Shown piece after piece: positions 1-39,234 of a stretch of 39,234 nucleotides of DNA. Each line of letters begins with the position of its first letter. The first letter of the stretch is position 1. Origin of the DNA: Flavobacterium aurantiibacter (GTDB lineage: Bacteria; Bacteroidota; Bacteroidia; Flavobacteriales; Flavobacteriaceae); assembly GCF_002251775.1 (NCBI RefSeq), contig NZ_NOXX01000181.1:1-39234 (forward strand), read 5' to 3'. The position numbers were made by a program, and so were the translations under genes. The notes beneath the pieces are model-generated. The model was not told the origin of the DNA and made no database searches. It saw only the letters and a program-made list of their open reading frames with translations.

Positions 1-29
1 AATGGGGTTTTAAAACCCCATTATTTTTC
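1..29. terminator. Perfect palindrome with T-run, probable rho-independent terminator
   Basis: Bases 1-22 are a perfect palindrome (GGGGTTTTAAAACCCC core with AAT/ATT ends), followed by ATTTTT. The stem and T-rich tail fit an intrinsic terminator. The sequence to the left is cut off, so it cannot be said which gene it serves. Confidence 0.5.
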
Positions 30-235
30 AACTTACACAGTTTGTCGGACAGTACCCGATAAAAAGTGCTTTTTAGGTTTGATTTTACTTTTCCTTTTAT
101 CGTAGCAATAACTTCGGCTTGTAATATGGGTTTGCGGGTGTTGAATTTGAGGTATTTTTTGAGATTATAGGTTAAACTCGCCATCAGTACTTGTTTGTTG
201 GGGCTTTCTTTTCTCAAACATCTCTCCCCATGCAC
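1..235 (-). pseudogene. Remnant C-terminus of a transposase, open at the window edge
   Basis: Read on the minus strand, a frame without stops runs from just after a TGA at 236-238 down to base 1. It gives a basic peptide with the stretch NKQVLMASLTYNLKK followed by YLKF. That pattern (a hydrophobic helix, then Y/F-NLKK) resembles the last helix of IS1182/IS5-type transposases; the intact IS1182-type transposase in this window ends in a similar way (VNLKRILKLM). No start codon, catalytic residues or terminal inverted repeats are visible, so I read it as a decayed or edge-truncated insertion sequence. The family assignment rests on a short match and is uncertain. It lies downstream of the anti-sigma gene and has no obvious role in it. 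Confidence 0.45.
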
Positions 236-240
236 TCACC

Positions 241-410
241 CCGCGCAAAGGATTGCAATGGAAACCAAACGAAACAGGGCGGTATTGAGCTGCAAAAGAA
301 TTGTGTGACCTAAGAAACACAATTGTTTAGCACAGCGAAAACCGCCCTGTGAGTGGGTTGAAATGGAAAGCCTGACCCCGGCCGGGTTTAGTGGGGGTGG
401 GTTGCGCCCA
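241..410. repeat. GC-rich structured intergenic repeat
   Basis: This non-coding stretch contains nested inverted repeats. ACAGGGCGGT at 274-283 pairs with ACCGCCCTGT at 341-350, GCTG at 289-292 with CAGC at 333-336, and AATTGTGT at 299-306 with ACACAATT at 317-324. Two related phrases flank the hairpin (GATTGCAATGGAAA near 251 and GGTTGAAATGGAAA near 357). A weakly similar phrase lies at the far right edge of the window. I read it as a dispersed intergenic repeat; a structured RNA is possible. Confidence 0.45.
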
Positions 411-428
411 AATCAGCAATAAAAAATT

Positions 429-1217
429 TTAAACTTTTCCGAGTGCGTACAACTGCTCCATCGTTGGTGTAGCGCTTCCTCCTTCGGGTTCGAGCGTAAT
501 TCCAAACGCCTCCGCATCGCCCGTAGGCTCAACTTTGAAGATTTTCTCGGCCGACGAGTCGTAGTTTGCAATCGTACCAATAGACGTTGGCGTAAGTTGT
601 GGAACTAGCTTTAACGACCAGATTTGATACACTTTTCCTTCCGGTGGCTCCGGCAACGACGCAATATCTACGTACACTTCCTGGGACGCTTTGTTCCAGT
701 AAATACGTGCCGACGATTCCGGTGCAATAGCCTGACCCGCCAAATCGATTACCGTATTTTCCTTGCTTCTCAAAACGTTAACCAACGCTAAACGACTCTC
801 ATTAACCTGATTTAACGTATCAATTTTCTTCGTGAGTGCCACTTTTTCTTCGTTAACCGAGCTCAGCGCCGCCTCTTTGTTCTGATTCTCAAAGAACAAA
901 TAACCGCAACCCAACAAGAACAATACCGAGGCAGCGTAACCAATATACGTGGCCAATCCGATAACTTTTACGGGTTTTGGTGCTTGGATTTCATTGCCAA
1001 AAATAGCTTTTGCAATGCGTTGGTAATTTTCGCCCGACAAGTAAGGCGCCATCGTGTACGACAAACTAACAACCGCTGTTTCAATCGATTTAATTTCGTC
1101 GCGTACTATCTGGTGCTCGGCCGCCATGCGCTCTACTTCGGCAACTTCGGCTTCAGTAGCTACTCCGTAAACGTACAGTTCAAGGATTCCCGAGGTGATA
1201 AATTCATTTACTTCCAT
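429..1217 (-). CDS. Anti-sigma factor, RskA-type
   Basis: Predicted single-pass membrane protein of 262 residues that would hold an ECF sigma factor inactive at the inner membrane. The N-terminal ~75 residues form a helical cytoplasmic domain of the zinc-less anti-sigma kind. A hydrophobic segment lies at about residues 85-108, then a charged coiled-coil linker (about 110-150). The C-terminal domain (about 155-262) has the pattern SLPEPPEGKVYQIW typical of the RskA C-terminal periplasmic domain. The start ATG overlaps the stop of the upstream sigma gene by one base (TAATG), so the two are co-translated. In this family, release of the sigma factor usually follows proteolysis of the anti-sigma; nothing in the sequence shows the signal. 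Confidence 0.85.
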   Translation of the reverse strand: MEVNEFITSGILELYVYGVATEAEVAEVERMAAEHQIVRDEIKSIETAVVSLSYTMAPYLSGENYQRIAKAIFGNEIQAPKPVKVIGLATYIGYAASVLFLLGCGYLFFENQNKEAALSSVNEEKVALTKKIDTLNQVNESRLALVNVLRSKENTVIDLAGQAIAPESSARIYWNKASQEVYVDIASLPEPPEGKVYQIWSLKLVPQLTPTSIGTIANYDSSAEKIFKVEPTGDAEAFGITLEPEGGSATPTMEQLYALGKV

Positions 1218-1747
1218 TAGACTTGCAATAAATTTCTAAGGTCTGCTATACAATTTCTGTTTTGGGTTTTAACCGTCCCCAGCGGGATTTCCAATTCTTC
1301 AGAAGCTTCTTGTTGCGTGTAACCTTTAAAGAATAACAAATCGATAATTTTGATACACTTGGGTTTCAATTTTTTAATGAATTCTTGAATTCCAATTGAA
1401 TCGATTTTGAAGTTTGCTTTATTGCTGTCATCAAGTAGATGTACGAAATTATCTACGGATAGGTTTTTTTGCGCATTGTTAAATCCTTTTGAACGCAACC
1501 GATCGATACTTGCATTGCGTGCAATATTCACAATCCAAGTGAAAAAACGACCCTTGGAAGTATTGTAAGAATCGATATTCTTCCAAATCTTCACAAGTAC
1601 TTCTTGAAGCACGTCTTCGGCTTCTTCTTTGTCGCGCATCAAATTGTAAATCACGCCATACAGATTTTTCGCGTACATATCATACAGCATCGTATAGGCT
1701 TTTTCGTCCTTTTTAAGGAGTAAGGGAATGAGTACTTCTTGTTCCAT
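1217..1747 (-). CDS. ECF-type RNA polymerase sigma factor
   Basis: 176-residue sigma-70 family protein of the extracytoplasmic-function class. Region 2 covers about residues 10-90, with the helix MRDKEEAEDVLQEVLVKIWK and FFTWIVNIARNASIDRLR for -10 recognition. Region 4 covers about 120-176, with the HTH GYTQQEASEELEIPLGTVKT that reads the -35 element. It is the first gene of a two-gene operon with the RskA-type anti-sigma factor, and the pair fits a SigK/RskA-like arrangement. A TATATTTA box upstream on the minus strand (near 1768) is close to the Bacteroidota -7 consensus. The regulon cannot be read from this window. Confidence 0.9.
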   Translation of the reverse strand: MEQEVLIPLLLKKDEKAYTMLYDMYAKNLYGVIYNLMRDKEEAEDVLQEVLVKIWKNIDSYNTSKGRFFTWIVNIARNASIDRLRSKGFNNAQKNLSVDNFVHLLDDSNKANFKIDSIGIQEFIKKLKPKCIKIIDLLFFKGYTQQEASEELEIPLGTVKTQNRNCIADLRNLLQV

Positions 1748-1850
1748 GCATTTTTTGTTATACCGTAAATATAATTTATTTTTTTGGGAAGCGTAGGTAC
1801 CCGAAAGTCGACTTTATAAAAATATTATCATCTGTTTAGAACGCAAATAG

Positions 1851-1858
1851 TACTTTTG
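1851..1858 (+). promoter_or_regulatory. Putative -7 promoter box (TACTTTTG)
   Basis: TACTTTTG matches the Bacteroidota -7 consensus TAnnTTTG and lies 14 bases before the start of the glutathione peroxidase gene. No clear -33 TTTG element is seen at the expected distance, so it is only moderately supported. It implies a very short leader. Confidence 0.4.
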
Positions 1859-1872
1859 ATATAAAACTACAC

Positions 1873-2466
1873 ATGAAAAATCTATTTATATGCTGCGCGG
1901 CGGCACTCATGTTTTCTTGCAACAACTCGGCACAACAAACTGCAAGTGCTGTTTCAGTACCAACTTCTAATCAACAAATTAAAGCTTCTATGAATTTCTA
2001 CGACATTAAAGTAAATGACATAAACGGGAATTCGTTCGATTTCTCCCAACTCAAAGGAAAGAAAGTACTTTTAGTAAACACAGCTTCGGAATGCGGATTT
2101 ACGCCGCAATACGCCGAGCTTGAAAAATTGTACAAGCAATACGGCGGCGATACGTTCGTGGTTATTGCGGTTCCGAGCAACGATTTCGGCGGACAAGAAC
2201 CAGGTTCTGCCAGTGAAATTAAATCGTTTTGTTCGGTAAAATACGGTATTGATTTCCCGATTATGGAAAAAATGGTAACCAAAGGTGCTGGTCAATCGCC
2301 TTTATATCAATGGCTTACTTCCAAAGAAAAAAATGGCGTCAAAGATTCTACAGTGATGTGGAATTTCCACAAATTCTTTATCGACGAAAAAGGAAATTTA
2401 GTAACCGATTTCTCATCGTCTGTTAGTCCGCTCGATTCGCGAATCGTCGATTTAATCAAGGCGTAA
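1873..2466 (+). CDS. Glutathione peroxidase-family lipoprotein (thiol peroxidase)
   Basis: 197-residue enzyme expected to reduce hydrogen peroxide or lipid hydroperoxides with thioredoxin-like reductants. The N-terminus is a lipoprotein signal ending ALMFSC, with lipidation at Cys16. The peroxidase domain follows (about 40-197): peroxidatic Cys74 in NTASECGFTPQYAELE, the Gln of PSNDFGGQEPG near 108, and MWNFHKFF containing the conserved Trp. Cys120 in IKSFCSVKYG is a candidate resolving cysteine. Placement in an envelope membrane is inferred from the signal. The gene ends 15 bases inside the convergent acetyltransferase gene, so the two 3' ends overlap. It lies next to, and divergent from, the sigma/anti-sigma pair. 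Confidence 0.88.
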   Translation: MKNLFICCAAALMFSCNNSAQQTASAVSVPTSNQQIKASMNFYDIKVNDINGNSFDFSQLKGKKVLLVNTASECGFTPQYAELEKLYKQYGGDTFVVIAVPSNDFGGQEPGSASEIKSFCSVKYGIDFPIMEKMVTKGAGQSPLYQWLTSKEKNGVKDSTVMWNFHKFFIDEKGNLVTDFSSSVSPLDSRIVDLIKA

Positions 2467-2949
2467 ATCCAATTGTAAAATGGCAAGATCGAGGATTTTG
2501 CCTTTTTTTTCGGCTATTCTCGGCAAAATTGCGGTTTTTTTAAAACCAAACTTCTCGTGAAAAGCAATACTTTTTGGGTTTTGGGTGTCGATACAAGCTA
2601 CCAATACATGCAGCTGTTGTTTTTTTGCACAATCGATGAGTGCTTGCAATAGGGAAGAACCCACTTGTTTTCCGCGAAAATCGTTCGAGACGTAAACAGA
2701 ATGTTCTACGGTGTTGCGGTACCCGTATTTTTTGCGGAACGTTCCGTAGCAAGCAAAGCCGGCAATGCGATTGTCGATTTCTGCAACCAGAAACGGAAAA
2801 CCTGCGTCGGTTATCGATGCAATGAGTTCCTGTTGGGCTTCGAGGCTACGTGTTTGCTCTTCGTAAATCGATGTGCTGTTTTCAATTTCGTAGTTAACAA
2901 TGGCAACTACTTCGGGAACATCGGAGGTACGAACAGGTCTGATTAGCAT
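2452..2949 (-). CDS. GNAT acetyltransferase, phosphinothricin/PAT-like
   Basis: 165-residue GNAT-fold N-acetyltransferase using acetyl-CoA. It starts IRPVRTSDVPEVVAIVNYEI and carries the phrase VEHSVYVSNDFRGKQVGSSL, the acetyl-CoA pyrophosphate loop (R/Q-x-x-G-x-G/A type). It continues with ACIDTQNPKSIAFHEKFGF, the typical motif B of phosphinothricin/methionine-sulfone acetyltransferase relatives. The length fits that family. The substrate is not certain: these proteins often act on methionine analogues rather than the herbicide. Transcribed towards the glutathione peroxidase gene and overlapping it by 15 bases. Confidence 0.82.
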   Translation of the reverse strand: MLIRPVRTSDVPEVVAIVNYEIENSTSIYEEQTRSLEAQQELIASITDAGFPFLVAEIDNRIAGFACYGTFRKKYGYRNTVEHSVYVSNDFRGKQVGSSLLQALIDCAKKQQLHVLVACIDTQNPKSIAFHEKFGFKKTAILPRIAEKKGKILDLAILQLDLRLD

Positions 2950-2969
2950 GTTGAATCGGGAATTATCGT

Positions 2970-2977
2970 CAAAATTA
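2970..2977 (-). promoter_or_regulatory. Putative -7 box for the acetyltransferase gene
   Basis: On the minus strand this reads TAATTTTG, matching TAnnTTTG, 20 bases before the acetyltransferase start. It is one of two divergent boxes in the 74-base gap shared with menD. The -33 element is unclear. Confidence 0.4.
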
Positions 2978-2999
2978 GGAACTTTTATCCGCTACGCCG

Positions 3000-3007
3000 T
3001 ACCTTTG
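3000..3007 (+). promoter_or_regulatory. Putative -7 box for the menD operon
   Basis: TACCTTTG matches the Bacteroidota TAnnTTTG box and ends 16 bases before the menD start codon. Transcription from here would give a leader of about 10 bases. The box would serve menD and the tightly linked genes down to kdsB. Confidence 0.4.
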
Positions 3008-3023
3008 AAACAGGAATCTACAC

Positions 3024-4688
3024 ATGATCGTACCAGAAAATACACTTGCGCAATCCATCATCCAACATTTGTTGCTGTACAACATTACTACCGTGGTTAT
3101 TTCGCCCGGTTCGCGCAACGCTCCATTAACTATCGGTTTTGCTTCACATCCGCAATTTAGTTGTTACAGTGTGGCCGATGAGCGCAGTGCTGCTTTCTTT
3201 GCAATGGGCATGGCGCTGGAATTGCAAAAACCGGTTGCTGTAATTTGTACGTCGGGTTCGGCTGTTTTAAATTTTTATCCTGCTGTTGCAGAAGCGTTTT
3301 ACAGTCGCATTCCGTTGGTTGTTATTTCTGCCGATCGGCCGCCGCATAAAATTGACATCGGCGATGGCCAAACGATTCGTCAGAAGCACGTCCTTAAAAA
3401 TCACGTATGTAAAAGTTTAGATTTACCCGAATTTCCTACCAAAAAATCGGATCGCAAACTGGGAAAAGCTTTACACAAAGCCATTTCCGAGCAATTGCCC
3501 ATTCACATAAATGCGCCATTCGAAGAGCCGTTGTACCGAACGTTGTCTGATTTTGATTATCGGATTTCAAGCACGCGTATCGTTCCTTCTTCAGAAAAGC
3601 AGCCACAACTCGACGCATTTTTCAATTTGTGGAATGCTGCCGAACGCAAATTGGTCTTGATTGGCTCCGGATTGCCGGACCAATTCTCTGCTGCGTTTAT
3701 CCGCGCTTTGGCGTCCGATCCGAGTGTGCTTGTTTTCACGGAAGCAAACAGCAATGTGCGTCATTCGGAATTCATCAATCAAATCGATTCGTTTATTTCT
3801 GAAAGCAATACGTTGTTTACCGAATCGCTGCGCCCAGATGTGTTGTTAAGCTTAGGCGGAATGGTGGTGAGTAAACGCATAAAAACACTACTGCGTACGT
3901 ACACAGATTTGCCGCATTTTCATGTCGATGCGCATTTGGCATACAATACGTTTGGATTAGACGTGCAACACCTGAAAATGAGCCTAGCGAGTTTTCAGCA
4001 GCAATTTGTGGTTCGCAATCAGCATGTTACGTCCACATACAAGCAAAAGCAGTTGCAGCGGTACCGCCGTAAGTTGGAAAAACAATCTGAATTCGAGGCA
4101 GTTGCCGCATTTTCGGATTTTTCTGTTTTTAAATTGATTTGCGAAACTGTGCCTGCCGATATTGCTTTACATGTTTCGAACAGCGCATCCATACGCTATA
4201 TGCAGTTGTTTGCACTACCGGAAAAACTGGCGGTTTATTGCAACCGAGGAACTTCTGGTATCGATGGTTCTACTTCTACGGCAGTGGGATTTTCGGTAGT
4301 GAGTTCAAAACCAACGATTTTAGTTACCGGCGATATCAGTTTCTTTTACGACAGCAACGGTTTGTGGAATCAGTACATACCGCAAAATTTCAAGATCATT
4401 TTGATAAACAATGGGGGAGGAGGCATTTTTAGAATTTTGCCCGGACACCAAGAAAACGAGACGTTCCATACGTTTTTCGAAACAGCACATTGTTATACCT
4501 CCGAACATTTGGCAAAAATGTATAATTTCACGTACCAAACGGCGGCATCGTCGGCCCAGTTGTCGGAAGCTTTAACGGAGTTTTTCGCAGCAAGCGATCG
4601 CCGTATTTTGGAAATCTTTACACCAACTAGAACAAACGATTTGATACTAGATCAATATTTTACAGCTTTAAAAATAGACCAATTATGA
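3024..4688 (+). CDS. menD: SEPHCHC synthase (menaquinone biosynthesis)
   Basis: 554-residue thiamine-diphosphate enzyme that joins 2-oxoglutarate and isochorismate to make 2-succinyl-5-enolpyruvyl-6-hydroxy-3-cyclohexene-1-carboxylate, an early committed step to menaquinone. The Pyr domain shows ISPGSRNAPL (about 26-35) and VADERSAAFFAMGMA (about 50-64), where the Glu activates the cofactor. The C-terminal PP domain shows GTSGIDGSTSTAVGFS and the metal/ThDP-binding run GDISFFYDSNGLW...ILINNGGGGIF. Length and motif order are normal for MenD. The stop overlaps the next start (ATGA at 4685-4688). Together with menB two genes on, it indicates that the host respires with menaquinone. Confidence 0.95.
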   Translation: MIVPENTLAQSIIQHLLLYNITTVVISPGSRNAPLTIGFASHPQFSCYSVADERSAAFFAMGMALELQKPVAVICTSGSAVLNFYPAVAEAFYSRIPLVVISADRPPHKIDIGDGQTIRQKHVLKNHVCKSLDLPEFPTKKSDRKLGKALHKAISEQLPIHINAPFEEPLYRTLSDFDYRISSTRIVPSSEKQPQLDAFFNLWNAAERKLVLIGSGLPDQFSAAFIRALASDPSVLVFTEANSNVRHSEFINQIDSFISESNTLFTESLRPDVLLSLGGMVVSKRIKTLLRTYTDLPHFHVDAHLAYNTFGLDVQHLKMSLASFQQQFVVRNQHVTSTYKQKQLQRYRRKLEKQSEFEAVAAFSDFSVFKLICETVPADIALHVSNSASIRYMQLFALPEKLAVYCNRGTSGIDGSTSTAVGFSVVSSKPTILVTGDISFFYDSNGLWNQYIPQNFKIILINNGGGGIFRILPGHQENETFHTFFETAHCYTSEHLAKMYNFTYQTAASSAQLSEALTEFFAASDRRILEIFTPTRTNDLILDQYFTALKIDQL

Positions 4689-5521
4689 TGGAAATCGGAG
4701 TTTTTACCCGTTTGCGAATTCTTCGAAAAACAGCAGTTGGCCTTTTTTTGGGCGACGCCGAAGACAACGAAGTATTATTGCCCAACAAATATGTTACCGA
4801 TCAAATGCAAATCGACGATGAGATTTCGGTTTTCATTTACCTGGATCACGAAGAACGTCCGGTAGCAACAACTTTAAATCCGTACATCACGCTCAATGAT
4901 TATGCGTATCTGAAAGTAAATTACATCAATCAGTTTGGTGCCTTTCTCGATTGGGGATTGGAGAAAGACTTGTTTGCACCGTTTGCCGAACAAGCTAAAA
5001 GAATGGAAGTTGACAAGCGTTACCTAGTGTATTGCTTTAAAGATGAAAAGACTAATAGGTTGGTTGCCACCAGTAAAATTAACAAGCTTTTACAAGAGGT
5101 TCCCGAAGGTTTGCAATCGGGCGATCAAGTTGATTTAGTGATTAGTCACCGTACCGATTTAGGTGTGAATATGATTGTCAACAAACGCTTTCGCGGATTG
5201 GTGTACACCGACGAAGCAGCGAGTTTACGCATTCGTCCGGGCGATAAATTAACAGGTTACGTACGTCAAATTCGAGAAGACGGAAAAATAGATTTAGCCT
5301 TAAAACCCATTGGATATGCGAAAGTATCAACCGAAGCTAGTAAGTTGCTCAGCGAAATTAAAGCAAACAAAGGTTTTTTAGGCTTAACCGATAAAAGTCA
5401 TCCGGAAGATGTAAAGTCGGTTTTAAACATGAGTAAAAAAACGTTCAAGCAGGCTGTGGGTCAATTGTACAAACAGCAACTAATTAGCATTACAGAAGAA
5501 GGATTAAAACTCAATCAATAA
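4685..5521 (+). CDS. CvfB/YitL-type S1 RNA-binding protein
   Basis: 278-residue protein with tandem S1/OB-fold repeats and a C-terminal winged helix, the architecture of CvfB (YitL). The repeats can be followed in GVFTRLRILRKTAVGLFLGD, in VNYINQFGAFLDWGLEKDLF (about 82-101), and in DKLTGYVRQIREDGKIDLAL. The C-terminus has MSKKTFKQAVGQLYKQQLI, a winged-helix pattern. CvfB proteins bind RNA and in Staphylococcus affect virulence gene expression; the role here is not known. It overlaps menD by four bases and lies two bases before menB, so it is translated with the menaquinone genes. The start could equally be the second ATG at 4688. Confidence 0.85.
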   Translation: MMEIGVFTRLRILRKTAVGLFLGDAEDNEVLLPNKYVTDQMQIDDEISVFIYLDHEERPVATTLNPYITLNDYAYLKVNYINQFGAFLDWGLEKDLFAPFAEQAKRMEVDKRYLVYCFKDEKTNRLVATSKINKLLQEVPEGLQSGDQVDLVISHRTDLGVNMIVNKRFRGLVYTDEAASLRIRPGDKLTGYVRQIREDGKIDLALKPIGYAKVSTEASKLLSEIKANKGFLGLTDKSHPEDVKSVLNMSKKTFKQAVGQLYKQQLISITEEGLKLNQ

Positions 5522-5523
5522 AG

Positions 5524-6369
5524 ATGAAATCAGAACCTAATTGGATAAAAGTAGGCGACTACACCGATATAACGTACCACAAAAGTAACGGAGTAGCGCG
5601 TATTGCTTTTAATCGCCCCGAGGTGCGCAATGCCTTTCGTCCGAAAACTACCGCTGAATTGTACCGTGCGTTTTACGATGCACAAGAAGATACATCAATC
5701 GGCGTGGTTTTGCTTAGCGCAGAAGGACCTTCACCAAAAGACGGCGTATATTCGTTTTGCAGCGGAGGCGATCAGAAGGCCCGCGGACATCAAGGTTACG
5801 TTGGCGAAGACGGCATGCACCGACTCAATATCTTGGAAGTTCAGCGTTTAATTCGCTTTATGCCCAAAGTAGTAATTGCTGTGGTTCCGGGTTGGGCGGT
5901 AGGCGGCGGACACAGTTTACATGTGGTTTGCGATTTGACGCTAGCGAGCAAAGAACACGCGATTTTCAAACAAACCGATGCCGATGTGACGAGTTTCGAC
6001 GGCGGCTACGGCTCGGCGTATTTAGCGAAAATGGTTGGACAAAAGAAAGCGAGAGAGATTTTCTTCTTAGGTAGAAATTACTCAGCGCAGGAAGCTTACG
6101 AAATGGGAATGGTGAATGCAGTGATTCCACACGACGAGCTGGAAGCAACAGCGTACGAATGGGCACAAGAAATTCTCGAAAAATCGCCAACATCCATAAA
6201 AATGCTCAAATTTGCTATGAACTTAACCGACGACGGCATGGTGGGTCAACAGGTTTTTGCCGGCGAAGCAACACGCTTGGCGTACATGACCGAAGAGGCG
6301 GTTGAAGGTAGAAATGCATTCCTAGAAAAGCGTAAACCTAATTTCGGAAAAAACAAATGGATTCCATAG
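5524..6369 (+). CDS. menB: 1,4-dihydroxy-2-naphthoyl-CoA synthase
   Basis: 281-residue crotonase-fold enzyme that cyclises o-succinylbenzoyl-CoA to 1,4-dihydroxy-2-naphthoyl-CoA in menaquinone synthesis. Diagnostic runs are FNRPEVRNAFRP (about 29-40), CSGGDQKARG (oxyanion hole), VPGWAVGGGHSLHVVCDLT, and TDADVTSFDGGYGSAYLAK with the catalytic Asp/Ser/Tyr region. The C-terminus ends in the usual EGRNAFLEKRKPNF. Length matches the family. It begins two bases after the S1-protein stop and overlaps the next gene by 13 bases, continuing the operon. Confidence 0.95.
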   Translation: MKSEPNWIKVGDYTDITYHKSNGVARIAFNRPEVRNAFRPKTTAELYRAFYDAQEDTSIGVVLLSAEGPSPKDGVYSFCSGGDQKARGHQGYVGEDGMHRLNILEVQRLIRFMPKVVIAVVPGWAVGGGHSLHVVCDLTLASKEHAIFKQTDADVTSFDGGYGSAYLAKMVGQKKAREIFFLGRNYSAQEAYEMGMVNAVIPHDELEATAYEWAQEILEKSPTSIKMLKFAMNLTDDGMVGQQVFAGEATRLAYMTEEAVEGRNAFLEKRKPNFGKNKWIP

Positions 6370-6878
6370 ACGACTTTTCCAACAAGCAGCTGCTAACCAA
6401 TGAACTGCCCGATTTTGAAGCGGTGGAATTGCAGGTTTTGCATCCCGATTATTTGAAAGTAATGCTGATCTACGCGGCCATTGCGACATTTATTCCCGCT
6501 GCGGCTTTTGTAGCAGCTATCTTTTTAGTAGAAGATGCGCCGCTATTACTCCCCATCGGATTACCGATATTGTTGATATACATGCTCTTTGTATTCGCGG
6601 GAGTTATCATCGGATTTAAACGTCGAGGTTACGCCATTCGCGAACACGATATTGTATATCGATCCGGATTTCTATCAATCAAAACAACGATTATTCCTTT
6701 TAATCGCGTGCAGCACATTGCTTTGCACGAAGCCTTGTTTCCGCGCATGTTTAAACTCGCGGGCATTCAATTGTATACAGCTGGAGACGAGTCGAACGAT
6801 TTAAGCATCGACGGACTTCCTAAAGATATCGCACTTCGAATCAAAGATCTTTTAGCGAGTAAAATTCAAGGTCAGTAA
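6357..6878 (+). CDS. Bacterial PH-domain membrane protein, YdbS-like
   Basis: 173-residue protein with two hydrophobic helices (about residues 36-56 and 62-84), then a bacterial PH-like (bPH2) domain. The domain pattern is RRGYAIREHDIVYRSGFLS...TTIIPFNRVQHIALHE, followed by LYTAGDESNDLSIDGLP. This is the YdbS type. In Bacillus, YdbS and YdbT are encoded together and have been linked to bacteriocin resistance; the role here is unknown. The start lies inside the menB end (13-base overlap), and the next gene, the larger YdbT-like partner, begins three bases after the stop. The pair very likely acts together in the inner membrane. Confidence 0.8.
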   Translation: MDSIDDFSNKQLLTNELPDFEAVELQVLHPDYLKVMLIYAAIATFIPAAAFVAAIFLVEDAPLLLPIGLPILLIYMLFVFAGVIIGFKRRGYAIREHDIVYRSGFLSIKTTIIPFNRVQHIALHEALFPRMFKLAGIQLYTAGDESNDLSIDGLPKDIALRIKDLLASKIQGQ

Positions 6879-6881
6879 TAC

Positions 6882-8360
6882 ATGGCAGACTTCGAAACAC
6901 CTCAACGACAATCCATTGCGGGCATTTTAGTGCTTTTTGTGTTTTCGCTAACCAATAACATCAGGCATTTTGCTACATTACTTTTGGTGGTATTTTTAAG
7001 AATGCGCGAACAACCGCTGTATATTTTGCTCGCAATTCTCGGACTTGCGGTGGCATTTTTGGTGTTTGCAGCGCTGAAATATTGGTTTTTTACATTCGAA
7101 TTAAACATACAAGAGCGAAATTTATTGGTGAAAGACGGCATCATCAATAAAACACGTACCGTTATTCAATTCGAAAATATTCAACAAGTAAGTTTAAATC
7201 AGTCGTTTATCCATAAGTTAACGGCTGTTTATGAGGTAATTATCGATACAGCAGGAAGTGCCGACGCTGAGGTGAAAATCAAAGCTGTTTCTAAAGAAGT
7301 TGCCGAAAAGCTTAAAGAAACACTTACCCAATACGTAAGTGCGAAGGCTTTGGCTGAAACTTCGACTTCGGAACCCGAACAACAGCTAGCAATCGTAAAA
7401 GTTAGCGTCAGTTCCTTAGTGAAAGCATCGCTAACATCGAATTATTTTAAAACACTAGCGCTGATTATTGCGTTCTTCTTTTCGATTTACGAAACGATAG
7501 AGCAAGCAAATATTGAAGCAATAAGCGAGGAGGAGGTAGATGCTCTGTCAAAGACTTTCAACTACGGAATGTTACTTGGAGTACTACTTCTAGTTGCATT
7601 ATTTTTATTACTGGTTATCAATTTTATACGGGTATTTGTTCGTTACTTCGGATTACAGATAAAACAACAAGAAACGGGATTAGAATTCACGTACGGATTG
7701 CTCAGTACAAGAAACACAAACATCCGCCCGAATAAAGTCCAACAGCTTACCATCGAACAGAATATTCTGCAAAGAAAGTTAGGCATAGCCGTCATTAAGT
7801 TCACACAAGCAGGCGGATTGCTCGGAAAGAATGGTGCCGTAAAATCAGCTTTGGATTTTCCAGGAATTGGTAGCGAAGAAGTACAATCTATTCGCAAGTT
7901 TATCTTAGGCGATCTACCAAAAGCACACACGGTTTTACGATCCAACTGGCGCAAAGCGGTTTTTTCATCTTTTCTCGTTTTGATTGTGCCGATTTTGGCT
8001 CTGGTTTTTATTCCTGAAATTGATACCATAAATCGCGTAATCGGAGTTTCGGTTTTGATGACTGTAGTTCTTGCCTGGAATTTTGCGGCTCTAAAAAATT
8101 ATCGCTTGGAAATTGCCGATGGTTATTTGTATTTGCACGCAGGTTTATGGGACAAAACAGTAACAGTACTGCCAATTCACAAAATGCAATCGGTTAACTT
8201 GGTGCAACTCGCGTGGCATAAAAACTTAGATTTGGCTAGCTTAACGATCGAAACCGCAGGAGGTAGTTTTACTTTTAAGTTGGGAAATAAATCAGAATTA
8301 TCGAAGTTCGTAAATCAGTGGTTGTTTAATATAGAATCTTCGAATCCAAAATGGAATTAA
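6882..8360 (+). CDS. Bacterial PH-domain membrane protein, YdbT-like
   Basis: 492-residue polytopic membrane protein with repeated bPH2 domains. Hydrophobic helices appear at about 12-32 and 45-65, then a PH-like unit (VIQFENIQQVSLNQSFIH, about 94-111). A second helix pair precedes a second unit (RPNKVQQLTIEQNILQRKLG), and a third pair precedes a third unit (VLPIHKMQSVNLVQLAWH). The phrase 'FxxIQxVxLxQ' recurs in all three units and marks the family. It follows the YdbS-like partner by three bases. Its 3' end runs up against kdsB. Function is inferred only from the family: an inner-membrane pair possibly involved in envelope stress. Confidence 0.8.
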   Translation: MADFETPQRQSIAGILVLFVFSLTNNIRHFATLLLVVFLRMREQPLYILLAILGLAVAFLVFAALKYWFFTFELNIQERNLLVKDGIINKTRTVIQFENIQQVSLNQSFIHKLTAVYEVIIDTAGSADAEVKIKAVSKEVAEKLKETLTQYVSAKALAETSTSEPEQQLAIVKVSVSSLVKASLTSNYFKTLALIIAFFFSIYETIEQANIEAISEEEVDALSKTFNYGMLLGVLLLVALFLLLVINFIRVFVRYFGLQIKQQETGLEFTYGLLSTRNTNIRPNKVQQLTIEQNILQRKLGIAVIKFTQAGGLLGKNGAVKSALDFPGIGSEEVQSIRKFILGDLPKAHTVLRSNWRKAVFSSFLVLIVPILALVFIPEIDTINRVIGVSVLMTVVLAWNFAALKNYRLEIADGYLYLHAGLWDKTVTVLPIHKMQSVNLVQLAWHKNLDLASLTIETAGGSFTFKLGNKSELSKFVNQWLFNIESSNPKWN

Positions 8361-8362
8361 CT

Positions 8363-9097
8363 ATGAATTGTATAGCAGTTATACCGGCACGTTTAGAATC
8401 AACACGGCTTCCGCGGAAGTTATTACAGGATTTAGGTGGCGAAGCCGTTATCGTTCGTACGTATCGCGCTGTAAATGAAACGGGCTTATTCGATAAAGTT
8501 TTGGTTGCAACCGATTCTGAAGAAATCGCCGACGTTATTAAAGCCGCCGGAGGAGCCGTTTTCATGAGCTTGAAAGCACACGAATCGGGTAGCGATCGTA
8601 TTGCCGAAGCTGTCAAAGACCTTGATTGCGACGTTGTAATAAATATTCAAGGCGACGAACCGTTCGTGGATGCCACGCTGCTTAAACAACTTGTGTCGGT
8701 TTTTGAAAACGATGTGCATCGAACGGTCGATGTTGCTTCGGTCATGACTCGTCTGACGGAACAGGGAGCAATCGAAAATCCGAACCATGTAAAAGTTGTT
8801 GTCGATTCAAAGCAACATGCCTTGTATTTCTCGCGTTTACCTATTCCGTACCTGCGCGAAGGTGGCGAGAAAACTATATATTTCAAGCACATTGGTGTTT
8901 ATGGTTTCAGAAAAAATGCTTTGTTGTCTTTTGCAGCATTGCCCGCTGGTATTTTAGAAAATAGCGAGAAATTAGAACAACTGCGTTACCTCGAAAACGG
9001 TTTTCGAATTAAAATGGTGGAAACCGAGCAGCAATCGATTGGCATTGACACGGCAGCCGACTTAGAGCTGGCGCGCACTTATTTGAAAAACCACTAA
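8363..9097 (+). CDS. kdsB: 3-deoxy-manno-octulosonate cytidylyltransferase
   Basis: About 244-residue enzyme that activates Kdo with CTP to CMP-Kdo for lipopolysaccharide core synthesis, so the host has an LPS outer membrane. The N-terminal nucleotide-binding motif is IPARLESTRLPRKLL. It continues with VATDSEEIADV, HESGSDRIAEA, VINIQGDEPFVD (metal-binding Asp) and HIGVYGFRKNALL, and ends GIDTAADLELA. I place the start at the ATG at 8363, because family members begin a few residues before IPAR and this leaves two bases after the previous stop. An ATG at 8351 would add four residues and overlap the YdbT-like gene by ten bases. It is the last gene of the menD operon. Confidence 0.93.
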   Translation: MNCIAVIPARLESTRLPRKLLQDLGGEAVIVRTYRAVNETGLFDKVLVATDSEEIADVIKAAGGAVFMSLKAHESGSDRIAEAVKDLDCDVVINIQGDEPFVDATLLKQLVSVFENDVHRTVDVASVMTRLTEQGAIENPNHVKVVVDSKQHALYFSRLPIPYLREGGEKTIYFKHIGVYGFRKNALLSFAALPAGILENSEKLEQLRYLENGFRIKMVETEQQSIGIDTAADLELARTYLKNH

Positions 9098-9143
9098 AAA
9101 ACCTGCTACTTTTCGACAACAAAATATATCTAAGGAAAACCCT

Positions 9144-9151
9144 TAAATTTG
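9144..9151 (+). promoter_or_regulatory. Putative -7 box (TAAATTTG)
   Basis: TAAATTTG matches TAnnTTTG and ends 22 bases before the DUF4920 lipoprotein start. It would drive the three overlapping genes down to mnmD. The -33 element is not clear. Confidence 0.4.
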
Positions 9152-9173
9152 AAAACGATTCTAAAATAATTCC

Positions 9174-9818
9174 ATGAAAAAAATTCTCCTTTTCGTTACG
9201 TTAAGTGCAGCACTTGTTAGCTGTAAAAAAGAACAAGAAAGTGAAGCCGTTGCTACAAATCAAGAAAAAGTAGTACATACCGACGCTACTGCGCAGTCAG
9301 CTGAAATGCCGGAAGCAACGGAAGCAACGGAGACAACAGAGACACCAGAAGCCGCTGAAGCTGAAGAAACCGAAAAAATAGAAGTGAAGGAAAATACTTC
9401 TAAAACTCCTACTGTTTCTTACGCGAAGTTCGGAGCGTCTGTATCGGATAAAAACGTATTGTCAAAAGAGCAGATGCTACAGAAGTATGCTAAACTTAAA
9501 AAAGGCGATACCATTCAAGTAAAATTTCGCAGTAAAATTGGTTCCGTTTGCAAAAAGAAAGGTTGCTGGATGAAAATGGATTTGGCCTCAGGCAAGGAAT
9601 CGTTTATTAGATTTAAAGATTACGGATTTTTCGTGCCTTTAAATGCCGATGGCTCAACAGCAATTGTTAGCGGAAAAGCGTTTATCGATGTAGTTTCAGT
9701 AGATGAGTTAAAGCACTATGAGAAGGATGCGGGTAAATCGCAAGCTGAAATTGATAAAATTACCGAACCAAAAATCACCTACGCATTTACTGCAGACGGT
9801 GTACTAATCGAAGAATAA
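9174..9818 (+). CDS. DUF4920 lipoprotein
   Basis: 214-residue predicted lipoprotein with signal KKILLFVTLSAALVSC and lipidation at Cys17. A low-complexity linker rich in Glu, Ala and Thr (about 18-78) is followed by a DUF4920 domain (about 82-214). The domain begins YAKFGASVSDKNVLS and contains KIGSVCKKKGCWMKM, where Cys126 and Cys131 form a CxxxxC pair, the family hallmark. The biochemical role of DUF4920 is not established; the conserved cysteines suggest metal or redox chemistry. It overlaps the next gene by one base (TAATG), and that gene encodes a CXXCH lipoprotein, so the two may share a periplasmic task. Confidence 0.85.
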   Translation: MKKILLFVTLSAALVSCKKEQESEAVATNQEKVVHTDATAQSAEMPEATEATETTETPEAAEAEETEKIEVKENTSKTPTVSYAKFGASVSDKNVLSKEQMLQKYAKLKKGDTIQVKFRSKIGSVCKKKGCWMKMDLASGKESFIRFKDYGFFVPLNADGSTAIVSGKAFIDVVSVDELKHYEKDAGKSQAEIDKITEPKITYAFTADGVLIEE

Positions 9819-10282
9819 TGCGCGTTTTTTTCATTCTTTTGGCAAGCTTTATTTTCTTTGGTTGTTCCGAGAAGAAAGTCGACACGCAAACGGCGAAAGT
9901 TAAAGATTCGGCTAATTGCAAAACGACTATAGCTAAAAAATCGAAGTTTCAAATGTATGAAATGTCGGAAATGGCTGCTTTAATGGAGCAGATGTACGTT
10001 GAAAATACGCGAATAAAAGCAACGTTTACCAGCGGCGGCGAAATAGGCACTTATCCCGTGGTTTTCGACAAGATTTATTCGGCAAAAATGACCGATTCGA
10101 CAGATAACGACGCATTTTTTCAGGCGAAAGCCAAAGAGTTTTTAAAGCATCAAAAACTAATTTACAGCGATACAAAAAATGCACGAACGCACTACCAAGC
10201 TGCAATCAATGCCTGTATTAGCTGTCATGAGAAAAAATGCGGCGGACCGATTGCGCGGATCAAAACACTTAAATTAGAGTGA
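9818..10282 (+). CDS. Lipoprotein with one c-type heme motif (CXXCH)
   Basis: 154-residue predicted lipoprotein. The signal is RVFFILLASFIFFGC, with Cys16 as the lipid site. Residues 133-137 read CISCH, a single c-type heme attachment motif close to the C-terminus, and a further Cys lies at 141. The helical middle part (about 48-130, with MYEMSEMAALMEQMY and FLKHQKLIY) resembles cytochrome c'-like four-helix proteins, where the heme motif is C-terminal; this is an inference. It is translationally coupled to the DUF4920 gene upstream, and its stop overlaps the GTG start of mnmD by four bases. Confidence 0.7.
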   Translation: MRVFFILLASFIFFGCSEKKVDTQTAKVKDSANCKTTIAKKSKFQMYEMSEMAALMEQMYVENTRIKATFTSGGEIGTYPVVFDKIYSAKMTDSTDNDAFFQAKAKEFLKHQKLIYSDTKNARTHYQAAINACISCHEKKCGGPIARIKTLKLE

Positions 10283-10950
10283 TTCGAGAAATCATAACCA
10301 CCAGCGATGGCTCATCGACGATCCGCTTACCCGAAGTCGATGAGCATTATCATTCCAAACACGGCGCTATTCAGGAAGCACAACATGTATTTATAAAAAA
10401 CGGATTAGAGCGCCTTTCACAAAAAAAGGTACGGATCCTAGAAATTGGCTACGGAACCGGTTTAAACGCACTTTTAACGGCGCTTTACGCAGAAGAACAA
10501 CTACTGGAAATTGATTATACAGGAGTTGAAGCCTATCCGATTGAAACGGCCGAACATCGAGCCATGAATTATCCGGAATTACTTGATACACCAGCAGCCA
10601 AGCCGATTTTTGAAAAACTGTTTGAAGCAGAGTGGGAGCAGGCAAAAACGATCTCATCTTATTTTAAATTAACAAAACGAAAGTTGCTTTTCGAGCAAAT
10701 TGAATTTAAAGCCGCGTTCGACTTAATTTATTTCGACGCTTTTGGTTATCGTGTACAACCCGATCTATGGTCGGCAGATATATTTTCTAGAATGTACCAA
10801 GCACTTGATTCTGAAGGAATTTTGGTAACCTATGCAGCACGCTCCGTAATCAAACGAAATCTAGAAAGCGTCGGTTTTCAAGTACAAAAAGTGCCCGGAC
10901 CTCCCGGAAAACGTGAAATGTTTGTTGTTTATAAGCGTTCTAAACTTTAA
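10279..10950 (+). CDS. mnmD: tRNA 5-methylaminomethyl-2-thiouridine methyltransferase (MnmD-type)
   Basis: 223-residue SAM-dependent methyltransferase for the last step of the wobble uridine-34 modification that MnmE helps start. The N-terminus has EVDEHYHSKHGAIQEAQHVF, and the SAM-binding loop is EIGYGTGLN (about 56-64). The acidic motif DLIYFDAFGYRVQPDLW holds the catalytic Asp. The C-terminus ends KVPGPPGKREMFVVYKR, typical of the DUF752/MnmD family. It is the stand-alone methyltransferase, not the bifunctional MnmC fused to an oxidase. The start is GTG at 10279, overlapping the previous stop (GTGA). mnmE, the GTPase of the same tRNA pathway, lies at the other end of the window. Confidence 0.88.
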   Translation: MIREIITTSDGSSTIRLPEVDEHYHSKHGAIQEAQHVFIKNGLERLSQKKVRILEIGYGTGLNALLTALYAEEQLLEIDYTGVEAYPIETAEHRAMNYPELLDTPAAKPIFEKLFEAEWEQAKTISSYFKLTKRKLLFEQIEFKAAFDLIYFDAFGYRVQPDLWSADIFSRMYQALDSEGILVTYAARSVIKRNLESVGFQVQKVPGPPGKREMFVVYKRSKL

Positions 10951-11007
10951 CAATTGTTTTACAGATTGTTTAACACAGGACGTACGAAATCGATTTAGTA
11001 CATTTTG

Positions 11008-11015
11008 TATCTTTG
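11008..11015 (+). promoter_or_regulatory. Putative -7 box (TATCTTTG)
   Basis: TATCTTTG matches TAnnTTTG, 26 bases before the ATG of the 65-residue gene. It supports that short reading frame as a transcribed gene. Confidence 0.4.
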
Positions 11016-11041
11016 ACAAACCAGTGTAAAAAACAGACACG

Positions 11042-11239
11042 ATGAGAGGAACAATGGTTGCGTACACCAAGACGATCTTGGAACGAGTTAGTTTTGATCC
11101 GAAGCTTTTTCGCAAAGAATTGGAAAAAGCAGTTAAAGTGTTACTTCCTTATGAAATAGAACAACTGAGGGAATGGCTTACCCAGTTTGTTCACGGTAAA
11201 CCCGAATTGAGCGACTGCCCGAATTTGCTTCCGGCCTAA
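11042..11239 (+). CDS. Small conserved Bacteroidota protein of unknown function
   Basis: 65-residue basic, mostly helical protein starting MRGTMVAYTKTILERVSFD, followed by PKLFRKELEKAVKVLLPYEIE. I recognise this as a short protein recurrent in Bacteroidota, but no function is known to me. It has its own promoter-like box 26 bases upstream and stands alone between mnmD and the convergent NlpC/P60 gene. The stop codon overlaps the stop of the convergent gene by a few bases. Its conserved size and charged helices could suit a nucleic-acid or ribosome-associated role, but that is speculation. Confidence 0.65.
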   Translation: MRGTMVAYTKTILERVSFDPKLFRKELEKAVKVLLPYEIEQLREWLTQFVHGKPELSDCPNLLPA

Positions 11240-12000
11240 AAAATCTTTTTAATCACGCGAAGTTTGTGCGTATGCTTGCGCAGTTCGGCATTATAAATCC
11301 CGAGGTGGTCGAGGCGATCTACACGAACTTTCCCTGAAGCATGAATGATGTAGTTATCTTTCATAATGATGCCCACGTGGATGATTTTTCCATCCTCGTT
11401 ATCAAAAAATGCCAAATCGCCTGGTTCGCTTTCTTCAATAAAACTCAAACCTTCGCCTTGGGTTGCTTGTTGTGATGCATCGCGAAGTAGTTTGTAGCCG
11501 TTTAGTTTGTAAACCATTTGCGTGAATCCGCTGCAATCAATGCCAAACGGACTCTTTCCGCCCCACAAATACGGCGCGTTCAAATACAGAAATGCCGTTT
11601 TTACGATGTTTTCCTTCGGATGTTGTCCGCAAACTTTCATGCCTTCGAAGACATAGCCTTTCGGGTTTAGTTTGCTGTGATACAAACCGCTAATGACTGC
11701 TCCGAGCGGAATTGCGAGTAATTCGTCTTCCGCAGTGATGAGATAATCAATTAAATCGCCGTTAAGCACAGTCGGTTCCGCTTCGATTTTTTGAAATTCA
11801 GTTTCTGAAATTTCCAAGAATTGCTTTTCGTCGATCCAACCTTCGTAATTGTCGAATGCACAACGAATTCTTCGCCACTGTTTTTGTACTTCGAGTATTT
11901 CGAAAGTATCTCCATACAGCAATTGCGAAACAATTTCGCTTCGATCAGAAGATTCAGCGCGAATGGGGACAATCGCTAAATCACAAATTCCGTACTTCAT
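11236..12000 (-). CDS. NlpC/P60 (C40) cell-wall hydrolase with SH3-like domains
   Basis: 254-residue peptidase expected to cut peptidoglycan stem peptides (gamma-D-Glu-diamino acid type). The N-terminal half (about 1-60) is a bacterial SH3 domain (VPIRAESSDRSEIVSQLLYG...WRRIRCAFDNYEGWI), and a second SH3-like segment spans about 80-130. The catalytic domain (about 131-254) has YLWGGKSPFGIDCSGF with nucleophile Cys156, then KIIHVGI with His208 and YIIHASG with His220 completing the triad. No signal peptide is visible, so cytoplasmic recycling of cell-wall peptides, as for YkfC-type enzymes, is an alternative to export. It lies 11 bases after the thiolase gene on the same strand. Confidence 0.87.
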   Translation of the reverse strand: MKYGICDLAIVPIRAESSDRSEIVSQLLYGDTFEILEVQKQWRRIRCAFDNYEGWIDEKQFLEISETEFQKIEAEPTVLNGDLIDYLITAEDELLAIPLGAVISGLYHSKLNPKGYVFEGMKVCGQHPKENIVKTAFLYLNAPYLWGGKSPFGIDCSGFTQMVYKLNGYKLLRDASQQATQGEGLSFIEESEPGDLAFFDNEDGKIIHVGIIMKDNYIIHASGKVRVDRLDHLGIYNAELRKHTHKLRVIKKIF

Positions 12001-12011
12001 CAGGGAATTAA

Positions 12012-13190
12012 TTAGGCCAACTCAATTACTAGCGCTGAGGCACCACCACCACCATTACAGATAGCAGCTGCACCAATTTTTCCATTGTTTTGAGCCAAAA
12101 CGTTTAATAAGGTAACAACAATACGCGCACCACTGCATCCTAGCGGATGTCCGAGCGATACTGCGCCACCATTTACGTTTACTTTATCGTTTGGCAAACC
12201 AAGAATTTTGGCATTCGCTAATCCAACAACCGAAAATGCTTCGTTGAATTCAAAGAAATCAACATCGGCAACACTGAGTGCTACTTTTTCTAACGCAATA
12301 GGCAGCGCTTTTGCAGGAGTAGTGGTAAACCATTTTGGTTCTTGCGCGGCATCTGCATAACTTCTAATGTATGCTAAAGGTTTAATTCCGAGTTCGTTTG
12401 CTTTCGCTTCGCTCATCAAAACCACCGCAGCTGCACCGTCGTTTATCGTTGAGGCATTAGCTGCTGTTACGGTTCCGTCTTTGGTAAACGCCGGATTCAA
12501 GGTTGGAATTTTATCCAATTTTACATTGGTGTATTCTTCGTCGCGCGTGACCATAATCGGTTCGCCTTTGCGTTGCGGTACCGCTACTGGAACAACTTCG
12601 TTATCAAATTTTCCGCTGTCCCACGCTGCTGCCGCACGTTGGTACGATTGAATGGCGAAAGCATCTTGCTCTTCACGTGAAAAATTGTATTCTTTCGCAC
12701 ACAAATCGGCGCAAACACCCATAGCATTTTGGTCGTATGCATCTTGCAAACCGTCGCGTTGCATACCATCTACGAAAGTAACAGGACCAAATTTAGCTCC
12801 GGTTCTCAAATGTGCGTAATGCGGAATAAGGCTCATGTTTTCCATACCGCCTGCTACAACTATATGTGCATCGCCGTTTGCAATTGCTTGAGCACCTTGC
12901 ATAATGGCTTTCATACCACTGGCACAAACTTTATTTACAGTGGTTGTGGGCACTGTATTTGGGATTCCAGCAAAGATGCTTGCTTGAGTTGCGGGCGCTT
13001 GTCCGGCACCGGCTTGTACTACTTGTCCCATTAAAACTTCGTCGACCAAAGCAGCGTCTAAATTGATTTTTCCGAGTGCTCCTTTGATGGCAGCTGCACC
13101 TAAATGTGTGGCAGGAACGGTTGATAAAGCTCCCATAAAACTACCAATTGGGGTTCGGGCAGCAGCTACGATGACGACTTTTGTGCTCAT
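12012..13190 (-). CDS. Acetyl-CoA acetyltransferase (thiolase)
   Basis: 392-residue thiolase that condenses two acetyl-CoA to acetoacetyl-CoA or runs the reverse. The acyl-accepting cysteine is Cys89 in NKVCASGMKA. The C-terminal domain has NVNGGAVSLGHPLGCSGAR, with the catalytic His, and AAICNGGGGASALVIE with the second active-site Cys. Length and motifs fit the biosynthetic AtoB/PhaA class. Upstream on the minus strand a TAATTTCG box near 13218-13225 is one base off the Bacteroidota -7 consensus. This gene is the last chromosomal gene before the island and is intact. Confidence 0.92.
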   Translation of the reverse strand: MSTKVVIVAAARTPIGSFMGALSTVPATHLGAAAIKGALGKINLDAALVDEVLMGQVVQAGAGQAPATQASIFAGIPNTVPTTTVNKVCASGMKAIMQGAQAIANGDAHIVVAGGMENMSLIPHYAHLRTGAKFGPVTFVDGMQRDGLQDAYDQNAMGVCADLCAKEYNFSREEQDAFAIQSYQRAAAAWDSGKFDNEVVPVAVPQRKGEPIMVTRDEEYTNVKLDKIPTLNPAFTKDGTVTAANASTINDGAAAVVLMSEAKANELGIKPLAYIRSYADAAQEPKWFTTTPAKALPIALEKVALSVADVDFFEFNEAFSVVGLANAKILGLPNDKVNVNGGAVSLGHPLGCSGARIVVTLLNVLAQNNGKIGAAAICNGGGGASALVIELA

Positions 13191-13557
13191 AAGTGAAATT
13201 TTCAGGTTGAATGGTTGCGAAATTAGTAAAAATCGGTTGTTTTGGAGGAGTTTTTTGAAGGGATTTTTAAAGAGTAGGCAAGTGGTTATGTATCTGAATC
13301 AAGGTGTAGTGTTTTTATGATCTTATTTTGAGTTATTGGATGAAGCAGAAATACTAGAAACATCAGAAAAGAGATTACGTATTTTAATAATTCTATTCAT
13401 CTTTAGTAATTTGTGACGGATCTTTTAAAATGTAGAACAGAAATTTCTACAATCTTTTGAAAAAGAAGCCATTAGCGTTAAAATTTCGCTGGTAATTTTA
13501 CAAGCTTGCTTCAGTTATGATAGTATCATTGGATAGTATCAAAAGCATGGGTTTATG
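13191..13557. other. AT-rich stretch without a convincing gene, thiolase promoter to attL
   Basis: Apart from the thiolase promoter region, this part holds no open frame I can support. A short direct repeat (ATAGTATCA at about 13520 and GATAGTATCA at about 13532) lies shortly before the island end. I see no tRNA here. It is probably the original downstream region of mnmE. Confidence 0.4.
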
Positions 13558-13575
13558 TTACTTTCCTATACAAAA
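13558..13575 (-). repeat. attL: second copy of the mnmE 3' end (FCIGK-stop)
   Basis: On the minus strand this reads TTTTGTATAGGAAAGTAA, coding F-C-I-G-K-stop, the invariant C-terminus of MnmE. The true mnmE end at 37734-37751 reads TTTTGTATCGGGAAGTAG. The two agree at 15 of 18 bases, and all three differences are synonymous third positions. The longest shared run is ATACAAAAA on the plus strand (13568-13576 and 37744-37752). No mnmE body is attached here, so this is the attachment-site copy left at the far end of the island. Confidence 0.8.
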
Positions 13576-13610
13576 AGTAATTATCTTTGATATTCAATTA
13601 GTTATGAAGA

Positions 13611-13655
13611 TTGGGCAACAAATAGGCAACAAAATCTGTAAAATTGGTGACAAAT
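13611..13655 (+). repeat. Left-end arm-type repeats
   Basis: Three direct copies of a TTGGGCAACAAA-like word: 13611-13622 (exact), 13624-13634 (AGGCAACAAAA), and 13644-13655 (TTGGTGACAAAT, diverged). They lie 36 to 80 bases inside attL. The same word occurs at the other island end in the same orientation, so they are likely integrase arm-binding sites. Confidence 0.65.
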
Positions 13656-13677
13656 AAGAGAAAATGAGCTTGCTTTG

Positions 13678-14172
13678 TTAGAACCTATCCACCTGCAAAT
13701 ATAAACCTTTTTTCTTTGTTTTAGCCTTCAAATTGAGTTCTTGATACTTTGGTAGTTCGGTACAATAAAGTTTATCATAAGCCTTTGCAAAGCCGTTTTT
13801 GACCATTATTTCGTTTAAGGTGTTGCCGTTAGGCAATACCACATAAGCCAAAGTTCTGCCGTATGGGTCTTGCTCGTTGCCTACTTCTTGAATTAATGTA
13901 ATCCGCTTTCCAATCTTTGCCTTAGTTCTTAAAAATTCATAAGACTGGTGTGCAAGCTCTATCAAAAAACGCCCTGATAAATGAGTTTCTCTTTCGTCCT
14001 GCTTTAGTTTTTTGCAAGGTGTCAACTCTGGTGCATCAATACCATAAAATCGTATTTCTTCCTCTTTATTTGAAATAATATTCTTTGCAATTATACCATC
14101 TCCATCAACCACTTTTACAATTTCGTAGTTGGTTTTAATTATTGTCGAACACTTTACATCTAATTGCCTCAT
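13678..14172 (-). CDS. Thermonuclease-family (SNase-like) nuclease
   Basis: 164-residue protein of the staphylococcal nuclease fold, expected to cleave DNA or RNA with calcium. The residues equivalent to the SNase active site are present: Asp23 in KVVDGDG, Arg41, Asp46 and Glu49 in RFYGIDAPE, and Arg106 in DPYGRTLAYV. No export signal is visible, unlike secreted SNases; related proteins are common on plasmids and integrative elements. It reads towards attL and is separated by 82 bases from the divergent 267-residue gene, with a palindrome between them. It may be a cargo or maintenance gene of the island. Confidence 0.85.
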   Translation of the reverse strand: MRQLDVKCSTIIKTNYEIVKVVDGDGIIAKNIISNKEEEIRFYGIDAPELTPCKKLKQDERETHLSGRFLIELAHQSYEFLRTKAKIGKRITLIQEVGNEQDPYGRTLAYVVLPNGNTLNEIMVKNGFAKAYDKLYCTELPKYQELNLKAKTKKKGLYLQVDRF

Positions 14173-14210
14173 ATTGCACTATTTAAGTAATTGATTTACA
14201 GCTTTTTATG

Positions 14211-14224
14211 GTGTAAATTTACAC
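14211..14224. promoter_or_regulatory. Perfect 14-bp palindrome, candidate operator
   Basis: GTGTAAATTTACAC is a perfect palindrome in the 82-base gap between the divergent thermonuclease and 267-residue genes. It contains TAAATTTA on both strands, close to the TAnnTTTG box. A dimeric repressor could control both genes here; no repressor gene is adjacent. Confidence 0.45.
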
Positions 14225-14254
14225 TAAATTTTATAATTAAAAAAGCGTATCATT

Positions 14255-15058
14255 ATGGCAAGACAGAAAGGACATATTAAATATGTTGGAACACTCGGAG
14301 AAGTTAGACACTTCAAAATTAAAGGTAACGATGGCTACTATGCAGGATTAAAAGGTGGACCATCATCGGAACAAATTGCATCTGACCCTGCTTTCGTTCG
14401 TACTCGTGAGAATATGAATGAATTTGGAGGTAGTGCGATTGCTGGAAGATCATTGAGAACCAGTATTGCAAATCTTATCCGTAATAATGGCGATAGTCAA
14501 GTTACTGGGAGAATTACCGCAATAATGAAAAGAATCAATCTTGAAGATGGTTCAGAGGTAAGAGGTCAAAGAGCAATTTTAGTAACTGTAGCACCGCAAT
14601 ATTTAGACGGTTTTGAGTTCAATAAATTTGCTTCTTTAAATGGCGTATTTAATGCTCCTTACACTATTACTCCAAGTGCAGGAAGAGATAGTTCAACATT
14701 GGATATTGCCCCATTCAATCCATTAGATAGAATGTATATTCCTGCTGGAGCAACCCATTTTAAAATTATCAATGCTATTACAGTATTGTCTGATTTTGAA
14801 TACAACAGTACAACTGGAACCTATGAGCCGAAGGATATTGCCACAAATGGATTGACAGATGTACAAGATTCGGGATATTTACCTGTTAATGCTCTAACTT
14901 CTGCAATAAGTGTTGTTAGTACTTTGCCAGGTTCTCCAACTGTTTCAGCTGATGTGTCGGTGGTAAATTTGTTGGCAGTTGAATTTTATCAAGAAGTTAA
15001 TTCAAATTACTACTTGTTTTCGCAAGGTAATGCGATGAAAGTTGCAAAAATATTCTAA
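14255..15058 (+). CDS. Unrecognised 267-residue protein, recurrent-looking in Flavobacteria
   Basis: I do not recognise a named family. The protein starts MARQKGHIKYVGTLGEVRHF and continues with a Gly-rich stretch (GNDGYYAGLKGGPSSEQI). The N-terminal part (about 1-95) is basic and contains FVRTRENMNEFGGSAIAGRS. The remainder is rich in Thr, Ser, Asn and hydrophobic residues in a beta-like pattern (about 100-267), including FNPLDRMYIPAGATHFKI. There is no signal peptide or transmembrane helix. The pattern could suit a capsid-like or structural beta protein, but this is a guess. It is monocistronic, preceded by a palindromic operator-like site and followed by a strong terminator, so it is probably well expressed. 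Confidence 0.75.
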   Translation: MARQKGHIKYVGTLGEVRHFKIKGNDGYYAGLKGGPSSEQIASDPAFVRTRENMNEFGGSAIAGRSLRTSIANLIRNNGDSQVTGRITAIMKRINLEDGSEVRGQRAILVTVAPQYLDGFEFNKFASLNGVFNAPYTITPSAGRDSSTLDIAPFNPLDRMYIPAGATHFKIINAITVLSDFEYNSTTGTYEPKDIATNGLTDVQDSGYLPVNALTSAISVVSTLPGSPTVSADVSVVNLLAVEFYQEVNSNYYLFSQGNAMKVAKIF

Positions 15059-15098
15059 TTCTTCATCAGTGAATTAGACGATTTCGGAAAATCGGGAA

Positions 15099-15126
15099 AG
15101 CCTGCTCTATTGAGTAGGCTTTTTTC
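15099..15126 (+). terminator. Rho-independent terminator after the 267-residue gene
   Basis: AGCCTGCTC (15099-15107) and GAGTAGGCT (15112-15120) form a stem around TATT, followed directly by TTTTTC. It lies about 40 bases after the stop codon. Confidence 0.8.
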
Positions 15127-15208
15127 TTTTGCACCTATTTTCTTATAATGGCGAAATATGGTTTAAATATCTATTCTTTAAGCATAAAATAAATATGAGA
15201 TAAGGGCT

Positions 15209-15634
15209 TTACCTTTTTTTGATATAGCGGTAAAAAATAGCTCTTTTTGCATCATTGATAAGTAGCAAGGTTTCTTTGTATTTTTTCTCCTGCTGCTCTA
15301 AAATTTCTAATGCCTTTACTGACTTATTGAAGCCTTTTAAATCGGTGCTGGCTTGCTCTAATCCAGTATTTATAGCTTGTTTACAATCGCCAATGGTAAT
15401 GAATGGAATAACAGAACCTTTTAAAAAATATTCAAAGGATTTTGCCTTCCACAATCCGAAACAAAGCGAGTAAAAAAACTGCTTATCCTCTTCGGTTTTG
15501 GCGGTTAAAACAAAGCAATTCGGGCAAGGCTCGGAAAGTGGTTTTCCGCTGTTATTTCCTTTGCATAGGATGTAAAAATGAGGCTCATTTATTTGAGCTT
15601 TTGGACTGTACGTTTTAAGTGAGAATTTTGCCAT
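15209..15634 (-). CDS. DUF6943-like mobile-element protein
   Basis: About 141 residues from the ATG at 15634, beginning MAKFSLKTYSPKAQINEPHF. The phrases HFYILCKGNNSGKPL and PCPNCFVL (a CPxC pair) and a following helical region resemble a short protein often found on Bacteroidota conjugative elements that I associate with DUF6943. The function is unknown. A longer frame opening at 15817 is rejected, because its extra 61 residues are encoded by an A/T-run and hairpin region and extend past the insertion sequence boundary. The gene faces the island's left end. The IS1182-type element sits about 150 bases upstream and may have cut it from its native promoter. Confidence 0.65.
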   Translation of the reverse strand: MAKFSLKTYSPKAQINEPHFYILCKGNNSGKPLSEPCPNCFVLTAKTEEDKQFFYSLCFGLWKAKSFEYFLKGSVIPFITIGDCKQAINTGLEQASTDLKGFNKSVKALEILEQQEKKYKETLLLINDAKRAIFYRYIKKR

Positions 15635-15654
15635 TTTGAGATGATTTTGTTTGC

Positions 15655-15771
15655 TTCCGAAATCCCCTCGGACAAAAAATTTTTTGACAAAGAAAAAAAC
15701 GAAAAAAAAAGAAAGCCATCTCATCAGGTGGTGGAGATTGGACAAGCAAGGTTTTTGAGAAAAAAATACTA
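15655..15771 (+). repeat. Left arm of a long imperfect inverted repeat split by the IS
   Basis: Read towards the IS, this stretch holds an A-rich run, AGGTGGTGGAGATTGGACA and TTTTTGAGAAAAAAATACTA. The stretch on the other side of the IS (17542-17640), reverse-complemented, gives a matching order: an A-rich run, AGGTGGTTACAATTGGCCCA and GGGTTTTGAAAAAAAATCTCC. Joined without the IS and one target copy, the two would fold into a long imperfect hairpin with GATA in its loop. Confidence 0.6.
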
Positions 15772-15781
15772 CCCGATAGGG
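15772..15781 (+). repeat. Target-site duplication, left copy (CCCGATAGGG)
   Basis: The ten bases CCCGATAGGG directly precede the left inverted repeat of the insertion sequence and recur at 17532-17541 after its right end. This is a direct repeat as left by transposition. Confidence 0.85.
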
Positions 15782-15823
15782 AGGGCACTGAAAAAGTCCT
15801 TTAAATAATAATTGCAATAATTT

Positions 15824-15859
15824 AAGGAGTAGAAAACTTAGTTTTTCTGCTCCTTTTTT
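15824..15859 (+). terminator. Hairpin with T-run at the IS entrance
   Basis: AAGGAG-t-AGAAAA pairs with TTTTCT-g-CTCCTT, followed by TTTT. It lies between the IS left end and the transposase, where it would stop transcripts entering from outside, a common way for insertion sequences to limit transposase. Confidence 0.65.
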
Positions 15860-15892
15860 CGTATATTTAGCTGTAATTATAGAGTTTTTTAG

Positions 15893-17341
15893 ATGTTATT
15901 AAAGCAGCAAACAATACAATTTAGTTCTCATTCTACGTTGTATGATTTAATAGTTCCAAAGGAAAATATATTAAGAAAAATCAATGATTTAATTGATTTT
16001 TCCTTTATTTATGATGAGTTGTTAAACAAATACTGCACAACAAATGGTCGTATGGCAGAAAGTCCTGTTCGTATGTTTAAGTATTTACTTCTTAAAACAA
16101 TTTACACTATTTCCGATGTAGATGTGGTGGAACGTTCTCAATATGATATGTCTTTTAAATATTTTTTGGATATGAATCCTGAAGACGATGTTATCAATCC
16201 AAGTTCGTTGACAAAGTTCAGAAAACTACGTTTGAAAGACACCGACTTATTAAATCTATTGATAAACAAAACAGTAACTATTGCTATTGAAAAAGGAATA
16301 ATTCGTTCGAAGTCTATTATCGTTGATGCCACTCATACTTTATCAAGATCTAATCCGTTTTTAGCCATCGATGTATTGAGAGAACGCTCCAAGTTACTTC
16401 GAAAAACAATATACACCTTTGACGACCAATTTAAAGAACGTATGCCGCAAAAGAATACCGACAATGATTTAGAAAAGGAGTTGGTTTATTGTAAAGAATT
16501 AGAAAAACGTATCGAAAACGAGCCATCTATAAGTTCGATTCCTGCAGTGAAAGAGAAATTAAACCTGTTAAAGGAAACTGTGGAGGATACTCAAGAAAAC
16601 CTAACTTTATCAAAAGATACCGATGCAAAAATAGGTCATAAATCTGCTGAGAGTTCCTTCTTTGGATACAAAACTCATTTGGCAATGACTGAAGAGCGCA
16701 TCATTACTGCAGCCGTAGTAACATCGGGTGAAAAAGGTGATGGACCAGAATTGCCTAAGCTTATAGAAATTAGTCAAGAAAACGGAATTGATGTAGACAC
16801 CATTATTGGTGATGCTGCTTACTCTGGAAAAGAAAATCTTAAAATCACAAGTGAACAAAATATTAAAGTAGTAGCAAAATTAAATCCATCAATAACACAA
16901 GGAAACAGAAAAGATGCCGATAAATTTGATTATAATAAAGATGCCGATAGGTTTGTTTGCCCAGCAGGACATTTGGCAATAAAAAAAGCACGTGGTGGAA
17001 GTAAAAATATTGGAACAAATCAAGTAGACACTTATTATTTTGATGTCGAAAAATGCAAATCTTGTCCTTTAAAAAATGGTTGTTACAAAGAAGGATCTAA
17101 AACTAAAACATATTCAGTATCTATAAAATCAGAACTACATCAAGACCAAATTTTTTTTCAAGAAACAGAATATTACAAAGAAAAAGCAAAACATCGATAC
17201 AAGATAGAAGCCAAAAATAGCGAATTAAAAAATGTATACGGTTATGATAAAGCAATTTCATACGGCATTACCAATATGCAAATGCAAGGTGCAATAGCAA
17301 TATTCACAGTAAACTTAAAAAGAATTCTCAAATTAATGTAG
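15893..17341 (+). CDS. IS1182-family transposase
   Basis: 482-residue DDE transposase that would cut and join the ends of this insertion sequence. The N-terminal DNA-binding part (about 1-110) includes NGRMAESPVRMFKYLLLKTI and MNPEDDVINPSSLTKFRKLR. Catalytic residues are the Asp of IIVDATHTLSRSNPF (near 150), the Asp of IIGDAAYSGKEN (near 305), and the Glu of RYKIEAKNSELKN. A cysteine cluster (CPAGH, CKSCPLKNGCYKEG) between the last two is typical of the family. The frame is uninterrupted and full length. The start is the first ATG, about 25 bases after a TATATTTA box. Confidence 0.93.
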   Translation: MLLKQQTIQFSSHSTLYDLIVPKENILRKINDLIDFSFIYDELLNKYCTTNGRMAESPVRMFKYLLLKTIYTISDVDVVERSQYDMSFKYFLDMNPEDDVINPSSLTKFRKLRLKDTDLLNLLINKTVTIAIEKGIIRSKSIIVDATHTLSRSNPFLAIDVLRERSKLLRKTIYTFDDQFKERMPQKNTDNDLEKELVYCKELEKRIENEPSISSIPAVKEKLNLLKETVEDTQENLTLSKDTDAKIGHKSAESSFFGYKTHLAMTEERIITAAVVTSGEKGDGPELPKLIEISQENGIDVDTIIGDAAYSGKENLKITSEQNIKVVAKLNPSITQGNRKDADKFDYNKDADRFVCPAGHLAIKKARGGSKNIGTNQVDTYYFDVEKCKSCPLKNGCYKEGSKTKTYSVSIKSELHQDQIFFQETEYYKEKAKHRYKIEAKNSELKNVYGYDKAISYGITNMQMQGAIAIFTVNLKRILKLM

Positions 17342-17434
17342 AAAACGCAATCTGCTCAGGTATTTTGAAAAAACAACCTGTAAAAACCAAAAACAAACTT
17401 ATACAACCTCCAATAAAAAACAGTTGCAAAAAGA

Positions 17435-17482
17435 AAAACGCTCATAACGGATATTTAAAATCCTGTTACAAGCGTTTTTTTA
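17435..17482 (+). terminator. Terminator after the transposase
   Basis: A stem with AAAACGCT/AGCGTTTT at its base, and TAAC/GTTA and GGAT/ATCC above, is followed by TTTT. It ends transposase transcripts just before the right IS end. Confidence 0.7.
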
Positions 17483-17531
17483 TTGACTAAAAACGGTACT
17501 AATCAAAATAGTCGATGTTTTTCAGTGCCCT

Positions 17532-17541
17532 CCCGATAGGG
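17532..17541 (+). repeat. Target-site duplication, right copy (CCCGATAGGG)
   Basis: Direct repeat of 15772-15781, immediately after the right inverted repeat of the insertion sequence. Confidence 0.85.
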
Positions 17542-18557
17542 TGGAGATTTTTTTTTCAAAACCCGTAGGGCTTGACCTTGATGGGCCAATTGTAACCACC
17601 TACTTTTGCTTCCTTTTTTATTCTTTTTTGGCAAAACATCTTTACTATACCTATTTAAAATGATAGTACTTCTTTGCAATTCCAATGGGGTAAACACTTC
17701 CAGAAAAAAAATAAACTATACCTTATTTGTGCGGTGGGTTGTGCGTTGCAAGTGTAGTAACTGAACGGAATGGAACGATTGCTCGGATATGGAATGAAGC
17801 AATACTGTATGCTTTTGCAGGGATGCAAACTTTGCAATCTTTTCATTTCTGCAAAGTTTATTGGGCTGGGGAAAGCATACGGATTGCGTAATGGAATTGT
17901 GCGGTGGGTATCGTGGAATGGAGAGAAGGCACTACTCTTGCTGGCAAATTAGGCTGTAGTGGGTGCTATGTAGAGAAACGGAATAGTACCTACTAAAAGC
18001 CGACACTAAACATCATAGTTTATTTTTTTTCTGACCGCTGAAAGGGTGGTGGGGAATTGTGGTTCTTAGGTTGGGTCCGGCTGGTTAAAACACGGCTACG
18101 ATACCAAAAAATATTTGCGTTGGGTTTTGCGTTGGGGAATATTTTTTTGGTAGCGTCTATGGTGCTGGCTATTTTACATAATGTTATTATAGGACAGACT
18201 GTGCGTTTGGGTGCTTGCACAAGCAGGGAAAAAGGCTGTACTATAATGCCACATTATGTTAATGTAGCTTCCGACATTTTTAATACTGGCATAAGCGAAA
18301 TGGTGGTGGTGGTTGGAATGTAGCGGCTTTTTGTTTGGGCTGTGGAGGGTTGGCAACAGCTCTTTGCTTTTTTAGTTTTACCGCTAAAGAAATATATGCT
18401 GTAAACAAAAAAGCAATGTGCTGTATAGCGTTGGCAACAGCCCACACAAAAAGTATGACAGTTTAAAAATGGCGGCAGTACCATAGTATGCACTGAAGCG
18501 TTGGCATTGTGCGGTGGGAGTGCATAAGCCGTGTTTTGTGCGGTGGCTGGGTGGGTC
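17542..18557. repeat. Non-coding, G/T-rich repeat region downstream of the defence-like unit
   Basis: About 1 kb without a convincing gene; short open frames on both strands have no protein-like composition. The first ~100 bases are the right arm of the long inverted repeat. After that the sequence is unusually rich in GGTGG, GTTGG and GCGG. TGTGCGGTGG recurs at 17728, 17898, 18508 and (with C following) 18537. GTTGGCAACAGC recurs at 18349-18360 and 18430-18441. It has no strong terminator. It looks like decayed mobile DNA or a repeat-rich recombination junction. Confidence 0.55.
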
Positions 18558-18749
18558 TTATTTCTTCTTACCTTGTTCGGTAAAAATATGATACCCATTA
18601 CCTAAATCAGTTGATTTTAATACTTTGGCTGAATCGAAAGATTTGGGAATTTTTACTTTAGCAGAATACACGCTTCCTTTAATCAAATTAGAGTTTTCCT
18701 CTCTTGATTTTAAAGGTGTATTGTTATATGTTAACTGCTTTGGCATCAT
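18558..18749 (-). CDS. 63-residue protein of unknown function, last gene of the unit
   Basis: I do not recognise this protein. It is short and basic, opening MMPKQLTYNNTPLKSREEN and ending in a compact segment DLGNGYHIFTEQGKKK. The start codon is 18 bases after the kinase stop, on the same strand, which supports it as the final gene of the unit. Repeat-rich non-coding DNA begins at once after its stop, so it could be a truncated remnant of a longer gene. A small accessory or kinase-substrate protein is possible, but there is no direct evidence. Confidence 0.5.
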   Translation of the reverse strand: MMPKQLTYNNTPLKSREENSNLIKGSVYSAKVKIPKSFDSAKVLKSTDLGNGYHIFTEQGKKK

Positions 18750-18767
18750 CTTAATGGCTAACGATAA

Positions 18768-19841
18768 TTAAATCGAATTATTGTTTAATGCTTTCTTAAC
18801 AAGCGAATAAGCATCTTCAAATGTAGTGCTTTTTATGCAATAATCCTTTATCTGACGTTCCTTTGCACTTAATAAGCCTTTTTTGGTAGTTTTTAATTCA
18901 GCTGTTTTATCATCCTTACCTATTATAGAAATATTATACTCTTTATCGTCTTTTACACATTGCCAAGTGCAACCATTCTCTAATGGAATCATTTGCCAGT
19001 TGTGAGATATTTCAATCTTAGCAAGGTCATTTAAAAAATCTAATACATTTTGATAACGATGCTCAGGGTTAGGCTGTAAAGCTGTTCTTATATAATTTCT
19101 GAGTGTTTGGGGGATATGATGCAAATAAGCACTTCTATCAGGAAACTTCCCTTCAAATATCGCTTTGAGAAACTTGTCATTATCAAATATACCTTCCTTA
19201 TTTACAAACCTGTTTAACTGCTGCTTAAAAAAGCCATTACCATTACATAAACGATAAATTGTTAAACCTGCTTGAAATATATCGCTTTGATGGGTTATTT
19301 CATTTGAGTGAATTGCTTCGGGTGCTCTATGAAAATGATAAAACTTATCAATCAAGGTTAATCCTTCTTCATTTAGGTAATGTGCTAAGCCAAAATCGGT
19401 GAGGATTGCATCATTGCCATCAGACACTAAAATATTAGTTGGCTTTATATCGCAATGAATAAGTCTTTTGGAGTGAATATGATGTAGACCACTTAAAAAA
19501 TCAATACTGTATTTAACTATTTCGCCAACTGTGAGTGGTCTTTGATCTATTATACTGTTCAATGAGCCTTTTTGAAATAAAGGCATTGTAATATAAATAT
19601 ATTCTTCATCCTGGCAGGAATACTGAATTGGTGCGATATTAGGATGGTTTGAACTATACAACATCTTTGCTTCATCAAAGAATGATGAATCATCTTTAAA
19701 ATCAGATTTATTGATTTTCTTAACAACAATTTCAGTGTCTAACTGGTTATCGTGAGCAATGTGAACGGTTGAGTTCCTACCTTCCTGACCTATATCTTTT
19801 AATATTTTGAAGTGTAATGATGTTTGGGTATAATCAAGCAT
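18768..19841 (-). CDS. Hanks-type serine/threonine protein kinase
   Basis: 357-residue soluble protein kinase. The catalytic Lys is K41 (IVVKKI), the catalytic loop is HCDIKPTN (129-136, Asp131), DFG is at 149-151 and APE at 173-175, so it should be active. The glycine loop is degenerate (GQEGRNSTV, about 18-26). The kinase domain ends near 275. The remaining ~80 residues form a small separate domain (WQMIPLENGCTWQCVKDD onwards) that I do not recognise. There is no membrane segment or PASTA repeat, unlike housekeeping Bacteroidota or Gram-positive kinases. It starts nine bases after the 155-residue gene. Protein kinases occur in several phage-defence systems (for example Stk2 and PglW); here it may sense or relay an infection signal. 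Confidence 0.9.
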   Translation of the reverse strand: MLDYTQTSLHFKILKDIGQEGRNSTVHIAHDNQLDTEIVVKKINKSDFKDDSSFFDEAKMLYSSNHPNIAPIQYSCQDEEYIYITMPLFQKGSLNSIIDQRPLTVGEIVKYSIDFLSGLHHIHSKRLIHCDIKPTNILVSDGNDAILTDFGLAHYLNEEGLTLIDKFYHFHRAPEAIHSNEITHQSDIFQAGLTIYRLCNGNGFFKQQLNRFVNKEGIFDNDKFLKAIFEGKFPDRSAYLHHIPQTLRNYIRTALQPNPEHRYQNVLDFLNDLAKIEISHNWQMIPLENGCTWQCVKDDKEYNISIIGKDDKTAELKTTKKGLLSAKERQIKDYCIKSTTFEDAYSLVKKALNNNSI

Positions 19842-19850
19842 AAATTTATA

Positions 19851-20318
19851 TTATAAAGTTATTGAAGCAAAACCTACTAATATTGATTCTCTATGTTCCT
19901 TTGAAAATAATTTCCAATCAGTAATATTATTATAATCTTGCGAGCCATCAATAAACAAACCAATTGCACCATCATTACCAATACCTAATTTGGAAGCAAT
20001 AGACCCTTTTACACCAGTAAAATAATACTCTACATTGCTACTTGCTATTAATTCTTGAATGACTGCTTCTAACATTATTCTAAATAAGTCAGGGGACTGG
20101 GCATTGTTTTCAGTAATACGTATTCCAGCACGAACTACATTATACTCTTTGAATATATCTAACAAAGTCTTTCTTATATATTTTAGCTTATTAGGAATGT
20201 CAAATGACTTAGGGATAATCAATTCTTGATTAACCAATGAAAATGAATCATCTTCTTTTAACTCTATAATGGTATAAAAAACCTTATGCGGTGTACATCT
20301 TAATCCTGCTGCAATCAT
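19851..20318 (-). CDS. 155-residue protein of unknown function, possible RNase H/RuvC-like fold
   Basis: No family is recognised with certainty. The order of predicted elements is a beta hairpin (IAAGLRCTPHKVFYTIIE, then SFSLVNQELIIP), a helix, a strand (VVRAGIRITE), a long helix (DLFRIMLEAVIQELIAS), another strand (VEYYFTGVKG), and a final helix (KEHRESILVGFASITL). This resembles the RNase H/RuvC resolvase fold, but the usual first Asp is absent from the first strand, so it may be inactive or a different fold. It lies between the TrlF-type ATPase and the kinase with nine-base gaps on both sides, which strongly suggests that the three proteins work together. Confidence 0.75.
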   Translation of the reverse strand: MIAAGLRCTPHKVFYTIIELKEDDSFSLVNQELIIPKSFDIPNKLKYIRKTLLDIFKEYNVVRAGIRITENNAQSPDLFRIMLEAVIQELIASSNVEYYFTGVKGSIASKLGIGNDGAIGLFIDGSQDYNNITDWKLFSKEHRESILVGFASITL

Positions 20319-20327
20319 TTTTTTTAT

Positions 20328-23123
20328 TTACGAGAATATTGTTTTATAGCGTTCTGACCTTAGTTGAAATGCTTTTTCGCTTCCTTCCATTACATCACAA
20401 ATTTCTTTCTTAATGGCACTGTTTTCTACTGTTCCTGAATGAAGGACTTTAATGTCAGTAGTTGTTGAATCCATTGAAAGAATGTACTCAGCATCTCCAT
20501 TTACTGGAATATTAGCATTATGAGTAACTACTATAATTTGCCGTTTCTCTTTTGCTTTCTTTAAGCCTTTTACTACTAAGTCATAAACTAATCTATTATC
20601 AAGGTCATCTTCGGGTTGGTCGAGCAAAAGAGGTTCACTTCCAAAAGAAAGTAAAAATGTTAAAATAGCTGCCGTTTTTTGACCTGCTGATGCGGTTGAT
20701 AATGGTTTGAAACCTGTTGAACCTTCAGGTTTGTATTTTACGATAATCTCATCTTCGGGCATAAATAGCTCAATACTATCTATCTGACTTGGGCTTAATT
20801 TCCTCAGTGCATTTTTGAAATGACCGCCAAAATGTTCGGATGAAATATCGCTGTAGTGAGCATCTAAAATTGCCTTTTTACAATCTTTTATTTTATTCTC
20901 AACTATGCCAGTAAAACATAAGGTTTTTAATTTTTCAATATCGTCACCAAATGAAGAATCATTACTTATTATGGATCTTATCTGACTTTCAAAATCATCT
21001 TGGTTTCTAAAACCTTTTATTTCAATTTTAATATTATCAGCAGTAATATGGTCTGATATGAATGTAGAACGAATTGCTGTTATTTCTTTACAAACATCAA
21101 CATATTCCTTTAGTAGGTTAGTGCATTTAGCATTAATGTCAATGATTTCCTTTTCAATAGCCTCTATCGCCTTTAATTCTTGCTGTTTATCAATAACAAC
21201 TAATTTTAGCTGCTGATACTTAGAGAGAGCCTCTATTTCAGATTCAGATAGTGCTTTTTTCTTTTCTTCTATTTCAGCAAGAAGTGAACTAAGTGCTTTC
21301 TGCCAGTCAGAATTTTGAATAGCTAAATCGAATGTTGATTTTAATTTGCCAACCTCTGAAATTATTTTATCTAATTCCTTTTCCTGTTGAGCTATTGATT
21401 GAGTAGCATTTTGTATTAAAGTTTCTATTTCTACTCTGTGTGTTTCTTGGATATTTACGGTGTCAATATCTGGAATTGTAAAACTTTCCTTTATCTGCAC
21501 CAAAGCAATTTTTAGGTTATCAATTGATTCAGTGAATGATTTAATTGGTTTACGGTCTTCAACAAAAAAATCGGTGCTTTTAATGGTAGTGGTTATACCT
21601 GATTTATCTATGGCTTTGAGGGTATTGTTAATGTCCTCTAAGTCGGTTTTAATTTTAGTCTTACCGCCAATTGCCCCTTGTTTTGTTCTTAGGCTTGTCC
21701 TTGCTTCTAAAAATTCATTAGCAATTTTACTCTTTCGCTCCAATACATCTTGCAACACAGGAATAGCGTTATCAATCCTTTCACGTAAAGCATTTGGGTT
21801 TTTTGCTATCTCATAAATTTGTTTTTGTGAGTACTGCTCAAATTCAAATATTTCTAAAAGGTCTTTATCATCATCTTTTACTGAAGACCAAGAGCCATCA
21901 AGATATTTAAAGACTTCTATTAATTGACTTGAAGCGGAATTTATTTTACTTGCTACGATTTTATAGAGAACCTCTTTACGGACTATTTCTATTTTAACAA
22001 CAGATGTATTAAGGTCGAAAACACCTGTCGTTTCTTTTTTGTGAGATGTATCTGCTTTTTTATAAAATAAGTTTTGTTCTCTTAAAAGGTCATCAAAATC
22101 TTTAAGATTAACTGCTCTATTGAAAACACCTCTAATGAACCTTAAAATACTTGACTTCCCGCTACCTCTGCCGCCTATTATTGTATTTAGTTGTGGATTA
22201 AAGTCAATTTCTAAATCTTGCTTTTTTGTTAAATTAGTGCCAGATACTTTAAGGCTTTTAAACCAAATATCGGGTTGTTTATTGGGGTCATTATCCTGAA
22301 TGTCAAAATCATTTATTACTCTATGCTCGGGAAGTAGAAATGCTTGTCTTAGTCCTTCTAATGAAGGTGTTTCATCCATTTTTATCCAAGTGAAGCGTGA
22401 ACCAATGCCCCAAAGACCGTGTTGAGAATCACCTGCCTTATGTGGGTTGTCTGAAAATGTTAGGATAGAGATATTTTTTGCTTTAGCTAAATCAACTGGT
22501 TTTTTCCAAGCTACTTCATCAATGGTACTTTTTGTATTGCCATAATATTGTACTAATTGACTATGAAAATCGGCAGGAACTTCATTTATATAAAAAGCCT
22601 TATGAACGACTTGAACTGCTGTAATATCAGGACGCTCATAAAAATCAATTAAATTTTGATGACTTAAATTAAATATTCCAGAAAACTCATCTATATGGGC
22701 AGGAATAACTATAGCATTACATTTATCTCTTACAATATTAGCAACCTCTACAACTGATTTATTTGTTGAAGCCAATTGATCTCCATATACAGAGTGTTCT
22801 ATATCACATTTGCTTAAAAAACTTTTGACTTCTTCTTCTCCTTTAGATGGGTCAAATAAAATTAATAAATGAATTTTTGTTGAATCGCAAGTAATCTCTA
22901 CACCAGGGAATATGGTAATCGGTTTATCCTTTGCAGCTGCTTGAATTTCTTTTATACCTAAAGGTGTATTGTGGTCTGTAACTGCTACACAATGCAAACC
23001 TTGTTCAATAGCTCTATTAACCCATTGCTCGGGCGTAACTTCTCTATCAGCAAAACATTCGCTTGCTGTTGTATGTAAATGCAGGTCGCATTTGTACCAT
23101 TTTGAGCCTTTAAATTCTATCAT
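20328..23123 (-). CDS. TrlF-type protein: PHP phosphoesterase fused to SMC-like ATPase
   Basis: 931-residue fusion. The N-terminal PHP domain (about 8-230) has metal ligands in CDLHLHTTAS (His15, His17), VTDHNTP (Asp50, His51), FPGVEI (Glu76), PAH (His143) and FSDNPH (Asp225, His228). An ABC/SMC-type ATPase follows: Walker A GGRGSGKSS at 317-325, long coiled-coil middle (about 450-720), signature SAGQKTA at 812, Walker B LLLDQPEDDLDN at 832-843, and the H-loop VVTHNANIP. This matches the family annotated as TrlF. Likely role: ATP-driven DNA scanning coupled to phosphodiester cleavage. It starts three bases after the Res stop. Confidence 0.88.
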   Translation of the reverse strand: MIEFKGSKWYKCDLHLHTTASECFADREVTPEQWVNRAIEQGLHCVAVTDHNTPLGIKEIQAAAKDKPITIFPGVEITCDSTKIHLLILFDPSKGEEEVKSFLSKCDIEHSVYGDQLASTNKSVVEVANIVRDKCNAIVIPAHIDEFSGIFNLSHQNLIDFYERPDITAVQVVHKAFYINEVPADFHSQLVQYYGNTKSTIDEVAWKKPVDLAKAKNISILTFSDNPHKAGDSQHGLWGIGSRFTWIKMDETPSLEGLRQAFLLPEHRVINDFDIQDNDPNKQPDIWFKSLKVSGTNLTKKQDLEIDFNPQLNTIIGGRGSGKSSILRFIRGVFNRAVNLKDFDDLLREQNLFYKKADTSHKKETTGVFDLNTSVVKIEIVRKEVLYKIVASKINSASSQLIEVFKYLDGSWSSVKDDDKDLLEIFEFEQYSQKQIYEIAKNPNALRERIDNAIPVLQDVLERKSKIANEFLEARTSLRTKQGAIGGKTKIKTDLEDINNTLKAIDKSGITTTIKSTDFFVEDRKPIKSFTESIDNLKIALVQIKESFTIPDIDTVNIQETHRVEIETLIQNATQSIAQQEKELDKIISEVGKLKSTFDLAIQNSDWQKALSSLLAEIEEKKKALSESEIEALSKYQQLKLVVIDKQQELKAIEAIEKEIIDINAKCTNLLKEYVDVCKEITAIRSTFISDHITADNIKIEIKGFRNQDDFESQIRSIISNDSSFGDDIEKLKTLCFTGIVENKIKDCKKAILDAHYSDISSEHFGGHFKNALRKLSPSQIDSIELFMPEDEIIVKYKPEGSTGFKPLSTASAGQKTAAILTFLLSFGSEPLLLDQPEDDLDNRLVYDLVVKGLKKAKEKRQIIVVTHNANIPVNGDAEYILSMDSTTTDIKVLHSGTVENSAIKKEICDVMEGSEKAFQLRSERYKTIFS

Positions 23124-23126
23124 ACT

Positions 23127-25799
23127 TTACCCTTTACACTTCGTTGCTAAATAATTAATAGACACCGTTCTACTCACTTCGTTGTGTGGTAGTATTAAGT
23201 ACTTCCATTCTTTACCTTGGTTTTCGGCTGTATATTCCGATGCGTATTTACAGAAACGTTCTGCTGCTACTTTTTTTGCCAATACGGTTTCTTCTTCGGT
23301 TTGGTCGGAACGTTTGACTTCAAGCATATAAATGGTGCTTTCAGTTTCTACAATAAAGTCAGGTTCATACCTTTTTGAGTTGTTATCCCAATAAATCCTA
23401 AATTGATTAGGTGCTGGTCTTAACCACTTGATTACTGTTGCATCATTTTCTAATACAAAGGCTAAATCTTGTTCGGCTTTACTATCAAACTTGTATTCAA
23501 AATGACAGGCTTTTTCAAAACCTCTAAATACATATTTAGGAATCATATTCGTAGGGCTTACAATGTCTCGATAGTCTTTGTAGCCTGCATTTACCAATGA
23601 TGAGAAACTCCATTGCTCTATGCGAATAAAAGGAAACACTCTTGGGGCAACATAATCTGCTGAATGCAACTGAAAGTGCTGTTTCATTTGATTATATACC
23701 TTTTCCGCTATGGCTGCTTTGAATTGGAAGATTGCCGAAGGCAATTCTTCTTCGTTGCTTATATTGGCTTTGATAGCTTCGTAGGATTGGGTTGCTAAAT
23801 GATACAACAACTCGGCATTTTCATCATAATCAATTTCTGGGTAATCAATTAATTCTGCAATGATGAGTTTGATAGGATTACCATACGAACCGCTTGATTT
23901 TGCTTTGAGTGTTTCTACTTGCTTATCTTTTAAGCCCATTCGGATAATTTCTTGCTCTAAGGCTTGGAAATTGAATCCTGTAATGTCTAAATCAAATTGT
24001 TTGAACTCGGCTCTTGTTTCGCCTTGCACCAAGTCCATACGTGGTATTTCAATGATATTCTTTTTGTATTCAGTTACCATTGTATCATACACCTCTTTGG
24101 CTTCTGCTACAATTTGAGCTGCAAATAGATTTCCTTGACCTTCAGATAGGTTTTTCTCTACTTGCCGTATTACTTTTCGCTTTACCTCCTCTTTACTTAA
24201 ATCTTCTACTCGTCTAACTTCGGGTAAACTGCCAAAATCAGGAAGTACATTGATTATTGCTTTTTTAGCATCTAAGTTGTTTTGTGCCTTTTGCTTGTCT
24301 TGTGGGTTGACAATGACATTGATTTTCTCTTGCTCCTTTACAAAGGTTTGCTCCATCACTGGCTGAGAGGTAACTACTACGGTTTTGGTAGATAAATCTT
24401 CTTCGGTTATTTCTACAAAACTCATTTTGTTTAATACCGAATTAGGGTCTTGGGCTGCCTCGATAACAGCATTGAAGTTTTCGTGTGCTACTACCGTTAA
24501 TTTATCAATTTTATCTACTCCTGTTCGTTTGCCCTCATAAGGTAATCTTAATCCTCTACCAATAGTTTGTTCTACCAAAATACCTGCATTGGCGGCACGA
24601 AGTGGCACAATGGTATAGAGGTTGGTTACATCCCAACCCTCTTTGAGCATATTTACGTGGATAACAATTTCTATTTCATTATCTGGACTTTCTAAAGAAA
24701 TAAACTGTTGTTCAATATCTTCTTCTTTTTTGGTTGACGAATCTATTTGTAACACTTTGCCTTTGTATTGTCCATCATAAAACCCATCTGTATTGATGAG
24801 TTCGTATATTTCTTTGGCGTGGGATATGTCTTTACAAACTACTAAAATGAAAGGTTTTACCAATTTCACTTCGTTGTTTTTGGAATAGATTTCCAATTCG
24901 TTCTTTGTGTCTTGGTGTATGCTTATGGCATCTTCTAATTTGATGATTTCAACTTCACGATCACTTAAAGAGCCTTTTTGGAAATTCTTACGAGTGGCAA
25001 TAGCCGGGTTCTTTACATATTTACCATCTGACAAGGCTTGGGCTAAGGAATATTCAAACACTATGTTTTTGAATTGCTTGCCCTTCTCATCAAATGGGGT
25101 TGCTGTCATTTCTATACCTAAAATGGGCTTTAGCTCATTGATGGCATTTTTAGAAGCATCTGCGTGGTAGCGGTGTGCTTCGTCCATTAGAATGACTAAA
25201 TCCTCCAAACCTGATAAATATTCCCAATACGATTGCCCTAAATACTCGGATAGTCTTTTGATTTTTGGGGCTAAACTTACTCCGCCTTGTCTTGTACCTC
25301 TGTTATCGGAATTGAACTTGGCAATATTGAAAATATTGATGCGAATTTCGGAATCTGAAAATAATGCACCTTGTTGAGCATAGTTGTCGCCTGTAATTAC
25401 TACGGGTCTATTGTGTACAAATTCTGATATGCCATTAAACACATATTTGTGATAGGCAGGATTGCCAAAATCTTCTATGAGTTTGTCGTAAATAGTAAGG
25501 TTGGGAGCTAAAATGAAAAAGTTTTTTACACCTTTTTGCAAGTATAAATAAGCTACAATAGCACCCATTAATCGGGTTTTACCTACACCTGTGGCAATAG
25601 AAAAAGCAATGGAAACAAAGTCCCTTTCAAAGTCTGTACAAGTAGGAAAATGAGCCTTTACCTTTTCTAATTCTGCTGCTAAATCAACTTCTTTTTTTAG
25701 CTCTAATTCTTGACAAAGTTGAGCCACAATATCGAGTGAATCTTGAAGCGGTTCACGAAGTGATAAGCGTTGTTTTATATTATTGGCAATTGTATTCAT
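23127..25799 (-). CDS. Type III-like restriction subunit (Res): helicase and nuclease
   Basis: 890-residue protein with an SF2 helicase core and a C-terminal nuclease. Motifs: Walker A IATGVGKTRLMGA (TGVGKT at 70-75), DEAHRYHA (206-213), MTATPFDE (231-238), and QTIGRGLRLPYEGKR in motif VI. The C-terminus has a PD-(D/E)XK site: Asp814 in YEPDFIVE, then Glu827 and Lys829 in YMLEVKR. Type III Res enzymes translocate or signal along DNA after Mod recognises an unmethylated site, then cut. The gene follows mod by nine bases, as in type III systems. All key residues are present. Confidence 0.92.
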   Translation of the reverse strand: MNTIANNIKQRLSLREPLQDSLDIVAQLCQELELKKEVDLAAELEKVKAHFPTCTDFERDFVSIAFSIATGVGKTRLMGAIVAYLYLQKGVKNFFILAPNLTIYDKLIEDFGNPAYHKYVFNGISEFVHNRPVVITGDNYAQQGALFSDSEIRINIFNIAKFNSDNRGTRQGGVSLAPKIKRLSEYLGQSYWEYLSGLEDLVILMDEAHRYHADASKNAINELKPILGIEMTATPFDEKGKQFKNIVFEYSLAQALSDGKYVKNPAIATRKNFQKGSLSDREVEIIKLEDAISIHQDTKNELEIYSKNNEVKLVKPFILVVCKDISHAKEIYELINTDGFYDGQYKGKVLQIDSSTKKEEDIEQQFISLESPDNEIEIVIHVNMLKEGWDVTNLYTIVPLRAANAGILVEQTIGRGLRLPYEGKRTGVDKIDKLTVVAHENFNAVIEAAQDPNSVLNKMSFVEITEEDLSTKTVVVTSQPVMEQTFVKEQEKINVIVNPQDKQKAQNNLDAKKAIINVLPDFGSLPEVRRVEDLSKEEVKRKVIRQVEKNLSEGQGNLFAAQIVAEAKEVYDTMVTEYKKNIIEIPRMDLVQGETRAEFKQFDLDITGFNFQALEQEIIRMGLKDKQVETLKAKSSGSYGNPIKLIIAELIDYPEIDYDENAELLYHLATQSYEAIKANISNEEELPSAIFQFKAAIAEKVYNQMKQHFQLHSADYVAPRVFPFIRIEQWSFSSLVNAGYKDYRDIVSPTNMIPKYVFRGFEKACHFEYKFDSKAEQDLAFVLENDATVIKWLRPAPNQFRIYWDNNSKRYEPDFIVETESTIYMLEVKRSDQTEEETVLAKKVAAERFCKYASEYTAENQGKEWKYLILPHNEVSRTVSINYLATKCKG

Positions 25800-25808
25800 A
25801 TCCTAATT

Positions 25809-27464
25809 TTAAAATAATGAGGTTTGGTCGTCTGACTTATTTTTATCTCTAATGGCTTGTACGCTTATTTCTTCAATACTATCTTCTGCATCTTCATTGC
25901 TAGCATCCACAGGTATATTGATAATATTTAAGCTATAATCTTCTTTACCATATTCGCATCTGCCTAAGAGCATTAATGGAATTTTCTTAATGGTGATGTT
26001 GCCAAACTTACCTTTGCATTCTTTTTGGAAAGACTTACAACAAATTAGCAATGTTTCGCCTGGTTGCATTTCGTCTTTAATGCTGTCTAAGGCTTCTACG
26101 GTAAGGAATTGGGTAGTCGTAAAAATAAAATCCTGCTCACTACTTTGCCCTTGTTTCCAATAGGTGCTTTCGTGGGGTTGGTATTTAAAACCCTCTTGCT
26201 TTGCCATAGCTGCTGCCAACATATCGGCATTATACTCTTGGCTAATCACCCAATTGCCAAACTTATCTTGCTTTAATAAACTGGGTGCAAGCGTGTAGAA
26301 TTTGAAACCACCTCCACCTTGCCAGTTTACAGCTTTGCTGATGCCGCCTTGCTCGCCATCTACTACTTGTTTTAGCCTTGGAAAACAATGCGTTTTGGCG
26401 TGTTCACCCAATTCTACGCCTATGTAACGTCTACCCATTTTGTGAGCTACTGCAGCAGTTGTACCAGAACCGAGGAAAGAATCGAGAACGAGGTCGCCTT
26501 CGTTGCTTCCCAACATTAAAACCCTTTCGAGTAAACGTTCAGGTTTTGGCGTTCCGAATGGGTCATCAGGAAATAAATCTTTTACCTCTTTTTTTGCTTG
26601 TTGATTATCCCCAACTTCATCTCTCCACCAAATAGTTAGAGGTGTAATACCATCTTGAACTTCTGTTAGGAATTTTTTGATTCGTGGCACATTGTTACCA
26701 TCTGCACCAAACCAAATACGGTTATCTTCAACTAACTCTTCATATCGTTTTAAACCAAATTGCCAACTTCTTCCCTTTGGTGGCCAGAATTTATTACCAT
26801 TGGGTGATTGGATTTCATATATATAAGCATCAGATGGCGTCTTTACTTGTATTGGTTGCGAAGCCCAAGGGCCTCTTGGGTCATTATCTAAATTTTTGTA
26901 ACCCTTGTTTTGCTCTTCAGTTCTCGGTAGAAGATTTAATTGAAATTTATCTCGGTTTTTACAATAGACAATAACAAAGTCGTGATTATCCGAAAAGAAT
27001 TTTGCATCATTACTTCGGGTATGTTTTTTATGCCAAATAACACTTGCTATGAAATTTTGCCTTCCGAATATCCCATCACACATTACTTTTAAATAATGAG
27101 CTTCATTATCATCAATACTTATCCAAATAGAGCCATCATTACTTAAAAGGTTTCTCAAAATATCCAATCTCGGCTTCATCAAACTCAACCAAAGCGAATG
27201 TTCTACGCCATCATCATAATGCTCAAAGGCGTTGCCTGTATTGTAGGGTGGGTCTATATAAATACACTTTACTTTGCCTGCATAGTCTTGTTCAAGGGCT
27301 TTTAAGGCAAGGAGGTTGTCACCGTGTATGAGCATATTGGGGCTGTTGGGGTCGCCATAGCTATACTCGGGATTTTCTATTAGAATACGAGGTTCGAGCT
27401 TAGGTTCTTCGCCTTTGCCTATCCAAGTGAGTTCGAGTTTTTGAAGTTGTTTTTTATTGCTCAT
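25809..27464 (-). CDS. Type III-like N6-adenine DNA methyltransferase (Mod)
   Basis: 551-residue beta-class DNA methyltransferase. The catalytic motif IV DPPYNTGNAF is at 71-80 and the SAM-binding motif I LDSFLGSGTTAA at 327-338, in that order. The region between them (about 130-320) would hold the target-recognition domain. DPPY indicates N6-adenine (or N4-cytosine) methylation, and the type III arrangement favours adenine. Its start overlaps the Doc-like gene's end by 11 bases and the Res gene follows after nine. In type III systems Mod alone methylates one strand of an asymmetric site, and with Res it directs cleavage. The target sequence cannot be read from the protein. Confidence 0.92.
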   Translation of the reverse strand: MSNKKQLQKLELTWIGKGEEPKLEPRILIENPEYSYGDPNSPNMLIHGDNLLALKALEQDYAGKVKCIYIDPPYNTGNAFEHYDDGVEHSLWLSLMKPRLDILRNLLSNDGSIWISIDDNEAHYLKVMCDGIFGRQNFIASVIWHKKHTRSNDAKFFSDNHDFVIVYCKNRDKFQLNLLPRTEEQNKGYKNLDNDPRGPWASQPIQVKTPSDAYIYEIQSPNGNKFWPPKGRSWQFGLKRYEELVEDNRIWFGADGNNVPRIKKFLTEVQDGITPLTIWWRDEVGDNQQAKKEVKDLFPDDPFGTPKPERLLERVLMLGSNEGDLVLDSFLGSGTTAAVAHKMGRRYIGVELGEHAKTHCFPRLKQVVDGEQGGISKAVNWQGGGGFKFYTLAPSLLKQDKFGNWVISQEYNADMLAAAMAKQEGFKYQPHESTYWKQGQSSEQDFIFTTTQFLTVEALDSIKDEMQPGETLLICCKSFQKECKGKFGNITIKKIPLMLLGRCEYGKEDYSLNIINIPVDASNEDAEDSIEEISVQAIRDKNKSDDQTSLF

Positions 27465-27921
27465 TGTCGTTTATATTTTGATTAGCTAAATGATTCATTT
27501 TAGCCTGTATAATTTTCATTTTTAATTCTTCCGAATAGTCATACTCATATAAAATAGAAGTAACTATCTCCTTTAATAAATCTCGGTCTATAATATTATC
27601 TGCAACATCTACCACAATATTTTCCATTTCTAAAATGAATTTTGACACTAAGCCTTGAAGGTTGTTTACCGTAAGAAAATAAGCTGCTACAGCAATAGAA
27701 GATCTTTTATTGCCATCATTGAAACAGTGATTTTTGTTAAATGAAAAAATGAGATGCGTTACTTTATCTTCCAATTCTGGGTAATAAAAGTCGTTTTGAA
27801 CGTGGTCAAGCGTGCTGTCAATTAACCCATTATCTCTAATACCCATAAAGCCACCTGATTCACGAATAATATTATCGTGTACCTCAATTGTAAATTCAAC
27901 TGTAAAGTATTGAAACGCCAT
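27454..27921 (-). CDS. Doc/Fic-family protein (death-on-curing type)
   Basis: 155-residue Fic-fold protein. The active-site loop HCFNDGNKR (65-73) keeps the His, the acidic/Asn position and the NKR tail of the HxFx(D/N)(A/G)NKR motif. The N-terminus YFTVEFTIEVHDNIIRESGG and the phrase IRDNGLIDSTLDH are typical of Doc relatives. Doc phosphorylates elongation factor Tu and stops translation; related Fic proteins AMPylate targets. No Phd-type antitoxin precedes it. Instead the upstream gene, two bases away, encodes a 358-residue DNA-binding-like protein that may play that part. Its end overlaps the Mod start by 11 bases, so it is translated with the modification enzyme. Confidence 0.87.
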   Translation of the reverse strand: MAFQYFTVEFTIEVHDNIIRESGGFMGIRDNGLIDSTLDHVQNDFYYPELEDKVTHLIFSFNKNHCFNDGNKRSSIAVAAYFLTVNNLQGLVSKFILEMENIVVDVADNIIDRDLLKEIVTSILYEYDYSEELKMKIIQAKMNHLANQNINDNEQ

Positions 27922-27923
27922 CT

Positions 27924-29000
27924 TTATCTATCTTTTAAGCGTTTAAAAACTTCTAACAATTCAGGATTTTCAATTACCCTATCAATTAAAGACTTGCTCT
28001 TATCACCAAGAAAACGGCTGTAATCCTCTTTACTTAAAGCTCCAATGTAGTTTTCAAGGCGTTTGTGAATAATATTACGCAAACCATAGTCACGAGAAGC
28101 CATTTTGGTACAAGCATCTTCAATTAGTGGTATCCAATGCCTTTTCTTTGAAAATCGCATTATTAAGACATTCAATTCAGAGGGTGTAAGTTTTCTGCCT
28201 AAAGATTCTGCTTTTTCCTTCATTTCATCAGCAATACCAACCTCAAAAGATGCTATTAGCTTTAATACTTCGGCATACATTGTATCTCTTGGATTGTCTT
28301 TTTCCTCAAGATTTAATATAGCCTTGTATTCTTTTGCATTTTCTTTAAAAATGGCTTGGTAGATGGCATCTGTGTAAACCGCATATTTGTAATTGCCCAT
28401 TTCTAAATACAGGTTAAGAGCATTGGTAAACTCTTTTCTGTATATAGGTTCTCGGGTAATGGCTACTAAAAACTCCTCATCCCTTTGATTTATGAATTTA
28501 GTTGACCCTCCAATTTTTTGGTTAAGTGTATCAATTACAATATCTAAAATCTTACTTCTTAACCTTTTGGCATTTTCACTCTCGGAGAGAAGCATTGCAA
28601 TATTTAAAAAAGCCCTGAAATTGAATACCGCCAAACTTTTAAGTCGCTTAAATGATTGATTATCAGCACCTTGTTTTGACAGAGGGAAATCAGTTTCCTT
28701 CTGTGAAAGGTCGTCAGCAGAAGTAAGTAATGGGCCGAATAAGTCCTTAAACTCTTTCAATTTTTGACCCTTAATCACTTGATAACCATTGTGTTTTACT
28801 TCATCTTCATTTTCGTTAAGAATATTTGTTAAAGTACGAGTAGTAACATCAAAAAAATCAGCAACCATTTTGGAAGTAAAAAGATATTCGCCTTCATATA
28901 AAAGTCCTACTAATCCGATATGAACTTGTATTTTCTCAATTGCCTCTGTATTGTTGAGAATATTTTGTCTGTCTATTGCAGATTTTGTTAAGTCTTTCAT
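27924..29000 (-). CDS. 358-residue HTH / RhuM-like protein, possible partner of Doc
   Basis: No firm family call. Residues of about 38-80 (YLFTSKMVADFFDVTTRTLT, then NILNENEDEVKHNGY) look like a DNA-binding HTH that faintly resembles the N-terminus of RhuM (virulence RhuM/KilA-N-like) proteins. RLKSLAVFNFRAFLNIAMLL (about 120-140) echoes the conserved second block of that group. The C-terminal half is helical and ends RVIENPELLEVFKRLKDR. RhuM-like and Fic/Doc genes are often neighbours, which suggests a toxin-neutralising or targeting role. It follows the SNF2 gene by one base and precedes the Doc-like gene by two. Confidence 0.75.
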   Translation of the reverse strand: MKDLTKSAIDRQNILNNTEAIEKIQVHIGLVGLLYEGEYLFTSKMVADFFDVTTRTLTNILNENEDEVKHNGYQVIKGQKLKEFKDLFGPLLTSADDLSQKETDFPLSKQGADNQSFKRLKSLAVFNFRAFLNIAMLLSESENAKRLRSKILDIVIDTLNQKIGGSTKFINQRDEEFLVAITREPIYRKEFTNALNLYLEMGNYKYAVYTDAIYQAIFKENAKEYKAILNLEEKDNPRDTMYAEVLKLIASFEVGIADEMKEKAESLGRKLTPSELNVLIMRFSKKRHWIPLIEDACTKMASRDYGLRNIIHKRLENYIGALSKEDYSRFLGDKSKSLIDRVIENPELLEVFKRLKDR

Positions 29001-29001
29001 A

Positions 29002-31923
29002 TTAAATCATTTTCCATTTTATGGTGAATAACTCTGTGGTGTTAACTTCTTGCTTTAAGCGTCTTTCAATCTCATCTAATAGGTTTTCCTTGCGGTCGTC
29101 TATAGTGTCTTGAGCTTCAAAAAGGTGTTGGCGTTTTTCGCTTCGTTTCTTTTCTAAATCTTTAATGGCTCTTTGGGCTTTAACTTTGGCTTCAAGATTG
29201 AGCATTTTTTTAGCTTCGGATTTACGGAGTTTGATTTCTGCATCTAAGTCCTTTATTTCCTTATCCAAACTCAATTTCATATCATCTGCCCATTGGTCGA
29301 GTTTGTCCATTTCGGTATCAAAAAAATCTTTGTTACGGTTGGCATTGTCTGCAATAACGTTTTGCGTTTCGCTGTACAATACTTCTACTAAGGTCTTTTT
29401 AATATCCTCTGGTGCATAAAGCGTTTGCTCTTCCGTAGCTTGAATAGAAAAGAAACGTTGGGCTATTTCATTGTCAATGTTTTCACCATTATCTGTAATG
29501 CAAGCCGTTATTAAAAAATCCTCAAACTCAAAAGAATTGATTTCTAAATGACTTACCTGTAACCAACCCGATTGCCCAATGAATTTTTCCAATGCTGTTA
29601 CTTTGGTTGGAGTGTTGGAATAATCAAAGGTTAATTCTTTTGTTACGGTATTGAGTTGCTTACAAGCTCCTAAAATGGCTTTTGCCAACTTATGACCTAC
29701 ACGATAAATATTGGTATCATCAGGCACATCAATATCCGATTTTCGCTGCCCTTGTTTGGGCTTCAAAATCATATAAGGACCTTGATGAATAGAAACATCT
29801 GGGAATGGGTTTTTCTTTAATGTAAAAGTGTAGTTTTCATCATCAAACTGGGCTGAGCTGTTTAGATAGAATTTCGTAGTATCCCATAAACGTTCTTCAA
29901 AACGGTTTAGGTTTTCAGTACTTTCAAAAAGATTGGTCTTGAGTTTTTCTCTTACTTCTTCATCAAAATTTTCAATGAGCACTTTTCTGGTTTCCTGTAC
30001 TCTTTCTGAAATATCGGGTTTGAGTTCTTGTTGTAGCTCGTCAAAAGCGGTTTGTATTTCTTCTGTAGTACGGCATTGCTGATAAATAGATGCAATTCTT
30101 TTTTCAAAATCAACACCGTTGCCAATACTACCTAAAACTTCATCAGAAGCCCCAAAAACCCCATCAAATAAGCGGAATTTTTGGTCTAATAACTCATAAA
30201 CACGCTGGTCAGCTGCATTGGCTTTATTAAGGAAATTCACTACTACTACATCAAATTTTTGACCGTAACGGTGGCATCTTCCAATACGCTGTTCAATACG
30301 TTGTGGATTCCAAGGTAGGTCAAAATTGATAACTAAAGAACAAAATTGTAAGTTGATACCTTCGGCTGCTGCTTCGGTAGCTACCATTATGGTTGCTTCT
30401 TCTTTAAAGTAATCAACAATTGCTGCCCTTTTATCAGCCGTTAATGACCCTGTTAAAATATCAGTTCCTTGATGTTTTTTTAAGTAAGCTGAATAAATCT
30501 CTTTCGATTTTGGATCTGTATTACTACCGTTGAATTTTACAACCATATCTGCATAACCTCTTGCTTCTAAAAGATTGCAAATAAAATCCTGTGTTCTTCT
30601 TGACTCTGTGAAGATTAAGGCTTTTTGATTAGCACCTAATGATTCCAATGCCTTAAAGCCTCTTTCTAATGCGGTAAAAAGTTGCTCCGCTTTTGAGTTC
30701 TTTCTAATGCGTTGAGCCAAGGCTCTGAACTTTTCTAAATCGGCTAATTCACATTTAACTGCTTCAATATCTTCTTCGGTATAAACTACTTCCTCAAAAT
30801 TGTCATCGGCTTCACTTTCATCTTCTTCTTCGCTTTCCCATTCGTCTTGAATTTCATCATAGGTTTCAAAATCAATGGCTATTGTATTTTCTTCCTCAAT
30901 AGCGTTGTGATTCGAAATGATATTTTCTAAGCGTTTAACTAAGGCATCTAAAGTTCCATAGATAGCATAAGTAGATGAAGCTAATAGCTTGCGGAGTATT
31001 AAGGTCATTAATTGCCTTTGACTGAAAGGCAAAGCATATAATTTTGGTCTTTGCAAATAGTCTGTTACCCAATTGTAAAGCGTTGTTTCATCTTCATTGG
31101 GGAAATACTCCTGAACTAAAGGTTTACGCTCAGTGTATTTAATATACTCTAAAACTTGTCTTCTTAGCGTACGCTTGCAAATAGGCTGTAAACGGTTTCT
31201 TAAATCAGTATAGTTTTCTTCATCAATATTTCTGCTAAACTGACTTTTGAAACTTTTTAAGTCGCCAAAAATGTAGGGGTCAATAAGGCTAACTAAGCCG
31301 TATAACTCTAAAATAGAATTTTGCAAAGGTGTTGCGGTAAGCAACACTTTTTTGCAATGGTCTAAGGCATCTTTGATGCCGTTGCCTATTTTATTTGAGG
31401 GTTTATAAACATTGCGTAAGCGGTGTGCTTCGTCAATAATTACTAAATCCCAGTTAATATGTTTAAGATAAGGTGCTTTGTTCTTGGCAAAATGATACGA
31501 GCAAATGATAATCGTATCTTCTTGATTAAATGGGTTTAAATTACCCTCTTTAATTAAATTGTTAAAAGACTTTGCTTCAAGAATAACTGACGGCAAATAA
31601 AATTTATCTGCTAATTCTCTGTTCCATTGCTTACGCAAGTTAGATGGACCAATAATCAATAATTTTCTTTTTCTTTCTGCCCATTGTTGCGATAATATGA
31701 TACCGGCTTCAATGGTTTTCCCTAATCCAACCTCATCAGCCAGAACAGCACCTTTTGATAATGGTGATTTAAAAGCAAAAAGTGCCGCTTCTACTTGATG
31801 AGGGTTTAAGTCAACTTGAGCATCCTGTAAGGATGCGGTAAGTTTTCCAATGTCGTTGGCTGGTAATTGCCTTGTTAAATCATAGGCAAAATATTTAGCG
31901 TGGTATGCTGATAAATTATTCAC
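29002..31923 (-). CDS. SNF2-family helicase/translocase
   Basis: 973-residue SF2 ATPase of the SNF2/RapA-like group. Walker A lies in LADEVGLGKTIEAG (61-74) and motif II IIDEAHRLRN is centred on DEAH 164-167. LTATPLQNS follows, and the C-terminal helicase half has ATEAAAEGINLQ and PWNPQRIEQRIGRCHRYGQ. An acidic insert rich in Glu and Asp lies near residues 350-385, and the last ~110 residues form a charged coiled coil. It should move along double-stranded DNA rather than unwind it. The start is GTG at 31921-31923, overlapping the XRE gene by eight bases. SNF2 proteins occur in defence loci (for example DrmD of DISARM), but other DISARM genes are absent here. Confidence 0.92.
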   Translation of the reverse strand: MNNLSAYHAKYFAYDLTRQLPANDIGKLTASLQDAQVDLNPHQVEAALFAFKSPLSKGAVLADEVGLGKTIEAGIILSQQWAERKRKLLIIGPSNLRKQWNRELADKFYLPSVILEAKSFNNLIKEGNLNPFNQEDTIIICSYHFAKNKAPYLKHINWDLVIIDEAHRLRNVYKPSNKIGNGIKDALDHCKKVLLTATPLQNSILELYGLVSLIDPYIFGDLKSFKSQFSRNIDEENYTDLRNRLQPICKRTLRRQVLEYIKYTERKPLVQEYFPNEDETTLYNWVTDYLQRPKLYALPFSQRQLMTLILRKLLASSTYAIYGTLDALVKRLENIISNHNAIEEENTIAIDFETYDEIQDEWESEEEDESEADDNFEEVVYTEEDIEAVKCELADLEKFRALAQRIRKNSKAEQLFTALERGFKALESLGANQKALIFTESRRTQDFICNLLEARGYADMVVKFNGSNTDPKSKEIYSAYLKKHQGTDILTGSLTADKRAAIVDYFKEEATIMVATEAAAEGINLQFCSLVINFDLPWNPQRIEQRIGRCHRYGQKFDVVVVNFLNKANAADQRVYELLDQKFRLFDGVFGASDEVLGSIGNGVDFEKRIASIYQQCRTTEEIQTAFDELQQELKPDISERVQETRKVLIENFDEEVREKLKTNLFESTENLNRFEERLWDTTKFYLNSSAQFDDENYTFTLKKNPFPDVSIHQGPYMILKPKQGQRKSDIDVPDDTNIYRVGHKLAKAILGACKQLNTVTKELTFDYSNTPTKVTALEKFIGQSGWLQVSHLEINSFEFEDFLITACITDNGENIDNEIAQRFFSIQATEEQTLYAPEDIKKTLVEVLYSETQNVIADNANRNKDFFDTEMDKLDQWADDMKLSLDKEIKDLDAEIKLRKSEAKKMLNLEAKVKAQRAIKDLEKKRSEKRQHLFEAQDTIDDRKENLLDEIERRLKQEVNTTELFTIKWKMI

Positions 31924-32203
31924 CTATAATATTTTTTAATGCTATTCTTATTGCTTTTTCTGCTTGCGGTTCACTTTCTACCAAATGAGCAACTTGGTCT
32001 GCTAACCACAAGGCAATTAATTCTTCTGGATTGATTTTGAATAATTGAGCAAGAGCCAAAACGTGTTCACGTTTTGCTGTTTTTTCGCCTCTCTCAATTT
32101 TACTCACAAGAGCTGTGTCAACATCTAATTCAGCCGCAATGTGCCGAAGTAACATTTCCTTTTCTTCTCTTGTATTTCTAATTAAATCCCCGAATTTGTT
32201 CAT
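31916..32203 (-). CDS. XRE-family transcriptional regulator, probable control protein
   Basis: 95 residues from the ATG at 32203, beginning MNKFGDLIRNTREEKEMLLR. The lambda-repressor-like HTH spans about 5-60 (HIAAELDVDTALVSKIERGE). The C-terminal part is a short helical extension (NPEELIALWLADQVAHLVES). An upstream frame reaching 32281 is rejected, because its first 26 residues are encoded by the promoter region. Small XRE proteins often act as C-proteins that time restriction after entry into a new host, and this one is the first gene of the ten-gene unit. Its end overlaps the SNF2 GTG start by eight bases, tying helicase synthesis to regulator translation. Confidence 0.88.
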   Translation of the reverse strand: MNKFGDLIRNTREEKEMLLRHIAAELDVDTALVSKIERGEKTAKREHVLALAQLFKINPEELIALWLADQVAHLVESEPQAEKAIRIALKNIIGE

Positions 32204-32297
32204 AACTAATGTTTGTTTGAAATCAATTTGTTGATTATTGACAAATATACAACAAACAAAAGAAAAACGAACAAAAAACAATAACGACTTTTCAACA
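32204..32297 (-). promoter_or_regulatory. Promoter and operator region of the ten-gene unit
   Basis: On the minus strand TATATTTG (32242-32249) matches the Bacteroidota -7 box. A TTTG at 32272-32275 lies 22 bases upstream, near the -33 position. Around the box, TGTTTGTTGTAT and ATCAACAAATTG/TTTCAAACAAAC place TTTGTT/AACAAA half-sites on both sides, a likely binding site for the XRE regulator. The leader would be about 30 bases. This is the only sizeable gap before 18558 on this strand, so the whole unit depends on it. Confidence 0.6.
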
Positions 32298-34520
32298 CTA
32301 ATTCACTTTTCGATAAAAACCTGTCTTTGGCTTTTCTAATAGCATTGGTACAGAGTTGTTTAAGAAATCATCTACTGACCTTTCGGATAAACCTAATTTT
32401 AAGCCAATGGCAACTGCTTCTTTGCGTTGAAATTCTTGCGGAAGCTGGTCTAATAGATGTTTTTTGTTGTTTGGCATTTTGTAAATTGTAGGCTCTTTTT
32501 GTTGTTCCAAATTATTGAACATTAAAAGACTGTGTTGTAAATACACATCTGAAAGCATCAAAGATGCTTGAAAGTCGTCATCAGAACAGGTTACATCTTT
32601 TGAGCAATCGCCATTTTCGAACTTCCGTAGAGCTGTGAATATCATACAAAAACGATACAGAATTAATCCTAAACGAAATACTACACTTGCTGCATCCTCT
32701 CCAGTGAAAATGACAACATTTTTGAGCTTGTCGAAAAAAACTTGGTTGAGTTTATTCCATTGCACTTGGGTTAAAAATACTTCTGTTGGGTATTGATTTA
32801 AGAAATCGACAATTAGCAAAACTTGTTTTGATAATGCTTCAAAGTGGTCGTTGTAAACAATTCCGCCTGGTCTCGGTGATGGGTCTTGCCAAATGATTTC
32901 GTTTTTGAACGCATAAAATATAAAACGACTGAATAAACCATCTTCTGCCGAAGCGATTAGCTTAGGCACTTGGGCAGGTGTGCCTGACAAGGCCACCGCC
33001 AATTGAGGGTGTTTTATTTCTAAAAGTTCACGGTTGGTTTTTCTTGCTGCTGATATTTTTTCGTGATGAAATGCAGCTCTCATTATGTGAGAATAGTTTC
33101 CCCAATCTTGTTTGTTCGCTCCACTCATTGCATCTGCTTCTGTTTCGCAAATGATACCTCTGCCGTCATTGTCTTGTAGTATTTGCATCATCATTGCTTG
33201 GCTACAATCGGCAGGAATAAATAATAATTTGAAAACAGGCTCTTTTGGTTTTTCAGGTATTGGGTCGTCTTTCTTCCTTTTACTCAATTGGGCTTTGTAT
33301 TCTATCATTTCATTTTCGTGTTGGTCTTTGGCTTGTTTGCTGCTTTCCACCATTCTTTCGTGGATTTTATCGCCTAATCTTTTTGCATTTTTCAAAACAC
33401 CTTTGCCACTTGCTGCCGGTGCAATAACAAAAGAAAACAAATGCGGATAAACTCTTTCTTGATGATATACACCTTGAACATCGGGCAAACAACCACTAAT
33501 GATACATAAGGCACTGGTTAAAAAAACATCTCTTTTGCGAGGGTCATTTTCAAAGGCTCTTGCACCTTCTCGAAACAAATCAGGCATTAAATTGATGGCT
33601 TCTATTGGAATGGTTGGGGTTGTTTTTAGATAATCTTCGGTAGTGTCGTTTATGATTTCTTTCTTTTGCGAAACTGCAAGTTTTGCAAACTTGCCAAACT
33701 CTGCGGAATTATTTTGATAAGCACTTTCTATTGATTTGCGTATTTCGGATTGGTTTTCGTGGTAGAAATTTGATGTAATCAAATTTTCTGCCTCTGGGTG
33801 TGGAATACCTCTACGATTGCAATTACAAGCTAATTGATAAATATAGTTGTTGCGGTTTCCATTGTTGTAGGTCAGAATGTTGTTAGTGAAACTAACACAT
33901 TCATCAAAAATGGTGTTGTTCGATTTTTGAGCTTGCTCAAAAAGAGGTTCGCTTAAAGGAGCTTGCTCCTGCAAAGCAATATTAAAAGTGCTTGCACTTT
34001 CATTTAAAAAGGCGTTTGTGTCGTTAGACACAAAACAAAGCCTTGTAATGTCTTTACATTTTGGATCAGCTTCAATATTTATTTCCTTTTCATAAAAGGC
34101 TTGTACTTGCTTATAGGTTTGCTCGTGGGTGTCGTGGTCTGTATTTACTTTGATAAATACTTTTAAACCATCACCACTTGGGCTTGTGAAACAAGCATAA
34201 GTGAAAGGTGTTTTGACCGCAAGGTCAAAAGCCTGTTGTAATTCCTCTGGTGTAAGTTTGTCAAAATCAAGATGAACGAAACCGCTGTAAGAGTTGAGTA
34301 ACTCTTTTTTTCTGCCGTCTTTAAAAGTAGCTGAAGGCGTGAACGCCAAAAGTTCTTTTTTGAGTTGGTCGGCTCTTTCGGGTTTGCCCATACCTTTTGC
34401 CATACGAATAGCATTTATGCTATCGTGATAAGTGCCTGTTTTGATGTTAGAAATAATTGAGGAAAGTGTAACGTCCTCAATAGGCATATTGAAGTTTTTA
34501 AATATCGTTACTTTTTCCAT
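32298..34520 (-). CDS. VirE N-terminal-like / DUF3987 protein
   Basis: 740-residue mobile-element protein. The N-terminal ~190 residues fit the BT4734-like VirE-N/primase-like domain (SYSGFVHLDFDKL...CFTSPSGDGLKVFIKV...KDITRLCFVSND). The C-terminal ~450 residues fit DUF3987, with a P-loop-like run APAASGKGVLKNAKRL and VCETEADAM-type motif (RGIICETEADAMSG). Such proteins lie next to HTH genes on many Bacteroidota integrative elements and may help replicate the excised circle. The start overlaps the preceding HTH gene by 23 bases. It ends 94 bases before the XRE gene, so it is probably a separate unit from the defence-like genes. Confidence 0.88.
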   Translation of the reverse strand: MEKVTIFKNFNMPIEDVTLSSIISNIKTGTYHDSINAIRMAKGMGKPERADQLKKELLAFTPSATFKDGRKKELLNSYSGFVHLDFDKLTPEELQQAFDLAVKTPFTYACFTSPSGDGLKVFIKVNTDHDTHEQTYKQVQAFYEKEINIEADPKCKDITRLCFVSNDTNAFLNESASTFNIALQEQAPLSEPLFEQAQKSNNTIFDECVSFTNNILTYNNGNRNNYIYQLACNCNRRGIPHPEAENLITSNFYHENQSEIRKSIESAYQNNSAEFGKFAKLAVSQKKEIINDTTEDYLKTTPTIPIEAINLMPDLFREGARAFENDPRKRDVFLTSALCIISGCLPDVQGVYHQERVYPHLFSFVIAPAASGKGVLKNAKRLGDKIHERMVESSKQAKDQHENEMIEYKAQLSKRKKDDPIPEKPKEPVFKLLFIPADCSQAMMMQILQDNDGRGIICETEADAMSGANKQDWGNYSHIMRAAFHHEKISAARKTNRELLEIKHPQLAVALSGTPAQVPKLIASAEDGLFSRFIFYAFKNEIIWQDPSPRPGGIVYNDHFEALSKQVLLIVDFLNQYPTEVFLTQVQWNKLNQVFFDKLKNVVIFTGEDAASVVFRLGLILYRFCMIFTALRKFENGDCSKDVTCSDDDFQASLMLSDVYLQHSLLMFNNLEQQKEPTIYKMPNNKKHLLDQLPQEFQRKEAVAIGLKLGLSERSVDDFLNNSVPMLLEKPKTGFYRKVN

Positions 34521-34821
34521 CAGTAGTAAATTTTAGGTTAGCCAATTGATTTGCAGGAATGGTGCTTCTGTCAAGAAGTGCCATAATTTCTGAAAGTCGG
34601 TAGTAAATTTTGTTACCTACTTGAGAATATCCAATTATGTTTTCTGTACGCCAATAAGCTGCGGTACGCTTGCTTATATTCATAATTTGGAGGAACTCTT
34701 GATTGTCGTACCAAACTTGGTCGGGTTCAGTTCTTTGCTTTTGTTTCAAAGTCAAAGAAATATCTTCTAAGCGTTTTTTGATGTCTTGAACCTCTTCTTC
34801 GGAAAATCTATAAAAGCTCAT
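34498..34821 (-). CDS. Small HTH (excisionase/MerR-like) protein
   Basis: 107 residues. The C-terminal half carries a winged HTH of the excisionase kind: QEFLQIMNISKRTAAYWRTE (about 44-63), then IGYSQVGNKIYYRLSEIMALL. The N-terminal part is a short coiled coil. On Bacteroidota elements, pairs of such HTH genes lie before the VirE-N/DUF3987 gene and control excision or transfer genes. It begins two bases after the neighbouring HTH gene ends and its own end overlaps the next start by 23 bases. Confidence 0.82.
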   Translation of the reverse strand: MSFYRFSEEEVQDIKKRLEDISLTLKQKQRTEPDQVWYDNQEFLQIMNISKRTAAYWRTENIIGYSQVGNKIYYRLSEIMALLDRSTIPANQLANLKFTTDGKSNDI

Positions 34822-34823
34822 AA

Positions 34824-35126
34824 CTATTTACGTTTGTTTCTGATTAAATAATTTGCTGCTGCCGTTTCGATGTCTTCCGAAGTTTCCTGCTTATTCCGCA
34901 TCAACCATTCGTCTATTTCTTGGCGGTTGAAATAGAGCTTTTTCCCTTGTGGACAAAAATGAGGGATTTGCTTTTGAGAAGTTAGTTTGTACAAATGTGA
35001 TGCACTGATGTCAAGATATTTGCAGGCATCATTGAATGTGAGTACTTCTTTTTGAAGAAGATTTTGTTCGTCAATTTTTTGTTCTAATTGACTAAGTTTT
35101 TCGAGAATTTGATTTACTTCCATCAT
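34824..35126 (-). CDS. Small HTH (excisionase-family) protein
   Basis: 100 residues. A leading coiled coil (LEKLSQLEQKIDEQNLLQKE) is followed by an HTH_17/excisionase domain: LTFNDACKYLDISASHLYKL (about 29-48), TSQKQIPHFCPQGKKLYFNR, and QEIDEWLMRNK. The phrase YFNRxExDxWL is the hallmark of the family. Likely a DNA-bending protein for excision or a regulator. First gene of the HTH-HTH-DUF3987 set, with paired hairpins in the 113-base gap upstream. Confidence 0.87.
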   Translation of the reverse strand: MMEVNQILEKLSQLEQKIDEQNLLQKEVLTFNDACKYLDISASHLYKLTSQKQIPHFCPQGKKLYFNRQEIDEWLMRNKQETSEDIETAAANYLIRNKRK

Positions 35127-35158
35127 TTGATATTTTTATGATTACGGAAGCAAAACAA

Positions 35159-35204
35159 GGCACTATATGAGTGCTATGGTAGTTGCATAGGGTTGTGCAA
35201 CCCT
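35159..35204. promoter_or_regulatory. Two adjacent hairpins upstream of the HTH pair
   Basis: GCACT-ATATG-AGTGC (about 35160-35174) and AGGGTTG-TG-CAACCCT (35189-35204) lie side by side in the gap between the RteC-like gene and the HTH genes. Neither has a T-run on the minus strand, so operator sites or a processed junction are likelier than a terminator. Confidence 0.45.
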
Positions 35205-35239
35205 GTGTTATTTCTTTTATTATCAAATAGTTATGTTAT

Positions 35240-35998
35240 TTATTTTTCTTTATCTTTTTTTGCTCTTTGCATCAAATGGGTGAATTTTCCCTGCCAAAAA
35301 TCAACTGCATTAAAGTCTGGAACATCAAAAGCGTTCTTGATAGAGTTGGCACTCACATCTTCTTTTTGCTTGGATGAAAAGCTCTCAGCTATGAAGTTGA
35401 AAATATCGGTTTTGTGTTTTGCTTCAATGATACCTTCATCATACAAGGCTCTGAATAAATAGGCTATTTCTTTGACAGTAAGATTGGTTTTTAGTTTGTC
35501 TTTAGGCTCTTGCTGGGCTTGAATAGAGAAGTCGGCAAATGAACCTAAATAGCCTTTTTTGAAGTCTTGTAGGGCTTGTTCTGTTGCTTCTTGGAATAAG
35601 TGGAAGTGTTTCTCATACCATTTGAAAACGTGACCGAAATATTTTTGGTCATATTCAGACATTGAAGAATAATGATTTGGCTCTGAATTTGGAAACCAAT
35701 AATCTTTCCAATACTGTTCTTTCATAGCTTCAAAGCGTAGCTTTGGGCTATGGGTTTTAAACTGGCTCAATGATACCGTAAGGTATTTATTGATTTCGTT
35801 GTTGTTGAGGTGTTGGGTTCTTTTGTAAATGGTCTGAACAAATTCACTCAATAGTGGTCCTTCCATAAATCGGTTGAAATATTCAGGATCAAATTTATAC
35901 TGTTCCCAAAGGTTGTCAAACTTATGTTTGTACTCAACTGCTTCAATTGAAATTCTCAATTCCAATTCTTCTACTAAAAATATTTGCGGTGCTTCCAT
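35240..35998 (-). CDS. RteC-like mobile-element regulator
   Basis: 252 residues. The C-terminal domain (about 165-250) has the pattern VKEIAYLFRALYDEGIIEAK...FIAESFSSKQKEDVSANSIKNAF, found in RteC-like proteins of Bacteroidota conjugative elements. The N-terminal part is helical, opening MEAPQIFLVEELELRISIEA. RteC in CTnDOT activates excision genes; here the role is inferred from the family and from the position directly after the integrase (three bases). The match is to the C-terminal pattern only, so a broader family name would also be acceptable. Confidence 0.65.
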   Translation of the reverse strand: MEAPQIFLVEELELRISIEAVEYKHKFDNLWEQYKFDPEYFNRFMEGPLLSEFVQTIYKRTQHLNNNEINKYLTVSLSQFKTHSPKLRFEAMKEQYWKDYWFPNSEPNHYSSMSEYDQKYFGHVFKWYEKHFHLFQEATEQALQDFKKGYLGSFADFSIQAQQEPKDKLKTNLTVKEIAYLFRALYDEGIIEAKHKTDIFNFIAESFSSKQKEDVSANSIKNAFDVPDFNAVDFWQGKFTHLMQRAKKDKEK

Positions 35999-36000
35999 AC

Positions 36001-37107
36001 TTATAATTTGATTTTGATTTTGGTGGCAGCTTCTACCTTTTTTTCGTTGATAACCTTTGCGTATATCTCGGTAGTAGAAAGGTTTTTATGCCCTAATAAT
36101 TTTGAAACTGTGTAAATGTCTGTGCCTAAAGTCAACTGAAGCGTAGCGTAAGTATGACGAGCACAATGGAACGTGATGTGCTTATTAATGCCTGCATCAA
36201 TTAACCAATCCTTTAAATAGGTTTTGTTCCAATTACCATATTTAAGCCCTGTAAATACTCTTTCCTTTGGTTCTTTTTGTTCGCCTAATAATTCTCTTGC
36301 TTCTTCTGCAATAGGTAAGGTTTCAGCTCCGTTTGTTTTTTGCTGACGAAAACGAATAAAGTAACCTAAATTATCAGAGTGCTGAATTTCTGACCATTTT
36401 AGCTTCTCAATATCCGACCATCTTAAACCAGTCAAACAAGAAAAAATGAACATACGCTTTAGCGTTTCATTTCGGCAATGGGTGTTGGCTAACTTTTGTA
36501 ATTCTTCAAGGGTTAAAAATTCTCGTTCTACATCATCCTGTGGGAAGGGTTCTACCTGTTCAGCTGGATTGAATTTGATTAAGCCTTCTTTTAATGCTTG
36601 TTTTAGTGCAGCTCTTAATTTATTAAAATAACTGTACTTGGTATTTAGTGAAATGCCTTCACCTGTTTTGGTTTTGGCTTCATAGTCCAAGTAATCTTTG
36701 AACCCTTCAACCCATTCTTTATCTAAACGTTCAAACGTAACATCTTTGGGGTTGTATTCTTTAATCAGTATACGAACTGCATTCCAATTGCCGTAATTAC
36801 CCAAACTGGCTTTTTTCTTTTCTGTAAGTGCATAAAAAAACTCAAAGAAGCTGCCTTTCAATTTCTCTTTATCTCGGAAACCGTAAATACTGTTTTGAAC
36901 TTCTAAATGTCTTTTGCTTCGGATGCTTTCAGCCAATTCAAGGATTTTTTTGTTCTCGTCCTTTTGGGCTTTGGTTAAACTTCCTTTATCGGGTTCAGGT
37001 GTGAGGTATAAACCTAAATGTTCATACTCTCTTTTTCCTTGGTCGTAGTAGTCAAGGTAGAGGGTTATTTTATTCCCCTTTTTGCGTTGTCTTAATGCTA
37101 TTTTCAT
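36001..37107 (-). CDS. Tyrosine recombinase (integrase) of the island
   Basis: 368-residue site-specific recombinase. It has an N-terminal arm-DNA-binding domain (about 1-75, IALRQRKKGNKITLYLDYYD), a SAM-like core-binding domain (about 85-180), and a catalytic domain (about 195-368). Catalytic residues are Arg229 (TGLRWSDI), His314 and Arg317 (HCARHTY), His340 (LLGHKNLS) and nucleophile Tyr349 (TEIYAKV). The type is common on Bacteroidota integrative elements. It lies about 630 bases from the mnmE attachment site, with one HTH gene between. It should recombine the mnmE-end att copies to insert or excise the island. Confidence 0.95.
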   Translation of the reverse strand: MKIALRQRKKGNKITLYLDYYDQGKREYEHLGLYLTPEPDKGSLTKAQKDENKKILELAESIRSKRHLEVQNSIYGFRDKEKLKGSFFEFFYALTEKKKASLGNYGNWNAVRILIKEYNPKDVTFERLDKEWVEGFKDYLDYEAKTKTGEGISLNTKYSYFNKLRAALKQALKEGLIKFNPAEQVEPFPQDDVEREFLTLEELQKLANTHCRNETLKRMFIFSCLTGLRWSDIEKLKWSEIQHSDNLGYFIRFRQQKTNGAETLPIAEEARELLGEQKEPKERVFTGLKYGNWNKTYLKDWLIDAGINKHITFHCARHTYATLQLTLGTDIYTVSKLLGHKNLSTTEIYAKVINEKKVEAATKIKIKL

Positions 37108-37113
37108 ACTTCA

Positions 37114-37515
37114 TCAGTTAAAAAGATTATCAATTTCGGAACGTGGTATAATTGTTCTTCTGCCCAATTTGCCAGCTTTAAGTTCAGCCCTCTGAATCAT
37201 TCTTTGAATAGTCCAACGACTTGCCCCTAATAGAATGGCAGTTTCTTGAACGCTTAAAAATTCTTTATCTCTAAGGTTTAAAAAATTACCTGTTTTGACT
37301 GGCAAACTTTGCAGACTTTGCAGGTTTTCGGAATTTGCAGAAGTAACGGATTTGATTTGGTCGGATAGAGTAGTTTGAACCTTCTCTTCTCGCTTTCTTT
37401 GTTTGTATGCTCTACTGGCACATTTATGACCACAAAAACGAGTTGTAGTGGTTTGGGCAACAAATGCCTGACCACAATGTTGGCAGAATTTCGGAATTTT
37501 AATATTACTACTCAT
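37114..37515 (-). CDS. Zinc-finger plus HTH protein, probable excisionase
   Basis: 133 residues. The N-terminus has a short zinc-finger-like pattern with CQHCG and FCGHKC (Cys11, Cys14 and a later Cys pair). The C-terminus is an excisionase-type HTH (EFLSVQETAILLGASRWTIQ, then GRRTIIPRSEIDNLF). The gene precedes the integrase by six bases and is nearest to attR, the usual position for a recombination directionality factor. One exact TTGGGCAACAAA repeat (37453-37464) lies within its coding sequence. Confidence 0.85.
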   Translation of the reverse strand: MSSNIKIPKFCQHCGQAFVAQTTTTRFCGHKCASRAYKQRKREEKVQTTLSDQIKSVTSANSENLQSLQSLPVKTGNFLNLRDKEFLSVQETAILLGASRWTIQRMIQRAELKAGKLGRRTIIPRSEIDNLFN

Positions 37516-37733
37516 ATGTTGCTTATTAGTGCCTGATGTTGCTCGGTGGTGCTAATTGGTGCATTATTTCACCAGTACCTTTTAATATGTGCCTTTGGGC
37601 AACAAATTTGTTGTTTGAGCAACAACTGGGCAACAAAAATAAGCAAATAAGTGTAATTGGGCAACAAAAAAGAGAAGAATGTTTGTTTATAAACCCAATA
37701 AAAACAAGTAGTTAGAAGACAAGAGAAAGATAA
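37516..37733. promoter_or_regulatory. Right island end: arm-type repeats and integrase promoter region
   Basis: This 218-base gap has no gene. It holds four TTGGGCAACAAA-like words in one orientation: 37595-37606 and 37657-37668 (exact), 37615-37626 (TTGAGCAACAAC) and 37626-37637 (CTGGGCAACAAA). Together with those at 13611-13655 they form a set at both island ends, as expected for integrase arm sites. The promoter of the HTH-integrase genes must also lie here. Confidence 0.65.
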
Positions 37734-37751
37734 CTACTTCCCGATACAAAA
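37734..37751 (-). repeat. attR: mnmE 3' end at the integrase side
   Basis: The last six codons of mnmE (TTTTGTATCGGGAAGTAG, F-C-I-G-K-stop) match the isolated copy at 13558-13575 with three synonymous changes. The mnmE frame stays intact through the site, so insertion restores the protein end. Confidence 0.8.
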
Positions 37752-39152
37752 ATTCGCAAAGATATTTCCCAACAGCTCATCGTTGGTAACCTGACCTGTG
37801 ATTAAACCAAAGTAATATAAGGCGTCTTTAATGTCGATTGCGAGTAAGTCGCTGCTAATGTTTGATTTAATTCCCGAATCAACGCGTAACATGGCATCGA
37901 GTGCTTGTTGCAACGCGTCGAAATGCCGCACATTACTCACCACAGTTTCGTCGCTGCGAATGGCGCCTAGCGCTACTTGCGACTGTAATAAGGTTTTCAA
38001 TGCCTCTACACCAGATCGTTCGCGCGCGGAAATGCCTACAAATTGTAAGCCCGAAACGCCTTCAAATGTTGTGGTAAAACGGTCTCGAAAAGCAGCCAAA
38101 AAGTGCTCCGAAAGGCGGTCGATTTTATTCAAAACTACAACCACAAACTTGTCTGGAAACCGATTCTTTTGTTGGGCAATTTCTGTGAAAACAGCAGCTA
38201 AATTGGCTGTTTCTTCCAAGCTAAGTAGGTACAAAACCACTTTGGCTGCGCCGGCTTTTTCGAAAGTTTTCTGTATGCCCATTTGTTCTACAACGTCGGT
38301 CGTAACGCGAATTCCCGCTGTGTCGATGAATCGAAAACGGATTCCGCCAATGCTAATTTCGTCTTCTACGGTGTCGCGCGTGGTTCCTGCAATGTCCGAA
38401 ACTAAAGCGCGTTCTTCGTTGAGTAATGCGTTTAGTAGGGTCGATTTCCCAACATTCGGTTCGCCGATAATTGCAACAGGAACACCAGTTTTCAAGACGT
38501 TACCCACAGCAAAGGAGTCTATGAGTCGTTTTAATACAAAAAGAATACGTTGTACGAGCGCTTCAAAGGCTTTACGATCGGCAAACGCCACATCTTCTTC
38601 TGCAAAATCGAGTTCGAGTTCAATTAAACTGGCAAAATTCAGCAGTTCTTCGCGTAGCTTTGCAATTTCCGACGAAAATCCGCCTCGCATCTGGTTCATG
38701 GCGAGTTGATGTGCCGCAGCGCTGTCCGAAGCAATTAAATCGGCAACCGCTTCGGCTTGCGATAAGTCGAGTTTTCCATTTAAGAAGGCGCGCAGGGTAA
38801 ACTCGCCGGGTTCGGCCATACGGCAACCGTGTTTTACGGCAAGTGAAAGGATACGTTGTTGAATGTAACTGCTGCCGTGGCACGAAATTTCAACCACATT
38901 TTCGCCGGTATAGGAATGCGGACCTTTAAAAAGCGACAACAACACTTCGTCGATAACTTGTTCGTCTTCAATAATATGCCCGAGTAGAATGGTGTGCGAT
39001 GCTTGTTTGCGTAGGTCTTTTCCTTTTATCGATCGAAACAGCTGTGCAGCAATCGTTAGGGCTTGATCGCCAGAAATTCGAACCACAGCAATGGCACCTA
39101 CTCCGGGAGCGGTAGCAAGGGCAACAATTGTATCTTTTAGGTTAGCCGACAT
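37734..39152 (-). CDS. mnmE: tRNA uridine-34 modification GTPase MnmE
   Basis: About 472 residues from the ATG at 39152, beginning MSANLKDTIVALATAPGVGA. The N-terminal tetrahydrofolate-binding domain (about 1-120) has YTGENVVEISCHGS. The G domain has GEPNVGKSTLLNALL (G1), IAGTTRDTVED (G2), DTAG (G3) and NKID (G4). The C-terminus is FCIGK, whose Cys is essential in the family. With MnmG it installs carboxymethylaminomethyl or aminomethyl groups on wobble U34. A frame starting 23 codons earlier is rejected because those residues lie across the promoter. The island's attR lies in the last codons. Confidence 0.95.
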   Translation of the reverse strand: MSANLKDTIVALATAPGVGAIAVVRISGDQALTIAAQLFRSIKGKDLRKQASHTILLGHIIEDEQVIDEVLLSLFKGPHSYTGENVVEISCHGSSYIQQRILSLAVKHGCRMAEPGEFTLRAFLNGKLDLSQAEAVADLIASDSAAAHQLAMNQMRGGFSSEIAKLREELLNFASLIELELDFAEEDVAFADRKAFEALVQRILFVLKRLIDSFAVGNVLKTGVPVAIIGEPNVGKSTLLNALLNEERALVSDIAGTTRDTVEDEISIGGIRFRFIDTAGIRVTTDVVEQMGIQKTFEKAGAAKVVLYLLSLEETANLAAVFTEIAQQKNRFPDKFVVVVLNKIDRLSEHFLAAFRDRFTTTFEGVSGLQFVGISARERSGVEALKTLLQSQVALGAIRSDETVVSNVRHFDALQQALDAMLRVDSGIKSNISSDLLAIDIKDALYYFGLITGQVTNDELLGNIFANFCIGK

Positions 39153-39162
39153 CTTTTTTGTG

Positions 39163-39170
39163 CAAAAGTA
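39163..39170 (-). promoter_or_regulatory. Putative -7 box for mnmE
   Basis: On the minus strand this reads TACTTTTG, matching TAnnTTTG. It ends 10 bases before the mnmE ATG at 39152, so the transcript would have almost no leader. This supports the shorter start. Confidence 0.4.
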
Positions 39171-39193
39171 AGTTATAATTTGCTTGTTTTTTA

Positions 39194-39234
39194 TGCCGGC
39201 CGGGCGCATCCGCTGTTGCAACTCCGCGTGCAGC
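39194..39234. repeat. GC-rich repeat at the right window edge
   Basis: The reverse complement reads CGCGGAGTTGCAACAGCGGA, then a CGCCCGGCCGG run. It is loosely similar to the GCGCAAAGGATTGCAATGGA and CCCCGGCCGGG phrases at 241-390. It is probably another copy of a dispersed intergenic repeat, cut by the window end. Confidence 0.35.

What the first reader, a model, noticed from the sequence alone, without database searches (positions are those of the whole stretch)
18768..23123. TrlF - 155-residue unknown - kinase as a possible stand-alone signalling module
Three genes with nine-base gaps follow Res: an SMC-like ATPase with a metal-dependent PHP phosphoesterase, an unknown small protein, and a soluble active-looking kinase with an extra C-terminal domain. 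A DNA-scanning ATPase plus a kinase would allow detection of foreign DNA ends or stalled restriction, followed by a phosphorylation response.
Basis: inference. Interest (0 to 1): 0.62.

Follow-up and report, generated by a model that had tools for sequence, protein, structure and literature searches.

The report
Phage-exclusion kinase with dead RuvC partner

Summary
The genes are real and intact, but the unit is not TrlF-155-kinase. The 155-aa protein has the RuvC fold over its whole length (AF2 pLDDT 94.5; Z 17-18 to RuvC). Arginine stands where RuvC has its first catalytic Asp (77/77), and Arg (74) or Lys (3) where it has the catalytic Glu. The kinase belongs to the PHROG family of Stk of Stx phages (E 1.3e-71); in the literature Stk of phage 933W aborts HK97 infection. 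The two genes travel together: a full-length kinase adjoins the 155 family in 54 of 55 genome loci (in the exception it is cut after 17 codons) and 58 of 65 viral-contig loci. A third small, very basic ORF follows the kinase in 45 of 54 genome loci (ATG starts) and 56 of 58 viral ones, against 109 of 754 control gene ends; in the window it is 18558-18749. TrlF was found in none of the 132 other loci, and 7 TrlF loci elsewhere lack the pair. Best reading: a Stk-type abortive-infection module, gated by a pseudo-RuvC, that hitch-hikes in a defence-rich element beside mnmE. The kinase family is known; the partner and third gene were not described in the papers I could search. Sensing and substrates are inference.

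The parts
19851..20318 (-). RuvC-like protein, 155 aa; predicted nuclease-dead (Arg at two catalytic positions); proposed regulator or sensor of the kinase
   Evidence: phrog_3875 E 3.6e-30; AF2 pLDDT 94.5, pTM 0.90; VIA Z 17-18 to RuvC, model residues 1-155; R7 77/77, R67 74/77; register with true RuvC
18768..19841 (-). Stk-type protein kinase, 357 aa; kinase domain about residues 11-275, C-terminal domain about 283-353
   Evidence: phrog_2361 E 1.3e-71 over residues 19-355; Pkinase 141 bits; catalytic residues invariant in 68/68; AF2 pLDDT 93.6
18558..18749 (-). third gene of the module: 63-aa ORF, 18 nt after the kinase
   Evidence: position conserved in 45 of 54 genome loci (ATG) and 56 of 58 viral loci against 109 of 754 control ORF ends; ranks 1st of 163 small ORFs in the window with a model that excludes it, but only 4.5 bits, E 0.41
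20328..23123 (-). TrlF-family PHP + SMC-like ATPase; neighbour, not part of the module
   Evidence: NF045780 643 bits, cut-off 350; not found in the other loci of the pair
23127..25799 (-). type III Res subunit (context)
   Evidence: PDLC03648 E 7.8e-158
25809..27464 (-). type III Mod methyltransferase (context)
   Evidence: PDLC03636 E 6e-199
27454..31923 (-). Fic protein (PDC-M59B), PDC-M59A, DrmD-like helicase (context)
36001..37107 (-). integrase of the element, beside mnmE (37734-39221)
   Evidence: Phage_integrase 79 bits; MnmE helical domain 163 bits; listed element genes GC 0.30-0.39, mnmE 0.46

Best explanation
The functional unit is a mobile three-gene module: RuvC-like protein, Stk-type kinase and a small basic protein (19851-20318, 18768-19841, 18558-18749). 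It hitch-hikes at the 3' end of a defence operon in an element integrated beside mnmE. By homology to Stk of phage 933W it is an abortive-infection (superinfection-exclusion) system: the kinase is quiet in uninfected cells, is switched on when another phage grows, and its phosphorylation of cell or phage proteins ends that infection. The RuvC-like subunit has the resolvase fold but has lost catalytic acids, so it most likely acts as a non-cutting regulator that recognises a phage recombination or replication product, either a protein or a branched DNA, and relays it to the kinase. The small basic protein is the likeliest inhibitor or adaptor. Shown here: folds, residue losses, gene pairing, third gene, independence from TrlF. 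From literature: Stk activation by HK97 and abortive infection. Inferred: regulator role, trigger class, role of the small protein, and that this copy acts like Stk.
For: Pairing: full-length kinase beside the 155 family in 54/55 genome loci, 58/65 viral loci and 11/12 plasmid, phage or phylum-search loci; the rest are broken or cut kinases (6) or contig ends (3). Reciprocal: the 14 phage records with a kinase match over at least 80% of the query are the 14 with the RuvC-like gene; 4 of 4 plasmid kinase records at E 1e-40 are among the 5 RuvC-like ones; the 5 kinases above 230 bits in 395 genomes of the phylum all have it. Distances of the two proteins correlate (Mantel r 0.87, 68 loci, 0/2000 permutations). 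Family: phrog_2361, whose Stx-phage members are annotated stk. Stk excludes HK97 by abortive infection and is little active in uninfected cells (passages: PMC6356687, PMC3681748, PMC3564112, PMC8008677). Fold and residue losses. Third gene, under purifying selection: dN/dS 0.10-0.30 in 11 of 13 pairs. A Sphingobacterium copy is alike in DNA only from 6 nt before the RuvC-like ATG, so the cassette moved without TrlF.
Against: No experiment on this copy. The primary Stk papers are not held, so the trigger (HK97 Orf41) is recalled. The RuvC-like proteins are acidic (median pI 5.6, range 4.4-9.0), whereas 16 true RuvC are basic (8.9-9.8), which speaks against simple DNA sensing. Nuclease loss is inferred from residues. 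The window's small ORF matches its family only weakly (4.5 bits, E 0.41), and one of 13 pairs of the small gene gave dN/dS 1.00, one none. Co-transcription with TrlF (9-nt gap) leaves local cooperation possible. The closest other copy (L018) also lies beside DrmD, Mod and Res genes, so a link to such genes in this lineage is not excluded. Stk is reported as a tyrosine kinase; the specificity of this one is untested.
Confidence: 0.62

Rival explanations
1. TrlF, the RuvC-like protein and the kinase form one signalling system: the TrlF ATPase scans DNA ends and hands the signal to the kinase.
For: Same strand, 9-nt gaps, probably one transcript.
Against: TrlF was found in none of 132 other loci of the pair, 111 with at least 3 kb upstream. 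TrlF is in 7 of 390 genomes of the phylum at E 1e-60, the window's included; the 7 loci in the other 6 genomes have no RuvC-like gene or kinase in their 1.5-kb flanks, and no RuvC-like gene in the larger stretches fetched. In Sphingobacterium the RuvC-like gene and the start of the kinase are present without TrlF.
Confidence: 0.07
2. The module is a kinase toxin held in check by an antitoxin (the small basic protein or the RuvC-like protein), kept for stabilisation of mobile elements, with phage defence a side effect (like HipBST, recalled, or KKP).
For: Compact, mostly overlapping genes on phages, plasmids and elements; the third gene is small and diverges between clades. KKP is described as a prophage-encoded TA-based kinase system (PMC11341870, passage).
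Against: The upstream partner is a structured RuvC fold with invariant residues, unusual for an antitoxin; Stk has a reported infection-triggered role. L018 keeps an intact RuvC-like gene after loss of the kinase, which says little either way.
Confidence: 0.2
3. The RuvC-like protein is an active Holliday-junction resolvase or nuclease that attacks phage DNA, and the kinase regulates it.
For: PHROG, one phage record opened and 2 of 15 listed RefSeq rows call it a RuvC-like resolvase or RuvC family protein; the fold is RuvC.
Against: The position of the first catalytic Asp is Arg in 77/77 and that of the Glu is Arg or Lys in 77/77; low pI.
Confidence: 0.06

Closest known systems
Stk exclusion kinase of phage 933W and other Stx phages (phrog_2361)
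   Same: Kinase and C-terminal region are one family with the window's (E 1.3e-71). In stk-annotated phage records the RuvC-like gene lies directly upstream, and in JLK-2012 a 54-aa ORF directly downstream.
   Different: There it sits downstream of cI and is expressed from pRM in the lysogen (PMC3430580 and PMC3564112, passages). Here it is the tail of a defence operon in a Bacteroidota element. The 933W record itself was not fetched.
RuvC Holliday-junction resolvase (PF02075)
   Same: Whole-length fold, Z 17-18.
   Different: Two catalytic acids replaced by basic residues; acidic protein; no PF02075 hit at E 0.1.
KKP kinase-kinase-phosphatase of Pf prophages; Stk2 of Staphylococcus
   Same: Kinase-based phage defence; KKP is prophage-encoded (PMC11341870, start of abstract and passage).
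   Different: KKP has two kinases and a phosphatase; Stk2 is described there as a single host locus; no RuvC-like partner is named in the passage.
TrlF / Ppl (NF045780 / NF042955)
   Same: The neighbour gene 20328-23123 is TrlF (643 bits).
   Different: Not part of the module; below the Ppl cut-off (361 of 1000 bits).

Membership tests
Stk-type phage-exclusion kinase (phrog_2361) | sequence match over kinase and C-terminal region | tested here: met
   E 1.3e-71, residues 19-355
Stk-type phage-exclusion kinase (phrog_2361) | intact kinase catalytic residues | tested here: met
   K41, E57, D131, N136, D149 in 68/68
Stk-type phage-exclusion kinase (phrog_2361) | lies downstream of a prophage repressor gene | tested here: not met
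   the window copy follows TrlF in a defence operon; the nearest HTH gene scanned is at 31916-32281
Stk-type phage-exclusion kinase (phrog_2361) | activation by an infecting phage and abortive infection | not testable with these tools
   literature on 933W only
RuvC resolvase | RuvC fold | tested here: met
   Z 16.9-17.9, rmsd 2.8-3.0, 143-151 residues aligned, eight RuvC chains
RuvC resolvase | catalytic Asp7 and Glu66 (E. coli numbers, recalled) | tested here: not met
   R7 77/77; R67 74/77, Lys in 3
RuvC resolvase | match to the RuvC family profile PF02075 | tested here: not met
   no hit at E 0.1
TrlF family (NF045780), neighbour gene | score above the curated cut-off | tested here: met
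   643 against 350 bits
PD-T4-6 kinase (PADLOC) | specific match of the whole kinase | tested here: inconclusive
   126 bits or less, mostly the kinase domain; many kinases would match
MADS kinase MAD6 (NF047741) | score above the curated cut-off | tested here: not met
   113.5 against 460 bits

The most novel reading that the evidence does not exclude
A widespread, unrecognised three-gene immune module in which a nuclease-dead RuvC acts as bait or sensor for phage recombination. Binding of a phage recombination protein or intermediate to the pseudo-RuvC releases a kinase that is otherwise held by a small basic pseudosubstrate-like peptide. In the HK97 record the slot for gp41, the recalled Stk trigger, falls on the Erf annealing-protein gene or the adjoining 'recombinase' ORFs, which would fit.
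Probability: 0.25. Interest if true: 0.82.

Novelty: new variant of a known kind. Interest (0 to 1): 0.6.

Why it matters
How Stk, an early known phage-exclusion kinase, senses an invading phage has been treated as a property of a single kinase gene in the passages I read. If the kinase is one part of a conserved three-gene module found from Bacteroidota to Bacillota and Pseudomonadota, with a dead resolvase as partner, the sensing question becomes directly testable and many prophages and defence islands gain a function. The stretch is in 221 of 5426 complete E. coli genomes at 80% or more of its length. In 14 of the 15 rows listed there the kinase was annotated; its partner was named 'RuvC family protein' in 2 of the 15.

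Tried and rejected
TrlF as part of the module: rejected. An active RuvC nuclease: rejected on residues. Association of the pair with type III or DISARM genes in general: 3 of 132 other loci had any hit to the window's Mod, Res or DrmD (L018, L023, L027); L018, the closest copy, had all three. Fold of the kinase C-terminal domain: VIA rows span model residues 5-281, so it remains untested. Top structural rows of the kinase are tyrosine kinases (JAK), but CaMKII ties, so I draw nothing about specificity. The first viral scan with the single protein found nothing; the alignment scan found 65 loci. A search of 60 relatives found the 155 family only in the window's own genome. PDB sequence search of the 155-aa protein gave one hit at E 0.93. 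DNA search of plasmids with the module gave 3 short kinase matches. A small-protein search by jackhmmer gave only the window's own ORF; the aligned model gave 4.5 bits. The distant clade (L201, L202) showed no third small gene. Five further phage records match the kinase over 71-75% at 26-30% identity; I did not look for a partner there. Of 94 of 395 genomes with a kinase match at E 1e-35, I looked for a partner only at the seven best places; the listed rest are 170 bits or less, mostly the kinase domain of longer proteins. Paper searches that ran; no listing or passage I saw described the RuvC-like partner or third gene. The two primary Stk papers could not be read, so prior mention of the neighbouring ORFs is not excluded. 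Rows dropped before counts: alignment A3 used 76 of 91 distinct RuvC-like sequences plus the window (15 near-duplicates left out; fragment L067 never entered); A4 used 67 of 86 distinct kinases plus the window. The 132 loci include three places fetched twice (L014/L057, L015/L072, L016/L071) and many near-identical E. coli prophages. The genome and viral scans used patterns covering about residues 80-91 of the 155-aa protein, so conservation there is partly built in; positions 7, 67 and 144 lie outside.
Full report
OBSERVATION. The window holds an element beside mnmE: an integrase at 36001-37107 and a run of minus-strand genes with a DUF3987/PriCT protein, an HTH protein, a DrmD-like helicase, PDC-M59A, a Fic protein (PDC-M59B), type III Mod and Res, TrlF, the 155-aa ORF and the kinase. 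The genes measured have GC 0.30-0.39 against 0.46 for mnmE. The three flagged genes are intact at the stated coordinates, with 9-nt gaps between them and 3 nt after Res.

THE 155-AA PROTEIN. Pfam, NCBIfam and PADLOC give no match above a curated cut-off. PHROGs gives phrog_3875, 'RuvC-like Holliday junction resolvase', E 3.6e-30. An AlphaFold2 model from 77 sequences has pLDDT 94.5 and pTM 0.90. Foldseek ranks RuvC structures first (E 6.1e-8), and VIA gives Z 16.9-17.9 to eight RuvC chains over model residues 1-155, above the other rows at 13.7 and below. A profile alignment to 16 true RuvC sequences puts R7 on the first catalytic Asp; the score is modest (probability 55%, E 1.2e-4, residues 3-62). 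The forced global alignment keeps the same register without gaps to R67, which lies on the Glu (E. coli Glu66; E. coli numbering recalled); it is weak as a whole (probability 5.5%, E 0.002). Position 7 is Arg in 77/77, position 67 Arg in 74 and Lys in 3, position 144 Glu in 77/77. In the ten sequences found without a pattern, R7 and E144 are also invariant, and position 67 is Arg in 7 and Lys in 3. So cleavage is unlikely. The family is acidic (median pI 5.6) where 16 true RuvC have pI 8.9-9.8, so plain DNA binding is also less likely than in RuvC. I keep both protein sensing and DNA sensing open.

THE KINASE. It matches phrog_2361 over residues 19-355, E 1.3e-71. That family includes the gene annotated stk in the immunity regions of phi24B and other Stx phages. 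The catalytic residues are invariant in 68/68. The residue before the catalytic Asp is Phe in 60 of 68 and never Arg, so it is a non-RD kinase (the meaning of this class is recalled). The AF2 model (pLDDT 93.6) shows the kinase fold plus a six-strand, one-helix C-terminal domain, whose fold was not tested by the fold searches.

PAIRING. A search of 60 relatives finds the 155 family only in the window's genome; a search of 395 genomes of the phylum finds it in 5, all with the kinase. Plasmids have 5 records, 4 with an intact kinase and 1 broken. Among phages the 14 records with the RuvC-like gene are the 14 whose kinase match covers at least 80% of the query; 5 weaker partial kinase matches were not examined. 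The scan of species genomes gives 55 loci, 54 with a full-length kinase adjacent; the scan of viral contigs gives 65, 58 full, 4 broken or cut, 3 at contig ends. Many viral loci are near-identical E. coli prophages and three genome loci repeat phylum-search loci, so these are not independent events. Names in the list span Bacteroidota, Salinibacter and Fodinibius, Bacillota, a cyanobacterium and Pseudomonadota (phylum names recalled). The distances of the two proteins agree (Mantel r 0.87), which shows co-inheritance but is not independent of shared ancestry. Two more distant kinases (178-185 bits) also have an ORF of 151 or 153 codons directly upstream; one of the two matches the RuvC-like model (27.9 bits), the other does not.

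THE THIRD GENE. Directly after the kinase lies a small ORF: 45 of 54 genome loci with an ATG start between -10 and +60 nt and 40-85 codons, 51 of 54 with any start, against 109 of 754 ends of other ORFs of 200 codons or more in the same loci, ATG only; 56 of 58 viral loci. The proteins are very basic (pI over 9 in 48 of 51) and most share an N-terminal Arg motif and a C-terminal Gly/aromatic motif. Coding is supported by dN/dS 0.10-0.30 in 11 of 13 close pairs, some sharing a member; one pair gave 1.00 and one was undefined. In an E. coli plasmid-prophage copy it is phrog_4063, unknown function; the four other copies tested, the window's included, match no PHROG. The window's copy is 18558-18749. 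It ranks first of 163 small ORFs with a model built without it, but at only 4.5 bits (E 0.41), so its membership rests on position plus a weak match.

TRLF IS SEPARATE. No TrlF match (phmmer E 1e-8) occurs in the other 132 loci, 111 of which hold at least 3 kb upstream of the RuvC-like gene. Seven TrlF loci in six other genomes have no RuvC-like gene; two large kinases (631 and 782 aa) lie about 6 and 8 kb from one of them. One of these seven contigs ends just upstream of TrlF. In Sphingobacterium allocomposti (L018) DNA identity of 82.7% runs from 6 nt before the RuvC-like ATG, just past the place of the TrlF stop, to about 17 codons into the kinase, where that copy is cut off; an ORF that I take for a transposase follows (not tested by a call). 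TrlF was not found there, though a related DrmD and more distant Mod and Res genes lie upstream.

MECHANISM. Papers state that Stk of 933W is cotranscribed with cI, is activated on HK97 infection, has little or no activity in uninfected cells and aborts the infection (passages in PMC3564112, PMC3681748, PMC6356687, PMC8008677). I recall that HK97 Orf41 is the trigger; a search for it gave no relevant listing. In the HK97 record Gp40 is HK97p30 and Kil is Gp43, so by order gp41 should be erf or one of the two nested 'recombinase' ORFs between them. This fits a sensor with a resolvase fold, but the chain rests on recall. I therefore commit to: pseudo-RuvC as regulator recognising phage recombination or replication, kinase as abortive effector, small basic protein as inhibitor or adaptor. 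The first step has moderate support, the second support by homology, the third is inference.

NOVELTY. The kinase family and its exclusion role are known, and the RuvC-like label exists in PHROGs, in phage records and in 2 of 15 listed RefSeq rows. I saw no paper describing the partner, the third gene or their conservation in the searches listed; the two primary papers are not held. I rate it a new variant of a known kind.

Noticed in passing
L202:7726-10661 (G395, same genus as the window): A gene with an AGS_C domain (C-terminal sensor of adenylyl/guanylyl cyclase-type enzymes) ends 12 nt upstream of a distant RuvC-like plus kinase pair.
   Followed up: partly
L196-L200: Five distant TrlF homologues are each followed directly, three of them overlapping, by a gene of 415-434 codons; the one tested (L196) has Schlafen AlbA_2 and a RecG C-terminal-like domain. 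Possible TrlF-Schlafen two-gene system.
   Followed up: partly
L018:10001-12017: Sphingobacterium allocomposti keeps an intact RuvC-like gene 87% identical to the window's, while its kinase is cut after 17 codons; an ORF resembling a transposase follows (not tested).
   Followed up: partly
L006, L007, L012: In these enterobacterial prophage-like loci a DUF3024 gene is annotated between the repressor and the RuvC-like gene.
   Followed up: no
E. coli complete genomes: The RuvC-like/stk/small stretch matches 223 of 5426 genomes (221 at 80% or more of its length), all on chromosomes; 2 of 15 listed rows label the partner 'RuvC family protein'.
   Followed up: partly
window 27454-31923: DrmD-like helicase with PDC-M59A and Fic PDC-M59B directly upstream of type III Mod and Res: a possible compound system.
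   Followed up: no
window 15893-17341: A DDE transposase gene lies on the far side of the module, which may mark the other edge of the island.
   Followed up: no
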